A DNA stretch of 64,000 nt from Brevibacillus panacihumi W25 (GTDB lineage Bacteria > Bacillota > Bacilli > Brevibacillales > Brevibacillaceae), in NCBI RefSeq assembly GCF_000503775.1, contig NZ_KI629785.1, forward strand, positions 744,001-808,000, given 5' to 3'. Positions 1 to 64,000 of this stretch are shown piece after piece; position 1 is the stretch's first letter, and every line of letters starts with the position of its first letter. Position numbers and translations under genes: made by a program. The notes under the pieces are model-generated. The model had not been told where the DNA came from and made no database searches. It saw only the letters and a program-made list of their open reading frames with translations.

Positions 1-172
1 CGCTTTCTTTGAAAGAACCAGTTGTTTTGCTCTGTTTTACCCATCGATCAAATGCAGATGCACTCAGGTCATACTCTCTCAAAATATCTGCACGTGGTTT
101 GCCATTCTCATATAGTTGAACCATCTGTTGTTTAAACTCATCTGTAAATGCTCGACGCTCACGTTTACTCAT
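1..172 (-). CDS. IS3-family transposase OrfA, partial
   Basis: This is the first 57 codons of a helix-turn-helix transposase subunit. It starts at ATG 170-172 behind a GGAGAG ribosome binding site and runs off the window. The protein begins MSKRERRAFTDEFKQQMVQ and continues with the basic, helix-rich pattern of IS3/IS150 OrfA (EYDLSASAFDRWVKQ is the recognition-helix region). OrfA normally binds the element ends and is fused to the OrfB DDE integrase by a -1 frameshift; OrfB should lie outside the window. It is too short to be split out by simple ORF calling because the window edge cuts it. Confidence 0.7.
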   Translation of the reverse strand, partial: MSKRERRAFTDEFKQQMVQLYENGKPRADILREYDLSASAFDRWVKQSKTTGSFKES

Positions 173-240
173 CACATTCTCTCCGTTCTAATGGATTTGT
201 TTTTAATCTACTAGAACTTAAGAGAACTGTCCAATTCAGT
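1..240 (-). mobile_element. IS3-family element, partial at window edge
   Basis: Only the upstream end of this element is in the window and the rest lies before position 1. It carries the start of an IS3-type OrfA on the minus strand. Ahead of that, near 222-240, is a terminal-looking stretch that reads TGAATTGGACAGTTC on the minus strand, in the style of IS3 ends. It lies inside the reverse-transcriptase gene of a group II intron, whose frame is lost here. The exact end and any target duplication cannot be fixed because the far end is not visible. Confidence 0.6.
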
Positions 241-1193
241 GTAGCCTATTCATATCCTTCCTCGATGTATGTCTGTGCCTTCTTGACTGCGTCATGTCCC
301 CGTCTCCTTGGACGGAATCCATGACTATGTTCGGAGAACATAGGATCAAATATCGGAGAAAGAACCTGTGCAATTGCTTGTTGGATGAGACGGTCGATCA
401 CGGTAGGAATGCCTAATAGCCGAACACCACCGTTCAGTTTCGGGATTTCGACTCGTCGGACTGGCGAAGGTGCATAGGTTCCATTCTCCAATGACGCTCG
501 TAGGGAGTCCCAGTTGGATAAGATATGTTGACGTAGGGATTTTACGGACATACCATCCACACCGTGGCTTCCTTTGTTCTTTTCTACTCGCTTTAGTGCC
601 AACAGGAGGTTTTCCCGTGACAGCAGTTGTCCCATCATAAAACCAGATATCCTTTCGCGTGAACGTTCTTTCTACTTGTGCCACTCTCTATTCCGCCCTC
701 TTGAAGTCCCCCATGGATTCACCATTTCCTCCTTCAAGTAAGTCCATCTGGATTGTCTGCATCATCATAAAGAGTGAACGCCTAGCGTCCCGTTCTTCCT
801 AAATGTTCGGCCCTTCCCGTTTCAAGCGTCCTCTACTCCGGTACTATGGCCTCTGCTGACTCCTGACCGTTCAGTTTCTCCTAGCGGAGAAGGTTACCAT
901 GAGGGCATGGCGTCCCAGTCAGGTCTCCCCGGGTAAGAACGTTGTCTTTCCCTCCATCCACCTGCTTCATTTACTCCCGATAGCCTTTGGCAACATGGAC
1001 TTCGTCTTGTATGGCAGACTCATCCAGCTATCGTTAGCCTCATATGAAGTTCGTGTTCCTCAGGCCGGAGGTTTGCCGCAGACTTCCTTCAGATTCCACC
1101 TCGCGGTGGACACCCTTGTCGTAAGCTAGTGGCTACTGTTGCCTTCGCCATTCGGGACTTTCACCCTAGAGACAACGCCCATGCCGGGCACAC
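241..1193 (-). mobile_element. Group IIC intron, 5' portion
   Basis: On the minus strand the intron starts at 1193 with GTGTGCCCGGCATGGGCG, the GUGYG-type 5' end of bacterial group II introns. It is followed about 20 bases later by GGGTGAAAGTCCCGAATGG, also typical of these RNAs. Roughly 555 bases of domains I-III precede the maturase frame, a normal spacing. The 5' splice site lies 7 bases past the T-run of a perfect terminator hairpin (1201-1228), the known target preference of class C introns. The 3' half (rest of the ORF, domains V and VI) is missing because of the IS3-type insertion. The plus-strand ORFs here are shadows of the ribozyme. Confidence 0.82.
246..638 (-). pseudogene. ltrA: Group IIC intron reverse transcriptase/maturase, truncated
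   Basis: This is the N-terminal 130 residues of a group II intron-encoded protein, which is normally about 420 residues. It has the RT0 and early RT motifs typical of bacterial class C maturases: SRENLLLALKRVEKNKGSHG, then VEIPKLNGGVRLLGIPTV, then FDPMFSEHSHGFRPRRRGHD. The frame ends at TAG 246-248, just after the YIEEGYE stretch, where family members continue into the catalytic palm. The YADD active site is therefore missing. The cut coincides with the IS3-type end on its left. The gene cannot give reverse transcription, although the intron RNA 5' domains upstream are still recognisable. Confidence 0.9.
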
Positions 1194-1199
1194 CACGGG

Positions 1200-1228
1200 A
1201 AAAAACCTCTTGGTGCCAAGAGGTTTTT
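1200..1228. terminator. Bidirectional rho-independent terminator
   Basis: A perfect 13-base inverted repeat, AAAAACCTCTTGG at 1201-1213 and CCAAGAGGTTTTT at 1216-1228, has T-runs on both strands. It is the hairpin behind which the group IIC intron has inserted on the minus strand. The gene it originally served cannot be told, since the left flank is mobile DNA. Confidence 0.88.
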
Positions 1229-1338
1229 GTCGTTTATTCCATTTCAAAGGGGCACTATCCCCTGTCGTTTCCAGCCTATGATATAATCCTTTTTAACAAC
1301 CCTACTTTCACAATTTTCGAACAGCAGAGGTGGATACA

Positions 1339-2061
1339 TTGCTAGAGTCCATCAGAGAAGTTTATCAGGCAACCCCGTGGCTGGAGAATCTGCCCGATCA
1401 ATGGGAGCTTTTGAAGGAAGCCGGGACCCCGATAGATTGTAAAAAGGACACGATCATTTTCGAACAGGATGACGAGGCCGAGCACGTGTATCTCATCGCA
1501 AGCGGCCGGGTATGCCTGTATGCCACCACGCCAGCAGGCGAGGAGAAGGCATTAGCCTTTATCGGAAAAAACGGCTTGATCGGAGAGTACGACTCGCTTG
1601 GCAACCTGTCCCATGCCACCAGCGCCATCACGGTTTCCAAAACGGTTCTCTACAAAATCAGCACCGGCCGATTCAGGGAATTGCTGAAGCAAAACTTCCA
1701 TTTGGTGGAGCAGCTGCTTCATTTTGAAAGCCGCAAATACCGCATGCTATGCGCGCAGTCCTTGCAGCTAAGCTACAGGAAGGCTCCGCACCGGATCTGT
1801 GCCACTCTCATCCAGTTGGCGCTCAATTACGGCACGCCATTGGAGCAGGATTCGATCCAGATCGCCACGACCTTTACCCATCAGGAGATGGCGAATCTGG
1901 TCGGCACGACGAGAGTCACCGTCATCAACACCCTCAAGTGGCTGGAGCGGCACCACATTTTGGAGAAGCAAAACAAATACTATGTGATAACCGATCTTCG
2001 CCGTCTTGAATCGCTTGTTCAGGATGAGACCTGGAAGCTCACTAAGCACGCTGAAGGATGA
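1339..2061 (+). CDS. Crp/Fnr-family transcriptional regulator
   Basis: A one-component regulator of 240 residues. An N-terminal cyclic-nucleotide-binding fold spans about residues 25-125 (FEQDDEAEHVYLIASGRV, then GLIGEYDSLGN). A C-terminal Crp-type winged helix-turn-helix lies near 180-225 (FTHQEMANLVGTTRVTVINT). It lacks the cysteine cluster of true Fnr oxygen sensors, so the ligand is open. The start chosen is TTG 1339, because AGAGGTGG at 1326-1333 lies 5 bases upstream; GTG 1330 overlaps that site. A TATAAT box lies at 1282-1287 with no good -35, as expected for an activated promoter. The gene converges on and overlaps the DUF3830 gene by about 20 bases, so it may control the peptide operon; that is inference. 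Confidence 0.88.
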   Translation: MLESIREVYQATPWLENLPDQWELLKEAGTPIDCKKDTIIFEQDDEAEHVYLIASGRVCLYATTPAGEEKALAFIGKNGLIGEYDSLGNLSHATSAITVSKTVLYKISTGRFRELLKQNFHLVEQLLHFESRKYRMLCAQSLQLSYRKAPHRICATLIQLALNYGTPLEQDSIQIATTFTHQEMANLVGTTRVTVINTLKWLERHHILEKQNKYYVITDLRRLESLVQDETWKLTKHAEG

Positions 2062-2518
2062 TCGTCTGCTGGCCTTCCTGGATCGCCTTGGCACCCATGA
2101 GCGCAAAGGCTTCGAGATCTTCCTGGCGAATGGCTGCAAAACGGTTGCCTGGCACCCAGCCCATCGGGAAAAAGGTTCGGCAGTCCTGCCCATAAAAGCA
2201 TCCCAAATCATAGATCGGTGCGGGGATGCCGTTCCAGGCATAGGGCGGCATGTACGTAAACAAGAGATCGCCGACCGCCGGAAAGCAGGTTTGATTTTCG
2301 GGTGCGACCTCATGCAACGGGGTTGTGTCGCAGCGCTCCTGTGGAAGCTGGATGGAAAGCTCTTTTCCCGTGTACATGGCATGCTTGCAGGATACCTGCA
2401 GAGGCGTTTCGAGAATCTCCCAAATCGCCTTGCACGTAATCGGTGCTTTTTCCGTCAACAGGTCTGCCCAAATCTCGATCTGATGATGGGGAAAAGACAG
2501 CTTAATCTGATTGGACAT
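2042..2518 (-). CDS. DUF3830 family protein
   Basis: A 158-residue protein of the DUF3830 family, which is reported to have a cyclophilin-like fold but no settled function. The visible family traits are the HQIEIWADLLTEKAPITCKA start and the YAWNGIPAPIYDLGCFYG centre. No signal peptide is seen, so it should be cytoplasmic. It is the last gene of the peptide operon. Start ATG 2518 follows AAGGGAGAG; an alternative ATG at 2536 overlaps the stop of the upstream oxidoreductase as TAATG and would allow translational coupling. Its place behind peptidases and an amino-acid-type oxidase suggests a role in handling small peptides or amino acid derivatives (inference). Confidence 0.82.
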   Translation of the reverse strand: MSNQIKLSFPHHQIEIWADLLTEKAPITCKAIWEILETPLQVSCKHAMYTGKELSIQLPQERCDTTPLHEVAPENQTCFPAVGDLLFTYMPPYAWNGIPAPIYDLGCFYGQDCRTFFPMGWVPGNRFAAIRQEDLEAFALMGAKAIQEGQQTIILQRA

Positions 2519-2535
2519 GTTCTCTCTCCCTTCCA

Positions 2536-3678
2536 TTAGACCACCCTCGGCTCTGGAATCAGCGCATTTTGGCGGAAACGGTTAAAGTGAAGCGGCGAAA
2601 TATCAACAGACGTCTTGTTTCCGATGATCGTATCCGCGATGGTCTCTCCGATGGCAGGGGCCATCATAAAGCCGTGTCCGCTCATCCCGATCGCTTGGTA
2701 GTACCCTGCCACTTCGTCCACCCCTCCAAGAATCGCCTGATGGTCTGGGGTACTGTCGTAGGTGCCGTCCACATGTGTGCGGAATTCTACTTGTTCCAAG
2801 GGCGGGAACAGCTCCATGCCTACTTCGGCGGCTTTCATCTGATAATCGAAGCTATTGTACGGCGGCTTCATATCACTGCCCAAATAGCTGAGATAGATCG
2901 TTCCGTCTGTCAATTGCTTGGCTGCGAAACCGCGCTCAAAAGAGATCAGCAGCGGCTCCAAAATCCGCTCCTCGATCCGATTGGTGTACAAAATCCGGCG
3001 AACCTCCGGCTGGATCGGAATCTCCACTCCGATGGTTGCGGCCAATTCTTTGGAGCCTAGTCCCGCGGCATTGACGACGAAGCTGCAATCAATCCTGCCC
3101 CGCCCCGTCTGCACACCCGCCACTCGATTGTTCTCCACCAGGATTTGCGGAACCTCGTCGAGAATAAACCGGACGCCTCGCCGTTTGGCCGCTGCCGCAA
3201 AGCTGGTCGTCACATGGTAGGCATCGTCAGCAAATCCATCCGTCGGGCAATAAGAAGCGGAAAGGAAGGTGTCCGTATTGACCCCCGGCACAATCTCTTT
3301 CACTTCATCCCGAGTGATAAATTTGGTGGGGATGCCCAGCCTGTTTTGCAGCTCCAGGCTCGGCTGATAGTTTTTGGCCGCCTGCTCGCTGTGAAACAGA
3401 TACAGGTATCCCACCTGGCGGAACTTGATTTCATATTCCGGTTCCAGCTCGTCGTTGATCCGCTGATAAAACTCAGTCGATGCTTTGGCCATCAGACAGT
3501 TGATTTCGGTTCCCCACTGCTGCCGTACGCCCCCGGGACAAATGCCTGTGATCCCGGAAGAGATTCCCCCCTTGTCGATCACCACAATATCGGAATATCC
3601 TTTTTTTGACAAAAAATAAGCAATGGAGCAACCGATCACTCCTGCACCCACGATCACGATTTCCGCTTTTTCTCGCAT
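2536..3678 (-). CDS. FAD-dependent oxidoreductase, DAO family
   Basis: A 380-residue flavoenzyme of the DAO superfamily (sarcosine oxidase beta, glycine oxidase, D-amino acid dehydrogenase relatives). The dinucleotide-binding glycines GAGVIG are at residues 11-16, followed by a helix and VVIDKGG. The C-terminal FAD-contact region reads YQAIGMSGHGFMMAPAIGE, as in sarcosine oxidase-type proteins. GAGGC just before the ATG gives a clear start. It lies between the transporter ATPase gene and the DUF3830 gene in the same direction with short gaps. Its substrate is probably an N-substituted or D-amino acid released from imported peptides; the family assignment is firm, the substrate is inference. 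Confidence 0.88.
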   Translation of the reverse strand: MREKAEIVIVGAGVIGCSIAYFLSKKGYSDIVVIDKGGISSGITGICPGGVRQQWGTEINCLMAKASTEFYQRINDELEPEYEIKFRQVGYLYLFHSEQAAKNYQPSLELQNRLGIPTKFITRDEVKEIVPGVNTDTFLSASYCPTDGFADDAYHVTTSFAAAAKRRGVRFILDEVPQILVENNRVAGVQTGRGRIDCSFVVNAAGLGSKELAATIGVEIPIQPEVRRILYTNRIEERILEPLLISFERGFAAKQLTDGTIYLSYLGSDMKPPYNSFDYQMKAAEVGMELFPPLEQVEFRTHVDGTYDSTPDHQAILGGVDEVAGYYQAIGMSGHGFMMAPAIGETIADTIIGNKTSVDISPLHFNRFRQNALIPEPRVV

Positions 3679-3702
3679 GATTCTGCCTCCCTTTCCTCGT
3701 AA

Positions 3703-4671
3703 TTATCGTAAATGACATGCGACGAGATGCCCGTTCCTCACCTCTTTTTGAGGAGGCTGAACTTCCTTGCAGATCGCTTGCGCTTCCGGACATCTGGAAT
3801 AAAACCGGCAGCCCTGCGGCGGATCTACCGGACTGGTCAAATCGCCTTTCAACAGGATTCGCTCCCGCTTGATTTCCGGGCTGGACGACGGGATCGCGCT
3901 GATCAAAGCCCGCGAATACGGATGCTGCGGATTTTGAAAAAACTCTTCCTTGTCGGCCAACTCGACGATTTGCCCCAGGTACATCACGGCGATCCGATTG
4001 GAGATATGCTTGACCACACTCAAATTGTGGGTGATAAACAGATAGGTAAGCCCGTACTTTTCCTGCAAATCCTGAAACAGATTCAACACCTGCGCCTGAA
4101 CAGAGACGTCGAGTGCCGATACCGCTTCGTCCATTACCACCAGCTTGGGTCTGACAGCCAAGGCCCGGGCAATCCCGATGCGCTGGCGTTGACCGCCGGA
4201 GAATTGATGGGGGAAATGGTTCAGAAAATGCTTCCCCAAGCCCACCTCGTAGAGCAGCTCTTCCATGAACGCTTCCCGCTCTTTTTCGCCTACCACCTGA
4301 TGCAGCTTGATCGCTTCACCGATGATGCTGCGAATCGTCAGCCTGGGATTGAGCGAGGCATAGGGGTCCTGAAACACGATTTGCATGTCTTTTCGCTTTT
4401 CTTTGAGCGCTGCTTTATTCAAGCGATACAAATCTTGTCCTTCCAGCAACACCTCGCCCTGCGTCGCTTCGATCAAGCGGAGGATTGCTCTGCCTGTCGT
4501 CGATTTCCCGCAACCGGATTCGCCTACGAGTCCCAGCACTTCTCCCCTGGGGATGGAAAAGCTGACGTTATCCACCGCTTTCAAATAGCTGTTCGTCTTC
4601 GAAAACAAGCCCTTTTTTACGGGGAACCATTTGACGAGATTTTTCACCTCGAGAATGTTATCTTTGTGCAT
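3703..4671 (-). CDS. Oligopeptide/dipeptide ABC transporter ATPase (OppF/DppF type)
   Basis: A 322-residue ATP-binding subunit of a peptide importer. Walker A is GESGCGKST at residues 50-58, the ABC signature is FSGGQRQRIGIARAL, and Walker B reads VVMDEAVSALD, with Ala where most relatives have Pro. The C-terminal oligopeptide-transporter extension with its four-cysteine pattern (CRFYSRCPEAQAICKE) is present; in this family it can bind an iron-sulfur cluster. The start ATG 4671 follows AAGGAGGG. It pairs with the OppD-type ATPase just upstream (15-base gap) to power the permease pair encoded at 8523-10424. Confidence 0.94.
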   Translation of the reverse strand: MHKDNILEVKNLVKWFPVKKGLFSKTNSYLKAVDNVSFSIPRGEVLGLVGESGCGKSTTGRAILRLIEATQGEVLLEGQDLYRLNKAALKEKRKDMQIVFQDPYASLNPRLTIRSIIGEAIKLHQVVGEKEREAFMEELLYEVGLGKHFLNHFPHQFSGGQRQRIGIARALAVRPKLVVMDEAVSALDVSVQAQVLNLFQDLQEKYGLTYLFITHNLSVVKHISNRIAVMYLGQIVELADKEEFFQNPQHPYSRALISAIPSSSPEIKRERILLKGDLTSPVDPPQGCRFYSRCPEAQAICKEVQPPQKEVRNGHLVACHLR

Positions 4672-4686
4672 CAGTAGGTTCCCTCC

Positions 4687-5673
4687 TTATCTGGGTGACG
4701 GTTCCCAACGTTCCGTGTATTTCCAGCAGCTGACCTGACTTCCTTGGTAGTCCAGCAGCGGCGGCGCTTCCTCTACGCACAAGGGCTGCTTTTCATCGCA
4801 TCTCGTACAAAAGCGGCACCCTTTTGGCATCTGCTGCAGGGTAGGTACGACACCCTTGATGACCTCCAGGCGCTCCCTGGTCTGCTCCAGAGTAGGAATC
4901 GAATTCATCAGTCCACGCGAGTAGAGATGCAGCGGTTCGCGGAAAAATTGCTTGACCTCCGCGTACTCTACCACCTGGCCCGCGTACATGACCGCCACAT
5001 GGTCCGCTGTCTCCGCAATGACGCCCAAATCGTGGGTAATCAGCAAAATAGACGTCTGCAGCCGATCCTTCAGATCGCCCATCAAATCGAGAATCTGCGC
5101 CTGCGTCGTCACATCCAAGGCTGTAGTCGGTTCATCTGCAATCAACAAATCGGGCTGACAGGCCAAGGCCATCGCAATCATCACCCGCTGCCTCATCCCG
5201 CCGGAGAGCTGATGAGGATAGTCGTTCACTCTCTTCTCCGGGGCTGGGATTCCCACCAGCCGCAGCATCTCAATTGTCTTCGCCCGCGCCGTTTTTTTGT
5301 CTGCCTTTTGGTGCAGTCGGAGCACCTCCATGATTTGTTCCCCCACCGAATAGACAGGGTTTAACGAGGTCATCGGTTCCTGAAAAATCATCGAGATTTC
5401 ATTGCCGCGAATCGCGCGCATCTGATCTTCGCCAAGTGCCAGCAGATTCTTGCCTTTGAACAGGATCTCGCCGCTGACTGCCCTGCCCGGGGAAGGGATC
5501 AGATTCATGACCGATAGGGAGGTTAAGCTCTTGCCGCTCCCCGACTCCCCGACTACCCCCAATGTCTCCCCTTTTTTCAATGAGAGACTGACTTTGTCCA
5601 ATGCAGGAAGAAATCCATCTTCCGTGTCAAAGCCCGTACTCAGCTCTTTTATTTCCAGCAACATTTCGCTCAA
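4687..5673 (-). CDS. Oligopeptide/dipeptide ABC transporter ATPase (OppD/DppD type)
   Basis: A 328-residue ATPase with Walker A GESGSGKS, signature LSGGMRQRVMIAMAL, Walker B LLIADEPTTALD, and the C-terminal peptide-transporter domain with cysteines (GCRFCTRCDEKQPLC). It begins at TTG 5673 behind AGGTGAG; an internal ATG at 5664 is possible. The gene lies 18 bases after the stop of the M24 peptidase and 15 bases before the OppF-type gene. Together with the two permeases and the lipoprotein binder it completes a five-part importer. Confidence 0.94.
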   Translation of the reverse strand: MSEMLLEIKELSTGFDTEDGFLPALDKVSLSLKKGETLGVVGESGSGKSLTSLSVMNLIPSPGRAVSGEILFKGKNLLALGEDQMRAIRGNEISMIFQEPMTSLNPVYSVGEQIMEVLRLHQKADKKTARAKTIEMLRLVGIPAPEKRVNDYPHQLSGGMRQRVMIAMALACQPDLLIADEPTTALDVTTQAQILDLMGDLKDRLQTSILLITHDLGVIAETADHVAVMYAGQVVEYAEVKQFFREPLHLYSRGLMNSIPTLEQTRERLEVIKGVVPTLQQMPKGCRFCTRCDEKQPLCVEEAPPLLDYQGSQVSCWKYTERWEPSPR

Positions 5674-5691
5674 GCCTACTCACCTGCTTCC

Positions 5692-6753
5692 TTACAGCCT
5701 GATGATGCGGGGAGATCGCGTCAGCACCCGGCATCCATCTGCCGTTGCCACGACCATATCTTCGATTCTCACGCCGCCCACGTTCGGCACATATACGCCT
5801 GGTTCCACTGTAAACAGCATCCCTGGTTCAATCCGGGCTTGGTTGTTCATCACCACACGCGGATATTCGTGAATATCCAGGCCCACTCCATGCCCGAGCC
5901 CACGCAAGCTATAGGACTCGAGATCAGCCGCCAAAAACACATCGCGCGCCAGTTTATCCACTTCGTGACACGTAGAGCCTGGCTTGATCCCCGCCACCGC
6001 TTCCTCCAACGCCTGATGCACGCAATCAAAGATTTTCTGCAACGGCGACTCCAGCTCGCCAACGATGATCGTGCGGGTGATATCCGATCGATATCCCTTC
6101 CAGGTAGCGCCAAAGTCGATTACGATCACATCATTTTCCTCGATCTTCCGGTCTGAGGGCTTGGCATGAGGAAGGGCAGAATGGGTGCCCGATGCGACGA
6201 TGGTATCGAACGCAGGAGCTTCACTGCCGAGCCTTCTCATGAGGATTTCCAGTTCAATGGCGATTTCGCGTTCGCTCACACCGGGCCGGATGCTTGGCAG
6301 AAGCTTTTCCAAAGCATCCTCGGCAATTTTCAGAGACGCTTGGATGCAAGCTATCTCGCTCTCTTCTTTGACGGAACGAAGCCCGATGCAGACATCCACG
6401 AAAGGCACCCACTCCACACTGCGATTTCCTTCGCGCAAGGCTGTGATCTGGAAGTCCGTGATCTCCTTGGACTCGTAGCCGATTGTGGCAGCCCCCAGTT
6501 GGCCGATCGCTTCTGCTAATGTCGAGAACGGGTCCAATCCGTGGACGATGACCTCCCATCCCGGGGCTTCCTGCCTAGCTTGTTCCGAATAACGTTGATC
6601 GGTGACGAGCACAGCTTTCGTCGACGTTATCAAAAGATAGCCGTTGCTCCCGGTAAAGCCCGAAAAATAGGAAAGATTCTTGATCGATTGGACGAAAAAT
6701 GCATCCACGCCCTTTTCCCGGATAAAATCACGGATTTTTTCCAATCTTTTCAT
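5692..6753 (-). CDS. M24 family Xaa-Pro dipeptidase/aminopeptidase
   Basis: A 353-residue metallopeptidase of the PepQ type, which cleaves Xaa-Pro bonds in the cytoplasm. An N-terminal creatinase-like domain is followed by the pita-bread catalytic domain. The five metal ligands can be placed: the two Asp in VIDFGATWKGYRSDITRT, the His in GLGHGVGLDIHEYP, and the two Glu in FTVEPGVY and VRIEDMV. I chose ATG 6753 (MKRLEKIRD) because AGAAAGAAG lies 6-9 bases ahead. A longer frame begins at 6840 but would overlap the upstream gene. Unlike the other two M24 proteins of this operon, its His motif is the classical one. Confidence 0.93.
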   Translation of the reverse strand: MKRLEKIRDFIREKGVDAFFVQSIKNLSYFSGFTGSNGYLLITSTKAVLVTDQRYSEQARQEAPGWEVIVHGLDPFSTLAEAIGQLGAATIGYESKEITDFQITALREGNRSVEWVPFVDVCIGLRSVKEESEIACIQASLKIAEDALEKLLPSIRPGVSEREIAIELEILMRRLGSEAPAFDTIVASGTHSALPHAKPSDRKIEENDVIVIDFGATWKGYRSDITRTIIVGELESPLQKIFDCVHQALEEAVAGIKPGSTCHEVDKLARDVFLAADLESYSLRGLGHGVGLDIHEYPRVVMNNQARIEPGMLFTVEPGVYVPNVGGVRIEDMVVATADGCRVLTRSPRIIRL

Positions 6754-6784
6754 GTTCATCTTCTTTCTGTGAAAAGGTAGTAGA

Positions 6785-6812
6785 TCTCCCTCCCACTCCA
6801 TCGGGAGGGAGA
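6785..6812 (-). other. Intra-operon stem-loop after the binding-protein gene
   Basis: A perfect 10-base inverted repeat (TCTCCCTCCC at 6785-6794, GGGAGGGAGA at 6803-6812) lies between the stop of the substrate-binding protein gene and the start of the M24 gene. No T-run follows on the minus strand. Such hairpins commonly protect the mRNA of the binding protein from 3' exonucleases or cause partial termination, so that the binding protein is made in excess of the membrane parts. Confidence 0.6.
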
Positions 6813-6821
6813 CTTTCCTGC

Positions 6822-8510
6822 TTACTGAGTGACAGCCCAATCCTTCGCATTGAACGTAGGGCCGCGGAAATCAGGATCAAAACCAACCAATCGCTTGTTG
6901 GCCACATAAGGGGCTTCCTGCTCATAGAGAGGAATCCAGATCTCGTCCTCAGCCAGCTTTTTGCCCACTTCCCAGAAGAGGCCCTTCCGTTTTTCCATAT
7001 CGACTTCGGCTACCTGCTGCTCCAAAAGCTGATCTACCTTGGGATCGGAATAGCTCACGAAATTGTAGCCGTTCGGCGGCATGTATTTGCTGCCGAAGTA
7101 GCTGCGATACTCATCCGGGTCCGCTTCTACACCGAAGCCGAGAATGTAGGCATGGTAGTCGTCAGCTGTTACCTTGCGCTGCGTGCCGTCTGCATTTTTC
7201 GGCAGCAGCTTGGTGACCAGAGTAGGGAAATCAAGCGCGCGCAGCTCCATATTCACGCCAATCTTCTCAAAATACTGTTTGATCAGAGCAGCCGTTTTTT
7301 CCCGTTCGGTTTTTCCGGTCGGCACTTCCAGCGTAAACGTCAGCTCTTTGCCGCCCTTTTCATAGATGCCTTTTCCGTTCTTCGCATATCCCGCTTCCTG
7401 GAGCAGCGCTTCCGCTTTCGCCGGATCATACGGATACTGAGGCACATCTGGATTATGGGACCAGTGATTCATGGGGAAGACGTCGAACGAAACCTTGCCG
7501 TATTCCCCTAAAATCGAGCCTACAATCGACTGCTTGTCGATCGCGTAAGCCAAGGCTTGCCGCACTTTTTTGTCCTGGAAATGCTCATTCAGCGCATTGA
7601 AGCCGATGTAGTACATGCTCAATTGATTGGCGACCTTCAGCTCTGCGTAATCAAGGGATTGGATGCTCGGAATCTCGGCGATCGGCACCGGGGCCACATC
7701 CACCTCCCGATTAATGAAAGCAGCAAGCATGGTATTGGTATCGCCGAAGCGTGCGACGATTTTGTCGAGCTTGGGCGCTCCCTTGAAGTACTCTTTGTTG
7801 GCTTTCAGCTCAATGTACTGCCCCGATTCCCATTTGACGAACTGGAACGGACCGGTGCCCACTGGATTGCGGTTGAAGTCGTGCTTCGCCCACTCCTTCG
7901 GCGAGACGTCTTTCAAGAGATGCTCCGGCACGATCCCGATAAACAGTCCCGAGAGAAACGGCGCGAATTTTTCCATTGTGGTAAAGGAAATCGTGTGATC
8001 ATCGATGACTTTGATCCCCGTCACTTCCTGCGCTTTGCCCTCATGCACCTCTTCCGCTCCTACTACCGGAGACACCCGCCAGTAACCGCCTGCATCATAC
8101 TCGGGCTTCGCCAGCGAAGAAAAGGTAAAGGCGACATCCTTCGCCGTGAAGGGGGTTCCATCATGCCACTTTACGTTCTTTTGCAGGTGAAAGGTATACG
8201 TATTGCCGTCTTCGGACACATCCCACTTCTCAGCGAGGCTTCCGACCATTTTCAATTCCTTGTCCGGAATGACCAGGGAATCGAAAATCATGTGCGTGAC
8301 AAACGTATCGGACGATGTGGCCCAGATATGAGGATTAAGATTGCCCGGCTCGCTTTCCGAAGCGATGGTCAGACTTCCGCCTTCTGTTGGCGCAGCAGTC
8401 TCAGTCGGACTGGAAGGAGTCTGCGGCTGTGTACTGGATGAGGAAGAGCAGCCGGTCACCACGGCCAAGGCAGCCGCAAGGAGAAGAGCTAGAAAAGATC
8501 CTTTTTTCAC
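6822..8510 (-). CDS. Peptide ABC transporter substrate-binding lipoprotein
   Basis: A 562-residue extracytoplasmic binding protein of the SBP_bac_5 family (OppA/DppA relatives). The N-terminus is a lipoprotein signal peptide with the lipobox cysteine at residue 21 (AVVTGC), followed by a Ser/Thr/Pro linker. The mature part starts with LTIASESEPGNLNPH and includes WHDGTPFTAKDVAFTF and VRQALAYAIDKQSIV, family landmarks. It should sit on the outer face of the membrane and deliver peptides to the permease. The gene follows the DppC-type permease by 12 bases and is followed by a stem-loop that may raise its expression. Confidence 0.94.
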   Translation of the reverse strand: MKKGSFLALLLAAALAVVTGCSSSSSTQPQTPSSPTETAAPTEGGSLTIASESEPGNLNPHIWATSSDTFVTHMIFDSLVIPDKELKMVGSLAEKWDVSEDGNTYTFHLQKNVKWHDGTPFTAKDVAFTFSSLAKPEYDAGGYWRVSPVVGAEEVHEGKAQEVTGIKVIDDHTISFTTMEKFAPFLSGLFIGIVPEHLLKDVSPKEWAKHDFNRNPVGTGPFQFVKWESGQYIELKANKEYFKGAPKLDKIVARFGDTNTMLAAFINREVDVAPVPIAEIPSIQSLDYAELKVANQLSMYYIGFNALNEHFQDKKVRQALAYAIDKQSIVGSILGEYGKVSFDVFPMNHWSHNPDVPQYPYDPAKAEALLQEAGYAKNGKGIYEKGGKELTFTLEVPTGKTEREKTAALIKQYFEKIGVNMELRALDFPTLVTKLLPKNADGTQRKVTADDYHAYILGFGVEADPDEYRSYFGSKYMPPNGYNFVSYSDPKVDQLLEQQVAEVDMEKRKGLFWEVGKKLAEDEIWIPLYEQEAPYVANKRLVGFDPDFRGPTFNAKDWAVTQ

Positions 8511-8522
8511 CTGAAATACCTC

Positions 8523-9455
8523 CTAATTTTTTGTCTTTGGATCAAGTGCATCGCGCAGACCGTCTCCGACCAGATTGATCGAGAGAATCGTCAGCAGAAT
8601 GGCGATTCCCGGCGGCGCCCAAATCCACGGTTTAAATTGAAGCACCATGATCGACGTCGCATCCTGCAGCATGTTCCCCCAGCTCGGGATCGGCTGCTGT
8701 ACGCCTACACCCAAAAAGCTCAAGGCTGATTCCGTCAGGATGGCTTCCGCCGTTTGCAGCGTCGCCTGAACCGTGATCGGTGCCATGATATTTGGCAATA
8801 CGTGTTTAAACACGATCACCAGATTGTTTTGTCCCAGTGCCCGAACCGCTTCGACATACTCCATCTCCCGGATCCGCAGCACCTCTCCCCGCACCAGCCG
8901 CGTCATCGTCGTCCAGCTGACCAGACCGATAATGATCATGACGTTGTAGATGCTCGGCGTCAGCATGGTAGAGACCGAGATCACGAGGAAGAGAACCGGA
9001 AAACAGATCACGATATCGGTAATGCGCATGATGATCGCGTCCACCCATTTTCCGTAGTACCCCGCCAGCAAGCCGAGGAGAACGCCGATGCAGGTAGAGA
9101 TGGCGACCGCCACCAGCGCGACGCTCAAGGAAATCCGCCCTCCATAGATCAGCCGGCTGACGATATCCCGTCCCAGACTGTCCGTCCCGAGCCAATGCTC
9201 CCCGGACGGAGGCGCCATTACATTCAGCATCCCTGCCTGATTTTTTACCGATGAGTAGGGATCATAGGGAGATATCAACGGTGCGAACACGGCGGCCAGT
9301 ACGAGCAGACAGAGGATGACGGCCCCGACCATCGCCAATTTGTTCTTTTTGAATCGCTTCCAGGCTTCTGCGACGATGCTGTCTTTTTTCAGGGAAGAGA
9401 GGGGCTCGGGTACGGCAGGGTTGCTTGCAAGATCTGCATGTTGGCTCATTTTCAT
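8523..9455 (-). CDS. Peptide ABC transporter permease (OppC/DppC type)
   Basis: A 310-residue inner-membrane permease with a cytoplasmic N-terminus, a first membrane helix near residues 38-60 (MVGAVILCLLVLAAVFAPLI), a periplasmic-type segment with HWLGTDSLGRDIVSRLIYG, and five further helices. The EAA loop that contacts the ATPases is VEAVRALGQNNLVIVFKHVL. This is the classical architecture of DppC. It follows the DppB-type gene after 6 bases and is co-transcribed with the binding protein gene. Confidence 0.93.
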   Translation of the reverse strand: MKMSQHADLASNPAVPEPLSSLKKDSIVAEAWKRFKKNKLAMVGAVILCLLVLAAVFAPLISPYDPYSSVKNQAGMLNVMAPPSGEHWLGTDSLGRDIVSRLIYGGRISLSVALVAVAISTCIGVLLGLLAGYYGKWVDAIIMRITDIVICFPVLFLVISVSTMLTPSIYNVMIIIGLVSWTTMTRLVRGEVLRIREMEYVEAVRALGQNNLVIVFKHVLPNIMAPITVQATLQTAEAILTESALSFLGVGVQQPIPSWGNMLQDATSIMVLQFKPWIWAPPGIAILLTILSINLVGDGLRDALDPKTKN

Positions 9456-9461
9456 CTCCCC

Positions 9462-10424
9462 TTACGAATATCGAATCCGCGGATCAGCCCACGCGTAGGA
9501 AATATCCGCGATCAAGTTCCCAAGCAGCACCAGAATCGAGGTGAACAGATTCAAGGCCATAATCACCGGATACTCGCGTCCTACGATAGCGGAGATCCCC
9601 AAGCTCCCCATGCCCGGCCAGTTAAAAATATGCTCCGTGATATAGGCGCCGCCAAACAGGAACGGAATCGAAAGGCCAAAAATGGTGATAACGGGAATAA
9701 GTGCGTTGCGCAGGGCGTGCTTGAAGATGACCACACGCTTGCTCAGACCTTTGGCATGTGCTGTCCGGATAAAATCCAGCGAGAAGACCTCCAGCAGGCT
9801 GGATCTGGTGAACCGCATGACGACGGCAACGGTAGGCAGCGCCAGAACCGCGGCCGGCAACATGATGTGTCTGGCGTAGTCGATGAACAAAGCAATCCCG
9901 GTCAAGTCTTTTCCGATCGTTTTCATACCCGAGGTTGGGAACCACCCCAGTTTCAGCGCAAAAAGGAAAATCAGGCCCAAGCCGAAGAAAAACGACGGGA
10001 TTGAAATGCCCACCAGAGAAACGACCGTCAATACATAATCAGGCGTTTTGTTGCGATGCAGAGCCGAATAGACCCCTAGTGGAATCCCGATGACAAAGCT
10101 GAGCAAAAATGCCGTACAGGTAAGGAGAAGCGTCGCAGGCAATCGCTCCATAATCAATTGCGTCACTGGCTGTCCCGTCTTGATCGTGTAGCCGAGGTTT
10201 CCTTGCAAAATTTCTTTGAGCCAGTTGAAATACTGGTAGATGACCGGCTTGTTGAAGCCCAGCTCTTCTTGCACCTTTTGCATCTCGCTCAGCGGGATTT
10301 TCGGGTTGATCATGGTTTGCATGGGATTCCCCGGCGCCAGTTGCATGATGAAAAAGGTAAGCAGCGTAATCCCGATAATGATGGGAACGGCCTGCAGCAG
10401 CCGACGAATAATATAGCTAGCCAC
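9462..10424 (-). CDS. Peptide ABC transporter permease (OppB/DppB type)
   Basis: A 320-residue permease starting MASYIIRRLLQAVPIIIGIT, the standard DppB opening, with six predicted membrane helices and the loop IRTAHAKGLSKRVVIFKHAL that couples to the ATPases. NWPGMGSLGISAIVGREYPV is a conserved late segment. It is the first transporter gene in the transcript, after four peptidase genes, and lies 31 bases past the M24 peptidase stop. Confidence 0.94.
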   Translation of the reverse strand: MASYIIRRLLQAVPIIIGITLLTFFIMQLAPGNPMQTMINPKIPLSEMQKVQEELGFNKPVIYQYFNWLKEILQGNLGYTIKTGQPVTQLIMERLPATLLLTCTAFLLSFVIGIPLGVYSALHRNKTPDYVLTVVSLVGISIPSFFFGLGLIFLFALKLGWFPTSGMKTIGKDLTGIALFIDYARHIMLPAAVLALPTVAVVMRFTRSSLLEVFSLDFIRTAHAKGLSKRVVIFKHALRNALIPVITIFGLSIPFLFGGAYITEHIFNWPGMGSLGISAIVGREYPVIMALNLFTSILVLLGNLIADISYAWADPRIRYS

Positions 10425-10455
10425 GTAAAATCACCGCCTTCTTCTTTTTGTCTGT

Positions 10456-11631
10456 TTAGGATGAAATCAGGATCAACTCATCCTGCCGTCCGGAGAGATA
10501 TTCGATGCCTGCTTCGGTGACCAGGACATTTTCCTCCACGATGAAAGTCGGCCCGTCTTCCGGCAAAATGGTAGGCTCCAGCGTGAATACCATGCCAGGC
10601 TCGACTAACCCGTATGGCGCATTCCCGTAACGCTCCCATCTCGGTCCGAGCAATGTCCCTCCGTCATGGACATCCCGCCCGATCTGATGCCCAGTAGCGT
10701 GCGTGATCTCCGGCATCCCTCTTTTCAGCAGCAGATTGCGGGCGACCAGATCCACTTCATAGCCCTGGACACCTGGCTTCAGCGCATTCCCTGCTGCCGT
10801 GATCGCCGCGTGCGCTGCATCAAAGGCAGCCTGGATGTGCGCGGGGGCTTTGGTTTCTCCCGGCTTGAGGAAGTACACCGTCCGTGCGATATCGGAGACA
10901 TAACCGTCGAAATCCACCGAAAAATCCATGATGAGCAAATCTCCGGGAACGACGATGGCTTCTCCCGGCGGGCGGTGAGCGATCCGCTCTTTCATCACGA
11001 TCGGCATGGACAGGGTGCGGTCTACGCCATTGACGACCTCCCGCTTCTCCATTTCCTTGACGAAAAGCTGTCCGATCTCGATTTCCGACATTCCTGCCCG
11101 CAATTGCGCAAAGACCACGTCGTAAATCTCCTGCGTGATGACGATCGCTTGCTTGATTCGATCGATCTCCAACGGCGTCTTGATGCTGCGCAGCTTTTCC
11201 AGGAACGATTCAGAAGAGACGAATTCACCGGAAAAACAATCCTTCAGCACTTCCCGCAGCCAGCGGTAGCGCCCGGTCGTCAAACCGTCCGCCAGATTTT
11301 CCTTGCGCGAGTAATTCAGCGCGATCGTTTTGGGCTGATGCTTTGTCACGAAGGCTTGAAGAGTTTCTCCCAATTCCGTTGGGTATTTGAACACCTGATC
11401 AAACAGATTGGACTCCTCGATATCCTGCGCATCAATGCCGCTGCACATCGCGTACTTTTTGCCGTTCTTGCTGATGAGAAATGCCGCCGGCCCTACCGAC
11501 TTCACGCCTGTGATCAATGGCAGGCACGGGTCGCTGCCCTCGCTGGTCAGAATCAGCCACAGGTCGATATTGCTGTCCTGCAAATAGCGTACAGCTTGGT
11601 CCATTTTTTGCTGGTTGATGACATATTTCAT
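10456..11631 (-). CDS. M24 family peptidase, atypical His motif
   Basis: A 391-residue creatinase/aminopeptidase-P-like protein. The two metal Asp are in LIMDFSVDFDGYVSDIARTV and the two Glu in FTLEPTILP and FIVEENVLV. The His region reads TGHQIGRDVHDGGTLLGP instead of the usual GHGxGxxxHExP, a trait shared with the paralogue at 12938. The N-terminal creatinase domain carries DLWLILTSEGSDPCLPLITG. I chose ATG 11631 (MKYVINQQ) because AAGGGGGG lies 7 bases upstream and the preceding M20 gene stops at 11645. It is probably a metallo-dipeptidase or amidohydrolase for unusual peptides; the reaction is not certain. Confidence 0.9.
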   Translation of the reverse strand: MKYVINQQKMDQAVRYLQDSNIDLWLILTSEGSDPCLPLITGVKSVGPAAFLISKNGKKYAMCSGIDAQDIEESNLFDQVFKYPTELGETLQAFVTKHQPKTIALNYSRKENLADGLTTGRYRWLREVLKDCFSGEFVSSESFLEKLRSIKTPLEIDRIKQAIVITQEIYDVVFAQLRAGMSEIEIGQLFVKEMEKREVVNGVDRTLSMPIVMKERIAHRPPGEAIVVPGDLLIMDFSVDFDGYVSDIARTVYFLKPGETKAPAHIQAAFDAAHAAITAAGNALKPGVQGYEVDLVARNLLLKRGMPEITHATGHQIGRDVHDGGTLLGPRWERYGNAPYGLVEPGMVFTLEPTILPEDGPTFIVEENVLVTEAGIEYLSGRQDELILISS

Positions 11632-11644
11632 CTCCATTCCCCCC

Positions 11645-12928
11645 TTACGAATCCAAACAGATTTGTCGCAACGTTTCGGCAATCACCTTCGTGCCAAATA
11701 ACAGGGAGCTGACTGGAATCGCTTCATTATGGTTGTGTACCTTTCGCAACACGTCAGCGAAGGGCAGCTGCGGCAGAAGCGGGGAAAAACCGTACACATC
11801 AGACCCTCTCGCCCCCAAAAAGCGTCCGTCAGTTCTGCCCAGTGCGAGTATCGGCAGCAGTGTAGCTTCCGGATCATGCTCACGCAATTGAGATGCAAAT
11901 GCATTTACGAACTCCGAGTCCTCCAAGCTGCTCTCAAAGCCTGGTTCAAAGCTGTCGATCTGATAGCTGATGCCGAACTGCGTACACCATTCCTCAAGCA
12001 GCGCTTCCACCTCCGCCTGGCTGACATGGGGCAAAAGGCGGAATTCGATCTGCGCCTGGGCTTTGTAGGCAATGACATTGATCCGCTCTCCTCCTGCCAC
12101 GGCATTGACGGTGACGCTGTTGCGCAGCACGTAATGGCGCAAATCCTTCAAGGTTGCATCCATTTCAGCTGTCCCGAGAATATCCAAAAAGCGCTTGCCC
12201 ACTCCTACCATCTCTTCCGGGAACGAATAGGCGGTGGCGTGCTCGATCGCTCTGGCCAGTTTTTCGATGGCCTGCTCCTCTGGAGGACAAGATGCATGGC
12301 CGCCTTGCCCGGTGGCAAACAGCGTCGCTTTGCAAACGCCCTTTTCACCCGCTGTGATGAGCATGTAGTCTTTGTTGCCAGCCGTCAGATAGAAGCCCCC
12401 GCCTTCGTTTATCACCCATCCAGCAGGAAACCACTCAGGGTGTTGCCGGACGAGGTATTCCATGCCTTTTCGGCTGCCCTGTTCTTCATCGGCAGTGGCG
12501 ATCAGATAGACATCCCGGTTCAAAGCCTTGCCCCTGGAAGCTCGCTTCAGCAGGATGAACGCCATCAGTTCCATCGTTACGAGATTTTTCGTATCCAGCG
12601 CTCCCCTTCCGTAGATCCAGCCGTCTTCTTCGACAGCGGCAAAAGGGGGATGAATCCACTGGTCCAGGCTTGCCGGCACCACATCCAAATGGCTGATCAG
12701 CAGCAGCGGGGGTTCTGGGCCGCCCTGTATTTTGGCGAGTAGATTGCCTCGTCCCGGCTCGCTCTCCACGATCTCGCTTTCGATTCCCTCAGCACTCAGT
12801 ACCTTCGCGAGATAGCGCGCGCCTTCTGTCTCATTTCCGGCAGGAGCCGATGTGTTGATTCGGATCAGCTCTTTGAAGTGCTGCACCGTTTCCCTTTCCA
12901 AGTCGTGTGTCCACTCGATCGAAGACAT
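11645..12928 (-). CDS. M20 family metallopeptidase
   Basis: A 427-residue zinc peptidase of the ArgE/DapE/ACY1/CPG2 group. The first metal His is in LLLISHLDVVPA, the bridging Asp in WIYGRGALDTKN, the catalytic Glu pair in ATADEEQGS, and another ligand region in INEGGGFYL. A lid/dimerisation domain lies between about 200 and 310. Such enzymes remove N-acyl groups or cleave dipeptides in the cytoplasm. It pairs with the adjacent M24 gene, and the pair resembles the M20/M24 pair just upstream. Confidence 0.92.
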   Translation of the reverse strand: MSSIEWTHDLERETVQHFKELIRINTSAPAGNETEGARYLAKVLSAEGIESEIVESEPGRGNLLAKIQGGPEPPLLLISHLDVVPASLDQWIHPPFAAVEEDGWIYGRGALDTKNLVTMELMAFILLKRASRGKALNRDVYLIATADEEQGSRKGMEYLVRQHPEWFPAGWVINEGGGFYLTAGNKDYMLITAGEKGVCKATLFATGQGGHASCPPEEQAIEKLARAIEHATAYSFPEEMVGVGKRFLDILGTAEMDATLKDLRHYVLRNSVTVNAVAGGERINVIAYKAQAQIEFRLLPHVSQAEVEALLEEWCTQFGISYQIDSFEPGFESSLEDSEFVNAFASQLREHDPEATLLPILALGRTDGRFLGARGSDVYGFSPLLPQLPFADVLRKVHNHNEAIPVSSLLFGTKVIAETLRQICLDS

Positions 12929-12937
12929 GGCATCCTC

Positions 12938-14140
12938 CTATGATCCGCAAGCGATGGTGACCAGCTCCAGCTGCCTTTTGCTCAACACTTTCGCTCCCTG
13001 CTCGGTAATCAGTACGTTCTCCTCTACGAGAATGCAGGGCAGACCATCGTCTTGAATCACCGTAGGCTCGATGGCGTAAATCTCTCCGACCTGTACCGTC
13101 CCTTCGACAGCTGGCCTCGGCGGTGTGCGTCGCGGCCCCAGGATGGTCCCTCCGTCGTGCGTTTCTCTGCCGACCTGATGTCCTGTGGAGTGGCGAATGG
13201 TCGGGTAGCCAGCCGCTTCGATTCTCTGGCGTGCTGCGGCATCGACCTCCCAGCCCTGTACGCCCGGCCGGATGAATTGAATCGCTTGTGTAATCGCGTC
13301 AATGGCGGTGTCAAAGGCACGCTGGATCTCTTCCGGCGCTTTGGTCTCGTCTGGCTTGAGCAAATACACGGTCCTGGCGATATCCGATACGTAATCGTTG
13401 TACTTGAGCGAGAAATCGATGATTACGATATCTCCCGGAATCGTCTTGTGATCACCCGGCTTGCGGTGGGCCAGCCCATTCCGAACCGTACATACCAGCG
13501 GCGGATCATGCGGATTGCCCAAACCGTTGGAGAGGCCGCGCTTTTTCATCCCCTGCACGAACAGCTCGCCGATCTCGATTTCCGTCATGCCGCATTTGAT
13601 TTGAGAGAATACTTCCTCGTAAATCTCGATGGTGTAATCCACCGCTTTTTGAATGCAGGCGATCTCTGCAGGAGATTTCACGCTGCGCAGCTCTTTTAGG
13701 ATCGCTTCACTCGATACTTCCATTGCCTGCAAGCGCTCTTTGCCTACAAGCTCCTCCAGCCACAGGTATAAGCCAAACGTCAAGCCGTCGCACAGATGAT
13801 CGTGATGAGAAATATTGAGCGCCAATTTTTGAGGGGACAGCTTTTCCAGCTCCTGCAAAAAGACCTCATCCAGGCTGGAATAATAAGGAATTACCTCAGC
13901 GAACAATCCCGTTCCCTCGTAGTTTCCTTTATCGCTCACCGTCGCTATGACCTTATGCTGACCATTGCGATTGATAAAGATGGCTGCTGTATGAAACGAA
14001 CGGATGCCAAACAGCAGCGGCATGCTTGGGTCTGAGCCTTCTCTCGTCAGAACCAGCCAGGAATCCACCCCCGCCTTTTCCAGCAGGGCTGCGGCGTGGT
14101 CCAACTTTTCTTTGGCGATCTGATAGGTTCCCTGTACCAC
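12938..14140 (-). CDS. M24 family peptidase, atypical His motif
   Basis: A 400-residue paralogue of the protein at 10456-11631. It shares DSWLVLTREGSDPSMPLLFG near the N-terminus, the metal Asp pair in IVIIDFSLKYNDYVSDIART, the non-standard TGHQVGRETHDGGTILGP, and the Glu pair in YAIEPTVIQ and ILVEENVLI. The extra RTPPRPAVEGTV stretch after the His motif is also longer than in classical PepQ. It lies 10 bases after the stop-start boundary with M20 genes on both sides and should act in the cytoplasm on imported peptides. Confidence 0.9.
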   Translation of the reverse strand: MVQGTYQIAKEKLDHAAALLEKAGVDSWLVLTREGSDPSMPLLFGIRSFHTAAIFINRNGQHKVIATVSDKGNYEGTGLFAEVIPYYSSLDEVFLQELEKLSPQKLALNISHHDHLCDGLTFGLYLWLEELVGKERLQAMEVSSEAILKELRSVKSPAEIACIQKAVDYTIEIYEEVFSQIKCGMTEIEIGELFVQGMKKRGLSNGLGNPHDPPLVCTVRNGLAHRKPGDHKTIPGDIVIIDFSLKYNDYVSDIARTVYLLKPDETKAPEEIQRAFDTAIDAITQAIQFIRPGVQGWEVDAAARQRIEAAGYPTIRHSTGHQVGRETHDGGTILGPRRTPPRPAVEGTVQVGEIYAIEPTVIQDDGLPCILVEENVLITEQGAKVLSKRQLELVTIACGS

Positions 14141-14144
14141 TTGA

Positions 14145-15497
14145 TTACTCCCCTCTCGTCATGTATTGGCTGATTGATTCGTATAAAATCCTGATTCCAA
14201 AAAGCAGCGAGTCCAGCGGGATGCGCTCATTTACCCCATGCACCAGCGGAAGCACCTTTTCAAACGTGACATCGGGAAGCATCGGAGAGAAGCCGAATAC
14301 ACGGGAGCGATAAGGCAAGAGATGACGACCGTCACTGCTGCCAGTGGCGATGAAAGGCACTACTTTGCTGCCCTCGATCTGCGCTCGTACTCGCTGATCA
14401 AACAACTCGAACAACGGGCTTTCAAAATCCGTTTCGTACCCTTGAGAAAAGCTTTCGATCTGCCAGGAAACAGGCAGGTCTTCTACCAGCTGGGCCAGCT
14501 TCTCCTCCACCATCTCTCTTGTCACCCCGGGCAGCAGGCGGCAATCTACACAGATGACGGCCTCTCCTTGTGGCTGTCGGGCCAGCCTGCCCCCCTTCCA
14601 GATGGTCGGTGCCATCGTATTTTCGGTCATGGCGCGCAAGACATTTGCCATAAAGGGGCTTACATACGGCTGCAGAAGACGTAATTTTTCTGCAATCGGC
14701 GCTGAGATTGCCTCTTCTAGCTCGCAGCTTTGCAGCAATTGATCCAGGAGATAGACCGTGGTCTTCGGCGGTTCCGCCTCCCAGCGAAATTGCGTGATGC
14801 GTTGCACCAACTGGGCTGCGGCATGCATGGGTCGGTTGTCTACATAGTAAGGCGTCGATTGACTGTTTGCCACGTGGAAGGTAATTTGGCAGATTCCCTT
14901 TTGCCCGGTTTCGCACAAGTAGTGGGGAATGTCATTAACCAGGATTGGAAAACCGCCCCCTTCGCTGATCACATGCTTGTTGCGAAAGAGTTCGCCATGC
15001 GTATTCAACAATTCCAGGAGGCCATAGGTGCTGCCGCTTTCTTCGTCTGCAGTGGCGACGAGCAGAATGTCTTTTGCGAACGCGCGATTCTCCCGCTTTA
15101 ACAGGATGAGCGCCATCAGCTCCATGATGGTCAACTGCTTGGTGTCGATCGTTCCCCGTCCCCAGAGGACATCATCTACAATCTCGCCGGAAAAGGGCCC
15201 ATGCTCCCAATCCTCTGCGTCTGCCCCGACCACATCCAGGTGAGAGAGCAGAATCAGAGAGCTGCTAGCTGGGGCTTCCAAGGCCTGCGCCACAGGCTGT
15301 TGGTAGGAGATAAGAAGATTGGCCCTCCCCTCTGCCGTTTCCTTGATCTCGGTGTGAAGACCGTTCTCGCGGGCGAGTTTTGCCAGATAACGAGCTGCTT
15401 CCAACTCATTGCCCGGGGGATTCGTCGTATCGATTTGGATGAGCTTCTGCAGGTAGCTGGCTGCTTCGGCTTTTATGAGGTTCCATTGGATGGACAT
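14145..15497 (-). CDS. M20 family metallopeptidase
   Basis: A 450-residue member of the ArgE/DapE/ACY1 group and first gene of the operon. Metal-site motifs are LILLSHLDVVGAD, VLWGRGTIDTKQ and ATADEESGSTYG, then SEGGGFPI. I chose ATG 15497 (MSIQWNLIKAE) because AAAGGA lies 8 bases upstream; the longer frame from 15542 has a basic, low-complexity head without a good site. It pairs with the M24 gene 4 bases downstream, and the two look like one copy of a duplicated M20-M24 module. Confidence 0.91.
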   Translation of the reverse strand: MSIQWNLIKAEAASYLQKLIQIDTTNPPGNELEAARYLAKLARENGLHTEIKETAEGRANLLISYQQPVAQALEAPASSSLILLSHLDVVGADAEDWEHGPFSGEIVDDVLWGRGTIDTKQLTIMELMALILLKRENRAFAKDILLVATADEESGSTYGLLELLNTHGELFRNKHVISEGGGFPILVNDIPHYLCETGQKGICQITFHVANSQSTPYYVDNRPMHAAAQLVQRITQFRWEAEPPKTTVYLLDQLLQSCELEEAISAPIAEKLRLLQPYVSPFMANVLRAMTENTMAPTIWKGGRLARQPQGEAVICVDCRLLPGVTREMVEEKLAQLVEDLPVSWQIESFSQGYETDFESPLFELFDQRVRAQIEGSKVVPFIATGSSDGRHLLPYRSRVFGFSPMLPDVTFEKVLPLVHGVNERIPLDSLLFGIRILYESISQYMTRGE

Positions 15498-15572
15498 GGA
15501 ATCATTCCTTTGTTGTTGGTGGTGCTTGAGCCTGATTTTCATTTCGTTTCTCGAATGTTTGAATTTTTCACA

Positions 15573-15615
15573 ATCTTACCACGAGGTGAAAAAAGGGATG
15601 GGTAAAATATTTTAC
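15573..15615 (-). promoter_or_regulatory. Putative control region of the peptide operon
   Basis: A perfect 14-base palindrome, GTAAAATATTTTAC, lies at 15602-15615, about 105 bases before the first operon gene. Closer in, TAAGAT at 15573-15578 on the minus strand could be a -10 box, but no convincing -35 precedes it. The palindrome is a candidate operator; its protein is unknown, and the Crp/Fnr-type protein at the other end of the operon is one candidate. Confidence 0.4.
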
Positions 15616-15633
15616 ATATATGAAAAGTCTTTT

Positions 15634-15646
15634 TAGGGGGCTTGTC
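15634..15646. repeat. 13-base repeat, left copy (inverted partner at 18945)
   Basis: TAGGGGGCTTGTC at 15634-15646 is repeated in inverted orientation as GACAAGCCCCCTA at 18945-18957, 3.3 kb away. The sequence resembles the end of an IS1182-type or similar element. No transposase of that kind lies between, so the two copies may be footprints of past insertions or ends of a lost composite unit. Confidence 0.55.
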
Positions 15647-15746
15647 CAAAAAATGGCAGTAAACTTTTCTCTCGTGGGGAAATATTCTTTCCTAACGCCC
15701 TTCCGCACCTAATAAATTGGTAATGATAATAACGAAGGAGGGATAC

Positions 15747-15956
15747 ATGGTGGATCAGGAAAAGGTAACGATCAAAATCAACGACAATGGTTCGATTCGC
15801 ATTACCGGTCCTGTGGATTTAGTGGACGGAGTCGGGGACAAGTATGAGGTGGGAGCATCGTTTTCACTCTGTCGCTGTGGTCAGTCCGAGAAAAAGCCTT
15901 TCTGTGATGGGACGCATAAGAAAATCGGGTTTGAGAGCTCGCCTCGGGCGAAATAG
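15747..15956 (+). CDS. CDGSH iron-sulfur domain protein
   Basis: A 69-residue protein whose C-terminal half has the CDGSH signature CRCGQSEKKPFCDGTH: three Cys and one His that ligate a 2Fe-2S cluster. Members of this family in bacteria are small redox-active or cluster-transfer proteins of uncertain job. Start ATG 15747 follows AAGGAGG at the proper distance; the longer frame from TTG 15717 lacks a site. It stands alone, with the small acidic protein gene 50 bases downstream in the same direction and a terminator after that, so the two may be co-transcribed. Confidence 0.9.
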   Translation: MVDQEKVTIKINDNGSIRITGPVDLVDGVGDKYEVGASFSLCRCGQSEKKPFCDGTHKKIGFESSPRAK

Positions 15957-16005
15957 GCTTTTCGCGGATAATGGGGCAACCTATCATGGTAAAGGAGGGA
16001 TATTG

Positions 16006-16224
16006 ATGGTTCATTCAGAAGAGCCGAATAAACGAAGCGAAACAAACGAGGACTTGCAAGCAAGCAGTGACTACGCAGAAGCCTTAGAACAGTCCGGCAC
16101 AGCTGAAGCAAGTGATGAATTTGGACCTGACATTGGCATTCCTTCGAATTACGAAGCGAATCAAGTTGGGCAAAAGAAGAGTATGTCTGGGTTTGAAGTC
16201 AGTAAACATATTGGCAGGTTATAA
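16006..16224 (+). CDS. Small acidic protein, unknown function
   Basis: A 72-residue hydrophilic protein rich in Glu, Ser and Asp with no Cys and no membrane segment (MVHSEEPNKRSETNEDLQAS at the start, SGFEVSKHIGRL at the end). ATG 16006 is preceded by AAAGGAGGG, an excellent site, which argues that it is real despite its size. Such short acidic proteins are common among spore-associated gene products, but I recognise no family. A terminator follows immediately at 16224-16248. Confidence 0.7.
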   Translation: MVHSEEPNKRSETNEDLQASSDYAEALEQSGTAEASDEFGPDIGIPSNYEANQVGQKKSMSGFEVSKHIGRL

Positions 16225-16248
16225 TCCTCGGGTTTCGAGGATTTTTTT
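16224..16248 (+). terminator. Rho-independent terminator
   Basis: ATCCTCG at 16224-16230 pairs with CGAGGAT at 16236-16242, followed by six Ts. It closes the CDGSH and small acidic protein transcription unit. Confidence 0.85.
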
Positions 16249-16336
16249 ATGCATGCGTTTTCCTTTCGTCTTGAGCAGGTATTTTCACTTTCATGTGCAA
16301 TTTTAATCGTTACCAAAAATGTAGTAGGTGATTCAA

Positions 16337-16672
16337 TTGGCAAGAGTCCCGCCGATTCTAATTTTCTTCCTGAATTTCGTGACAGGTATCCCTGCTGTTT
16401 TCGTGTTTATCTTTTCGGGTTTGCTTATCTTTGGATTCGGGCCAATTACATTATCCCACGTGAAAGAACCGCCGATGCCCCCTTATGATTCTGCATCACA
16501 ACCGATTGAGTCGCAACTAATGGGAATTTTGATTGTACTCTTGTACTGCTGTTTTATTATTTTGGGGAACAAGTGGCTGCTTTCTGACTCCCCGTATACA
16601 TTTGAATACCGTTTGATTGCATACCTTGGTCTCTTCATCGGGATTTTTGTTGGTTTTAGCTTGGTTGATTAG
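16337..16672 (+). CDS. Small membrane protein, unknown function
   Basis: A 111-residue protein with three or four predicted membrane helices (VPPILIFFLNFVTGIPAVFV, IFSGLLIFGF, LMGILIVLLYCCFIIL, LGLFIGIFVGFSLVD) and a short loop containing PPMPPYDSASQPIES. I chose TTG 16337 because TAGGTG lies 6 bases ahead; GTG 16328 overlaps that site. No family is recognised. It is a lone gene at the entry of the accessory zone, and AT content rises from here on. Confidence 0.55.
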   Translation: MARVPPILIFFLNFVTGIPAVFVFIFSGLLIFGFGPITLSHVKEPPMPPYDSASQPIESQLMGILIVLLYCCFIILGNKWLLSDSPYTFEYRLIAYLGLFIGIFVGFSLVD

Positions 16673-17044
16673 ATTTTGTTAAAGCATAGACGCAGGTTCT
16701 CTCCTAACCAGCCACGAATGACACGCCAAGGTAGATTACCCCGTTTCATAAGCCCGAAGACTAGGTAGGAATAGCCTATACTTAAAAAACTGGCTTACCT
16801 CCCTTCTTTGCTCTGCTGGAATTCCCTAGAGCATCCAGTTTGCTGAATTGGTTTAATGGTGTTGAAGATATGGAAATTTTAATTCACTAACCAGTTGTAT
16901 TCTTGATTTGGTCTTGGGCTATTTAACATTTCTAATTCTCGCTGAGTCATTCATTACTACCCTTTTGGATTATTTTGGTTCTTATTAACAAGTTTATCAT
17001 TTCTAAAAGAATAAAATAAAAACGCACCGTAAAGGTGCACTTTG
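16673..17044. other. Intergenic stretch without a clear gene
   Basis: About 370 bases hold no intact frame. The minus strand gives short broken stretches such as GLMKRGNLPWRVIRGWLGE and MTQRELEMLNSPRP, which may be remains of decayed genes. A minus-strand terminator-like hairpin (GCACC at 17024-17028, GGTGC at 17034-17038, then T-rich) closes the region. Confidence 0.4.
17012..17038 (-). terminator. Minus-strand terminator-like hairpin
   Basis: On the minus strand GCACC TTTAC GGTGC is followed by GTTTTTATTTT. The stem is only 5 bases. It could have served a minus-strand gene now separated from it by the IS3 remnant to its right. Confidence 0.45.
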
Positions 17045-17141
17045 AACTGTGACCCACAAGATGGACACTTAAAAAAGTGACCCTTTTGTGGGTCATTTGT
17101 GTTTTAATCTACCTAATTAGAAAAGAGCGGGGGAAAAATTT

Positions 17142-18125
17142 ATGGGCAAAAAAAGGGGAAGTTCAAAGGTTTTTTCGGAGCATGAAATCAAGCAGCTGGA
17201 ATCGAATCCAAATGTCTAAAATGTAACGCATAAAAGTATTACTTATGCTCCAGCATTCAAACTAGCTGCGGTTCAAGCATATCTGAGCGGACAAACGCCT
17301 ATGGAAATCTTTCGTAGCGCAGGTTTTGACGTAGATATCATTGGTCAAGAGAAACCAAAACATTGTTTAAAACGTTGGCGCAAGACTTATACAACTCTTG
17401 GAGAGACAGGGCTCCTAGAGGAACAACGAGGGAAAGGGAGTACAGGCAGACCATTAGGAGAAGGGCTATCTACTGCGGAAAAGCTAAAGCGTGCTGAAGC
17501 GCGCATCAAGCTGTTAGAGGCGGGGAATGATCTTCTAAAAAAGCTCGAAAAGCAGAAGATGCAGAGGAAACATTGACGCCCTCCGAGAGCTATCAAATGA
17601 TCAACCAGACGATTCGTCATCACAATCTGAAACGTCTAACACGTTATCTTATGTAAGAATTACCCTGGCTTACTTCCGAAGAGGATCGCCAACTCCGTGA
17701 GGAGGCAGATGAACACGACTTCCGACTTATCAAAGACCACTTTGATGCTCTCCGTGAAAAAGCAGGAGCACTAGTGATTAAATTGCGGCTCGAACGTATA
17801 GGGATTATTATGAACCATAAAAAGATTCGTCGTTTAATGCGTAAATATACAGCTACGATTCGACGAGCCAATCCTTATCTCAAAATGGCGAAAGCTATAT
17901 ACGAGAGCACCAGACATGCCCTAATCTGTTAAATCGCCAGTTTGACCAAGGGAAACCAGAGAAATTACTGCTCACGGATCTTATATGCACTACGGTAATG
18001 GTCAATGCGTCTACCTCCCGGGAGTCAAAGATGGGGCAATTAAACAGATTCTAGCCCACTATCTTTCCTCTTCCTTGGAGCTGTCATTGGTGGATCGTAC
18101 TCCAGAACATCTCCTTATATGACTT
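17142..18125 (+). pseudogene. IS3-family transposase, degenerate
   Basis: This is a decayed IS3-type OrfA/OrfB pair. OrfA starts at ATG 17142 (MGKKRGSSKVFSEHEIKQLE), is stopped by TAA about 25 codons in, and resumes in frame (SAGFDVDIIGQEKPKHCLKR, then EARIKLLEAGNDLLKKL) to 17576. OrfB follows with stops after TRYLM and later, though GALVIKLRLERIGIIMNHKK and RRLMRKYTATIRRANPYLKM are clear OrfB N-terminal text. The DDE core is frameshifted and then lost near 18125. The left end of the element probably lies near 17045-17092, where GACCCACAA is repeated in inverted form. Confidence 0.82.
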
Positions 18126-18185
18126 GATGGTAATATCTTCTTCTGTTATAAAATAAATCATTACAACATTCTTTTGTTTATAAAT

Positions 18186-18698
18186 TTAAAACTGCTCTTC
18201 AAGTAACTTTTGACCATTTTCATCAAATAATACTATTTTTTCAAGTGTTGAAATATTATCATTACTTTGCAACACAATCATCGCCTTATTAATATCTTCC
18301 GATTCTATAATCTCATTGTTTGTAAAGAGAAGTTGAATTTTTTTAGTCTTTTTCAACAAAACTTTCTCATGAATAATCAAGATGACATAAGCTGGTTTTT
18401 CATTAAACATTACCGAAATGGGGCCATTGTTCAGTCTGCTCGCCATCTCGGAATGAGTGCTCTTTAAATCCCCATTTTCATTTGTCCATAAAATAAAATA
18501 ACCTTCTACTGTTGGTGTCTCATAAACAACCATTGTATAATTTTCAAATTGTTTAGTTTCAAGAGGAGTGATTCCATGATCTATTATAAATTCATCCACT
18601 TGTTTTTGAGTAGGTCTAAAATATTGGTTTTCCTTGCTATTAGAACACCCATGTAATATTACAATGGTAATCAAAATACTTATAATTATAAATTTCAT
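18186..18698 (-). CDS. Putative lipoprotein, unknown function
   Basis: A 170-residue protein with a lipoprotein signal peptide: MKFIIISILITIVILHGC, lipobox Cys at residue 18. The mature part is soluble and has no motif I recognise. Base composition is clearly more AT-rich than the operon to the left, in line with acquired DNA. No good ribosome binding site stands out ahead of the ATG. A 44-codon frame ends 43 bases upstream on the same strand and may be the tail of a lost partner gene. Confidence 0.65.
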   Translation of the reverse strand: MKFIIISILITIVILHGCSNSKENQYFRPTQKQVDEFIIDHGITPLETKQFENYTMVVYETPTVEGYFILWTNENGDLKSTHSEMASRLNNGPISVMFNEKPAYVILIIHEKVLLKKTKKIQLLFTNNEIIESEDINKAMIVLQSNDNISTLEKIVLFDENGQKLLEEQF

Positions 18699-18741
18699 TT
18701 TAACCTCTTCCTTCGACTACCTTACTACCATAAGATTATCT

Positions 18742-18876
18742 CTACATTACCTTGCCATGTCTTTCATAATCAAGGTCTATAGTATTTTTCAATAATATTT
18801 CTTTAGTATCCATTCCAGTCATTTCCTTCTCTCTTTCAAATTGAATTGCTGTTGTAATGGCTAGGGGATACTTCAT
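18742..18876 (-). CDS. Short ORF, probably a gene remnant
   Basis: A 44-codon minus-strand frame (MKYPLAITTAIQFEREKEMT at the start, DLDYERHGKVM at the end), whose sense codons extend a little upstream of the ATG. It looks like the C-terminal end of a soluble protein and could be the remains of a larger gene cut near the repeat at 18945. No ribosome binding site of note is visible. It may instead be a small gene co-transcribed with the lipoprotein gene. Confidence 0.3.
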   Translation of the reverse strand: MKYPLAITTAIQFEREKEMTGMDTKEILLKNTIDLDYERHGKVM

Positions 18877-18944
18877 TTCTCTAATGGTGATCGGATTACT
18901 TGTCCTCAGTTATTATTCTCACTGGGTCACATAAAATTACGCTC

Positions 18945-18957
18945 GACAAGCCCCCTA
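18945..18957. repeat. 13-base repeat, right copy (inverted partner at 15634)
   Basis: GACAAGCCCCCTA is the exact inverted counterpart of the sequence at 15634-15646. It lies at the edge of a truncated minus-strand frame, which fits a deletion or insertion boundary. Confidence 0.55.
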
Positions 18958-19109
18958 TGAACGGTTTTAATCATGCATGGAAGGACATTTCCGATGGGTA
19001 CTTTTCACATAGACAGGGCAGTTCGTCCGAGATAAATAAATAAACCGTGTGTTTTGCTAATCAAATACAAATGTTGTAAAATGATCAAAAACTCAATGGT
19101 GGAAATCTA

Positions 19110-19322
19110 ATGAGAAAATTGGAAAAATTTATTATTTATTTTTTTAGCTTTATTTTCTTTCCAGCAGGATTAATTATTTGGCTCGTCTCCATGTTTAACC
19201 AAAACCAGGAATTTAAAAGTGTTGGAAGAAAAGCCTTATATTTTGCTGCTGCCTCTTTTTGCCTCCAGCTTCTGATCGGTGTCCTTAATTTTATTGTGTA
19301 CACCAATATTAAATTAGCCTAG
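19110..19322 (+). CDS. Small membrane protein, unknown function
   Basis: A 70-residue protein with two predicted membrane helices (FIIYFFSFIFFPAGLIIWLV and ALYFAAASFCLQLLIGVLNF) and a short polar loop between them (SMFNQNQEFKSVGRKALYF). Small two-helix proteins of this layout are frequent in Bacillales. GGTGG lies 8 bases before ATG 19110. It ends in a bidirectional terminator shared with the ABC permease gene. Confidence 0.65.
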   Translation: MRKLEKFIIYFFSFIFFPAGLIIWLVSMFNQNQEFKSVGRKALYFAAASFCLQLLIGVLNFIVYTNIKLA

Positions 19323-19350
19323 TCCTGATTTAGCACCAGCTAAAAAAAGA

Positions 19351-19382
19351 AAAACCGTCAGGGCAAAACCCTGACGGTTTTT
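19351..19382. terminator. Bidirectional terminator
   Basis: AAAACCGTCAGGG at 19351-19363 pairs with CCCTGACGGTTTTT ending at 19382. T-runs flank it on both strands, so it serves the small membrane protein gene on the plus strand and the ABC permease gene on the minus strand. Confidence 0.92.
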
Positions 19383-21262
19383 CACGATTCTTTTGGCAAA
19401 ACGATTCCGCGATAAAGCTGGACGGTGATGTAGTAGTAAATCGCATAGATCACGAGGAAAATCAAGGTTGGCACCCAGATGTTCACGTAAGGGTCGAGCA
19501 GAATAAACGAAAACATTTGCATGCCTACCAGGACGTGCGTTAGCCCTACCAAAGCCGGGAAGATGAAAACAAGGAAAAGTTCCTTGTAAATGGAGCCTAC
19601 CAGCAGCGATTGACGCACACCAATTTTTCTCAGCATACTGTACCGGTCTTTGTCGCGAGTAGCGCCGGACAATATTTTGAACATCAGGCAACTCGCCATC
19701 ATTGCCAGAAAGGCAATTCCCAAAAAGAAGCCCATGAACATGGTGCCGCTGGTAAAGGCGTACACCCCTTCGTACGTGCTGTATTTGGTAGACAGATATA
19801 CTTCCCGTTCTTCATCCTGATGCGCTGTTTTGATCCACTGTTCTTGCCGCTGATCCATGGCTTTTAGTTCTGGTTTGTATTTCAAATAATCATCTACTTG
19901 GGCAAGCAGCACCTGATGCTCGCTTCCAGAAATCCCCTCATAAGTTGCCCGATCCACGATTTGGACAACTTTCCCTCTCAGCATATCATAGCTGATGATA
20001 ATATCGCTGGAAATGGCTTGATCCCATTCTTCCGGAACCGCCTCCAAGTTCGGATTCTCATCCGGACGGTCATACATGATGTACGCAGGATGAGGAAGCG
20101 GCTCTGTTACTCTTTTTGGCTTGTTTTCAGACGAATAGTTCTCGATGCTGTTGGTCGATATCAATGGCGGATGTGCAAGCAGATCATCCTTTGTGAAGTA
20201 GAGCCCTTTCTCGTCCATCTTGTAGCGGTACGTATTCTGCTCGATCACCGTCATTTTGTTCAGCGCCTGATAATCCTCTTCTGCCGGATCATGCAGGGTG
20301 ATGTCATAGACGTGCTGCGCACTGGAAATCAGATCTACGTTCTGCTGGAAAGCCAATCCCCCTGCCATCGCCCCGACACCGAGTGCTATCAGCATCGCGA
20401 CCGTGCCAAGCACTTTGGTCAGGTTGTTCACGCGAAAACGAAGCTGGGCAAAGGTAAACGCATTTAATTGACGATCGTTGAGCTTCTGGTTTTTCTTCAG
20501 CGCCTGTACAAACACAGGCAGCAGCGACATGAAAATCAGGTACGTTCCGATCGTGGTGGCAAAGGCTCCAACCATCAATCCAAGCACCTGGAGGGCCAAG
20601 ATCTCAATGAGTGCGAAATAGCCTACAGCGATTAGGAACACTCCGATCAGAGCAACGATAATAGCGCCGATTCCTCTGCGTTTGATTCTATCGTTTTGCT
20701 GCTCGGCTCGAATGAGATCCAGTTCTGTTGCCCGTGCCAAGCGGATGGCGTTGATGGTAGAGGTGATCAGGAACAGCACCAGGAAAAATCCCCAGGTCAT
20801 CCAGAGCGCCGGCACATAAAAAGGGTGATACCCCTCTGGAGAAATCTCCAATAGATTCATCAGCAATTTGCCGATCCCGCTGGACAGAACGACGCCGACG
20901 ACACTTCCGATACATAAGGAAGCAATCCCCATCATCAATGTATCCCAGAACAGGATCTGGCTGATCTTCCCTTTCTTGGCCCCTAGCACCATGTACATGC
21001 CGAGCTCTTTGCGGCGCAGCGACAACAGGAAAGAGTTGGCGTAAATAATATAGAACACGGTGATGAACGCAAGCAGAAATGCCCCAACGTTGAACACGAT
21101 CTGAATGGATGAAATCACCGAGTTGCCTTTAGTGAAATCCGAATTGAGGGCGAGCGTTTGGAACATATAGAAAATCGAAATAGAGATGACCAGGCCCACC
21201 AATAGAACCAGGTAATCCTTCATCATCTTTCGCATACTGGACAACGATAGCTTGAAAAGCAT
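19382..21262 (-). CDS. BceB-type ABC transporter permease
   Basis: A 626-residue FtsX-domain permease of the BceB/YtsD/VraG type, which removes or senses cell-wall-active peptide antibiotics such as bacitracin. It has one N-terminal helix (YLVLLVGLVISISIFYMFQT), three more before residue 180, then pairs of helices around a large extracellular domain of about 200 residues (roughly 310-520), and a final bundle of three. This ten-helix layout is diagnostic. The gene follows the ATPase gene by 12 bases. Unlike most such systems, no BceRS two-component genes are present in this window. Confidence 0.9.
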   Translation of the reverse strand: MLFKLSLSSMRKMMKDYLVLLVGLVISISIFYMFQTLALNSDFTKGNSVISSIQIVFNVGAFLLAFITVFYIIYANSFLLSLRRKELGMYMVLGAKKGKISQILFWDTLMMGIASLCIGSVVGVVLSSGIGKLLMNLLEISPEGYHPFYVPALWMTWGFFLVLFLITSTINAIRLARATELDLIRAEQQNDRIKRRGIGAIIVALIGVFLIAVGYFALIEILALQVLGLMVGAFATTIGTYLIFMSLLPVFVQALKKNQKLNDRQLNAFTFAQLRFRVNNLTKVLGTVAMLIALGVGAMAGGLAFQQNVDLISSAQHVYDITLHDPAEEDYQALNKMTVIEQNTYRYKMDEKGLYFTKDDLLAHPPLISTNSIENYSSENKPKRVTEPLPHPAYIMYDRPDENPNLEAVPEEWDQAISSDIIISYDMLRGKVVQIVDRATYEGISGSEHQVLLAQVDDYLKYKPELKAMDQRQEQWIKTAHQDEEREVYLSTKYSTYEGVYAFTSGTMFMGFFLGIAFLAMMASCLMFKILSGATRDKDRYSMLRKIGVRQSLLVGSIYKELFLVFIFPALVGLTHVLVGMQMFSFILLDPYVNIWVPTLIFLVIYAIYYYITVQLYRGIVLPKES

Positions 21263-21274
21263 GAAACGTACCTC

Positions 21275-22042
21275 CTAGTGCACATCTTGTGATGCACCCA
21301 GCTCGGCCAGTACATCCAGAATTTGTTTGAAAAAGGATTGACGATCCCCAGTCCTTTGAATCTCGCTATACAGCTTTCCGTCCTGAATGAACAGGATTCG
21401 CTTGCAATAACTGGCGGAAAATGCGTCATGCGTCACCATCATGATGGATACCTGATGATTTTCGTTCAGGTCCGTCATCGTTTCGAGCAAGCTTTTGGCA
21501 TTTTTGGAATCCAACGCGCCAGTCGGCTCATCTGCCAGCAAAATGGCTGGATCATGCACCAACGCACGTGCAGCTGCGGCCCGTTGCTTTTGTCCCCCGG
21601 ATATTTGCACCGGATACTTTTGTAAAATCTCATCGATTCCGAGTGTTTGTGCCACCCTGTTCACCTTGTTACCGATCTCTTTGGAAGGTACACCCTGGAG
21701 AGAAAGTGGCAGCGCGATGTTCTCATAAACCGTCAAGTTTTCCAGCAGGTTGAAGTCCTGAAAAATAAAACCCAGCTTTTGAGAGCGAAAATCCGCCAGT
21801 TGGTTCTGTTTCATCTGGGTAATGTTTGTTCCAGCGATTTCAATCAAGCCTTCCGTTGGCCGATCCAGTGTGGAAATGACGTTCAGCAAGGTCGTTTTCC
21901 CCGAACCGGACGGTCCCATGATTCCGACGAATTCTCCTTTTCCGATCGTCAGCGATACACCTTTTAGTGCATGCGACTGACTCTCCCCTTTTTTTCCGTA
22001 TATTTTTTGAACGTTTTTCACATCTAGTACGGACGCACTCAT
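21275..22042 (-). CDS. BceA-type ABC transporter ATPase
   Basis: A 255-residue ATPase of the MacB/LolD/BceA class. Walker A is GPSGSGKTTLL, the signature is ISGGQKQRAAAARAL, and Walker B is AILLADEPTGALD. It starts MSASVLDVKNVQKIYGKKGE behind GGAGGAT. It forms an operon with the large permease gene downstream. About 120-170 bases upstream on the same strand a terminator hairpin with an embedded micro-ORF may act as an attenuator. Confidence 0.93.
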   Translation of the reverse strand: MSASVLDVKNVQKIYGKKGESQSHALKGVSLTIGKGEFVGIMGPSGSGKTTLLNVISTLDRPTEGLIEIAGTNITQMKQNQLADFRSQKLGFIFQDFNLLENLTVYENIALPLSLQGVPSKEIGNKVNRVAQTLGIDEILQKYPVQISGGQKQRAAAARALVHDPAILLADEPTGALDSKNAKSLLETMTDLNENHQVSIMMVTHDAFSASYCKRILFIQDGKLYSEIQRTGDRQSFFKQILDVLAELGASQDVH

Positions 22043-22139
22043 TGATAATCCTCCATTCTATTTCCATGCATTTGACTGTGGTTCTCGTAACGCCTCGTTA
22101 TTACTGTAACGAAGTTCCAATTCAGTAGCCATTGATCTT

Positions 22140-22229
22140 CCTTACAGTTTGCTTTCGGTTTTGTAAGGAAAGAAAAAAATAGAAAAGCCATCAGGTGTAA
22201 TCCTGACGGCTCATCCACACTTATCCTCC
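22140..22229 (-). promoter_or_regulatory. Possible leader attenuator upstream of the BceAB-like operon
   Basis: On the minus strand GGAGG (22229-22225) is followed by GTG 22220, giving a 9-codon frame (MWMSRQDYT, stop TGA 22193-22191). The stop lies inside the 3' arm of a hairpin, GCCGTCAGG ATTACA CCTGATGGC (22210-22187), followed by TTTTCTATTTTTTT. A second inverted repeat, CCTTACA/TGTAAGG, spans 22140-22168. The hairpin has a T-run only on the minus strand, so it would stop transcripts heading into the ABC genes. Translation of the micro-ORF could melt it. This is inference from layout. Confidence 0.45.
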
Positions 22230-22323
22230 ATTGCTAGTCAATATACCATTTCATCAAAATTGTAGTAATGCCCTTGTCCCCCTTCAATCTTCCTGCATAT
22301 TTTGTAAAAGGAGGTGGATAAAT

Positions 22324-22716
22324 ATGGCAACAAACCGACCAATTTTTATTGGAGCAAATAGTATTGCCAGGATCGGAGACCGTTTTTTTCTGATTGTTGA
22401 GGTTGAAGCAAAAGTACCTGGCGTTGAGATTGACCCGGTATTTGCGGTCCGTATCACCCGTGAACAAGCGCGTAGACTCAGAAATGCAGGTGTGATGCGG
22501 ACCATTATTCAAAACACACGCCCGCAACCTCGGCCAGGCCTCGATGTTGAATTTAAAGGCGTGCTGTCCGCTAATGGACGTTTTTTCTCAGTCTTTGACG
22601 TTGAAAACGCAACCGATATTTCCGTCCTTGTCAGAATCAACAGAGAGCAAGCGCGCAGGCTTATCCGTAATGGAGCACGGATCATCAGAGTTGTCAGAAG
22701 ACCTTTTACGAATTGA
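22324..22716 (+). CDS. Conserved-looking small protein with internal duplication
   Basis: A 130-residue soluble protein made of two similar halves. Residues about 1-65 end in VRITREQARRLRNAGVMRTI, and residues about 75-130 end in VRINREQARRLIRNGARIIR. Each half also has an N-terminal strand pair (RIGDRFFLIVEVEAK and SANGRFFSVFDVENA). ATG 22324 follows AAAGGAGGTGG, an exceptionally strong site. I recognise no named family. A terminator follows. The strong expression signals and duplicated fold suggest a structural or surface/spore-layer type protein, which is only a guess. Confidence 0.75.
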   Translation: MATNRPIFIGANSIARIGDRFFLIVEVEAKVPGVEIDPVFAVRITREQARRLRNAGVMRTIIQNTRPQPRPGLDVEFKGVLSANGRFFSVFDVENATDISVLVRINREQARRLIRNGARIIRVVRRPFTN

Positions 22717-22736
22717 CCAAAAGGATGTTAACGTTG

Positions 22737-22776
22737 ACCTGCCAAGATCTTCTCGATCTTGCTGCAGGTTTTTTTA
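22737..22776 (+). terminator. Rho-independent terminator
   Basis: ACCTGC at 22737-22742 and an inner AGATC pair with GATCT and GCAGGT (22764-22769), followed by seven Ts. It closes the duplicated-domain gene. Confidence 0.85.
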
Positions 22777-22833
22777 TGCAGTTGAATTGAATGCTGCTAT
22801 ACCGTCTGTTACATTACTCTGGAGGTGATTGAT

Positions 22834-23235
22834 TTGAGTGAAGCATCGGCCTTTCAAGTGATAAAAGATAAAGCCAGGAAATTAAAAGTAGAGGCATATG
22901 TCTTATATTTCGCCTATAAGGACTCCAGGGTTTCTTGGTATGCCAAACTCTTCGCTATTCTCGTGGTTGCCTATGCTTTCAGCCCGATCGATTTGATACC
23001 TGACTTTATCCCGATTCTGGGTTACGTAGATGACATCATTATCGTTCCACTGGGTATATGGTTCGCCCTGAAGCTTATACCGAAAGAGGTGATTCATGAT
23101 TGCCGAGAAAAAGCTCAAGCGCTTCTCGAGAAAGGCAAGCCGAAGAATTGGATCATGGGTGCAATCTTCATTATCATTTGGATACTCCTGGGCATATGGG
23201 TCAGTTGGTACCTCTATACATGGCTTTTTACATAA
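22834..23235 (+). CDS. DUF1232 (YkvA-type) membrane protein
   Basis: A 133-residue protein with the DUF1232 core AYAFSPIDLIPDFIPILGYV followed by DDIIIVPLGIWFAL, and a C-terminal membrane helix (WIMGAIFIIIWILLGIWVSW). The family is widespread and of unknown biochemical role; it is usually membrane-associated. I chose TTG 22834 because GGAGGTGATT lies 8 bases ahead, while GTG 22825 overlaps it. The next gene downstream reads in the same direction after 80 bases. Confidence 0.88.
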   Translation: MSEASAFQVIKDKARKLKVEAYVLYFAYKDSRVSWYAKLFAILVVAYAFSPIDLIPDFIPILGYVDDIIIVPLGIWFALKLIPKEVIHDCREKAQALLEKGKPKNWIMGAIFIIIWILLGIWVSWYLYTWLFT

Positions 23236-23316
23236 TGGGTGATCTATTTGACTCGTATCCCTACTTTCTTGTCCCGCTCCGATGTGATATGTTCTGACAA
23301 AGGAGTGGTTTTTGGT

Positions 23317-23556
23317 ATGGAAAAGCCGGCATACAATAAATCTTTCTATTACACGGTGCCAGAAAGAAATGTCAGTTACATAAAAGACTCGCTAGACATT
23401 ATGTACATTCCATATTGGATCGAGCAATCTTCCGATACATTGGAACTCGACGAAGGTGTAGTTGCGTTTGTCTTCCCGGACTTACATGGGCGTGTGTACA
23501 ACTACATAGTCGAGCTTTTTGACGGTCATGGCCGTGAGCTGCCCTACCCCGAGTAG
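23317..23556 (+). CDS. Hypothetical protein
   Basis: A 79-residue acidic, soluble protein (MEKPAYNKSFYYTVPERNVS at the start, VAFVFPDLHGRVYNYIVELF near the end). ATG 23317 is preceded by AAAGGAG at a good distance; the longer frame from 23239 has no site. I recognise no family. It may be co-transcribed with the DUF1232 gene. Confidence 0.6.
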   Translation: MEKPAYNKSFYYTVPERNVSYIKDSLDIMYIPYWIEQSSDTLELDEGVVAFVFPDLHGRVYNYIVELFDGHGRELPYPE

Positions 23557-23596
23557 GGGTAGCCCTTAGGATTCCGCTTCCGCTCCCGCTAACCAT

Positions 23597-23625
23597 TAAA
23601 AAAACCTCACCGATATAGATGAGGT
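23597..23625 (-). terminator. Minus-strand terminator
   Basis: On the minus strand ACCTCA (23620-23625) pairs with TGAGGT (23604-23609) and is followed by seven Ts. It closes the short YbaK-like gene at 23641. Confidence 0.7.
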
Positions 23626-23640
23626 CAAAGGAGTAAAGTT

Positions 23641-23883
23641 CTATTTTCTTACGCGAACAACAGTCCCTTGATTAACTTTTAGTAGCTCGTCGACTCTTAT
23701 TCTCACTAATGAATAAGGTGAGCCTCCGCCCGTATATACAAAATCTAATTCGGTAACTTTTGGGTCAACTACAGCTTCGGCAGCCTCTTCGACGGAATGA
23801 CAAGACTTGTCCAGACTGAGATGTTCTGCTTTGATATTATTCGAGGCTATATAATCTTTTAATTTCCATTCGAAGTTTTCCAT
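23641..23883 (-). pseudogene. YbaK/EbsC-like deacylase fragment
   Basis: An 80-residue frame whose first half (MENFEWKLKDYIASNNIKAE, then CHSVEEAAEAV) matches the N-terminal part of YbaK/prolyl-tRNA-deacylase-like proteins as I know them, which are about 150 residues long. The second half (ELDFVYTGGGSPYSLVRIRV and onwards) is short and lacks the rest of that domain. It is probably a deletion remnant, though a genuine small gene cannot be excluded because GGGAG lies 5 bases before ATG 23883. It sits beside another truncated gene, tmrB. Confidence 0.5.
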
Positions 23884-23929
23884 TGTGCTCCCGCTTTCCC
23901 TTGGCTTATCTGCTATGTAGGTACGCAAT

Positions 23930-24514
23930 TTAGTCGAAGAAACGAATTTGCTTTATCTGCGTGGTGAGACGATCCTTTATCTTTCTAATCCTCCCTCTAT
24001 GATCCGGCTGAAGAGTGATAGATAACTTCGAAGCGATTGTTTCTACTACAGCTCCAACCTCCAAGTTATCTGTATCAAGATGATGTCGAAAAACATCGTT
24101 AGATAGACCTTCTATACATCGATCGATCTGTTGTGCCGCCCAAGAATTTCTTCCTTCTCCTCTTGTACGTAATCTTTTCAGTAAAACGTCCTTTGAAGCA
24201 CATAACGTGAAATGGTGAACAGTGACTCCTTCATTCCTGAGCTTGCCCACAATTTCACTGAAGTACTGAGGTTGAACCAGGGTCATCGGTACAATAATGG
24301 TGCCGTTGTATTCACTGTTTATGTATTTCAGCATCGAGTAATTCATCTCGCGCCACATCGTGTAATCTTGAAAATCACCTTTGGAAACTTCTTTTGGGAT
24401 GTTCTTTCTGATATAAAAACCTGCATTTTCGGGATCAAACACAAATGAATGTGGAAGTCTTCTGTGCAATTCAAACGATGTCTGCGTTTTCCCGGAACCA
24501 AAAGAGAACTCCAA
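23930..24514 (-). pseudogene. tmrB: TmrB-like ATP-binding protein, 5' truncated
   Basis: This frame matches B. subtilis TmrB (tunicamycin resistance; P-loop protein) almost along its length: FGSGKTQTSFELHRRL, MTLVQPQYFSEIVGKLRNEG, VHHFTLCASKDVLLKRLRTR, NSWAAQQIDRCIEGLS. The normal start (about MIIWINGAFGSGKTQ) is missing. The frame now enters at TTG 24514 as MEFSFGSGKTQ, so the first glycine of the Walker A loop is replaced by Phe. A nearby AGAGGAT could still start translation, but ATP binding should be impaired. The breakpoint near 24505 also cuts a TPR gene on the other strand. Confidence 0.85.
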
Positions 24515-24893
24515 AATCCTCTATGAATGTGCATCCATTCATGACATGCTCGGCCTGGAAAGAGAGGCTGTTCCCTTTTATGAGAAGGCCATAGCTTTAC
24601 ACACTCTCGAAACAGAAGATCTTCGTGGAGCATATCTGGGACTGGGAAGCACATATCGTTGTATAGGTGAGATTGAGAAATCCATAGCCCTTCTCTGCCA
24701 GGGGATATCCTTATTTCCTGACGACTATTCCCTGAAAGTTTTTTTAGCACTTGCGAAATATAACGCAAAGGATTTTGAAGGGTCCGTTCAAATCCTGTTA
24801 GACAGCCTAGTAGAAACCTCTAGCTGTAAACATATCCAAAAATACAGCCGTGCGATCCGCTTCTATCGTGACCATTTAGATGAGAAATGGTGA
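24510..24893 (+). pseudogene. TPR-repeat protein, 5' truncated
   Basis: The frame reads SKILYECASIHDMLGLEREA and then AVPFYEKAIALHTLETEDLR and ISLFPDDYSLKVFLALAKYN, with at least two tetratricopeptide units. The coding pattern runs without a start back to about 24510, where it meets the truncated tmrB gene head to head. The first ATG in frame (24546) has no ribosome binding site and falls inside a repeat. The gene therefore appears to have lost its 5' part in the same event that removed the tmrB start. Confidence 0.72.
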
Positions 24894-24968
24894 TGGAGAA
24901 ACCACACGATTGATTTTCCAATGATTTGTTAGAATCACCCTATCCGTAAGTAAAGAAGGTTTCCTAAA

Positions 24969-25217
24969 ATGACAAAACAACCTATTTGGGCATGGATCGT
25001 AATCGGAATAACGGGCCTGTTCATTCTAAAGTATGGCCTTGCCGTGTTAGCCCTTCCTATCCTCCCCATCCTTTTAGCTGGGTTCGCCACTGATTCCCCT
25101 GGCACTCCAGGTTATGTGCCGATTGTAGTCATGATTGTCAGTTACCTCATATTGTTAGGATGGTTATTGCTGCTTATATTCGCAATCCGGTCTGTTGTCA
25201 GAGCTAACAAAAAGTAA
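24969..25217 (+). CDS. Small membrane protein, unknown function
   Basis: An 82-residue protein with two or three predicted membrane helices (WAWIVIGITGLFILKYGLAV, LALPILPILLAGFA, VVMIVSYLILLGWLLLLIFA) and a basic C-terminus (RSVVRANKK). AGAAGG lies about 8 bases before ATG 24969. No family recognised. Confidence 0.58.
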   Translation: MTKQPIWAWIVIGITGLFILKYGLAVLALPILPILLAGFATDSPGTPGYVPIVVMIVSYLILLGWLLLLIFAIRSVVRANKK

Positions 25218-25334
25218 ACGTACTTCGGCATTTATTGCGATTCCTTCACCGTTCAGAACGTCCAACATCGCTTGTTTTTCCTCCTTACATGTTGATTGCA
25301 TGACCCAATTGGGAATGATTTGGAGGGGTAGGGT

Positions 25335-25775
25335 TTGAATAAATGGTTGCCACTTGGATTGCTCGTCGTTTTTATCTTCATTTTTTTCACATGGCTGACT
25401 CTTCCAACTCCAACAGAAGAGATTGATCTGCAAGATTTCCTTCACACCGATTTTTCCGGGATTAACAAAATGGAAGTCCGTTTCGGTGATGGTAATCGTA
25501 TGGCAATCGAAGAAGCTTCAACCATCAACACGATTGTAGCTACGTTAAAAGGGATAAGATTGAAAAAGCTACACTCACAATCACCTGAATCTGTTGGTTA
25601 TTTATACTATATGGATATATCCAGCGATTCCCAAACTGTTCGGTATAGCAAATTCGTTCATGATGAACATGCGACATACCAATCAATTGGCCCCAAATCT
25701 AAAGAACTCGATGAACTCATCGTAAAAATGGGTCGAGAAAAAATACCAGGACTATTATCTGGAATCGAGTTTTAG
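25335..25775 (+). CDS. Membrane-anchored hypothetical protein
   Basis: A 146-residue protein with one N-terminal membrane anchor (WLPLGLLVVFIFIFFTWLTL) and an extracellular-type soluble domain (KMEVRFGDGNRMAIEEASTI, then VGYLYYMDISSDSQTVRYSK). It starts at TTG 25335 behind GGAGGGG. The layout suits a surface or secreted regulatory protein. The gene ends 63 bases before a signal peptidase gene, now disrupted, in the same direction. Confidence 0.62.
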   Translation: MNKWLPLGLLVVFIFIFFTWLTLPTPTEEIDLQDFLHTDFSGINKMEVRFGDGNRMAIEEASTINTIVATLKGIRLKKLHSQSPESVGYLYYMDISSDSQTVRYSKFVHDEHATYQSIGPKSKELDELIVKMGREKIPGLLSGIEF

Positions 25776-25838
25776 GAACTAGTCACTATTTTAAAGCAAC
25801 CTTCCATTAGCTTGGAAAAAAACGATAAGGTGATACGA

Positions 25839-26072
25839 ATGAAAACAATCTTCCTCCTGTTATCTGTCTTTTTTGCAAGTCTTGCTTCTGTCCAGCCTGA
25901 ACATTCCAAGAGTGTCTTTATTTCTGAAGGTGAGAGTATGGCGCCTACCTTGAAAAATAATGATCGTTTTCTTGTTGACAAAACCTACTACGATTCTCAT
26001 CCTATCCAGCGTGGAGATGTCGTTGTTATTCAGTTAGCAAACAATCGACAGTTCGTGAAAAGGGTCATTGCG
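25839..26072 (+). pseudogene. Signal peptidase I, 5' fragment (split by IS21)
   Basis: The first 78 codons of a type I signal peptidase. An N-terminal hydrophobic anchor (TIFLLLSVFFASLASVQ) is followed by the catalytic-serine box SEGESMAPTLKNNDRFLVDK and the catalytic-lysine region up to FVKRVIA. ATG 25839 follows AAGGTGAT. At 26073 an IS21-family element begins. The frame continues perfectly at 28572 (LPGETIEYK) once the element and one copy of its duplication are removed. The read-through frame ends after three extra codons inside the element. The anchor is unusually short for a bacillal SipS-like protein. Confidence 0.92.
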
Positions 26073-26187
26073 TGTAACTGCTAAACTAAATTCAACAGTA
26101 TCCGCCAAATAGAAATGAACACTTTTTTCTTTCACTTGGTAACCCAGTTAAGCTATGATTACTTGTTCAACATAGCTTGGCTGGGGG

Positions 26188-27759
26188 ATGGGAAAGGTGG
26201 AAAAATTACTGTTGTATCTTCAGGTTCATCAATTAAAAGAGCAAGGATTTAAGGTGGCAGCCATCGCAAGGAAATTGGATCTGTCGAGGAACACGGTCTA
26301 TAAATATCTAGATATGACTTTTGAGGAGGCATCAGATTGGGTCAATTCCCTTGGTAACAGAAGCAAAAAGTTGAATCCCTACCGGGATAGGATTCTCAGT
26401 TGGTTACATGAACATCCAGATCTGTCTTCTTCTCAGGTCGAGGACTGGTTAAAGGAGAAATATCCTTCCATTAAGATTGGAGGAAGCACAGTTCGATCCT
26501 ATGTTAGTGAGCTAAGGGAAATATACCATATTCCGAAAATTGTACATATTCGTGATCACGAAGCAGTGGAGGAGTTGCCAATGGGCCAACAGGCTCAAGT
26601 GGATTGGGGAGAAGTCACGGTTAAAAATATGGAAAAAAAGGACGTGAGATTATACTTCATCACTTTTGTTCTCTCCCACTCCCGTTTCAAGTATGTAGAG
26701 TGGCAAAGCAGACCCTTTACCACAAGGGATGCAATCAGATGCCATGAAAACGCATTCGTATTTTTCGGAGGAATGCCAGAGGAATTGGTTTATGACCAAG
26801 ATCACCTGATCACCGTAAGTGAAAATGCAGGAGACATTATCCTGACGAGTGAATTTCAGTCTTATAAGCAAGAACGTGGATTTCGCCTTTATTTATGCCG
26901 CAAGGCAGATCCGCAAAGTAAGGGCAAGATAGAAAACGTAGTGAAATTCGTGAAAAGAAACTTTGCCAAACACAGGGTTTTCTCCAATATCGATGCATGG
27001 AACGAACGGTCTCTGGCCTGGCTATCACGGACAGGCAATTACAATGTGCACCATACAACAAAAAAGAGACCGGTTGAAGTGCACGCCCTCGAAAAGCAAC
27101 ACTTGAAGCCAGTCTCTCCCCTGCTCTCTTTCGAGAGCAACCGTGGATCCAGTATAACAAGAACTGTCCATAAGGACAATGTGATTAAATATAAATCCAA
27201 TCGGTACTCCCTTCCTTTAGGGACATACCGTCCAAGGGGAGAGAATCAAGTATTTATCGAGATTCATGAAGAGGAACTGATTGTCAGAGCAACTCCGCAA
27301 GGAGAAGTTCTTGCACGACATCGGCTTTGCCACGGAAAAGGAGAGCTTATAAAAAGTAGACAGCACTCACGTGATCGATCTAAAGGGATTCATGCTTATA
27401 AGGAGACCATTATCCGCCAATTTCACGATCAAGAAAAAGCAATGCTGTTTATTCATGAGATAAGCGTTCGGTATCCGAGGTATGTACGTGATCATTTGCA
27501 AATCGTTCAATATGCCATCACCCATTTCCAACCTGATATTGAGGAAGCCTTGGATGTATGTGTAAAAGACCATTTATGGAGTGCAAATGACCTCCGGGAT
27601 GTTGCACAGCACCTTTCCCGACTAAAAGATACCAAGCCCTCCTCAGAACCTCGTTTCGATCAAGCAATACCAAGCAACTTCCGCAACCTCTCCGCATTAC
27701 AAGCCACTTCACCAACGAGGGAAATGGATAAATATTTAAAAATACTAGGGGGCATTTGA
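26188..27759 (+). CDS. istA: IS21-family transposase IstA
   Basis: A 523-residue DDE transposase. An N-terminal helix-turn-helix (VAAIARKLDLSRNTVYKYLD) is followed by the rve integrase core. Catalytic acids can be placed in QAQVDWGEVTV, ELVYDQDHLI and SKGKIENVVKF. It works with the ATPase IstB, whose gene overlaps its last bases. Start ATG 26188 follows GGGGG at a workable distance. No stop or frameshift interrupts it. Confidence 0.95.
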   Translation: MGKVEKLLLYLQVHQLKEQGFKVAAIARKLDLSRNTVYKYLDMTFEEASDWVNSLGNRSKKLNPYRDRILSWLHEHPDLSSSQVEDWLKEKYPSIKIGGSTVRSYVSELREIYHIPKIVHIRDHEAVEELPMGQQAQVDWGEVTVKNMEKKDVRLYFITFVLSHSRFKYVEWQSRPFTTRDAIRCHENAFVFFGGMPEELVYDQDHLITVSENAGDIILTSEFQSYKQERGFRLYLCRKADPQSKGKIENVVKFVKRNFAKHRVFSNIDAWNERSLAWLSRTGNYNVHHTTKKRPVEVHALEKQHLKPVSPLLSFESNRGSSITRTVHKDNVIKYKSNRYSLPLGTYRPRGENQVFIEIHEEELIVRATPQGEVLARHRLCHGKGELIKSRQHSRDRSKGIHAYKETIIRQFHDQEKAMLFIHEISVRYPRYVRDHLQIVQYAITHFQPDIEEALDVCVKDHLWSANDLRDVAQHLSRLKDTKPSSEPRFDQAIPSNFRNLSALQATSPTREMDKYLKILGGI

Positions 27760-28529
27760 CGTTGAACAGCACCGTACAGACCATGCAAAATTACTTCCGC
27801 CATCTTCGGATGGCGGAGACAGCCAATGAACTGCCTGAATTCCTTCGTAAAGCTGAAAAATTCTCTTGGACCTATCAGGAATTTCTAGAAGAACTCTTAA
27901 CCTATGAATTGAAACGGAGAGAAGCAAAAAATGCGGAGAGGAGATTGAAATGGGCCAAGTTTCCCTATCAAAAGACCTTGGATGAATTTCAGATCGATGA
28001 GCAAAAGTCAATCAGTTCCCGCCAAATCAAACAGTTGAAGGAACTGAATTGGCTAGAACAACAGTACAATCTGATCCTTCTTGGTCCTCCAGGAGTGGGC
28101 AAAACCCACATTGCAATTGGACTTGGGTTAGAAGCGATACAAAAGGGTTTTCAAGTTACCTTTTCAACCATGGGAGAGTTGATCCATCTATTGAAAACCC
28201 AAGAGTACCTCACAAAATCACAAACGCAGCTTAAAAGAATAAACGAATCCGATTTGGTCATTATTGATGATCTCATGTATATGGCAATGGATCAAAGGGA
28301 GGCAAACCTATTTTTCCACCTCATAAACAACCTGTATGAACGAAGTTCAATCATATTAACATCCAACAAAGGACCCGAACAGTGGGGAGAATTAATAGGT
28401 GATCAAGGAATTACGACGGCTATATTAGATCGATTGCTTCACAGAGTGGAAGTGATCCAACTAAACGAAGACAGCTACAGAATCAAATACAGGAGCTCTA
28501 TTTTCGGAGAAAAAAGTGTTCAATCTTAA
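27756..28529 (+). CDS. istB: IS21-family helper ATPase IstB
   Basis: A 257-residue AAA+ ATPase with Walker A LGPPGVGKTHIAIG and Walker B LVIIDDLMYM, plus ILTSNKGPEQWGELIGDQGI as sensor region. It regulates the IstA transposase and target choice. Its TTG start overlaps the istA stop by four bases (TTGA), so translation is coupled; a second TTG at 27762 is an alternative. Confidence 0.95.
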   Translation: MTLNSTVQTMQNYFRHLRMAETANELPEFLRKAEKFSWTYQEFLEELLTYELKRREAKNAERRLKWAKFPYQKTLDEFQIDEQKSISSRQIKQLKELNWLEQQYNLILLGPPGVGKTHIAIGLGLEAIQKGFQVTFSTMGELIHLLKTQEYLTKSQTQLKRINESDLVIIDDLMYMAMDQREANLFFHLINNLYERSSIILTSNKGPEQWGELIGDQGITTAILDRLLHRVEVIQLNEDSYRIKYRSSIFGEKSVQS

Positions 28530-28571
28530 TGAGCAAAAAGTGTTCAAAACTACTTGACGGTTACAATTGCG

Positions 28572-28815
28572 TTGCCGGGAGAGACAATTGAATATAAAGA
28601 TGATGTTCTCTACATCAATAAGGAAGCGGTTGACGAACCTTACCTAATCACAGCAAAAAATGAAAGCCAAAAAGAAAATCTCTATCTGACTGAGGATTTC
28701 GGCCCTATAACCATCCCCGAAGAAACCATCTTCGTTTTAGGTGATAATCGTCAAAATAGTTTAGACAGCAGAATGATCGGTCCAATTCCTATCGATCAAA
28801 TAGTTGGCAAGATGA
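28572..28815 (+). pseudogene. Signal peptidase I, middle fragment (between IS21 and IS256)
   Basis: It continues the frame from 26072: LPGETIEYKDDVLYINKEAV, LTEDFGPITIPEETIFVLGD, and the conserved box GDNRQNSLDSRMIGPIP, then IDQIVGKM. At 28816 an IS256-family element begins, and its own bases extend the frame artificially to 28898. The true end lies beyond that element: base 28815 joins 30283 to read TNTLPAN and stop TAA 30303-30305. Rebuilt from 25839-26072, 28572-28815 and 30283-30305, the protein has 166 residues. A terminator follows at 30320. Confidence 0.9.
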
Positions 28816-30274
28816 GGGATTGTAAATTATTTTGTGTAAATGGGTTTTTAAGAAATAAAAAGTCACATCGAAGGCTTTACATGGAGGGGCGGGCATGATA
28901 GGCTCGTTTGCCATGCGATGCATGTTTTTACAGGGATCGCCCAATCGCAAGATCTCATGCCCGCAGAGGCTCCATGTCAAGCCGGCTCAACCGATGGATC
29001 AGGCGGACAGTTCCGCTTGCAATCTGTCTCCAAAATGGATAGCAAGCTGCGATATACATTCTTTCCAACTCCTGACTGGCATAGTCCACTTCTTCGAAGC
29101 CTCAATCGTTGCAAGATAGATGATCTTCCGTAGGGCGTCGTCGGTTGGATAGGCAGTTTTCGTTTTGGTTACTTTGCGGAGTTGACGGTGGTATCCCTCA
29201 ATAATATTTGTGGTATAGATCATCTTACGAATTTCAGCAGGATAGTTAAAATAGGCGGTCAACTCAATCCAGTTATTTTCCCAGGAGCGAATGATAATGG
29301 GATATTTTTTCTCCCATCTCTCTTTAAACGTAGCGAAAGCCACCTCGGCTTCTTCTAATGTAAGAGCTTGATAGACTTTCTTTAAGTCTGCCAAGACTAG
29401 CTTCTCTTCTTTGAAGGGAACATATTTCATTGAATTACGTATCTGGTGGATGACGCATAGTTGAATCTGGGTTCTCGGGAACGCAGCATTAATTGCCTCT
29501 GAAAATCCTGAGAGTCCGTCCTTACACGCGATCAGGATATCTTCTACCCCGCGACTTTTCAACTCCGTACACACATTTAGCCAAAAGCTAGCACTCTCGT
29601 GCTCGCCAATCCAGATACCCAAAATGTCCTTATGTCCTGATACTGTAATGCCTAGAACGCTGTATGCTGCTTTATTGATGATCCGATTATCCTGGCGAAC
29701 TTTAAAATGAATAGCGTCAAGGAATACAATGGGATAAACGCGGTCAAGAGGCCTACATTGCCATTCCGCCACCATTGGCATGATCTTATCCGTTACTTTA
29801 CTGACCATCGCCGCTGACACTTCAATCCCATATAAATCCTTCATGTGTTCCTCGATGTCTCGCGTAGACATTCCTTTCGCATAGAGAGCAATGATTTGCT
29901 CTTCTAAACCATTTGCGGTAGTCTCGTGTTTTTTCACAATATGAGGTTCAAATTCGCCGTTGCGATCGCGAGGCACACGAAGTTCTGTGTTACCAAACTT
30001 CGTTTTCACTGTCTTTTTGCTGTAGCCATTTCGACTATTTCCTGTATGGTCACCGTCGGAACTATGCTTGTTGTAGCCTAAGTGATCATCCATTTCGGCT
30101 TCAAACAACTGCTGGATCGTGTCACGAAACAGGTCCTTCAGCATCACATGGACGTCCTCGATGGTGCGGCAATCCTTTGCTAATTCTTTGATCGTAAGAT
30201 CTCTTTTGTCTTGCATAAATGATCATCTCCTTAATGGAAAGTTTAACCATTTACACAAAACTTTTTACGCTCTC
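28816..30274 (-). mobile_element. IS256-family insertion sequence, complete
   Basis: A 1,459-base element bounded by 28-base imperfect inverted repeats, alike in 22 positions. The shared core TTTTGTGTAAATGG is at 28831-28844 and inverted at 30247-30260. It is flanked by the 8-base direct repeat CAAGATGA (28808-28815 and 30275-30282), the duplication length expected for this family. It carries one intact transposase gene. It inserted into the 3' end of the signal peptidase I gene. Confidence 0.94.
28999..30216 (-). CDS. IS256-family (Mutator-type) transposase
   Basis: A 405-residue transposase with the standard IS256 opening (AEMDDHLGYNKHSSDGDHTG, NSRNGYSKKTVKTKFGNTEL). The DDE acids fall in VFLDAIHFKVR, IACKDGLSGF and FKERWEKKYP, and IHQIRNSMKYV is the conserved C/H-rich region. 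ATG 30216 follows AAGGAGATGATC. The frame is intact. Confidence 0.96.
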   Translation of the reverse strand: MQDKRDLTIKELAKDCRTIEDVHVMLKDLFRDTIQQLFEAEMDDHLGYNKHSSDGDHTGNSRNGYSKKTVKTKFGNTELRVPRDRNGEFEPHIVKKHETTANGLEEQIIALYAKGMSTRDIEEHMKDLYGIEVSAAMVSKVTDKIMPMVAEWQCRPLDRVYPIVFLDAIHFKVRQDNRIINKAAYSVLGITVSGHKDILGIWIGEHESASFWLNVCTELKSRGVEDILIACKDGLSGFSEAINAAFPRTQIQLCVIHQIRNSMKYVPFKEEKLVLADLKKVYQALTLEEAEVAFATFKERWEKKYPIIIRSWENNWIELTAYFNYPAEIRKMIYTTNIIEGYHRQLRKVTKTKTAYPTDDALRKIIYLATIEASKKWTMPVRSWKECISQLAIHFGDRLQAELSA

Positions 30275-30319
30275 CAAGATGACTAACACGTTACCCGCAA
30301 ATTAATCTGGTCTATATGC

Positions 30320-30350
30320 ATCCACGCTCCGTTTAAAGAGCGTGGATTTT
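30320..30350 (+). terminator. Terminator of the split signal peptidase gene
   Basis: ATCCACGCTC at 30320-30329 pairs with GAGCGTGGAT at 30338-30347, followed by Ts. It lies 15 bases after the rebuilt stop codon of the signal peptidase gene. Confidence 0.85.
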
Positions 30351-30365
30351 CGTTCCTAATACGAA

Positions 30366-30743
30366 TCACTTTATAAGTCGAAAATGCTCTACAACAATCA
30401 TTGTGTGGTCGTTTAATTCTACCCCGTCCTTTTTCAGATCATCTTCCCATGCAAAGATATGATCCTTGCGAAAATCTTCATAAGATGAACAGTTTTCGCC
30501 TCTTACCGTTTCATCATCAATTTGACCAAATGGAAGTTCATATTTTTTTGTTATTTCAATGGTACACATGTACTTTCCCTTTTTACTAAAAACCTCTATC
30601 ATTTCTCCTACTTCTGTCGCTTCCGCTGGTAGAGCGTCGTACCAGCATTTCGGTGTGCAGGTTGCTGTTTTCTTTCCCTCCATTATTTGTTCAACCAAGC
30701 GTTCATCGTTCTCATCTCGTCCCCAAAATGTTGTTCGTTTCAT
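30366..30743 (-). CDS. ASCH domain protein
   Basis: A 125-residue protein of the ASCH family, a PUA-like fold thought to bind RNA. Family text includes LVEQIMEGKKTATCTPKCWY, GEMIEVFSKKGKYMCTIEIT and the late EDFRKDHIFAWEDDL. It is cytoplasmic. It stands alone on the minus strand, converging on the signal peptidase remnant; the short gap holds that gene's terminator. Confidence 0.87.
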   Translation of the reverse strand: MKRTTFWGRDENDERLVEQIMEGKKTATCTPKCWYDALPAEATEVGEMIEVFSKKGKYMCTIEITKKYELPFGQIDDETVRGENCSSYEDFRKDHIFAWEDDLKKDGVELNDHTMIVVEHFRLIK

Positions 30744-30943
30744 TTTTTATGCCTCCCCATATGTCTTGTAGCTTCTTCGCTATCTATCATTAATGTACAG
30801 TTTCTCTTTTGTTAAAAACAGTGAAACCTTACTACTCCCAGTTGCGTAGACTTCTTAGGTACCTCTTAAGCCCCAAAATTGGATTTGAGTCTCCCCCCCT
30901 TATCTTGTTAAGCTGGTATCAGAAGAACAGAGGGGGATTTTTT

Positions 30944-31276
30944 ATGCAACGAAAACGCTATCCAATCGAGTTTAAACAACAGCTGGTTCAAGAAGCCCAA
31001 GATGCAGGAAATGCAAGCCAAGTTGCCAGACGGCATGGGATCGATGCGAAAATGTTGTATCGTTGGATACGTGATTCGAAACATGCGGATTGGAAAAACA
31101 CTCCTGCCGAAGCCAAAGCGGTAACGAGTTATACTCCGAGCCCGGGAGAATTTCGTGAATTGGAAACCGAGAATGATCAACTGAAGAAACTACTTGGAGA
31201 AAAGGATTTGGAAATCGCGATCCTCCGTGATCTTGTAAAAAAGGTGAACCCAGCTTATCGGACAAAGTGGAAATAG
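30944..31276 (+). CDS. IS3-family transposase OrfA
   Basis: A 110-residue protein: helix-turn-helix (GNASQVARRHGIDAKMLYRW) followed by a leucine-zipper-like coiled coil (ELETENDQLKKLLGEKDLEI). ATG 30944 follows GAGGGGGA; the longer frame from 30809 has no site. Near its end an A6G run at 31237-31243 permits a -1 slip into the OrfB frame, giving the fused OrfAB transposase. Confidence 0.92.
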   Translation: MQRKRYPIEFKQQLVQEAQDAGNASQVARRHGIDAKMLYRWIRDSKHADWKNTPAEAKAVTSYTPSPGEFRELETENDQLKKLLGEKDLEIAILRDLVKKVNPAYRTKWK

Positions 31277-32196
31277 CCGACAAGTGGATACAGCTGGGGT
31301 ATACAGCCAAATTGGTGCTACGTATTGTCGGCATCCTTGAAGCAACCTACTACTATCGGAAAAATAAGGCCTCTCAAAAGCCACGGGTTTACCATGGAGG
31401 GCGGCCGATCCCTGGTTATTCATTGTCAACGGACGGACAACCTGTCAGTGACGAGCAAATTAAAGAATGGATATCGGAACTGATTGCGGATGAAGAATCT
31501 GCTTATGGCTATCGAAAGCTTACGGTCTGCCTGCGGCGAGATCACCAGTTGATCATCAACAAGAAAAAAGTGTACCGCCTGCTGAAAGAAGAAGGACTTT
31601 TACAACCACAACGAAAAAAGAATAGTCATCATCCCCGGAGGCTTGCCAATAACCGAGAGATCACCGCTCCGAATCAATTGTGGGAGATGGACGTAAAATA
31701 CGGATTTATCGCCGGGGAACATCGTTTCTTTTTCCTGATGAGTCTCATTGACGTCTATGATCGAGCGATCGTAGACTATCATTTTGGTTTGTCATGCGAA
31801 GGAAAACATGCATCTCAGATTCTTCAAAGAGCTTTGTGGAAACGGCAACAATTCGACAACGAGAATCCCCCTGTTATCCGTACGGATAACGGTCCGCAGT
31901 TTATTAGTCATGTATTCGAGGAGGCCTGTCAAAGCTTCCGAACCGTTCACGAACGAATTCCTCCAAAGACGCCAAACAAAAACGCTCACATTGAGTCCTT
32001 TCACAGCGTTTTGGAGAAAGAATGTTTGCAGCGGAATGAATTTCAGAGCTATCAAGAAGCCTATGAAACCGTGACAAACTATCTGCTCTTTTACAATCAG
32101 CGCCGGATTCACGGAAGCTTGTACGATTTATCACCTGTAGAATTTGGTAAAGCTTTTACCCTGCAACGCATTACACCATTTGTTGTGAAAGTGTAG
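31267..32196 (+). CDS. IS3-family transposase OrfB (DDE integrase)
   Basis: A 309-residue rve-domain protein. Catalytic acids are in LWEMDVKYGF, VIRTDNGPQF and KNAHIESFHSVLEKE. Its frame is open back to the A6G slip site in OrfA (KGEPSLSDKVEIADKW), so the natural product is a fusion made by frameshifting. The frame is intact, so the element may be active. The outer ends are not obvious. Confidence 0.93.
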   Translation: MEIADKWIQLGYTAKLVLRIVGILEATYYYRKNKASQKPRVYHGGRPIPGYSLSTDGQPVSDEQIKEWISELIADEESAYGYRKLTVCLRRDHQLIINKKKVYRLLKEEGLLQPQRKKNSHHPRRLANNREITAPNQLWEMDVKYGFIAGEHRFFFLMSLIDVYDRAIVDYHFGLSCEGKHASQILQRALWKRQQFDNENPPVIRTDNGPQFISHVFEEACQSFRTVHERIPPKTPNKNAHIESFHSVLEKECLQRNEFQSYQEAYETVTNYLLFYNQRRIHGSLYDLSPVEFGKAFTLQRITPFVVKV

Positions 32197-32220
32197 TGTG
32201 GCAAAGGATTGCAGAACGAT

Positions 32221-32333
32221 CCCTACTTCAACCTAGCTGACAAGCAGAAAGGAAACCGTCTGGGGTCAAGTGATCTCCTTGACGCTAGACGGTTTCCTTT
32301 CTAGACTCCGACTCCAAGGTGGTTGAAGTAGGG
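32221..32333. repeat. Nested palindromic element (MITE-like hairpin)
   Basis: Outer arms CCCTACTTCAACC (32221-32233) and GGTTGAAGTAGGG (32321-32333) enclose inner arms AAAGGAAACCGTC (32248-32260) and GACGGTTTCCTTT (32288-32300), with TCAAG/CTTGA at the tip. All arm pairs are perfect. The 113-base unit can fold into one long hairpin. It has no coding capacity and could be a miniature inverted-repeat element or the end structure of the neighbouring IS3 element. Confidence 0.65.
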
Positions 32334-32796
32334 AAGAAGGAAGAATCATATGAAAATGCGAGAATAAGGGAGAAAGACTCTAATTTTGAGGGGTTAAACC
32401 GCTCTTTTGTTATGTTTTTGTCGATTAACATTTTCCACAGTGGGTTAAATGTAAACACTATTGTATACCTCCCTATTATTAAGCAAACCTTGTCGGTGTA
32501 AATGTTTGATAGTCATTCCTGCTAGTCTACGATGTTATCTGCTCTGCCTTGGGGTGGGCTGATAATACGGCCCTGAACTTAGGAGAAATAGGTCAGCAGA
32601 AACGACATATTACCTAGCAAGAATCCCGCTGATCATGAAAGTTTCAGCGGGATTCTCTGGGTATCAGCGTTAAGTAAACTTGTGCTTGCTCATCATATGG
32701 GAACCTAGCATCTTTAATGCCTCAATCATAGCAGCGCCCCCATTTCTGCGTTGCCCAGTACTTCGTCAGCCTTTTGTAACCTCTCATAAAGCAGTT
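32334..32796. other. Intergenic stretch with a hairpin, no intact gene
   Basis: No convincing gene is seen in these 460 bases. A plus-strand frame to 32501 ends in a hydrophobic stretch (NRSFVMFLSINIFHSGLNVN) that might be a membrane-protein fragment. A 13-base perfect inverted repeat, AGAATCCCGCTGA at 32620-32632 and TCAGCGGGATTCT at 32644-32656, lies near the right end without a T-run. Confidence 0.4.
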
Positions 32797-33280
32797 GCAA
32801 AAGTTCCTCTAAAGCACTTACAACCAGAAACTTAGTTGCTTTGTCCGGCATATCTCAGTCTTATATATCTCATGTCGAGAGTGGCAGAAAAGGCATACCC
32901 TCCCCAGACATACTGAAAAAACTCTCTACAGCACTCGAAGTACCCTATATTGAAATGATGGATATGGCAGGGTTACTACCTGAAGAAATTAAAGAAAGTG
33001 AGGAATACAAAAGGGTTACCCATTTAAAGAAACTCTCAGAAGATTATATTGAAGCAACCGTACGACTGGACTAGATCAGCAGCTAGAAGAAAGCAATAAG
33101 GCAGTAGAAGAATCGCAATTTGAAATACAATCACTTGAAGCGTATTACAAGAACCCAGCACTTGATCTACTTGATTTCCTTAACTTCCCATTCATTACTT
33201 ACAAAGATTAACAGCTTACTGCGGAAGACCGACAGCGAATTATGGACATGCTCCGATTAATGTTTCCTGATCGCAAATAG
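32797..33280 (+). pseudogene. XRE-family phage/ICE-type repressor, decayed
   Basis: The helix-turn-helix reads ALTTRNLVALSGISQSYISH, then VESGRKGIPSPDILKKLSTA and EVPYIEMMDMAGLL, a Cro/CI-type domain. The N-terminal methionine region is lost behind a stop near 32788. The first frame ends at 33074, and the C-terminal text continues in another frame (QLEESNKAVEESQFEIQSLE, then FLNFPFITYKD, stop, QLTAEDRQRIMDMLRLMFPD). One frameshift and one nonsense change are thus visible. Repressors of this type usually sit next to the integrase of an integrated element, as here. Confidence 0.75.
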
Positions 33281-33316
33281 AAGCTACAGATCAATTAATA
33301 ATGGGAGGTTCTATAT

Positions 33317-34498
33317 ATGGCGAGTGTTCAAAAACGTGGCGAAAATTCGTGGCTTCTTGTCGTGGAAGCGGGCTGCGATGCTAACGGCAAACGAATAAAA
33401 AAGACTAAGACTGTAAAGGGCATGGGCAAACGGGAAGCAGAAAAGGAATTGGCCAAGTTCGTTACAGAAGTCGAAGTAGGACAGTATATCGCCCCAGAAA
33501 AAATGACATTCTCGGCTTTCGTGGACGAATGGCTAGAGAAATATGCCAGAAATGAACTAAGCCCCAAGACCCTGGAGAATTACATCATTCAAATTAACAA
33601 TAGGCTGATTCCTGAGTTTGGACATTTGCGACTTGATCAAATCAAACCGCTGCACATTGTTACTTTTCTAAAGAACTTACAGCAAGTCGGAGGGAGGAAA
33701 GACGGGAAAGAAGGAAAGCTATCATCTGGAATGATCGAATACATCCATAGGGTATTAAAAAACGTATTCAACAGGGCTGTAGATTGGAAGGTTATCAAAA
33801 CAAGCCCAATGGAGGGGATAAAGAAACCGAAAGTAGAACAGGCTGAAATGTCTGTATTCGATGATGAAGAAGTACAGCGACTGTTTCTAGCATTGGAAAA
33901 AGAAAAAATAATGTGGCGTGTCATGATTACTTTGGCCCTGACAACGGGCTTACGCCGTGGCGAACTTCTAGGCCTTGAGTGGAAGCATATTGACCTAGAA
34001 ACTGGAACAATCGACGTGAAGCAATCATTATCTTTTGTGAAAGAAATCGGATATCAGATTAAAGAACCAAAAACAAAAAATTCAGTACGGAAGGTTGCAA
34101 TGCCGCCTTCGGTAATCCACGAAGTAAAGGCGTTAAAAATACAATCAGCAAAAGAACGTATGCAATCAGGTGAATTATGGCAAGGCGGGGAACACTTTTT
34201 TGTATTTTCCTCATGGAACGGTAAACCGCTATATCCATCCAGTGTAAAAACGTGGTGGAGTAGATTCATTAAGCGAAATTCCCTGCGGTACATCCGTTTT
34301 CACGATCTTCGGCATACATCAGCCACAGTTCTGATTAACAAAGGGGTTCACGCAAAAATCATTTCGGAACGTCTTGGCCATGCCAATATCCTAACTACAA
34401 TGAATATTTAAGGGCACGCCCTACGGTCAGCTGACCAGGAGGCGGCAAAGCATTTTGATTCCCTTTTTGACACTTCTTCAAAGAATATGAAGGCTTAA
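33317..34498 (+). pseudogene. Tyrosine recombinase (phage/ICE integrase), catalytic Tyr lost
   Basis: A phage-type integrase with an N-terminal arm-binding domain (to about 60), a SAM-like core-binding domain (about 65-165) and the catalytic domain. The catalytic residues seen are Arg in LTTGLRRGELLGLEW and the His-x-x-Arg in FHDLRHTSATVLI, then LGHANILTTMNI. At the next position, where family members have Tyr-Gly-His, the codon is TAA (34409-34411). The frame then runs on as GHALRSADQEAAKHFDSLFD to TAA 34496. One base change would restore the catalytic tyrosine. GGGAGG precedes the ATG, so a truncated inactive protein may be made. Confidence 0.9.
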
Positions 34499-34508
34499 GC
34501 AGTAAAAC

Positions 34509-34544
34509 GGCAGCATAGAACCCCCCGTTCTAGGCTGCCTTTTT
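34509..34544. terminator. Terminator after the integrase
   Basis: GGCAGCATAGAAC pairs with GTTCTAGGCTGCC around a C-rich loop, and a T-run follows on the plus strand. It ends the integrase unit and abuts the convergent hypothetical gene. Confidence 0.85.
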
Positions 34545-35157
34545 AGTTTGTATCTCGAAGTTGATTTGTTAATTCTCTTCTTGCTTGTCCTCGCACAATT
34601 CGCTTTACCTTATCAACAGTCTTATAAAACTTTTCCTTACTTCTTTTTTTAAAACCGCATCCAACACAGTACCAAACATATTTTCCCCACAATGCAGTTC
34701 CCCAGAAATCGCTCTTTTCATACAGTTCAGTATCACATTTTGGACAGAGCGGTGGCGATTGGACGTCAATTTTAGATATGCTACTCTCGGCTGTTTCCTC
34801 TGAAATCCCTCTGCTAAAAAGATTCTTGGCATACCTGACACGCCAATTAACTCCAAAATGCTCTTCACTACCTACGTCTGTCCATGCCCTTGCTGGCCTC
34901 ACTACAGCAAATAAGGTAGTACTAAAATTTTCCTCTTCAAGAGACCTAGCCCGCTTGACGATAATCCAGGAAATTCCTATCATAGCCAGTAATAAACCAG
35001 AAACCCACCAAGCCCACACTGGGATTTCCCATTCTCCGTTTTGTAAATATATAATTAAGCCGGCTACAGGAGGTAGTGCTAATATTACCGGAATAAAAAT
35101 CTTTGCCAATAACCCTGTAGCTATGCTCGTCAATAATTTAATGGCCCATTCTTTCAT
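34543..35157 (-). CDS. Membrane protein with zinc-ribbon, unknown function
   Basis: A 204-residue protein with two N-terminal membrane helices (IFIPVILALPPVAGLIIYLQ and WAWWVSGLLLAMIGISWIIV) and a soluble C-terminal half with a CPKC and CVGC pair, a probable zinc ribbon, followed by a basic tail. I chose ATG 35157 (MKEWAIKLL) behind TTGGAG; the longer TTG start at 35190 is weaker. It lies between the dead integrase and the tRNA genes, so it may be cargo of the lost integrative element. No family recognised. Confidence 0.6.
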   Translation of the reverse strand: MKEWAIKLLTSIATGLLAKIFIPVILALPPVAGLIIYLQNGEWEIPVWAWWVSGLLLAMIGISWIIVKRARSLEEENFSTTLFAVVRPARAWTDVGSEEHFGVNWRVRYAKNLFSRGISEETAESSISKIDVQSPPLCPKCDTELYEKSDFWGTALWGKYVWYCVGCGFKKRSKEKFYKTVDKVKRIVRGQARRELTNQLRDTN

Positions 35158-35250
35158 TTGTTTCTCCAATCTAATTATTTTCGTCAACAATCCGTCAACA
35201 ACACCCTAATAAGCATCCTGTACCAACAGCTTTTGAATGTCTGTTTCATC

Positions 35251-35280
35251 AAAAAACCCCTTGATTATCAAGGGGTTTTT
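35251..35280. terminator. Bidirectional terminator after the tRNA genes
   Basis: AAAACCCCTTGA and TCAAGGGGTTTTT form a perfect stem around TTA, with A/T-runs on both sides. It ends the minus-strand tRNA transcript. Confidence 0.9.
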
Positions 35281-35291
35281 ATACGCTGTTA

Positions 35292-35367
35292 TGGTGATCC
35301 GGACTGGGTTCGAACCAGCGACCCCCACCCTGTCAAGATGGTGCTCTCCCAACTGAGCTACCGGATC
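35292..35367 (-). tRNA. tRNA-Val (anticodon GAC)
   Basis: A 76-base cloverleaf on the minus strand. The acceptor arms GATCCGG and CCGGATC, the D-arm GCTCAGTTGGGAGAGC, the anticodon loop TTGACAG (anticodon GAC), the T-arm GGTTCGAACCC and an encoded CCA are all present. Its 3' end faces the dead integrase, the usual arrangement when an element integrates at a tRNA 3' end. Confidence 0.93.
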
Positions 35368-35411
35368 ATGGGATATGTATGTGACCTTTAACCATCTATG
35401 TACTCGTTAAA

Positions 35412-35488
35412 TGGTGGGCCCTGTAGGACTCGAACCTACGACCAATCGGTTATGAGCCGACCGCTCTGACCAACTGAGCTAAGGGCCC
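35412..35488 (-). tRNA. tRNA with CAU anticodon (Ile2 or elongator Met)
   Basis: A 77-base cloverleaf on the minus strand with acceptor arms GGGCCCT and AGGGCCC, the D-arm GCTCAGTTGGTCAGAGC, the anticodon loop CTCATAA, the T-arm GTAGGTTCGAGTCCTAC and an encoded CCA. From memory the body resembles the bacillal tRNA-Ile2 whose C34 is changed to lysidine by TilS, rather than elongator tRNA-Met. Sequence alone does not settle this. It precedes tRNA-Val in one transcript. Confidence 0.9.
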
Positions 35489-35518
35489 GAATCGCACCGG
35501 ACGTCGATCACATGTATT

Positions 35519-35547
35519 ACTATACATGATCCAAAAAACGATTTCAA
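35519..35547 (-). promoter_or_regulatory. SigA-type promoter of the tRNA pair
   Basis: On the minus strand TTGAAA (35547-35542), a 17-base spacer and TATAGT (35524-35519) form a near-consensus promoter 31 bases before the first tRNA. The region 35489-35785 holds nothing else I can support. Confidence 0.8.
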
Positions 35548-35785
35548 GAGGAAAAAACGATTTTTTGTAAATTTTTTCACTCCCACCAAAAGAACCGCTT
35601 TCCACCTCTCATTTTTCCTAGAAACCTGCACGCAAGTGCAGCAAAAAAGGAGCCATCTTGCAAGTCTCCCCATCCCGAACCACCACATAAGCGATGCCCC
35701 GAATAAAGCCCCTTGCAAAATAACTCCCTCTTATCTTCTTTCCCTACCTAACTTAGCACGCAAGTGCTGTCGCTACCTACTCACC

Positions 35786-36376
35786 CTACCCAGCCTGCTC
35801 CCCCCCACCCTTCTTCCCTTCCACCCGAATCTCCGCCAACGCTTCGGCCTCAGCCCTAGCCACCGCAGCCTCCTGCTCATCCCTCATCCGATGCGCCATC
35901 CGGCTGGACGCATTGGCCGCCACACTCGCCACCAGATCATCTAAAAAGGTATGCACCTGACCATCCTCGGCCAGCGTCGTATCCAGCTTATTAATAACCC
36001 CGATCTTATGCTTATCCAAATGACCGAAGGTCGTCACCGCAATACTTCCATAGGCAAACACCGACCCGATCGCGAGCGTCTCGTCACACCCAAACAATCC
36101 TTCATCCTGCGCGATAATCGACTGAAGCGGCTCAGACAGCATTCCCTTCTCCGCCAACGTATCCAACTCGATACCGACGAGAATGGCATGCTGCATCTCC
36201 CGCTTTTCCAATACAGCCTTCACGCTCTCGATGCACGGTTCCAGCGTCAGCTCAGGGTGATACGGCGCTTGCATCTCATATACAATCTCAGCTATATCCT
36301 TTATGGTCACTCCCCTCTCCTCCAGACGAGCGAGGGCAGCGTTTCGAACTTCTATACTGTGTACTTGTTTTTTCAT
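35786..36376 (-). CDS. yutG: Phosphatidylglycerophosphatase A-like protein (YutG)
   Basis: A 196-residue PgpA/YutG family protein. Family text includes GVTIKDIAEIVYEMQAPYHP, ILVGIELDTLAEKGMLSEPL, DEGLFGCDETLAIGSVFAYG and the membrane-near TTFGHLDKHKIGVINKLD. The C-terminal 35 residues are an Ala/Glu-rich tail (EEQEAAVARAEAEALAEIRV-like) ending in a glycine-rich segment, not part of the usual domain. The original activity is dephosphorylation of phosphatidylglycerophosphate; whether bacillal YutG does this in vivo is less clear. A promoter lies at 36427-36455. Confidence 0.88.
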   Translation of the reverse strand: MKKQVHSIEVRNAALARLEERGVTIKDIAEIVYEMQAPYHPELTLEPCIESVKAVLEKREMQHAILVGIELDTLAEKGMLSEPLQSIIAQDEGLFGCDETLAIGSVFAYGSIAVTTFGHLDKHKIGVINKLDTTLAEDGQVHTFLDDLVASVAANASSRMAHRMRDEQEAAVARAEAEALAEIRVEGKKGGGEQAG

Positions 36377-36426
36377 GACGGGACAACCCCTTCCAAAACC
36401 ATACTTGTGAAGTCGTTCTTTACCAT

Positions 36427-36455
36427 ATTATCATACGATAGTAAAATTGCGACAA
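36427..36455 (-). promoter_or_regulatory. SigA-type promoter of yutG
   Basis: On the minus strand TTGTCG (36455-36450), a 17-base spacer and GATAAT (36432-36427) lie about 50 bases upstream of the yutG start. Confidence 0.65.
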
Positions 36456-36581
36456 ATTTGAACAAATCATCTCCGCACGTCCCCAACTCCCAGGTGACTC
36501 CATACAAAAGGTATGGAAACGCTGATTGCTCCTGTATAATAAGCACCAAAAGCAGAAACATCCCGAAGGGAGGACATCATC

Positions 36582-37286
36582 TTGCCGCTTGAGGAAATTG
36601 TCTTGGACAGCCGGCATCTTGGAACGCCGGAGACCCTGATCGCCTATACACCGCAGCGCTATTCGCCGCTCTACTCCTATCCCGTCCTCTACGTCCAGGA
36701 TGGGGCCGATTACCTTTCTTTGGGCAAAATGGCCACCATGCTGGACGAACTAATTTTGCAAAAAGAACTGCCCGATCTCATCGCGGTCTTTTTGCCAGTA
36801 ACAAAAGAAAAACGAACTTCCCGCTACCATCCCGACGGTGCCGAACATATTGCCTACCGCCGCTTTTTGGCTGAAGAAGTCGTCCGATACATCGACAGCC
36901 GCTACTCGACGCATCCGCTTGGGAATGGCAGGACATTGGTCGGGGCTTCCCTCGGGGGTGTCGTTTCCCTATTTACCGCCCTGGCGTATCCCCATACGTT
37001 TGGGCAGGTAGCCAGCCAATCCATTGCCATGGACCCAAATTTGAACCAACGCGTGTCCCAAGCCGACCTGACCGTTCCTCTCTCCTTGTATTTGCAGATC
37101 GGCACCGACGAGACCGCAGTAGAAAGCTCGAGAGGACCACTCGACCTGGTCGCTTCCAATGAGGAGCTTCGCGCTATTTTGCAAACAAAAATGGTCACCC
37201 TGGTCTATGAGACCTTTGAGGGCGACCACACGTGGGGCCACTGGCAAGCCCATCTTCCCCGTATGCTGCAGAAGCTTTTAGGGTAA
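36582..37286 (+). CDS. yjcH: Alpha/beta-hydrolase esterase (YjcH-like)
   Basis: A 234-residue esterase of the Fes/esterase-D group. The nucleophile elbow is GASLGG (Ser near residue 125), and the likely catalytic His is in GDHTWGHW close to the C-terminus. It starts PLEEIVLDSRHLGTPETLIA and includes YPVLYVQDGADYLSLGK. TTG 36582 is preceded by GGGAGGA. The order yjcH, yjcG, yjcF is that of B. subtilis, which supports the naming. A TATAAT box lies at 36535-36540. No signal peptide, so it acts in the cytoplasm; the substrate is unknown. Confidence 0.87.
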   Translation: MPLEEIVLDSRHLGTPETLIAYTPQRYSPLYSYPVLYVQDGADYLSLGKMATMLDELILQKELPDLIAVFLPVTKEKRTSRYHPDGAEHIAYRRFLAEEVVRYIDSRYSTHPLGNGRTLVGASLGGVVSLFTALAYPHTFGQVASQSIAMDPNLNQRVSQADLTVPLSLYLQIGTDETAVESSRGPLDLVASNEELRAILQTKMVTLVYETFEGDHTWGHWQAHLPRMLQKLLG

Positions 37287-37288
37287 AC

Positions 37289-37447
37289 TTACCGTGTCTG
37301 CTCTTCTTGCGGACTTTTCTCTTTGACGGGTGTGACCAGAACCTCTTCGAACTCTACCTTGCGAATAATGGACAAGATGGTGAAGGTAAGTACGGACAAC
37401 AGGAGCAGGACGAGAAAAATGAAAGTGATCATCATGGCTACATGCAA
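37289..37447 (-). CDS. Small single-pass membrane protein
   Basis: A 52-residue frame: an N-terminal membrane helix (MITFIFLVLLLLSVLTFTIL) and a short charged tail (RKVEFEEVLVTPVKEKSPQE). A very strong AAGGAGGTGG site (37454-37463) lies about 8 bases before TTG 37447; an in-frame ATG pair at 37435 and 37432 is another possible start. It is convergent with yjcH, ending 3 bases after it. The plus-strand ORF over the same bases has no ribosome site. No family recognised. Confidence 0.6.
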   Translation of the reverse strand: MHVAMMITFIFLVLLLLSVLTFTILSIIRKVEFEEVLVTPVKEKSPQEEQTR

Positions 37448-37594
37448 AACGAACGCCACCTCCTTACCTTCTCAGTCTCTCCTGCCGACCGCATTCTATA
37501 CGGACCCAAGCGTAACATTACACAAATGACGAATTTTCTGTTAAAATACAGGCATGCTAGAAGCTCATGAGAGAGCAAAGGAGGAGTGGTTCTG

Positions 37595-38101
37595 ATGAAA
37601 TACAGTATTGTCGTTTTCCCATCCAGCAAAGTTCAGGAAGTAGCCAACTCATACCGGAAACGTTACGACCCTGCGTATTCATTGATACCGCCATACATCC
37701 GGCTGAAAGAAGCCTTCGAATTGGACGAATCCAAGCTGCCCTTGCTGGTTGAACACCTGGAACAGGTAGCCGCTTCTACCCATCCCTTTACCGCTCAATT
37801 CCACCGTGTCTCTACCTTCCACCCGACGAATAATGTCATCTTTCTAGCGGTGCAAAACAAGGAGCCTTTCACCGAGCTGCACCAAAAGATCGTGAAAAAT
37901 GTCAATGAAAAAGAAACCTATGCATTCGTTCCGCATCTGACCATCGGGCGCGATCTGTCCGACGATGAGCTGCGTGACGTAACAGGGCAATTGAGCATGG
38001 TCAAGTTTGATCTCACCGCAGAAGTGGATCGCTTCCACCTGGTCTACCAGCTCGAAGATGGTATTTGGAGTGTCTACCAGACCTTCCTTCTGAAAAAATA
38101 A
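37595..38101 (+). CDS. yjcG: 2H phosphoesterase-like protein YjcG
   Basis: A 168-residue member of the 2'-5' RNA ligase/2H phosphoesterase superfamily. The two His motifs are in AQFHRVSTFHPT and VPHLTIGRD. The start MKYSIVVFPSSKVQEVANSY is typical of YjcG. ATG 37595 follows AAAGGAGGAG. It lies between yjcH and yjcF as in B. subtilis. It is a presumed cytoplasmic phosphoesterase of unknown substrate. Confidence 0.93.
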   Translation: MKYSIVVFPSSKVQEVANSYRKRYDPAYSLIPPYIRLKEAFELDESKLPLLVEHLEQVAASTHPFTAQFHRVSTFHPTNNVIFLAVQNKEPFTELHQKIVKNVNEKETYAFVPHLTIGRDLSDDELRDVTGQLSMVKFDLTAEVDRFHLVYQLEDGIWSVYQTFLLKK

Positions 38102-38177
38102 GTGAATCCCGCAACTGCCCCTCCCCGCAGTCCACGCAGGGAGGGGCTTTTGATCGCATAAAGGACGTGTTATTTTG

Positions 38178-38624
38178 ATGAAATCCCTCTACCAGATCCA
38201 AACCGTACAATCTGAAAAAGAAATGGCGGACGCCATGTCTGTCCGCAAAATCGTCTTCATCGAGGAACAGGAAGTGCCGGAAGACCTTGAGATCGACGAG
38301 CATGACACACCAGAGAGCGGTACGATTCATTTTGTCGCCTATCGGGGGGAGGAGCCCGTGGGAGCGAGCCGCCTTCGTCCATATGCTCCTGGAGTCGGAA
38401 AAGTAGAGCGTGTCGCCGTCAGCAAAACAGAGCGCGGGACAGGCTTGGGCCGACAAATCATGTTGGCTATGGAAGAATCCGCAAAAAAACATGGCTTTCA
38501 CACCCTCAAGCTCAATGCGCAAACGCATGCCCAACGCTTTTATGAAAAGCTTGGCTATGAGCCCCACGGAGATGTGTTTGACGAAGCCGGTATTGAACAC
38601 ATTGCAATGGTAAAATCATTGTAG
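38178..38624 (+). CDS. yjcF: GNAT family acetyltransferase YjcF
   Basis: A 148-residue acetyltransferase. The acetyl-CoA pyrophosphate loop is VERVAVSKTERGTGLGRQIM, and the later ALNAQTHAQRFYEKLGY-type segment (KLNAQTHAQRFYEKLGYEPH) is characteristic of the YjcF/ElaA group. ATG 38178 directly follows a TTG; AGGACG is the likely ribosome site. It is followed by a strong bidirectional terminator. The substrate is unknown. Confidence 0.92.
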   Translation: MKSLYQIQTVQSEKEMADAMSVRKIVFIEEQEVPEDLEIDEHDTPESGTIHFVAYRGEEPVGASRLRPYAPGVGKVERVAVSKTERGTGLGRQIMLAMEESAKKHGFHTLKLNAQTHAQRFYEKLGYEPHGDVFDEAGIEHIAMVKSL

Positions 38625-38641
38625 GCCATATTCTTGCATAC

Positions 38642-38683
38642 AAAACCCCCGTCGCTGCCGTGATCCCTGGCGACGGGGGTTTT
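38642..38683. terminator. Bidirectional terminator
   Basis: AAAACCCCCGTCGC at 38642-38655 pairs with GCGACGGGGGTTTT at 38670-38683. It serves yjcF on the plus strand and the PHP gene on the minus strand. Confidence 0.92.
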
Positions 38684-38704
38684 CCTTTCCCACCAAAAAC
38701 AACG

Positions 38705-39550
38705 TTATTTGCGGCGCCGATTTGCAATCTCCCGCATGCTATCCACGACATCTGCATGTACCGTATGCGATCCCAGCATGGCGTGAAAAGGCTCTTCTCC
38801 GCGCCAACCGTGAAAATCCGACCCTCCGGTTACGAGCAGATCAAACTCCTCCGCCCATTTTCGGTACACCTCACGTTGATTCTGCGAATTGTCCGGATGG
38901 AATACCTCAATCCCGTCCAGCCCGAATTCGATCAACTCCTTGACCAGCTCGTCATCGTCATAGAGTCCGGGGTGAGCCAGCACCGCCACGCCTCCCGCTT
39001 CCCGAATCAGCGTGATCGCCTCCTGGGGGGTGATGCGCGGCGGATTCACATACGCAGCCCCTCCTTTGCCCAGATACTTGTCGAAGGCTTCCTCGATCGA
39101 ATTGACGACACCCAGCTCCATGAGCTCTTCTGCGATATGCGGACGACCGATGTTCTTATCCGTTCCCTGTTTGCGCTTGTACACATCCTCCAGCTTGATC
39201 GCGATACCCAGCTCTTGAAGCTTGTTGATCAGTAGCTTGTTCCGCTCGTGCCGCGTCTCGCGCAAGCCGACCAGCTTTTCCTGGAACGAAGCATCCTCAT
39301 ACGGTACAAAAAAGCCAAGCACATGAATATCCTGCCCGCGAGCCACAGAGCTGATCTCCACTCCCGGTATCACTTCGATTCCAAGCACAGCTCCGGCTTC
39401 CTTCGCCTCTGCGATGCCGGCCACAGTATCGTGATCCGTGATCGCGAGCGCAGCCAGCCCCGCTTCCTTGGCGATCCGCACATTTTCCTTCGGCTCACAA
39501 GTGCCGTCTGACGCTGTCGTATGGGTATGCAGATCCGCGTTTTGCTGCAT
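38705..39550 (-). CDS. PHP-domain phosphoesterase (YciV/RNase AM-like)
   Basis: A 281-residue protein with the PHP metal-binding motifs DLHTHTTASDGT, ALAITDHDTVAG, IPGVEIS, VAVLAHPGLY and VTGGSDFHG. Relatives (YciV/TrpH) act on short 5'-phosphorylated oligonucleotides or on 3',5'-bisphosphonucleotides. ATG 39550 (MQQNADLHTH) is preceded by AAGGAG; the longer frame from 39583 has a Lys/Arg-rich head with no site. Confidence 0.9.
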   Translation of the reverse strand: MQQNADLHTHTTASDGTCEPKENVRIAKEAGLAALAITDHDTVAGIAEAKEAGAVLGIEVIPGVEISSVARGQDIHVLGFFVPYEDASFQEKLVGLRETRHERNKLLINKLQELGIAIKLEDVYKRKQGTDKNIGRPHIAEELMELGVVNSIEEAFDKYLGKGGAAYVNPPRITPQEAITLIREAGGVAVLAHPGLYDDDELVKELIEFGLDGIEVFHPDNSQNQREVYRKWAEEFDLLVTGGSDFHGWRGEEPFHAMLGSHTVHADVVDSMREIANRRRK

Positions 39551-39655
39551 GATTTCGTCCACTCCTTCTTTTCTTTTTCTCAAGTCTGAATCATGAAGCC
39601 CCTACATAGGATGGTAGCAAACCCGTTTGATAAGGGAAAGTCAAGGAGGATGACC

Positions 39656-40018
39656 ATGCGGTTAAAAAACAAAACCCTGACCGGTGTCGTGCAGCCACTC
39701 TCCTATGTCGACAAGATGTTGAGGCAGCAGGGCTTTCAACGATCAGGGGGCGACAGTATGCCCACGTATGATGTCGTCATTTACGACTCCGCAAGCAGCA
39801 GCACCTATTTTCTCCGCATTCCCACGAATTTCTCCAGTCAAGACACAGGCAAAGGAGAGCAGACTGTCAAATTGGGTCATCCCTATCTGGAAGCAGAGTT
39901 CATGATGAGCATCGAGACCGAGGAATTTTTCTTTATTCCAAAATCCGTCCGAGAAGCTGCTGAACACAAGCTGGCTGAGATCGCCGATTATCTGTCGTCC
40001 CCGTCTGCTTCCGTCTGA
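39656..40018 (+). CDS. YugN-like family protein
   Basis: A 120-residue protein resembling the YugN-like family of Bacillales: STYFLRIPTNFSSQD followed by VKLGHPYLEAEFMM matches the LRIP...VRLGTP pattern of that family. No function is known. ATG 39656 is preceded by AAGGAGGATGACC. Its end overlaps the convergent MBL gene by 31 bases. Confidence 0.72.
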   Translation: MRLKNKTLTGVVQPLSYVDKMLRQQGFQRSGGDSMPTYDVVIYDSASSSTYFLRIPTNFSSQDTGKGEQTVKLGHPYLEAEFMMSIETEEFFFIPKSVREAAEHKLAEIADYLSSPSASV

Positions 40019-40935
40019 GGCAAGTCTTTTTTGCCCCATAACCACCTGTTTTCTGCAATTCGGTACGTTACCCTTTCTTCACGGAACAACCCGACCAAAT
40101 AACCCATTAAGGCAGTTCGCAACAACACATAGTTGGAAGCGTTTTCGATGCTGATCTCCAGATGCTCGCACAAAGCAGCCAAGGCATCCTCAAGCGTGCG
40201 TTCCTTTGTCAAGATCCCTTCGAGAACGCTGCAGATTCGCTCGTGCCACTCCATGTTTTTTCTCAGCACATCCTGAATCTCTTGGGAGGTGGTGGTATAA
40301 GGTCCGTGACCCGGCAAGTACCCGTCATATCGGGTCTGCGTCAGCTTGACCAGGCTGAGAATCGTCTCATGCACGTCTACGAGAAACGGAAGCTTATGTT
40401 TTTCCAATACGGATTCACCCAAATAACTGTCGGCGGCAAAGCAAATCTCGTCGCACACCACTCCGACCTGCTGCCAGCTATGCCCCGGCAGAGAAAGGAT
40501 GGTCATACCGACACCGTCAATTTCTACTTCACCCTCTATGGGAAGGAGGTGATCCACCCGCGAAGCAGGAGCCAGAAGGAATTTGTTGCGCAGCTCATCG
40601 AGTGGTTCAGCCCCCATGCTCAAATAAATCGGTTCGAGTATGGGGTAACGAATGACCGCCTCTTCCAAAGGCGGAGCGTACACTTTTGCCTCAGGCCAAC
40701 AACTGAGCAGGTAGGCATTGCCGCCGAAATGATCGGCATGGGCATGTGTTTGCAGGATCGCGTACAAGGGCTGGGCGATAGTCTCCAGCCCTTTTTTGAT
40801 TTTCTTGGCCGTCTGGGTATCCAGACCGGAATCGATCAGGATCGCCCCGCTATTGCCAAGAACCAGACCAATATTGACGTGACCGGGAAAATATCCGACT
40901 CGATCCCGTACCATGACAGGAGTATGGGTTGCCAT
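39988..40935 (-). CDS. MBL-fold metallo-hydrolase
   Basis: A 315-residue metallo-beta-lactamase-fold protein. The metal motif is LQTHAHADHFGG, with later ligands in LSLPGHSWQQVG and AADSYLG, and GYLPGHGPYTT. A helical C-terminal domain of about 90 residues follows the hydrolase domain. It probably hydrolyses a thioester or lactone in the cytoplasm; the substrate is not predictable. ATG 40935 is preceded by GAAAGAAGGACG. Confidence 0.9.
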   Translation of the reverse strand: MATHTPVMVRDRVGYFPGHVNIGLVLGNSGAILIDSGLDTQTAKKIKKGLETIAQPLYAILQTHAHADHFGGNAYLLSCWPEAKVYAPPLEEAVIRYPILEPIYLSMGAEPLDELRNKFLLAPASRVDHLLPIEGEVEIDGVGMTILSLPGHSWQQVGVVCDEICFAADSYLGESVLEKHKLPFLVDVHETILSLVKLTQTRYDGYLPGHGPYTTTSQEIQDVLRKNMEWHERICSVLEGILTKERTLEDALAALCEHLEISIENASNYVLLRTALMGYLVGLFREERVTYRIAENRWLWGKKDLPQTEADGDDR

Positions 40936-40966
40936 TCTGTCGTCCTTCTTTCCTCGCTTTTCCTAT

Positions 40967-41695
40967 TTAGTTTCTCCACTTTTCGCCCCATCCCTTTTCC
41001 GCTCTCGAAGTTGACTTTCTCGGATTCGGGTCGAGCGCATCGCGTTCTGTCGGGGCAATCGTGCAGAGAGTTCGCTTGGCCCGAACGGAATGAAGCGGAC
41101 CGATGATCGTATAGGGCTTTATAGGTTGGCGAATCCTGCTGAATCGATGCGTCGTCGCTGCGACGGCCAAGATCGTGAAAAAGGAAAAGACCATCCGCTC
41201 TACCCCGACGGCCTGCAGCGAACTGCCTACAATGATGCCATCGATCCCGAGAATGACGAATGCGACCGGAAGCTTGTACCTTCGGGCAATAAATTGCGCC
41301 AAAAGATCAGTCCCTCCCGTATTCGTCTCGTAAGCGAGCATGAGGCCAACGCCTGTGCCGATCAAGCTTCCTCCGATCACCGCAGAGCTGGCGGTCGACC
41401 AGACGTTAAAGGGTCTGAGAAACGAAAAAACATCAATAAACCAGGACGAGATCATCATGCCAAGAAAACTGTGATAAAACAGCCGGCGGTCAAAAGCAAA
41501 TACGAGGATAAAGACCGGGATGCTTGCCCCGATGATCACCAAACCTGCGGGAAGCTGCAGATAGTACGTCGCCAACAAGCCAATCCCGATCATTCCGCCT
41601 TCCAAAAGCCTGTGGGGGACGAGAAAGAGATTGACTCCGAGTGCGACCAGCAGACTGCCAGCCAAGATCGCTGTTGTTTTAGGCAGCCAATACAT
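40967..41695 (-). CDS. YitT-family membrane protein, no DUF2179 domain
   Basis: A 242-residue protein with five or six membrane helices of the YitT type (LEGGMIGIGLLATYYLQLPA, then LMLAYETNTGGTDLLAQFIA). Full-length YitT proteins end in a DUF2179 domain. Here the last 60 residues are a basic, low-complexity tail (SRIRQPIKPYTIIGPLHSVR and onwards) unlike it. This may be a short family form or the result of a 3' change. The function of the family is unsettled. Confidence 0.85.
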   Translation of the reverse strand: MYWLPKTTAILAGSLLVALGVNLFLVPHRLLEGGMIGIGLLATYYLQLPAGLVIIGASIPVFILVFAFDRRLFYHSFLGMMISSWFIDVFSFLRPFNVWSTASSAVIGGSLIGTGVGLMLAYETNTGGTDLLAQFIARRYKLPVAFVILGIDGIIVGSSLQAVGVERMVFSFFTILAVAATTHRFSRIRQPIKPYTIIGPLHSVRAKRTLCTIAPTERDALDPNPRKSTSRAEKGWGEKWRN

Positions 41696-41858
41696 ACCCT
41701 CCCCTCCCCAGAATGTCCTCCTCTATGTGTATGATTCGATAGAAATGGGTAGTCCTCTGGATGTTTCTCTAATGGCATCCTTATCCCGCTAGAACCACCG
41801 TTGTCGAATGTTTTGTTCATGAGAACGTATATATGAAAGTACATTCCTGCTCACGGAG

Positions 41859-43022
41859 GTGAGATCTCCACGCTTCCCAAGACGGAAGCTGGAGCTGATC
41901 TTGGAGAGTCCGATCGGGGAATTTGCCCTGTATCTGCTGCTTGTCGTCTTCCTTGTGCTTCTTAACGCTTTTTTCGTCGCGGCAGAATACGCATTGGTCA
42001 AAGTCCGCCAAACACGTCTCACACAACTCGTAAAAGAAGGAAAACACAAGCGAGCCCAAAACGCGCAAAAAGTGACACGGCAATTGGACGCTTACTTGTC
42101 CGTTTGCCAGCTTGGCATTACCATCGCTTCGCTTGGACTGGGGTGGATGGGTGAACCTGTCATCTCCTCCTTCATCCGGCCCCTGCTTGCCTGGTTGCAG
42201 GTGCCGCTTCCGCTTGCAGAACCCGTCTCCTTGGTACTTGCCTTTGCCTTGATTGCGTATATGCATATCGTCTTCGGAGAGCTCGCCCCGAAAACCCTCG
42301 CGATTCAAAATTCGGAACACACTTCGATGTCGGTGGCCGCGCCATTGATTTGGTCATATAGGCTTGTTTCGCCTGTCATCCGCCTCCTGAACGGTGCCGC
42401 CTCCCTCCTTATGCGCCTGGCCGGAATTGGACCTGTGACCAAGAATGAGTCGGCTCACACGGAAGATGAAATTCGCCAGCTCATCAGCCAAAGCCACCAG
42501 AGCGGTCACATCGACCAGACTGAGTTGGCTCTCGTGGATAACATTTTTTCCTTCTCAGAGCGTCTTGCCCGGGAAATCATGGTCCCGCGCCCCGATATGA
42601 TCTGCCTCTACGACCAAGATCCCTATGAAAAAAATTTGCAGGTTATCCGCACCTTTCGCCACTCCCGTTTTCCCGTGGCACGCGGAGACAAGGATCGCTT
42701 GATTGGCTTCGTCCACGCATCTGACTTTTACCTGCAGGCGATGTCAACAGATCACCGCGACCTCCTGACCATTCTCCGTCCGTTGCTGACAGTACCCGTG
42801 ACGATGGAAATCAGCCATATTCTGCGTCTGATGCAAAAAAAACGCAGCCAAATGGCGATAGTGATTGATGAGAACGGCGGGGCCTGCGGCCTGTTGACAA
42901 TGGAAGACATCCTCGAAGAGCTCGTGGGGGAGATTCAAGACGAATTCGACCCGAACGAGCGATCCGAAACAGGTATCTATTCGCCTAATACAGGAGCACC
43001 TCGCCAGCGCAGTCTTGTCTGA
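41859..43022 (+). CDS. CNNM/HlyC-CorC-type membrane protein with CBS pair
   Basis: A 387-residue protein: CNNM (DUF21) membrane domain with three or four helices (ALYLLLVVFLVLLNAFFVAA, LGITIASLGLGWMG, AFALIAYMHIVFGELAPKTL), then a CBS pair (IMVPRPDMICLY, HSRFPVARGDKDRLIGFVHA, VIDENGGACGLLTMEDILEE). The C-terminal CorC_HlyC domain found in most relatives (about 430-440 residues) is missing; the frame ends at RSLV soon after DEFDPNE. The GTG start at 41859 overlaps the GGAGG site, so the true start is uncertain. It probably affects Mg2+ or other ion efflux (inference). Confidence 0.88.
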   Translation: MRSPRFPRRKLELILESPIGEFALYLLLVVFLVLLNAFFVAAEYALVKVRQTRLTQLVKEGKHKRAQNAQKVTRQLDAYLSVCQLGITIASLGLGWMGEPVISSFIRPLLAWLQVPLPLAEPVSLVLAFALIAYMHIVFGELAPKTLAIQNSEHTSMSVAAPLIWSYRLVSPVIRLLNGAASLLMRLAGIGPVTKNESAHTEDEIRQLISQSHQSGHIDQTELALVDNIFSFSERLAREIMVPRPDMICLYDQDPYEKNLQVIRTFRHSRFPVARGDKDRLIGFVHASDFYLQAMSTDHRDLLTILRPLLTVPVTMEISHILRLMQKKRSQMAIVIDENGGACGLLTMEDILEELVGEIQDEFDPNERSETGIYSPNTGAPRQRSLV

Positions 43023-43081
43023 CGAGGTAGACACCGCCGCCAGATGGCTTTACAATCAGTTGATGGAGTGATCGCATCTGG

Positions 43082-43110
43082 CAAGTGCCTCCAGCATCTG
43101 GAGGCACTTG
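43082..43110. other. Perfect hairpin between CNNM and helicase genes
   Basis: CAAGTGCCTCCAG at 43082-43094 and CTGGAGGCACTTG at 43098-43110 form a 13-base perfect stem with a 3-base loop. No T-run follows, so it is either a weak terminator of the CNNM transcript or an mRNA structure ahead of the helicase gene. Confidence 0.6.
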
Positions 43111-43146
43111 ATCATGTACATAATAAGGAGGCCCAGCGGATCTGTC

Positions 43147-45483
43147 ATGATGAAACACGCTATACTAGACAACCACCCGATCCTGTTGCAGCCCGAGACT
43201 TATCATCGCATCCCGGCCTGGCGCATTGCCGCCCAGCAGGGGAAGGTGAGATGTCCAGCCTGCTCCTCCGCTTTATCCCTGAAGGCAGGCATCAGCTTTG
43301 AACCCTTCTTTGCCCATCCGCCTGGGGTCGACTGCCCGGCAGAATCCGCTGATTCAGCTACCGAATGGCTTCCTGCTGTCGAACAGACAGCTGCGGCCAG
43401 TGCTTTGGAGGAAACCGTGCATACGACGCCTGATGAGGATGAGGAGAAGACGATCGGTTCTTTCCGCTTGCCCAAGAAACGAACAATCGGAGGCAGTGTG
43501 ACGCCCCCTCCTTCTGCGCCCAAGCCGCCAGTCTACCGCAAACGGCTGAAACCGAAAAAAACGATCCAGCAGATGGCACGAAGCCGCCAGGACGTCCGGC
43601 TGCATCCCAACCAGGAAAAGGCCGTCCATACAACGGAAGGGCCTGTGCTCATTCTCGCAGGTGCTGGCAGTGGAAAAACGCGGGTGATGACAGCACGAAC
43701 CATTCACCTGATCCAGGATCATGGAGTAGACCCGCGCCAGATCATGGTCGTCACCTTTACGACCAAGGCGGCCGATGAGATCCGCCAACGCATTTCTCGT
43801 GAGCTTCCTGCCAGACAAGCCCGTGAGCTGGTGGCAGGTACCTTTCACAGCATCTTTTACCGCATGCTGCTGCATCATCAGCCCGAGCGCTGGAATCCGC
43901 AGCGCCTGTTGAAAAAAGACTGGCAGAAATGGAGATTGCTGCGCGAGTCAGGCATCCTCTTGGGCCACGATGACCTGCTGGCTTTAAAAGAGAATGAGAT
44001 GCTGGAAGCATTGTCCATCATCAGTCGCTGGAAAAATGAATACATCCTTCCGCACGAAGCGAGCAACCGAGAAGGAGCCAACGATGATGAGCGGCTTGCG
44101 TGGCAGCTATACCCGCTCTATGAGTCTGCCAAACAGAAGCACAACTGGTTCGATTTCGATGATATGCTGATCGGCTGTTACGAGATGATGCGGGAACAGC
44201 CCGAGCTGCTCGCACGCTACCAGCAGCGCCTCACCCACGTGATGATCGACGAGTTCCAGGATATCAACAAAATTCAGTACGAGATGGTCAAACTGCTGGC
44301 CGCACCGCAAAACAATCTGTGTGTGATCGGTGACGATGACCAGTCCATCTACGGATTTCGCGGCAGCGATCCGCATTACATCCTGGGCTTCACCAAGGAT
44401 TTTCCGCAGGCAAAATCCATCACGCTGGAAGTCAATTACCGTTCGCACACCTCAATCGTCGGGCTTAGCTACTCCTTGATCGGACACAATCGCTCACGCT
44501 GGGAAAAGGAGTGCCTCACCTTCCATCACGAAGAAGGAGAGACGTATCTGTTCGAGACCGAAGATGAAGAAGAACAGGCTTCGCGCATCGTTGACGAAAT
44601 ACTCCATCGCAAAGAGCAAGGCGTCTCGCTCGGGGATTGTGCGATCCTATTTCGTACCAATGAGTCGGCACGTCCGATTCTGGAGCGGATGAGCGAAGCA
44701 GGCATCCCGTTTCACTACTCGCAGGAGGAAGAGTCCTTCTACCAGCGGCAGACCATTCGCTGGACGCTCCACTACCTGCGTCTCGCCCTGAACCCGGATG
44801 ATACGGATGCCCTCAAGGAGATTTTGCCCACTCTCTACATCTCGGCAGATTTATGGAATGTGGTCAGAAGTCAGGCGATTCTGGAGGATGAACCGATTCT
44901 GCATACTCTTCCCCGCTTGCCGCAGTTAAAGCCGTACCAACGCAAGCATCTGCAAGCGATTGCCGACATCCTGGCAGACTGTCGCCACGCTACCCCTGCC
45001 CAAGCGCTCGAGTTGATCTACGAGGATGGGAAGCTGCGCGATTATCTGCGAAAACGGGCAAAGGAGCGGGAAAATGGCCGGGAACGCTGGAGCGATGAAC
45101 TTCAGCAGTTGGTCAGCGCAGCCAAGCGGCATGCGACGATCTCGGATTTTCTGCTGTATATCGATAAAATGAGCCAACAGGAAAAAGAGTGGCGCACAAA
45201 TCGTCCACTCCCGGATGAAGCTGTTTCGATTCTGAGTATCCATCGGGCAAAAGGGCTGGAATATGACCACGTCTTCCTGCCCGATCTCGTCGAAGGCGCG
45301 CTGCCCCACGAGTACACCTTGGACGAGCTGCGCAAAGGCAGTCAAGCCGCACTTGAAGAAGAACGCAGGCTGTTATACGTGGCGATTACCCGTGCCCGGC
45401 TCAGCTTGAGCATCGGCATCCCCCGCGAGCGTTTCGGGCGCAAGACCCGCCCCTCCCGCTTCATCGCTGAAATGGGACGGTAG
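43147..45483 (+). CDS. UvrD/PcrA-type helicase with N-terminal zinc-binding region
   Basis: A 778-residue superfamily 1A helicase. Motifs: GAGSGKTRVMTARTIHL (I), VVTFTTKAADEIRQR (Ia), IDEFQDINKIQYE (II), IGDDDQSIYGFRGSD (III), LEVNYRSHTSIV (IV), SIHRAKGLEYDHVFLPD (V), LLYVAITRARLSLS (VI). The first 150 residues are extra: PAWRIAAQQGKVRCPACSSA, then EPFFAHPPGVDC, a Cys/His arrangement like the N-terminus of CoiA-type proteins, and a charged linker. ATG 43147 is the only reasonable start, although the AAGGAGG lies 15 bases away. A DNA repair or recombination role is likely. Confidence 0.93.
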   Translation: MMKHAILDNHPILLQPETYHRIPAWRIAAQQGKVRCPACSSALSLKAGISFEPFFAHPPGVDCPAESADSATEWLPAVEQTAAASALEETVHTTPDEDEEKTIGSFRLPKKRTIGGSVTPPPSAPKPPVYRKRLKPKKTIQQMARSRQDVRLHPNQEKAVHTTEGPVLILAGAGSGKTRVMTARTIHLIQDHGVDPRQIMVVTFTTKAADEIRQRISRELPARQARELVAGTFHSIFYRMLLHHQPERWNPQRLLKKDWQKWRLLRESGILLGHDDLLALKENEMLEALSIISRWKNEYILPHEASNREGANDDERLAWQLYPLYESAKQKHNWFDFDDMLIGCYEMMREQPELLARYQQRLTHVMIDEFQDINKIQYEMVKLLAAPQNNLCVIGDDDQSIYGFRGSDPHYILGFTKDFPQAKSITLEVNYRSHTSIVGLSYSLIGHNRSRWEKECLTFHHEEGETYLFETEDEEEQASRIVDEILHRKEQGVSLGDCAILFRTNESARPILERMSEAGIPFHYSQEEESFYQRQTIRWTLHYLRLALNPDDTDALKEILPTLYISADLWNVVRSQAILEDEPILHTLPRLPQLKPYQRKHLQAIADILADCRHATPAQALELIYEDGKLRDYLRKRAKERENGRERWSDELQQLVSAAKRHATISDFLLYIDKMSQQEKEWRTNRPLPDEAVSILSIHRAKGLEYDHVFLPDLVEGALPHEYTLDELRKGSQAALEEERRLLYVAITRARLSLSIGIPRERFGRKTRPSRFIAEMGR

Positions 45484-45550
45484 ATAGTGAAAGCCGCTTC
45501 CCATGTAGATCATGAACTCTTCCATATTGGAAATGAATGGCAAATACATG

Positions 45551-45604
45551 AAAAGACCCCCTTCCTCGCACATTTTCCCTAGTGTGCGCAGAAAGGGGGT
45601 TTTT
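45551..45604. terminator. Bidirectional terminator
   Basis: AAAGACCCCCTT and the inner GCACA pair with TGTGC and AAAGGGGGTTTTT across 45551-45604. It separates the helicase gene from the convergent fabI gene. Confidence 0.85.
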
Positions 45605-45614
45605 CATTCATATC

Positions 45615-46388
45615 TTAGCTTCCCATGATGCTGTAGCCTGCATCCACGTGCAAAATCTCTCCGGTGATGCCTCTGGAGAGGTGGCTCATCAGGAACAGTG
45701 CGGTATCGCCTACCTCGGATTGATCGATCGTACGGCGCAGAGGCGCTTTTTCCTCGATCTCCTTCAACACGGAGTTGAAGTTTTTGATTCCCTTCGCTGC
45801 CAGCGTACGAATTGGACCTGCAGAAATCGCGTTGACGCGGATGTTCTCCTTGCCCAGATCGCTAGCCAAATAACGTACAGAAGCATCCAGCGCTGCTTTG
45901 GCCACGCCCATGACATTGTAGTTCGGGATGACACGCTCGCCGCCCAGGTACGTCATGGTAACGATGCTGCCGCCTTCTGTCATCAGCGGACGTGCCGCGC
46001 GAGCGATTGCTACGAGCGAGAAGGCACTGATGTCCTGCGCCAGCGCGTAGCCGTCGCGAGAGGTATTGATGAATTCGCCTTCCAGTTCTTCTGTTTTGGC
46101 AAACGCGATGCAGTGAGCCAGGCCGTGAATCACGCCAACCTTCTCGCGGATTACGCCAAATGCCGCTTCCACATCCTCATCCTTGGTTACGTCGCAGCTG
46201 ACCAGGAGAGATTCTCCTCCCAGCTTGGCAGCCAGCTCAGCTACATTTTCACGCAAGCGCTCGCCCTGGTAGGTAAAGATCAGATTCGCTCCTGCTTTAT
46301 GCAGCGACTGCGCGATGCCCCAGGCGATGCTGCGGTGGTTGGCTACACCCATGACTACGATATTTTTACCCTGTAACAATGAATTCAT
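45615..46388 (-). CDS. fabI: Enoyl-[acyl-carrier-protein] reductase FabI
   Basis: A 257-residue short-chain-dehydrogenase-type enoyl-ACP reductase. The cofactor loop is VVMGVANHRSIAWGIAQSL, and the catalytic YX6K is in PNYNVMGVAKAALDAS with GPIRTLAAKGI after it. Length and motifs fit FabI, the last step of fatty acid elongation and the target of triclosan. ATG 46388 (MNSLLQGKNIV) follows AAAGGGG; the longer frame from 46412 has no site. Confidence 0.96.
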   Translation of the reverse strand: MNSLLQGKNIVVMGVANHRSIAWGIAQSLHKAGANLIFTYQGERLRENVAELAAKLGGESLLVSCDVTKDEDVEAAFGVIREKVGVIHGLAHCIAFAKTEELEGEFINTSRDGYALAQDISAFSLVAIARAARPLMTEGGSIVTMTYLGGERVIPNYNVMGVAKAALDASVRYLASDLGKENIRVNAISAGPIRTLAAKGIKNFNSVLKEIEEKAPLRRTIDQSEVGDTALFLMSHLSRGITGEILHVDAGYSIMGS

Positions 46389-46484
46389 TATGTATGCGCC
46401 CCTTTCCAGCAATCTCCCGCCATTATACCTGATCTTGTCCGCGGTTTCGAGAGAGAACTGGGAAGGGAATTCACAAGATACGAA

Positions 46485-46634
46485 TTATTCGCTGTCACCT
46501 GGCTCGGATAAAAGCTCTCCGTCAGCAAACATCCAGCCATCTGCCAATGGATTTATCGGTGTGCCGACGGCCGGAAACTCAGCCTGCGACTGCAACACAT
46601 CATCCGCCAAACGCGATTCCTCACGATTCTTCAT
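46485..46634 (-). CDS. Small acidic protein, unknown function
   Basis: A 49-residue acidic frame starting MKNREESRLADDVLQSQAEF and ending DGELLSEPGDSE. AAAAGGAGAAG lies 9-10 bases before ATG 46634, a good site for so short a frame, and it fills an otherwise empty gap between fabI and the ZIP gene in the same orientation. No family recognised; the plus-strand frames here lack sites. Confidence 0.5.
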   Translation of the reverse strand: MKNREESRLADDVLQSQAEFPAVGTPINPLADGWMFADGELLSEPGDSE

Positions 46635-46709
46635 GGTGGCCACTTCTCCTTTTCTGCGAAAGACTCGCCTGCTTTTTTCATGATTTAGATTGGCAGGCGA
46701 AAGGAAGGA

Positions 46710-47432
46710 TTATACATGTGTATGTGACCCATGCAGATACAGTGACAGCAATAAATACGCGATGATGGCCGCAAAAAAGGTGATCCCTGGCTGCATGCTG
46801 CGCGCCTTCTGAATATAAGGCACCAGGTGACTGGCGGATAGATAGAGAAAAATTCCCGTCGTGATCGCCAGCATGACCGCAGACCAATTGGCGGGAAAAA
46901 TCTCTCCGACTGCCCCCATGCTCAAAGCCCCCACCCAAGTGGCAATGCCGAGCGAAGCCGCTCCCCAGACAGCCTTGCGCCGCGAATGTGTGACGGCCAA
47001 CACGAGGGAAGCCACTGCGATTCCATCCGGAATTTTGTGCAGCAGCAGCGCAAATAAAATCGAATAGCCCACCTCTGCGTCCAGGCGAAAGCTCGTGATC
47101 AGCGATACACCCTCAATAAAGGCGTGAAGCAAAAAAACCGTCATGATTCCTACCATGCCTGGCGTTCCCCGTTCTTTCCCGGTGGGCGAGAACATCTCCA
47201 GCACGTAGACCAATGAAAATCCTACCAAAACAAACGGCATCATCTGCTCGCCTTTTTCCCGCCATACATGCGGCATCAAATCGAGAAAGGTAATCGCCAA
47301 AAGCAAACCAGCCCCCGCGCTGATCATCACCAGCATGGCCTGCTTGGACCAGTCTCTCAGACACAATAAAAGCCCGCCAATACTGCTGGCTGCTGCGGCA
47401 GACAACAGGACAATCCAGATCATCGATGGCAT
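46710..47432 (-). CDS. ZIP-family divalent metal transporter
   Basis: A 240-residue ZIP (Zn/Fe permease) protein with about eight membrane helices. The transport signature in helix IV is ALLLHKIPDGIAVASLVLA, and the early GLLLAITFLDLMPHVW carries the usual His. It probably takes up zinc or manganese across the cytoplasmic membrane. ATG 47432 is preceded by GAGGG. Confidence 0.92.
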   Translation of the reverse strand: MPSMIWIVLLSAAAASSIGGLLLCLRDWSKQAMLVMISAGAGLLLAITFLDLMPHVWREKGEQMMPFVLVGFSLVYVLEMFSPTGKERGTPGMVGIMTVFLLHAFIEGVSLITSFRLDAEVGYSILFALLLHKIPDGIAVASLVLAVTHSRRKAVWGAASLGIATWVGALSMGAVGEIFPANWSAVMLAITTGIFLYLSASHLVPYIQKARSMQPGITFFAAIIAYLLLSLYLHGSHTHV

Positions 47433-47662
47433 CGCCAGCCCTCACCCCATCTGCTCCTGACTCCTCCATTCCTTCCATCCTACGCGCCTGTCCCGGTCAT
47501 TATGAGTGGACTCCCCCGTTTTGACAAAAAGTGCGCTTCTGTCCAAAAGCCGCGAACGGACACTAGTTTTTAGAACCTTTGTCGATTTCCTCTTTCCCGG
47601 TAAAAAATGGTGCTATAATGAGCCCACCGGGAATACGAGAGGAAAAAACGGGAGTGATTCGG

Positions 47663-48283
47663 ATGGATATACAAGTATGGATGGCTTCAAAAGAAGTGGC
47701 TGACCGCCTGGATGTACACGTTCGTACCTTGCGCAACTGGTTGGACCTGTTCGTACCGGCAAATGAGCGGCTGAAAAATCCGCAGGGTCATTACCTGATC
47801 AGTGAAGCCGGTTTTGCATTGTTGAAGGAAGTAAAAGAAAGAAAAGATAACGGCAACAGCTCCCTGCGGGAAATTCAGCGCCAGATGATCGAAGAAGGCT
47901 TGATTCAAGAAGAGATGCTGATCGCTTCTGAATTGAGCGGTACGGAAGAAGTCGCTGTCACTGCGGCATCCTCCAGCTTGGAGACCCAGAGCTCTCGGCG
48001 CGACGTCGAGTTCGCCTTCCAGGAAGCATTGGTTTCTTTCCAGCAAGAGCTGACGCAGCTTCGGTCCATGAACCAGATGCAGACCACGATTTTAGAAAAG
48101 ATTGCCGAGATTGAGGAGAAGCAGGAGTTTTTGCGATTGGAGATGCGCCGGGTGACGTTTGAAATGGATTTGATGCAGCAGCGACTCACTCGCCGCAAGG
48201 AACGCTTTGCCAAGCACCAGCCGCGCTGGTCACTCAATCCGTTCCGCTGGTTTTCACGTTCCAACCAGGCTGCAGAACACTAA
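47663..48283 (+). CDS. RacA-like MerR-type HTH/coiled-coil protein
   Basis: A 206-residue protein: an N-terminal MerR-like helix-turn-helix (VWMASKEVADRLDVHVRTLR), the GHY segment near residue 45 as in RacA (LKNPQGHYLIS), then a long coiled coil from about 95 to 185 (MNQMQTTILEKIAEIEEKQE) and a basic, tryptophan-containing end (RWSLNPFRWFSR) that could bind membrane or DNA. B. subtilis RacA anchors the chromosome at the pole during sporulation and has this layout; orthology is not proven. ATG 47663 follows CGGGAGTG. A TATAAT lies at 47614-47619. Confidence 0.72.
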   Translation: MDIQVWMASKEVADRLDVHVRTLRNWLDLFVPANERLKNPQGHYLISEAGFALLKEVKERKDNGNSSLREIQRQMIEEGLIQEEMLIASELSGTEEVAVTAASSSLETQSSRRDVEFAFQEALVSFQQELTQLRSMNQMQTTILEKIAEIEEKQEFLRLEMRRVTFEMDLMQQRLTRRKERFAKHQPRWSLNPFRWFSRSNQAAEH

Positions 48284-48418
48284 TACGGACTGGACTGACC
48301 AAGTCCAACACTAAATAGGAAACCTTCATGCCGAGGCACCAGCCTCGGCTATTAGGACGTCTGCGGGGTTGTTGTCCCATCATAATTTCAGTATGATGGT
48401 TACGAGGAGGGTTGTCGC

Positions 48419-48940
48419 ATGTCGAAACCATTCGTTATCGAAGCGATCATGCTCGCCATCTACGGGGAATTGATGGCACCGTCGCAACCGGTAGAATACT
48501 TGATACCCGCATCGACAATCTATGAATTGGACGAGTTCATCCAAAGCCCGGAACCGATCATGCCACTCGCTGGAGACGATCAATACGTTCGTAAGGTAAT
48601 GCAGGAAATGAGCAAGTTCTTCTCCGATCCGTTCAATCGCAAGCGTCTGGAAAAAGGCTTGATCGCCCCTTGGTCCAAGGTGCCCTTTACCTTTCCAAAC
48701 GGTGTAACCCTGACGATTGTAAACGGAGAAGACAACGCTATGTGGGGAGAAATTTTTGATCCTGTCGAGACACAGCTTCTGCTTACATCCATTCGTTTTG
48801 AGGTACCGATGATCACGGATCAGCCGGACTTTCAGGATCGGATATTGGAATATGTCGTACCCGTTCAATTTTATGATGTGGAAGATTTCGAGTTTGCCCT
48901 GGAACAAGGAATTTCCTTGAAAGAACTTCAGGAGCCTTAG
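48419..48940 (+). CDS. Conserved-looking protein, unknown function
   Basis: A 173-residue soluble acidic protein starting MSKPFVIEAIMLAIYGELMA, with YLIPASTIYELDEFIQSPEP and a late FQDRILEYVVPVQFYDVEDF. I recognise no catalytic motif. ATG 48419 follows GAGGAGGG. It has its own terminator at 48967-48999. The name seen in some annotations for similar proteins (ADP-heptose synthase) is not supported by any motif here. Confidence 0.75.
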   Translation: MSKPFVIEAIMLAIYGELMAPSQPVEYLIPASTIYELDEFIQSPEPIMPLAGDDQYVRKVMQEMSKFFSDPFNRKRLEKGLIAPWSKVPFTFPNGVTLTIVNGEDNAMWGEIFDPVETQLLLTSIRFEVPMITDQPDFQDRILEYVVPVQFYDVEDFEFALEQGISLKELQEP

Positions 48941-48966
48941 AGCATCAAGCCATTGTTTCAAATGAG

Positions 48967-48999
48967 AACAGACCGACCGATGAGGGAAGTCTGTTTTTT
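48967..48999 (+). terminator. Rho-independent terminator
   Basis: AACAGAC at 48967-48973 pairs with GTCTGTT at 48989-48995, followed by Ts. Confidence 0.75.
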
Positions 49000-49109
49000 C
49001 ATGCCATCTTGCAAAGGTGGCTTTTTTGTTTTGATGAATTGGCTCTTTTATTCCTTGTCTATTATCCGTATATTGAGAAAATAACGATTTCGCAAAGGAT
49101 GTTGTTTTC

Positions 49110-50534
49110 ATGGGGAGAAATCCGATCTACACAAAGGTGTACAATGAGCTCCGCTATAAAATTTTGAGCGGCGATCTGCCAATTGGCTCCCTTTTGCCCC
49201 CGGAGCGCAAACTGGCGGACCAGCTAGGAGTAAGCCGTAATACGGTCGTGAGGGCGTATACCGAGCTGGAGGCAGAAGGATTGATTGCCGGCAAGATGGG
49301 AAGCGGCCGTTATGTAGAGCCCCTGCCGCCATTGCCTGCCTTTTCCCGGGTGGATTGGAGAAGCCAACACTATGAGTATCTTCACGCTTCCCCCTCTCAT
49401 ATGGAAGAGCTTTTGTCTGTTACGGACCGATACCCGGACACGATCAATTTCGCACATGGCGACGGCGGCCGCCACACGATTTTCGAGTCCGGATTGATGG
49501 AGCATGTAAAACGGGCTGCCGAGCGATCCCCATCTTATTTTTTCACCTCTGTACAAGGTTTGCCGGAGCTGCGGGAGCATCTCATCAAGTGGATGGCGTT
49601 CGCACAGATTTCTTCCCCTGATCAGGTATGTGTAACCAGCGGCTCGCAGGAGGGACTTTATCTCATCACCACCCTTTTGGCGCGTCAGGGCGATTGTATT
49701 GTCACTGAAATGCCGACGTATTTTGGTTCGCTACAACTCTTTCAATCGCTGGGGATGCAGATCATCCCCGTCCCAGTGGATCGGGATGGCATGCGAATAG
49801 ACGTACTGGAGGGCATCCTGGCCCGTTCCCGCCCGCGCTTCATTTATACAGTCCCTACCTTTCACAATCCGACAGGCAGCACCTTGTCCCTTGTCCGGCG
49901 CAAGCAGCTTCTCTCCATCAGCGAAAAGTACGGCATCCCGATCGTCGAGGACGACGCCTATCGTCACCTCCATTTGGACAAAGAAGCACCGCCAGCGCTC
50001 AAGGAATTGGACCTTTGCGGGAACGTCATTTATCTGAATACCTTCTCCAAAATGCTGTTTCCCGGCTTGCGCATCGGATGGGTCGCCGCCAGCAGGCCCT
50101 TTATCCAAAGAATGGCGCGGTTGCGGGAGTTGACCATCTCCACCTCTACACTCAACCAGTACGCCCTGGCCAGCTTTCTGCATGACGGCGCCTTGCGTCC
50201 ACATCTGGCTCGCGTCACCAGGCAGTACGCAAATCAGGCTGAGCGGATGGAAAGCCATCTGCGTCCCTTGCGTGCTTTGGGTCTCAACTACGAAAAGCCG
50301 GACGGCGGATTTTACTTCTGGATCTCCTTGCCTGAAGGGATGAAGGTTCGGTCGCTGATGCAGACCTGCCATGAGGCGGGCGTGTCGATCACTTCCGGGG
50401 ATATGTTCTTGCTCCGTGAAGCTGAACAGCCCTTTATCCGTCTTTGCTACACCCATGAAGACATCGATCAGATTGATGCGGGGATGAGCATTCTGACGCG
50501 CATCCTCTCTTCACAAAAGGAGGTCTCCCGATGA
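49110..50534 (+). CDS. MocR-type GntR regulator/aminotransferase-like protein
   Basis: A 474-residue fusion of a GntR winged helix (residues about 5-75: YNELRYKILSGDLPIGSLLP, LGVSRNTVVRAYTELEAEGL) with a class I aminotransferase fold. The PLP lysine is in NTFSKMLFPGLRIGW, and other PLP contacts are in VTSGSQEGLYLI and YTVPTFHNPTGS. Such MocR proteins are regulators that sense amino-group compounds through PLP, and often control neighbouring genes. Its stop overlaps the ATG of azlC by 4 bases (ATGA), so it is in one operon with azlC and azlD. ATG 49110 has no strong site; AAAGGATG lies 5-12 bases upstream. Confidence 0.93.
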   Translation: MGRNPIYTKVYNELRYKILSGDLPIGSLLPPERKLADQLGVSRNTVVRAYTELEAEGLIAGKMGSGRYVEPLPPLPAFSRVDWRSQHYEYLHASPSHMEELLSVTDRYPDTINFAHGDGGRHTIFESGLMEHVKRAAERSPSYFFTSVQGLPELREHLIKWMAFAQISSPDQVCVTSGSQEGLYLITTLLARQGDCIVTEMPTYFGSLQLFQSLGMQIIPVPVDRDGMRIDVLEGILARSRPRFIYTVPTFHNPTGSTLSLVRRKQLLSISEKYGIPIVEDDAYRHLHLDKEAPPALKELDLCGNVIYLNTFSKMLFPGLRIGWVAASRPFIQRMARLRELTISTSTLNQYALASFLHDGALRPHLARVTRQYANQAERMESHLRPLRALGLNYEKPDGGFYFWISLPEGMKVRSLMQTCHEAGVSITSGDMFLLREAEQPFIRLCYTHEDIDQIDAGMSILTRILSSQKEVSR

Positions 50535-51277
50535 ATCGGACCCAATCATCTCTTTCTTTATTTCGTGTCGGCTTCTGGGACGCGCTCCCGATCACAGCCA
50601 GCTATATCTTGTTTGGCGCTATCTTTGGGATGATGGCCTTGCAAACCGGGCTCACATCGTGGGAGAGCGTCGCCATGTCGATTTTCGTCTATTCGGGCGC
50701 TGCCCAGTTTAGCGCCATCTCCATGCTCGCAGACAATGCCGGCATGTGGGCGATACTCATCACGACCGTCTTGCTGAATACACGCCATTTTTTGATGGGA
50801 CTCTCCCTGTCTCCCTACTATCAACGCTTTTCATTTGGTCAGGTGACTGGGCTTGCCTTTTATATGACGGATGAGCAATACGCCGTTACGCTGAACCGCT
50901 TTCGACATTATCCAAGTCAATTGCCCTACATTTTGGGTGTAAGTCTGTCCCTTCATGCTGCCTGGGTCTTCGGTACCTGGATCGGGACCGTGGCTGGACA
51001 ATGGATTCCTGATCCTGCCTCGCTTGGGCTTGGATTTAGTTTTACTGCCATGTTTTTAGCTCTGGCCTACTACCAATTAACCTCCTGGCTACGCATTCTG
51101 ACTTTCATCCTGTGCGGCGCGCTGGCTGTCTATCTCTCCTTGCTGCTGCCGAATGGCTTGCATTTGCTGATCGCCGGGTTGGTCGCTTTTGGGGTCGGTT
51201 ATCTGCTGCCTGACCAAAAAGCAACTGCCCCTCCCCATTCTGATGACGCCGCGGCAAAGGGGGTCGAAAGCGCATGA
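50531..51277 (+). CDS. azlC: Branched-chain amino acid exporter subunit AzlC
   Basis: A 248-residue membrane protein of the AzlC/YgaZ family, the large subunit of a branched-chain amino acid exporter. The early helix pattern ALPITASYILFGAIFGMMAL and the SIFVYSGAAQFSAISMLA block are characteristic, and the QLPYILGVSLSLHAAWVFGT block follows. It starts in the stop of the MocR gene and ends overlapping azlD by 4 bases. AAAGGAGG lies directly ahead of ATG 50531. Confidence 0.93.
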   Translation: MNRTQSSLSLFRVGFWDALPITASYILFGAIFGMMALQTGLTSWESVAMSIFVYSGAAQFSAISMLADNAGMWAILITTVLLNTRHFLMGLSLSPYYQRFSFGQVTGLAFYMTDEQYAVTLNRFRHYPSQLPYILGVSLSLHAAWVFGTWIGTVAGQWIPDPASLGLGFSFTAMFLALAYYQLTSWLRILTFILCGALAVYLSLLLPNGLHLLIAGLVAFGVGYLLPDQKATAPPHSDDAAAKGVESA

Positions 51278-51582
51278 ATCTGTTCTGGCTGTATCTTCTA
51301 ATGAGCGTTTTGACGTATGCATCACGACGAGCGTTTTTGCAGATGCCGGATCATTGGCTGTCCCCTCGTATGCGCAACGGTCTGAGCTTTATTCCGGTAG
51401 GGATCTTCGCTGCACTGATTTTCCCCTCTTTGTTTGCCTCCGAGCAGCAATGGGTCTTTCAGCCGGTCCCGCTCGTCGCCAGTGCCGTCTGTTTGTTGGT
51501 GATGGCGTTCAGCAAAAACGTTTTTCTCAGCTTCGGCGTCAGTTTGGGCCTTGTCGTTCTGGTAACCGCAGGCATCCTATAA
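51274..51582 (+). CDS. azlD: Branched-chain amino acid exporter subunit AzlD
   Basis: A 102-residue membrane protein with three or four helices (YLLMSVLTYASRRAFLQM, LSFIPVGIFAALIFPSLFAS, PLVASAVCLLVMAFSKNVFL, GVSLGLVVLVTAGIL). It is the small partner of AzlC and follows it with a 4-base overlap. The start region NLFWLYLLMSVLTYASR is typical. AAAGGGGG provides the ribosome site. Confidence 0.91.
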   Translation: MNLFWLYLLMSVLTYASRRAFLQMPDHWLSPRMRNGLSFIPVGIFAALIFPSLFASEQQWVFQPVPLVASAVCLLVMAFSKNVFLSFGVSLGLVVLVTAGIL

Positions 51583-51664
51583 AAATATTCCCCACCCCGA
51601 ATGGTTTGTCCATGCTACAATATGGGTAAAGATGGTGTAGTGCTTTCGGGGAGGGACATTTGTC

Positions 51665-52144
51665 ATGGAAACAACCAATCAGACACTCGGGATGGACTGG
51701 GAGAACGGACAATCAAGCGTGCAGAACATCCTGTTCAAGATGGGGGAAGAATACTACGGGCTCTCCATCTCGCTCGTACGCGAAATCATCAAGCCCCTGC
51801 CCGTGACCCGTTTTCCCAAATCGCCCGTTTTTGTAGAAGGCGTTATCGATTTGCGCGGCAAGATTTTGCCGATTATCAACTTGCGCAAAATGTTTGGGCT
51901 GGCTCCGCTGGAGATTACAGAGGACACGCGCTTTGTCGATTTGCAACTGGATGGTTTGGCTCTCGGAATTATCGTGGATGCCGTATCCGAAGTCATGCAC
52001 ATCCCGCAAAACCTGATCGAGCCTGCTCCACCGATTATCGCAGGTGTAGAAGGCAAATACCTGCAGGGAATCGCCCGCATGGACGACAAGCTGATCATGC
52101 TGCTCGACATCGATGAAATTTTTGGACAATGGAAAAAACCGTAA
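51665..52144 (+). CDS. cheW: Chemotaxis coupling protein CheW
   Basis: A 159-residue CheW: two SH3-like beta barrels that bridge chemoreceptors and the kinase CheA. Family landmarks are LFKMGEEYYGLSISLVREII, GVIDLRGKILPIINLRKMFG and YLQGIARMDDKLIMLLDI. It is monocistronic, 83 bases after azlD, and closed by a terminator at 52150. GGGGAGGG precedes the ATG. Confidence 0.94.
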   Translation: METTNQTLGMDWENGQSSVQNILFKMGEEYYGLSISLVREIIKPLPVTRFPKSPVFVEGVIDLRGKILPIINLRKMFGLAPLEITEDTRFVDLQLDGLALGIIVDAVSEVMHIPQNLIEPAPPIIAGVEGKYLQGIARMDDKLIMLLDIDEIFGQWKKP

Positions 52145-52149
52145 ACACA

Positions 52150-52179
52150 AAAACGGGCGGATCGTCACCGCCCGTTTTT
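52150..52179. terminator. Terminator after cheW
   Basis: AAACGGGCGG and CCGCCCGTTTTT form a strong stem around ATCGTCA; it can also serve the convergent gene at 52189. Confidence 0.9.
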
Positions 52180-52188
52180 GCCTGTTCT

Positions 52189-52857
52189 CTACTCACGCCC
52201 TCCGCTCGCCAAGTAAGAGTAATTCACCCAAACCATTTCTTCAATCCCCAAAATCTCCTTGAAGAGATCGACAGAGTCGTATAGAAGGGAGGCCCCGGTC
52301 TCGTCGTCCACATCCGTGAGCAGATGCAAATCAAACAGCGACCTGAGCTGCTGCACTTGCTTGGGACCCACGATCCGGTTGAAGGATTGCGGCTTGATCC
52401 GGGTAATGCCTTTGCCCACCTCTCGCCGATACAGCTCCGAGCGTACCACCCGGTCCAGGATTTCCTCGTACTTTTTCCGCACGTCGTCACAGGTCAGAAT
52501 CTCTTCCTGCAAATCCACCTGGGGGTACAGGCGGGCAAATTCCTCTTCCGCCATCTCCTCATCAAGCGAATAGCTGATCGTCCCAGACGACACCTCGCAG
52601 CCCGCATCAAACAAGCGAAATCCCCAGCCGCTATCCTCTGCATCGTGAAACCAGAGCAATGGCAGCGGCTGCATGGAGAGCTGCAGCAAGAACGACAATG
52701 TCTTCGAGGTTTCCAACCATTCGTCTTCCAGGAAAAATGCATTCCATTCGTTGTTCACGTTTCTGTGGAAGTACGGCTGCTCTGTCCTGGACAAGGCGTT
52801 TCGTACTTTCGGTTCGTATTTGCGTGGATAAAGAATGCCGGTTGTAAACTCACCCAT
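52189..52857 (-). CDS. Hypothetical protein
   Basis: A 222-residue soluble acidic protein with no motif I recognise (TGILYPRKYEPKVRNALSRT near the start, PLLWFHDAEDSGWGFRLFDA in the middle, MVWVNYSYLASGG at the end). Uninterrupted codon usage like its neighbours speaks for a real gene. No good Shine-Dalgarno sequence stands out; GGCGGTGG is about 9 bases before the ATG. Confidence 0.72.
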   Translation of the reverse strand: MGEFTTGILYPRKYEPKVRNALSRTEQPYFHRNVNNEWNAFFLEDEWLETSKTLSFLLQLSMQPLPLLWFHDAEDSGWGFRLFDAGCEVSSGTISYSLDEEMAEEEFARLYPQVDLQEEILTCDDVRKKYEEILDRVVRSELYRREVGKGITRIKPQSFNRIVGPKQVQQLRSLFDLHLLTDVDDETGASLLYDSVDLFKEILGIEEMVWVNYSYLASGGRE

Positions 52858-52906
52858 CCGTTTTCCACCGCCTTTTGGAAGGCTTCCCTAATCCCTACTT
52901 CCCAGT

Positions 52907-53503
52907 CTATTCAAGCACCGCTTGTTTTTTGCTGTGATCTTTCTCAAACGTGCTGGTGTGGATAATCGTGTGTACCGCTCCTTCCCGTTTCAGCTCGGAT
53001 TGGTACAGATGGATGTGGTTCACCTGCCAATGCGGCGGTTCATCTTGAAGCAACCGCTCGTCCCAGTCGGCTAACGGGAGTCCTTCTCTACCGCTCTTAG
53101 GTCCCCTCGCCAAGGTGATATGCGGGCTGTACTCCCTGCGATCAAAGGCAAGACCTGGATGCAGCTCAAACCGTCTGCCGAGCAGCAAGTGAAGCTGCTT
53201 TAAGGCTTCTGTATGCCCACGCAGGCCCAACCAGAGGACGCGAGGGCGATGTTCATTGGGAAACGCCCCGAGATTGCCCATCCGCAGCCGAAACGGCTTC
53301 GTAATCGCGCTCACGATATCCATGTCCTCTTGAATCGCCGGAATCAGCGCTTCCTTTACCTCTCCGAGAAAATGCAAGGTCAGGTGCAGATTATGAAGAG
53401 ATTGCCAGCGGTCAGCTTTTACCTCCTGTCGCAAGCTGCTTTGCACCTGCTCCAGATAGGAAGCAGCTTCTTCTGGTATATCCAAGGCTACGAATAAACG
53501 CAT
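52907..53503 (-). CDS. thpR: RNA 2',3'-cyclic phosphodiesterase ThpR
   Basis: A 198-residue 2H phosphoesterase. The two HxTx motifs are HLTLHFLGEV and SPHITLARGP, at the usual separation of about 85 residues. It opens RLFVALDIPEEAASYLEQVQ. Family members hydrolyse cyclic phosphate ends of RNA or ligate tRNA halves in vitro. The gene is preceded by AGGAGAGGGA. Note that yjcG at 37595 is a second member of the same superfamily in this window. Confidence 0.94.
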   Translation of the reverse strand: MRLFVALDIPEEAASYLEQVQSSLRQEVKADRWQSLHNLHLTLHFLGEVKEALIPAIQEDMDIVSAITKPFRLRMGNLGAFPNEHRPRVLWLGLRGHTEALKQLHLLLGRRFELHPGLAFDRREYSPHITLARGPKSGREGLPLADWDERLLQDEPPHWQVNHIHLYQSELKREGAVHTIIHTSTFEKDHSKKQAVLE

Positions 53504-53540
53504 CGCTTATCCCTCTCCTTTGATTTTCAGTATTGCGATG

Positions 53541-53570
53541 AAAAAAAGCTCTCCAGTCTGGTGGAGAGCC
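53541..53570 (-). terminator. Minus-strand terminator
   Basis: On the minus strand GGCTCTCCACC AGACT GGAGAGC is followed by seven Ts. It ends the surE and downstream hypothetical gene transcript. Confidence 0.88.
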
Positions 53571-53616
53571 TGCTTGATCCTGTTATTCCCAAAAGCGCTT
53601 CGCCTTATGAACCCAC

Positions 53617-54666
53617 CTACGTGTATGGATTTCTCGCTTCGCTTCCTGTCTGTGTGAACAGCCGGGCCAGATGCTCCTGGGTGTGGCCATCGATCTCGAG
53701 GTGGTAGAGTCTGCCGCCTTCATAGCGCAAGATCGGGAAAGCCCCCAGAGCAAGCGGAGCCGCCTCTTCACTGTGCAGGAATTCGGGCAAGGTCAACAAA
53801 AAGCGGGCGAATGGATTCAGTTCCTCATCCGAATAATGAACAACCTCGAAAAGCTGGGCAAGCGAAGGCGTCACGACCAGGTAGAGCAAATCTCCCCTCT
53901 CCGCCGCCCAGATGGTAAACGAGCACTCGCGCACGTCGCTGCGAGAATGGCGTCTCATCACCCACACGGCCTGCTGTACCGTACTCATCAAGAGATGATG
54001 AGCGGCTTCCTCTCCCCGCGACCTCACCATCTGATCATGCGAGAACACATACGCGATGCCCGTTTCCGCCAGTACGGCATCCGGCAGGCAGATCGCCGGG
54101 ATCGTCTTGGCCTCTTCTTCGCTGACTTCCGCATCTTCGGGGAGAGCATCGTGTTTGCCTTCATACAAGGAACGAATCATCTGCTGCACTCGTGTCCCTT
54201 CTGCCGCAGACAGATCAATCTCCTCCGTGTAGATATGCATCAGGACCCCTTCCTCGTAAGCGAGGTAGTGAAGCCGTGTAGACGGCTGCTCCAGCATCTT
54301 CAAAGCCATGTAGCGATCTTCTGCCTTCTGAATGTCGAAGGAGAGCGGGAATCCAAGCGGCTGCATCGGGTCGGACAACGTCCAGATGACGGCGAGCAGC
54401 TTTCCACGGTATGTTTTAAACTCCAGTGAGACCGCATCTCTCGTCTGCTCGCTGAACGCCTCTACGCTTTCAAAGACGAGGAACAGCTCGACATTCCCAT
54501 CTGCGTCCAATCTAGCAAAATACGGAAGCCCCTGCGCTTCTGACAGCTCGTACAAGTGGGGAAAACGCTCCCGTTCGAGGACCTCTCCCTGCGTCTGAGC
54601 ATCCGGTGAAGCGACAGCAGCATCCGGGCTGATCTGCGGAAAAAAATCATCCTGCCTCTCCTGCAT
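53617..54666 (-). CDS. Hypothetical protein
   Basis: A 349-residue soluble acidic protein following surE with a 3-base gap, so co-transcribed. It begins MQERQDDFFPQISPDAAVAS and includes FSHDQMVRSRGEEAAHHLLM and LEIDGHTQEHLARLFTQTG. I recognise no domain. The close link to surE suggests a role in the same stress or nucleotide process, but this is only a positional hint. Confidence 0.74.
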   Translation of the reverse strand: MQERQDDFFPQISPDAAVASPDAQTQGEVLERERFPHLYELSEAQGLPYFARLDADGNVELFLVFESVEAFSEQTRDAVSLEFKTYRGKLLAVIWTLSDPMQPLGFPLSFDIQKAEDRYMALKMLEQPSTRLHYLAYEEGVLMHIYTEEIDLSAAEGTRVQQMIRSLYEGKHDALPEDAEVSEEEAKTIPAICLPDAVLAETGIAYVFSHDQMVRSRGEEAAHHLLMSTVQQAVWVMRRHSRSDVRECSFTIWAAERGDLLYLVVTPSLAQLFEVVHYSDEELNPFARFLLTLPEFLHSEEAAPLALGAFPILRYEGGRLYHLEIDGHTQEHLARLFTQTGSEARNPYT

Positions 54667-54669
54667 CGC

Positions 54670-55467
54670 TTACCCTCGCTCTCCCCATGCTTTCACCAGC
54701 GGCCATTCTTCCATCTCGCGCAGCAAGGCCTTGTCTGTCGCATCGATATGAACAGGCGTCACCGCGATGTAGCCATGCTTGAGCAGATGGTAGTCCTGCG
54801 GTTCTGCAAGCGGAATGCCGTCCGGATAGGTCCTCGTCAAAAAGTAACCCTCTGCTTCCTGGTGGTAGCGGTCCTCATAGTGATGAAGAGAGAGCGCGGC
54901 AGGCAGAATTCCCTTTACCTCCTTCAGCGGCAGATGCGGGATGTTCACATTCCAGAAAACTTCCGGTGGCAGCGTGTCCCGCTTTGCCTTCTCGCAAAAG
55001 GCTTGAATCAACGGACGGATCATCTCTACAACATCCCCGTAATTCTCCTGATCCTCCCAGTTGTCGTAAGAGAGCGCCACACCCGGCATGCCCAGAATGA
55101 CAGCTTCACGCGCTCCGCTGCATGTGCCGGAATAGTATATATCTCGTCCCAGATTCGTCCCCACATTGATCCCGGACAGAACAATATCCGGCTTCTGATT
55201 TTCCTCGAAGAGCAGATGGTACGCTGCCTTCACGCAATCTGCCGGGTTTCCGTTGATCGCCCATGCTTTGACGGGCATTCCGTAGAAATCCCGTTCCTCT
55301 GGAGACAAGGCACTTCGATACGTGAGACCGTGTCCAACCCCGCTTTTCTCTTCCGACGGAGCCACGACATAAATTTCCGCTTCCTCCAGGGTCAAAGCAG
55401 CTTCTGCCAATTTTTTAATCCCCAATGCATCAATGCCATCATCGTTTGTAATCAAGATCCGCAACAT
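54670..55467 (-). CDS. surE: 5'/3'-nucleotidase SurE
   Basis: A 265-residue SurE phosphatase. Metal ligands are in ILITNDDGIDALGI (two Asp), SGINVGTNLGRDIYYSGTCS (Ser/Asn) and GAREAVILGMPGVALS. The enzyme dephosphorylates nucleoside monophosphates and is stationary-phase linked in other bacteria. ATG 55467 is preceded by GAGGAGGAG. It leads a two-gene transcript. Confidence 0.95.
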   Translation of the reverse strand: MLRILITNDDGIDALGIKKLAEAALTLEEAEIYVVAPSEEKSGVGHGLTYRSALSPEERDFYGMPVKAWAINGNPADCVKAAYHLLFEENQKPDIVLSGINVGTNLGRDIYYSGTCSGAREAVILGMPGVALSYDNWEDQENYGDVVEMIRPLIQAFCEKAKRDTLPPEVFWNVNIPHLPLKEVKGILPAALSLHHYEDRYHQEAEGYFLTRTYPDGIPLAEPQDYHLLKHGYIAVTPVHIDATDKALLREMEEWPLVKAWGERG

Positions 55468-55581
55468 GGAACTCCTCCTCTGGTCAAAAGCCCTTCAGCC
55501 CAATTTCTCCTTATTGTACCATAGTGTCTCCCGCCGTTTGCCACCTTGTCCCAACTTCCAAGGAAAACGGCTGAAAAATGA

Positions 55582-55610
55582 AGAAAAGGACCCCGTGTCA
55601 GACGGGGCCC
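55582..55610 (-). terminator. Minus-strand terminator
   Basis: On the minus strand CCCCGT CTGAC ACGGGG is followed by TCCTTTTC. It ends the TerB-like gene at 55614. Confidence 0.65.
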
Positions 55611-55613
55611 TCC

Positions 55614-56060
55614 CTATTCTTCTACGATGTCCTTCCAGCTTTCACGCCATCTGATGCCTTCCTTGACCCATTCTTCCACCTGAAGCTGTTTTTCGGCCGG
55701 AATGCCCAGCATGCAGGCAATGCGCCGTATGGCATCTGATTCCGGCATGGACAGCTTCTGGTCAAGCAATGCCATATGATAGAGCTTGCGCATCATCGTC
55801 AGCTTTTCTACCGGAGTCAAATCCACCATGTCTTCCAGGATGACCTCTGGCCGTTTGGGATAGTCCATGTCATCCATCAGGATTTGCCTTTCCTTTAATG
55901 TGAAATGCTCGGTATTCACCAGCTCCTGAATCCGGCTCATCTCTTTATTGCCAATGTACCCATCTGCATGACCGACACAAATCATCAAGCGAATGGACGC
56001 AAAGGATATATGTTTATCTTTTTCCGTTTTGGTATACACGTAATCTTCCTCCCCGGACAC
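55614..56060 (-). CDS. TerB-like protein
   Basis: A 148-residue all-helical protein in the style of the TerB/tellurite-resistance fold: RLMICVGHADGYIGNKEMSR with its acidic metal-type loop, then MALLDQKLSMPESDAIRRIA. TerB-like domains occur in stress and membrane-linked proteins. It is a lone gene with its own terminator. Confidence 0.7.
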   Translation of the reverse strand: MSGEEDYVYTKTEKDKHISFASIRLMICVGHADGYIGNKEMSRIQELVNTEHFTLKERQILMDDMDYPKRPEVILEDMVDLTPVEKLTMMRKLYHMALLDQKLSMPESDAIRRIACMLGIPAEKQLQVEEWVKEGIRWRESWKDIVEE

Positions 56061-56160
56061 CTGCTCATACCATCATCTATTCTGTTTCAACAGGTAAAAT
56101 ACCTTCTACCCTATTATACGTGAAAAAGAGAAAGCGGTTTCATTAGAATATATGTCTTTT

Positions 56161-57921
56161 TTATGTTTCCATGCGAAAAATCAGCCTCGAAAAATCAATC
56201 CATCCATGCGCATCCAGGTGAACATGGGCCAGACGCGGATGCGCCAGCATGTTGACGCGATTTTGGTAAAGCGGGACAAACGTACACGCTTCCAGCAACT
56301 CCCGCATGATTTTCGCTGCAATCCGCTTTCTCTGCCGATCCGTTTTCGCATGCAGCATGCCAGCCACCTCTCTGGCGATCCGTTCTTTTGTACCCGTGGC
56401 GAGATGATGGCTCATGCTCAAGGCACCCGCCTGCAAAAACTCCAGCAAGGAGACCTCCTCGCGCTCATCCACATTGGCACTATCAACAACCAGATCGGCC
56501 TTTTGCATGACTTCCGGCCGAGCCAGCTCCTCGGGTGTCGCGTACACGATCTCGATACGGATGCCTGCCTGCGCGCAGCGGTCGCGAATCCACTCCGCGT
56601 CCTCTGCGTGATCTTCATCCGGATAGGTATACAAGGATAAGGCCACACCCGCATGCTCTTCTGCTGGCGATGATAAAGGCATGTCCAGCCATCCTTCCAT
56701 CCCCTCTCTCGTCCCGCCTAAATCTGCGCGCATCTGCACGGGATCGATCAATCCCGCGAGGTATTGGCGAAAAGCATCCGAACGAAGCGGCCCCTTCTTG
56801 GCGGCATTGAAGCTGACGTATTGAAAGCAGCTCTCCAAGCGCGCGATCTCCTGCCAGGCTGACCCGCTTTCCTCCCCTTGCTTGCGTTCGTCCTGAGCAG
56901 ACTTGAGCCATGGGGTCCCGTCTTCCATACCGGCACCCTCCAACTGCGGCACGCACCAGATTTCCACACGATCGAGAAACGGCCTTCCCGCAAAATACGG
57001 CTCAAACGCTTCCAAAACCAGCATCGAATCGTCATTACGCAAAAGCCGAAAAGCCCCGGTCCCCACCGGCATCTGTGCAAATGACGCTCCCATCTGTTCG
57101 GCGTAATCGCGCGGGACGATGGACAAATACTCCTTGCTTACAAGCTGCAAAAACAGTTCATTCGGCTCCTTCAGACGGAATTGTACGACGGAATCCCCGA
57201 GCGCCTCGACAGCTTCGACCGAGGAGACCAGCCATTGATGAGGGGTTGGGCCACGCATCAGTCTCTGGATCGAGTAACAGACATCATCCGCCACAAGCTT
57301 GCGTCCATGATGGAACAGCACGCCTTTTCGCAGGGTAAAGGTCCACAGGCGTCCCGATTCGTCCCGCTCCCAGTCGTAGACGAGATGAGGCTTCACCGTT
57401 TTTGTCCCTTCATCAAACCGGACCAGAGGATCGAAAAGCTGCTTTACCAGATGGGTCTGCGAACGCAACAAGACCTGGATCGGATCGAGATTCGCAAAAG
57501 GCCTGTCCACAGACAGACGCAAAATGTCGACGGTTCCTGTCTCTTCCGCTCGATGGACGCCAAAATGACTGCTCATCCAGCGCGCATACGCTTCCCACAG
57601 GCCTGGCATATCAGCTTTATATTCAGCAATGACGGCTTCAGCAGGGCGGATCTCTCCTCTTTGCACCCATTCCTTTGCAATGGACAGCACCAGATCGTCC
57701 GGTCGAATCACACAGATCAGAATCGAGCGGTTTCCCCGTCCTCTGCCGGGCTGCCAGCTTAGCCAGCCGTACTTTTGCATTTTATTCAACGTCAACGTCG
57801 CATTACGTGGCGTACAAAACAGTATTTGTGCCACTTCTGCCAAAGTGATGATATGAGGTTGGCCGATGACCAGCCCCTGACAGCCATTGCACAAACGGAT
57901 GTATTGTTCCAGTACCAGCAT
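56161..57921 (-). CDS. SgrR-type transcriptional regulator
   Basis: A 586-residue protein: an N-terminal winged helix of the SgrR_N type (ITLAEVAQILFCTPRNATLT, LNKMQKYGWLSWQPGRGRGN) fused to a peptide-binding-protein domain (SBP_bac_5: LVYDWERDESGRLWTFTLRK, VLFHHGRKLVADDVCYSIQR). There is no signal peptide, so the binding domain works inside the cell as a ligand sensor. In enterics SgrR responds to sugar-phosphate stress and lies beside the MFS sugar exporter setA; here it is divergent from an MFS gene 135 bases away, a similar arrangement. Confidence 0.88.
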   Translation of the reverse strand: MLVLEQYIRLCNGCQGLVIGQPHIITLAEVAQILFCTPRNATLTLNKMQKYGWLSWQPGRGRGNRSILICVIRPDDLVLSIAKEWVQRGEIRPAEAVIAEYKADMPGLWEAYARWMSSHFGVHRAEETGTVDILRLSVDRPFANLDPIQVLLRSQTHLVKQLFDPLVRFDEGTKTVKPHLVYDWERDESGRLWTFTLRKGVLFHHGRKLVADDVCYSIQRLMRGPTPHQWLVSSVEAVEALGDSVVQFRLKEPNELFLQLVSKEYLSIVPRDYAEQMGASFAQMPVGTGAFRLLRNDDSMLVLEAFEPYFAGRPFLDRVEIWCVPQLEGAGMEDGTPWLKSAQDERKQGEESGSAWQEIARLESCFQYVSFNAAKKGPLRSDAFRQYLAGLIDPVQMRADLGGTREGMEGWLDMPLSSPAEEHAGVALSLYTYPDEDHAEDAEWIRDRCAQAGIRIEIVYATPEELARPEVMQKADLVVDSANVDEREEVSLLEFLQAGALSMSHHLATGTKERIAREVAGMLHAKTDRQRKRIAAKIMRELLEACTFVPLYQNRVNMLAHPRLAHVHLDAHGWIDFSRLIFRMET

Positions 57922-58056
57922 CCCGCCTACCTCCTTCGCCTGATAAAAAGATGAAATCTAAACTCGTTTAATCGTACGCTTTTTCCAACAGATCTTCCAG
58001 CTTACAATGCTAAAAAGCTCGTATACCTTCACGCTGCAAAGAAAGGACTAACTGCC

Positions 58057-59268
58057 ATGAACCAGTTCAAACGACTGACAGCGGCCTACCCGCCCCTGTT
58101 GTGGGTTCGCTTGTTTGGCGAGACCTTGACCACCTTATCCAATACGATGATCGCCCCCTTTCTCGTCCTGTATCTCAGCGAGAACATCGGCAGCTCGGTT
58201 ATCATGACCATGCTCGTCATCGGTCTGCAGCCATTCAGCGAAATTCTGCTGACGCTCTTTGCCGGCGGGGTGACGGATCGCTATCGCCGCAAAACCGTCA
58301 TGCTGATCTCCCTGCTGATCCAGGGCGTCGCGATGCTTGGAATGGCCTTCTCGGACTCCATGCTGCTGTTTGCCCTCTCCTATGTCGCGAATGGCGCAGG
58401 ACGCTCTTTGTTCATACCGGCCAGCCGAGCTATGTTGGCGGATGCGATTGAACCCAAACAGCTCTCCTCGGCCTTTGCGTTGCTGAATACAGCGAGCAGT
58501 ATCGGCGCTGCAATCGGACCGCTCGTCGGGGTGCTCATCTATCAGCAGAACCCGGCGCTTGCTTTTCTTTTTACGGCCATTTCCTTGCTCCTTTACGCTT
58601 TGGCTGTCTGGTGGAAGATCCCGCATTCTGAGCAGCCTGCTGCCACCCTGGAAACGTTGGACACGCCGAGCGCATCGTTGCGTCTGCACACGTATCGCCC
58701 TGCCTTCGCCATTATGCTGCTCGCGCTGCCAATCAGTCTGTTTTACGCCCAGACCGAAACCAATCTGCAGCTTCACTTCAAAGACATGCTTCCGAACTAC
58801 CTGCAGACACTGGCTTTGCTGGCTACGGTAAAAGGGGTATTGCTGCTGCTCTTTGAATTTTTGCTCATTCGTTGGACAAGAAATCTGCCGCCACGTCTCT
58901 TGATTACCGGGTCGTACTTTTGCTTTGCTGGAGTCGGGCTGGGATACGCGTTTCTCGACCATGTGCCGTCCTTGCTCGCTCTGCAAATGCTGCTCGTATT
59001 GGGAGAGAGCATCGGGCTTACCCATCTGTTGACCTTCGTTTCCCGGATCGCGCCCCCGTCCATGCGCGGACGCTATTACGCCATCACGGGAACGCACTGG
59101 GACATCTCCCGGATGTGCGGCCCATTCCTCGGCAGCCTCGTCCTGCTCCATTATGGCGGCGCTATGCTGTTCACCATTTCTGCCCTTGTCTTATTGCTGG
59201 GTGGAATCGCCATGAACCTGTACCTGAGCAAAAAAGAATCAGCCTTCCCACTCGAGCAGGAAGGCTGA
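58057..59268 (+). CDS. MFS transporter
   Basis: A 403-residue major facilitator with 12 predicted helices. The helix 2-3 loop motif GGVTDRYRRKTVMLI and the drug-exporter-like LLNTASSIGAAIGPLVGVLI in helix 5 are clear. It likely expels a drug, sugar or peptide. AAAGGACTAA precedes ATG 58057. It is divergent from the SgrR-type regulator, which probably controls it. It is convergent with the ABC importer operon, 11 bases away. Confidence 0.92.
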   Translation: MNQFKRLTAAYPPLLWVRLFGETLTTLSNTMIAPFLVLYLSENIGSSVIMTMLVIGLQPFSEILLTLFAGGVTDRYRRKTVMLISLLIQGVAMLGMAFSDSMLLFALSYVANGAGRSLFIPASRAMLADAIEPKQLSSAFALLNTASSIGAAIGPLVGVLIYQQNPALAFLFTAISLLLYALAVWWKIPHSEQPAATLETLDTPSASLRLHTYRPAFAIMLLALPISLFYAQTETNLQLHFKDMLPNYLQTLALLATVKGVLLLLFEFLLIRWTRNLPPRLLITGSYFCFAGVGLGYAFLDHVPSLLALQMLLVLGESIGLTHLLTFVSRIAPPSMRGRYYAITGTHWDISRMCGPFLGSLVLLHYGGAMLFTISALVLLLGGIAMNLYLSKKESAFPLEQEG

Positions 59269-59279
59269 ATCATACCCTA

Positions 59280-60077
59280 TCAGGTCAACAAGAAACGGTC
59301 TTCGCTAAACGTCTCGCCGCCACGAGCCGTCTCGAAAGCTTTTAGCAAATCCTGGGGCTTCATGGTGCGCTTTTTCTCATCGGGAATATCCAGGATGATG
59401 CCGCCGTCATGAAGCATCAGCAAGCGATTCCCCATGTTGAGCGCCTGATCCATGTTATGCGTCACCATGATCGTCGTCAGCTTGTGGCGTTCTACGATCT
59501 TCTCGGTTAGATCCACGATCAGTTGCGCCCGTTTGGGGTCCAGCGCTGCCGTATGCTCATCAAGCAAAAGAATCTTCGGCTCCGTAAAGGTCGCCATCAA
59601 AAGACTCAAAGCCTGGCGTTGACCGCCGGAGAGAAAGCCAACTTTGGTTTTGAGGCGGTTCTCCAGCCCTTGGTCCAGAAGCTTCAACTGTTCGCGGAAC
59701 AGCTCGCGCTTCTGGTTGTTTACACCAAAAGAGAGCTTGCGCTTTTCTCCCCGGGCCAATGCAATAGCCAAATTTTCTTCGATGGTCATATTGGGAGCGG
59801 TGCCCGCCATGGGGTCCTGGAACACGCGGCCGATCAAGCCAGCGCGTTGATGCTCTCCCCAACGGGTGACATCTTTTCCATCGATGCTGATGCTTCCTGT
59901 ATCGGGGAGCATGCCCCCGGAGATGATGTTCATCAGCGTCGATTTCCCTGCACCATTACTCCCGATAACCGTGATAAATTCGCCACTTTTCACCTGCAGC
60001 CGGACGTTGTTCAAGGCAATTTTTTCATTTACTGTTCCAGCGTTAAAAACTTTGTGTACTCCTGCGATATTAAGCAC
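59280..60077 (-). CDS. ABC transporter ATPase (TrpZ-like)
   Basis: A 265-residue ATPase. Walker A is IGSNGAGKSTLMNII, the signature LSGGQRQALSLLMAT, and Walker B ILLLDEHTAALDPK. The His in DEHTAALD and the overall text are typical of the ATPases that serve ABC_sub_bind systems (TrpXYZ-like). It overlaps the permease gene by 8 bases and is the last gene of the operon. Confidence 0.92.
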   Translation of the reverse strand: MLNIAGVHKVFNAGTVNEKIALNNVRLQVKSGEFITVIGSNGAGKSTLMNIISGGMLPDTGSISIDGKDVTRWGEHQRAGLIGRVFQDPMAGTAPNMTIEENLAIALARGEKRKLSFGVNNQKRELFREQLKLLDQGLENRLKTKVGFLSGGQRQALSLLMATFTEPKILLLDEHTAALDPKRAQLIVDLTEKIVERHKLTTIMVTHNMDQALNMGNRLLMLHDGGIILDIPDEKKRTMKPQDLLKAFETARGGETFSEDRFLLT

Positions 60078-61002
60078 CGTCAGTACCTCCCTTCACCGTA
60101 CGGACCACTTGTTTCTTCCAGATGCCTTTGGCAAATGTCGGTACGGTGAGTGCCACAATCACGATCAACGCCGTGATCAGCTTCAAGTCGGACGGATCGA
60201 GCCCCGCCTGCAAGGCCAATGCAATAACCAATCGATAGACGATGGAGCCGCCAATTACGGCCAGCGTCACACGGAAAATAGACGAGCTACCAAACAGGAC
60301 TTCTCCGACAATGACTGAGGCAAGACCAATCACGATCATCCCGATCCCCATACCTACATCGGCAAACCCCTGGAACTGGGCAAGCCAAGCGCCCGATACT
60401 GCGACGAGTCCATTGGACAGTGACAGACCGATGATAGTCGTAGAATCTGTATTGACGCCAAAGCTGCGAATCATCTTCGGATTGTCGCCGGTAGCACGCA
60501 GATCAAGACCTAAATCGGTATGGAGGAACCAGTCGATGATCAGCTTGAGGATCAAAACCCCCACAGCGAAAACGATGGCCACCCCTGTCAACAGTGTCAC
60601 GCCGCTAATAACGAGATTCGGAATTCCCAAAGCCTTGGTATACGTAAGCAGCGTCTCTTCCCGCAAGAGAGGCAGATTTGCTTTGCCCATGATGCGCAAA
60701 TTGACGGAATACAGCGCGATCATGGTCAGAATCCCTGCAAGCAACGCGTTTACTTTCCCTTTGGTATGCAGGACTCCGGTAAAAGCCCCGGCCAAGCAGC
60801 CGACAACGAAAGCGACTGCTGTAGCCAAAAATGGATTGGAGCCGCCGATGATCAGCTTGGCTGCTACCGCTCCGCCGAGGGCAAAGCTGCCGTCTACAGT
60901 AAGGTCAGGTACATTTAGGATGCGAAAGGTCAGGTACACGCCAAGGGCCAGTATGCCGAACAACAGGCCCTGTTCGATTGCACCCATTAATGCCAGATTC
61001 AT
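60070..61002 (-). CDS. ABC transporter permease (TrpY-like)
   Basis: A 310-residue permease of the branched-chain/LivH-like superfamily with about eight to ten helices (ALGVYLTFRILNVPDLTVDG, LLAGILTMIALYSVNLRIMG, GLSLSNGLVAVSGAWLAQFQ). Permeases of this sequence type pair with ABC_sub_bind lipoproteins and carry tryptophan or similar amino acids. It follows the binding-protein gene by 21 bases; GGGGGACTCCTTC precedes the ATG. Confidence 0.92.
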   Translation of the reverse strand: MNLALMGAIEQGLLFGILALGVYLTFRILNVPDLTVDGSFALGGAVAAKLIIGGSNPFLATAVAFVVGCLAGAFTGVLHTKGKVNALLAGILTMIALYSVNLRIMGKANLPLLREETLLTYTKALGIPNLVISGVTLLTGVAIVFAVGVLILKLIIDWFLHTDLGLDLRATGDNPKMIRSFGVNTDSTTIIGLSLSNGLVAVSGAWLAQFQGFADVGMGIGMIVIGLASVIVGEVLFGSSSIFRVTLAVIGGSIVYRLVIALALQAGLDPSDLKLITALIVIVALTVPTFAKGIWKKQVVRTVKGGTDGA

Positions 61003-61023
61003 GAAGGAGTCCCCCTGTTGCTT

Positions 61024-62067
61024 TTATTGCTCAAATACTTCCCCAGCTCGGTCGAGCATGCTTTGTGGAAGCGTAACACCCATTTTTTCTGCTGCTTTTT
61101 TATTGATGACGAGTTTCATTTCAGCTTGCATCTCTACTGGCATATCCCCTGGCTTCGCTTCGCCTTTCAGGATTTTGGTTGCCATATCAGCTGTTTGCGC
61201 ACCCAATTTGGTGTAATCGATACCGTATGTTGCAATCGCCCCGCTCTTCACGGAGTTTTCTTCACCCGCGATGACCGGAATTTTTTGGTCTTCCCCTACA
61301 CTAAGTACGGCCGCGATGGAGGACACAACCAGGTTGTCAGTCGGTACGTAGAATGCATCTACCTTGCCGATCATCGATTCAGCCGCCTGTTTCACTTCTG
61401 TCGCGCTGGATACCGCTGCTTCACGGATGGTCAGGCCTACCTTGTCTGCTACAGCCTTGGCTGCGTCTACTTGTACCTTGGAGTTTACTTCACCGGAGCT
61501 ATAGATAATTCCTACAGAAGCCGCATTCGGATTGATTTCCTTGATCAGCTTCAGTTGTTCTTCCACCGGGTTCATGTCGGAAGTACCTGTTACGTTCCCC
61601 TCAGGCTTTTCCATGGCTTTAACCAGACCTGCTTCGACAGGATCTGTCACCGCTGTAAAAACAATCGGAATTTCCTTACTAGTCTGAACTGCAGCCTGAG
61701 CGGTTGGTGTCGCGATGGCGAGAATCAAATCCACCTTGTCCGTCTCGAATTTCTGTGCGATGGAAATCGCTGTGTCCATGCTTGCTTGTGCAGATTTGTG
61801 ATCAAATACAACCTGCTTGTCCTGCTCATAACCATTTTTCGCCATTTGCGCAATGAATCCTTCTCGCGCTGCATCCAAGGCTGGATGTTCTACAAACTGT
61901 GCGATCCCAATGGTAAGCTTCTTCTCTTCTGGAGCAGGTGCCGGAGCGTTGGCTGCTGGCGTCTCAGGCTGTTGCGAATTGGTGTTCGCTGGAGCGCTGC
62001 TTTGCTGTCCACATGCGGTAACGGACAAAAGTAAGAGAGGAATAAAAAAACGCCCAACCATTTTCAT
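61024..62067 (-). CDS. ABC_sub_bind substrate-binding lipoprotein (TrpX-like)
   Basis: A 347-residue lipoprotein. The signal peptide ends at the lipobox VTAC with Cys at residue 19, followed by a Pro/Ala-rich linker. The mature domain starts LTIGIAQFVEHPALDAAREG and includes VVFDHKSAQASMDTAISIAQ and GAIATYGIDYTKLGAQTADM, marks of the ABC_sub_bind family. It delivers substrate to the permease encoded next. The leader just upstream of the start is interrupted by an IS3 element, so its normal promoter may be cut off. Confidence 0.93.
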   Translation of the reverse strand: MKMVGRFFIPLLLLSVTACGQQSSAPANTNSQQPETPAANAPAPAPEEKKLTIGIAQFVEHPALDAAREGFIAQMAKNGYEQDKQVVFDHKSAQASMDTAISIAQKFETDKVDLILAIATPTAQAAVQTSKEIPIVFTAVTDPVEAGLVKAMEKPEGNVTGTSDMNPVEEQLKLIKEINPNAASVGIIYSSGEVNSKVQVDAAKAVADKVGLTIREAAVSSATEVKQAAESMIGKVDAFYVPTDNLVVSSIAAVLSVGEDQKIPVIAGEENSVKSGAIATYGIDYTKLGAQTADMATKILKGEAKPGDMPVEMQAEMKLVINKKAAEKMGVTLPQSMLDRAGEVFEQ

Positions 62068-62154
62068 CGGATGGTATTATCCCCTCATGGTAGACAGTGA
62101 AAAAAGAGTTCATGGTATCATGGACTCATCATTGTTGACCGGAGGGGATTTTTT

Positions 62155-62493
62155 ATGCCGCCAAAGAAGGGACAAGCCTTTAATCGCTATGACGAGGATA
62201 CGAAGAAAGAGGCTGTTCGCTTACGTGTTGAAGAACAGTGGAGCTACCCAATGATAAGGGAAAAACTCGGAATTAAAAGCGATGCGCAGATCATCAGTTG
62301 GGTACGTAAGTACCAGAGTGGAGAATCGTTTGAGGATTATCGTGGGCGTTGGACAAAGAAGCATTTTAGTAGTGTAGAAGAGGAAAATACCTACTTGAAA
62401 GCGCAGGTCGAATACCTAAAAAAGCTCAATCCGAATCTACATGGGGAGGGAAGTTGGATAAGCAAGCCCGGTTTAGGACCATCGAAAAAATGA
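62155..62493 (+). CDS. IS3-family transposase OrfA
   Basis: A 112-residue helix-turn-helix protein (YDEDTKKEAVRLRVEEQWSY, REKLGIKSDAQIISWVRKYQ) with a C-terminal coiled coil (VEEENTYLKAQVEYLKKL). GGAGGGGA precedes ATG 62155. A run CTAAAAAAGC near 62408-62418 allows a -1 slip into OrfB, since the OrfB frame is open from there. Confidence 0.92.
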   Translation: MPPKKGQAFNRYDEDTKKEAVRLRVEEQWSYPMIREKLGIKSDAQIISWVRKYQSGESFEDYRGRWTKKHFSSVEEENTYLKAQVEYLKKLNPNLHGEGSWISKPGLGPSKK

Positions 62494-63305
62494 AGAAGAA
62501 GTATCCCATCGTCATGCTTTGCAAGATCGCCGAAATATCGCGGGCTGGTTACTACAAGTGGAAAACAACCGTTGGAAACCGTGAAGCTCGGATTGAGCAA
62601 GATACCGATCTAAAAGAACACATTCTCGCGATTAATCGGCTGAGACCTTATTTTGGATACAAACGTATGCGTACGGCTCTACGCAAAGAAGGGCTTCACA
62701 TTAACCATAAAAAGGTACGTAGGCTCATGCGAGAACTGGGTATTCGCTCGGTTATCCGTAAGAAACGCCCCTTTGCGGGGCGGAAACCATCTGTTGTCTT
62801 CCCGAATGTTCTCAACCGTGAATTTACAGCAGATACTATTTTGAAGAAATTTGTGACGGACATTACTTATGTCCGAGTTGAACATGATTTTGTCTATTTG
62901 TCAGTTATTTTAGATCTTTGTAACAACGAAGTCGTAGCCTGGGAAATATCTACGCGAAACGATTTACAGCTCGTATTGGATACCGTAAAGCAGTTGGACG
63001 CCAAAGACGCCATTCTTCACTCAGATCAAGGATTTCAATACACAACCAAATCGTACAGTAATCTTCTCGAGGAGAAAAAACTCATTGGAAGCCATTCAAG
63101 ACGTGGGAACTGCTTTGATAACGCCTGTATAGAGTCGTTCTTTTCCCACCTGAAAACAGAAAAGCTTTACCTTGAGAAGCCAAATAGCGAAGTTGCAGCA
63201 CGTAAAATGATTGCCGAATACATCAATTACTATAACCATGAACGCTTTCAGAAAAAACTTGGCGACCTCTCCCCGATAGAATATCGAGAAGCGATCGCCG
63301 CCTAA
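62454..63305 (+). CDS. IS3-family transposase OrfB (DDE integrase)
   Basis: A 283-residue rve-domain protein. Catalytic acids: KFVTDITYVRV, LHSDQGFQYT and CFDNACIESFFSHLKTE. An IS150-type HTH_21 region lies ahead (LRPYFGYKRMRTALRKEGLH). GGGAGGG before TTG 62454 could also permit independent initiation. The frame is intact. Confidence 0.94.
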   Translation: MDKQARFRTIEKMKKKYPIVMLCKIAEISRAGYYKWKTTVGNREARIEQDTDLKEHILAINRLRPYFGYKRMRTALRKEGLHINHKKVRRLMRELGIRSVIRKKRPFAGRKPSVVFPNVLNREFTADTILKKFVTDITYVRVEHDFVYLSVILDLCNNEVVAWEISTRNDLQLVLDTVKQLDAKDAILHSDQGFQYTTKSYSNLLEEKKLIGSHSRRGNCFDNACIESFFSHLKTEKLYLEKPNSEVAARKMIAEYINYYNHERFQKKLGDLSPIEYREAIAA

Positions 63306-63439
63306 GTTAATCACTCTTTTTTAGTTGTCTACTTGACGGGGCTACGACCAGGATTTTTTCTCTTTTTTACCATCTTTCATAACCCCCACTTCTCAAATTT
63401 AGTTAATCGTATCATGATAAAAACGATTTTAAAAGATGT

Positions 63440-63467
63440 AAAAAAAAGAGAGCACGAGGCTCTCTTT
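63440..63467 (-). terminator. Minus-strand terminator
   Basis: On the minus strand AGAGAGC CTCGT GCTCTCT is followed by a run of Ts. It ends the second binding-protein gene, so the downstream ABC operon needs its own promoter between here and 62067. Confidence 0.88.
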
Positions 63468-64000
63468 ACTTGATGAGTTCTTTCGCTTGTTGTTTAAGCG
63501 CGTCCGTGACAGTAAGTCCGAATTTTTCCACTGCCGATTCATTAATGTAGAGATCTGCGGTTTTGGAAATCTCGACAGGTGTTTCGGCAACCGCCTGCCC
63601 TTTGAGGACGCGAGCCGCCATCTCACCTGTTTGTACGCCCATTTTGTAGTAATCAATTCCGTATGTCGCGACTGCGCCGCGTTTGACTGTATCTGTATCA
63701 GAGGCGAAGACCGGAACTTTGTTCGCTTCGGCAGCACCAAGCACAGCTTCAAAGGAAGAAACCACTGAGTTGTCGATCGGAATGAAAATCGCGTCTACCT
63801 TCCCTACCAATCCCTGGGCTGCGATCTGAATTTCGGACATTTGCGAGGTTCCGGCCTTGACCAGCTCTACCCCGGCCTTTTTGGTCGCTTCCTCCAGATC
63901 CTGCACCTGCACTTCAGCGTTTACCTCTGAAGTGGTGTAGATGACGCCCAGCTTTTTCAGCTCAGGCAGGAATGTCTTGATCAATTCAAGCTGCTGTTCC
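63466..64000 (-). CDS. ABC_sub_bind substrate-binding protein, paralogue (partial)
   Basis: The C-terminal 177 residues of a second binding protein; its start lies beyond the window. It matches the protein at 61024 in order and motif: LKKLGVIYTTSEVNAEVQVQ, LVGKVDAIFIPIDNSVVSSF, GAVATYGIDYYKMGVQTGEM. The two are tandem duplicates on the same strand. The open frame continues upstream of the first visible in-frame start codon (63984) to the window edge, so that codon is not the true start. Confidence 0.93.
   Translation of the reverse strand, partial: EQQLELIKTFLPELKKLGVIYTTSEVNAEVQVQDLEEATKKAGVELVKAGTSQMSEIQIAAQGLVGKVDAIFIPIDNSVVSSFEAVLGAAEANKVPVFASDTDTVKRGAVATYGIDYYKMGVQTGEMAARVLKGQAVAETPVEISKTADLYINESAVEKFGLTVTDALKQQAKELIK

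Follow-up and report, generated by a model that had tools for sequence, protein, structure and literature searches.

A prophage remnant at tRNA-Val(GAC) of Brevibacillus panacihumi W25 carries an integrase pseudogene with a stop at its catalytic tyrosine codon

Results

Gene content of the locus

We analyzed 64,000 nucleotides of the B. panacihumi W25 genome (contig NZ_KI629785.1, positions 744,001 to 808,000; from here on, this whole stretch will be referred to as the window). As shown in Table 1, disrupted genes for an integrase and a repressor lie between a group of insertion sequences and tRNA-Val(GAC). The integrase gene lies at one end of the remnant and faces the tRNA gene, the 3' end of which is the attachment site. 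The presence of a phage-type integrase together with a repressor at a tRNA attachment site identifies the locus as a prophage remnant; it is not a complete prophage, as the attachment site is present in a single copy and the ORFs at 26-35 kb include no recognized structural genes. What can still be recognized of the element amounts to only some 2.5-3 kb, beside three insertion sequences that lie to the left of the repressor within about 7 kb.

Table 1. Features of the prophage remnant and its surroundings (positions within the window)
Feature	Position	Strand	Basis or remark
IS21-family element, two genes	26091..28547	+	ORF, Pfam, inverted repeats
IS256/Mutator-family transposase gene	28999..30216	-	ORF and Pfam
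IS3-family insertion sequence with two ORFs and an rve domain	30809..32196	+	Adjoins the remnant on the left; Pfam
XRE/HTH_3 repressor pseudogene	32795..33280	+	Pfam; compared with the L019 homologue
Integrase pseudogene, 364-aa open part	33317..34411	+	ORF call, Pfam, PHROG, alignment with relatives
TAA at the catalytic Tyr codon	34409..34411	+	Codon 365; sequence, alignments, motif survey
Integrase C-terminal remainder, 28 residues and stop	34412..34498	+	In frame, conserved with relatives
215-aa ORF, possibly cargo, lying between the integrase gene and the attachment site	34543..35190	-	ORF call
Proximal attachment site, tRNA-Val 3' end and flank	35286..35310	+	Shared with other elements at this site; one copy in window and genome
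Intact tRNA-Val(GAC), target of integration	35292..35367	-	tRNA annotation

The repressor gene differs from its L019 homologue by three lesions, namely a missing 5' end, a frameshift near 33055-33075, and an in-frame TAA at 33209-33211. The stop in the integrase gene is one lesion among several in the remnant. The 215-aa ORF matched neither Pfam nor PHROG profiles, and no relative of it was found among viral contigs.

The IS21-family element has imperfect inverted repeats (26091-26130 and 28508-28547), and a signal-peptidase-I-like gene (25812-26084 and 28554-28898) appears to be split by it. Directly after the IS3-family transposase, we noted a strong nested inverted repeat at 32220-32334, with outer arms of 14 nt that match perfectly and inner arms of 25 nt that are 92% complementary. 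At 246-684 on the minus strand, an ORF resembles, by eye, the N-terminus of a group II intron reverse transcriptase and is apparently truncated.

The integrase frame is interrupted at the codon for the nucleophilic tyrosine

The 364-aa open part of the integrase comprises the N-terminus, the SAM-like core-binding domain, and the catalytic domain without its tyrosine. In Pfam searches, the catalytic domain PF00589 matched residues 181-362 with an E value of 8.4e-29, which places the protein in this family; the SAM-like domain PF14659 also matched, and the PHROG match was phrog_1 integrase. The preliminary description had held that the frame runs on past a TAA that stands where the family has its nucleophilic tyrosine and that a single base change separates the gene from that of an active enzyme, and these observations stood up to closer analysis. 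This TAA is the sole interruption of the frame from 33317 to 34498, and the 28 residues that follow it (GHALRSADQEAAKHF) agree with those of the closest relatives before a second in-frame TAA at 34496-34498 closes the tail.

To place the catalytic tyrosine, intact integrases from other Brevibacillus genomes, from an IMG/VR contig, and from phage Abouo were aligned with the interrupted frame; nine full or partial sequences were aligned residue by residue, and further C-termini were compared separately. All intact relatives aligned in this way have tyrosine at the position of the stop, in the context TTMN[IV]YGHA or an equivalent, and the N-F/Y-x-H motif of solved-structure Tn1549-type Int sequences aligns at the same position. 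The alignment is unambiguous, and the catalytic tyrosine falls on the TAA codon and not elsewhere. The tyrosine codons of the relatives that were checked are TAT or TAC, from either of which TAA is parted by a single substitution. The tyrosines of the open part are at positions 57, 76, 89, 142, 246, 306, and 325, and this full list contains no alternative tyrosine near the C-terminus. The remaining core catalytic residues are kept in the alignment, namely R (in TGLRRGEL), K (in the PKTK region), H-x-x-R (in HDLRH), and H (in LGH). As read from its sequence, with TAA in place of the codon for the nucleophile of tyrosine recombinases, the gene is a pseudogene of the PF00589 family rather than an active member.

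The nearest relatives are phage or prophage integrases, with 80-81% identity to that of the IMG/VR contig (L070) and 57.5% to those of the Brevibacillus phages Abouo and Davies. The integrases of Abouo and Davies and of Paenibacillus larvae phages (phrog_1; 57.5% and 47% identity, respectively) have the same domain layout, and that of Abouo has the conserved TMNIYGH motif; unlike in the window, however, the integrase genes of all these phages are uninterrupted.

tRNA-Val(GAC) is used by several integrase lineages

Elements of other genomes meet the chromosome at the same tRNA-Val 3' end, and ACCCAGTCCGGATCACCATAACAG is common to the window and to genomes G016, G008, and G001. Integrases with 77% identity adjoin this tRNA-Val in G016 and G008, as does one with 63% identity in G079, which belongs to another bacterial family; the choice of target is therefore conserved in the clade. 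Quite different integrases are present at the same site in G001, G009, and G010, and integrases with 37-39% identity adjoin tRNA-Val in G004, G011, G015, and G021. The tRNA-Val(GAC) 3' end (35286-35367; L052-L055, L057, and L099) is thus a hotspot for several distinct integrase lineages, and this hotspot extends through Brevibacillus into at least one further family.

A second copy of the attachment site was found neither in the window, allowing up to three mismatches, nor in the 11-contig genome, allowing up to two, where it could lie in a gap or have diverged. From these searches, the distal attachment site appears to be gone or too diverged for recognition, and, as the genome yielded no second copy, the element could apparently not excise cleanly even if its integrase were active.

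Comparison with a sister genome and recent loss of the integrase

The sister genome G016 is ~94% identical to the window over 35244-47301 and through much of the sequence as far as 24502, and most of the intervening 10.7 kb (24.5-35.2 kb) is unmatched in G016, save for the diverged integrase and an IS end. The chromosomal genes at 36-47 kb are intact and keep their lengths relative to G016, and the lesions therefore concentrate in the remnant. At the same tRNA-Val, G016 has a related integrase, with 77% identity over the part that matched. Within L052 12080-17193 of G016, the prophage-like genes (integrase, ImmA-like, and XRE) take up only ~3 kb, little else is phage-like, and apparent chromosomal genes follow. 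Unlike that of the window, the G016 integrase is intact, and its nucleotide identity is 73.6% compared with ~94% for the chromosome, so the G016 element is probably a separate integration; it may also be a remnant, albeit one with an intact integrase. The chromosomal genes flanking the G016 element, sought as a guide to the far boundary, had no close orthologue in the W25 genome, and G008 and G017 were too rearranged for the deletion to be dated by left-flank synteny.

Compared with L070, the 80%-identical relative, the integrase has a dN of 0.15, and synonymous sites are saturated. The window branch carries 51 nonsynonymous and 75 synonymous changes and the L070 branch 45 and 84, respectively, with no marked nonsynonymous excess on the window branch. 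These substitution patterns show a frame that was under purifying selection until recently; given synonymous saturation against a dN of 0.15 and no marked nonsynonymous excess, loss of the integrase is recent. Most of this history of constraint is simply that of an active phage gene.

The position of the stop is compatible with chance

Along the integrase gene, 176 (165 + 9 + 2) single-base routes lead to a stop, two of them at the tyrosine codon and 174 elsewhere, so that one random nonsense mutation would fall on the tyrosine codon in ~1.1% of cases. When 250 genomes of the same class were surveyed for the motif, 59 places were found, of which 56 have a tyrosine codon and one, the window site, has TAA; the remaining two have TAG, also contain an in-frame stop further upstream, and appear to be chance matches. 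By these motif matches, the window integrase is the only credible integrase in the survey with a stop at the tyrosine codon, and a literature search for a prophage integrase stopped at its catalytic tyrosine returned no matching paper. Any stop upstream would be just as fatal to the integrase, so that no particular reason need be sought for the exact position, and its coincidence with the tyrosine implies no additional mechanism.

Discussion

The locus is very probably what is left of a phage that inserted at tRNA-Val and then lost its distal attachment site and the bulk of its body, with the residual genes now in decay and the integrase disabled by a nonsense mutation at its tyrosine codon. 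The phage, a temperate one with an integrase of the Brevibacillus/Paenibacillus clade, would have inserted at the tRNA-Val(GAC) 3' end, and most of the prophage body, together with the distal attachment site, would then have been lost, most likely by insertion-sequence-associated deletion. The leftover genes would have eroded one by one, and the integrase would have gained its nonsense mutation on the catalytic tyrosine codon by happenstance; the truncated protein, if made, would at most bind DNA and would not cleave it. The assignment to a phage and not to some other kind of integrative element, the mechanism of the deletion, and the order of events are what we infer from these features.

The preliminary description had further proposed that the stop froze the integrated element. 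This was not borne out as the cause: with no other copy of the attachment site, a repressor broken three times, and ~2.5-3 kb left, clean excision of the remnant appears to be precluded regardless of the stop, and freezing by the stop is therefore not established. Immobilized integrated elements whose integrase carries a nonsense mutation have been described before: pST4 of Sulfolobus is cited as such a case (PMC8371274). Like the remnant in the window, pST4 is immobilized in the host chromosome; unlike it, pST4 is archaeal, and the passage of PMC8371274 that concerns it does not place its stop at the catalytic tyrosine.

We consider it improbable that immobilization was itself selected, with loss of catalysis favored because it fixed useful cargo or yielded a catalytically dead protein that still binds attachment-site DNA and serves as a blocker or regulator. 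The single lesion in an otherwise conserved integrase and the cargo-like ORF between the integrase and the attachment site would fit such domestication, but the distal attachment site is missing anyway, the adjoining repressor is decaying too, the allele is known from one strain, and the truncation removes the last 28 residues along with the tyrosine. That a dead, still DNA-binding integrase is kept at tRNA-Val as a regulator or site blocker, excluding competing phages from the hotspot, seems to us very improbable indeed.

A sequencing or assembly error at one base of an otherwise intact integrase is likewise an unlikely source of the stop. It would explain a single substitution in an otherwise clean frame, but the nearby repressor carries independent lesions, and substitutions are rarer than indels among assembly errors. 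Further, the neighboring chromosomal genes have no lesions relative to G016, and their integrity argues against general sequence error. Readthrough of the stop as an amino acid, giving a full-length and possibly functional integrase, has a negligible probability: the downstream residues are conserved with relatives, though this is equally expected of a recent stop, whereas termination is efficient where G follows TAA and no suppressor tRNA was seen within the 64-kb window.

Overall, we conclude that the locus is an ordinary immobilized prophage relic without sign of a new function. It leaves the understanding of integrases unchanged, but is a clean example of a chromosome capturing and eroding a prophage. 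In addition, it identifies tRNA-Val(GAC) as a site of repeated integration, both within Brevibacillus and outside it.
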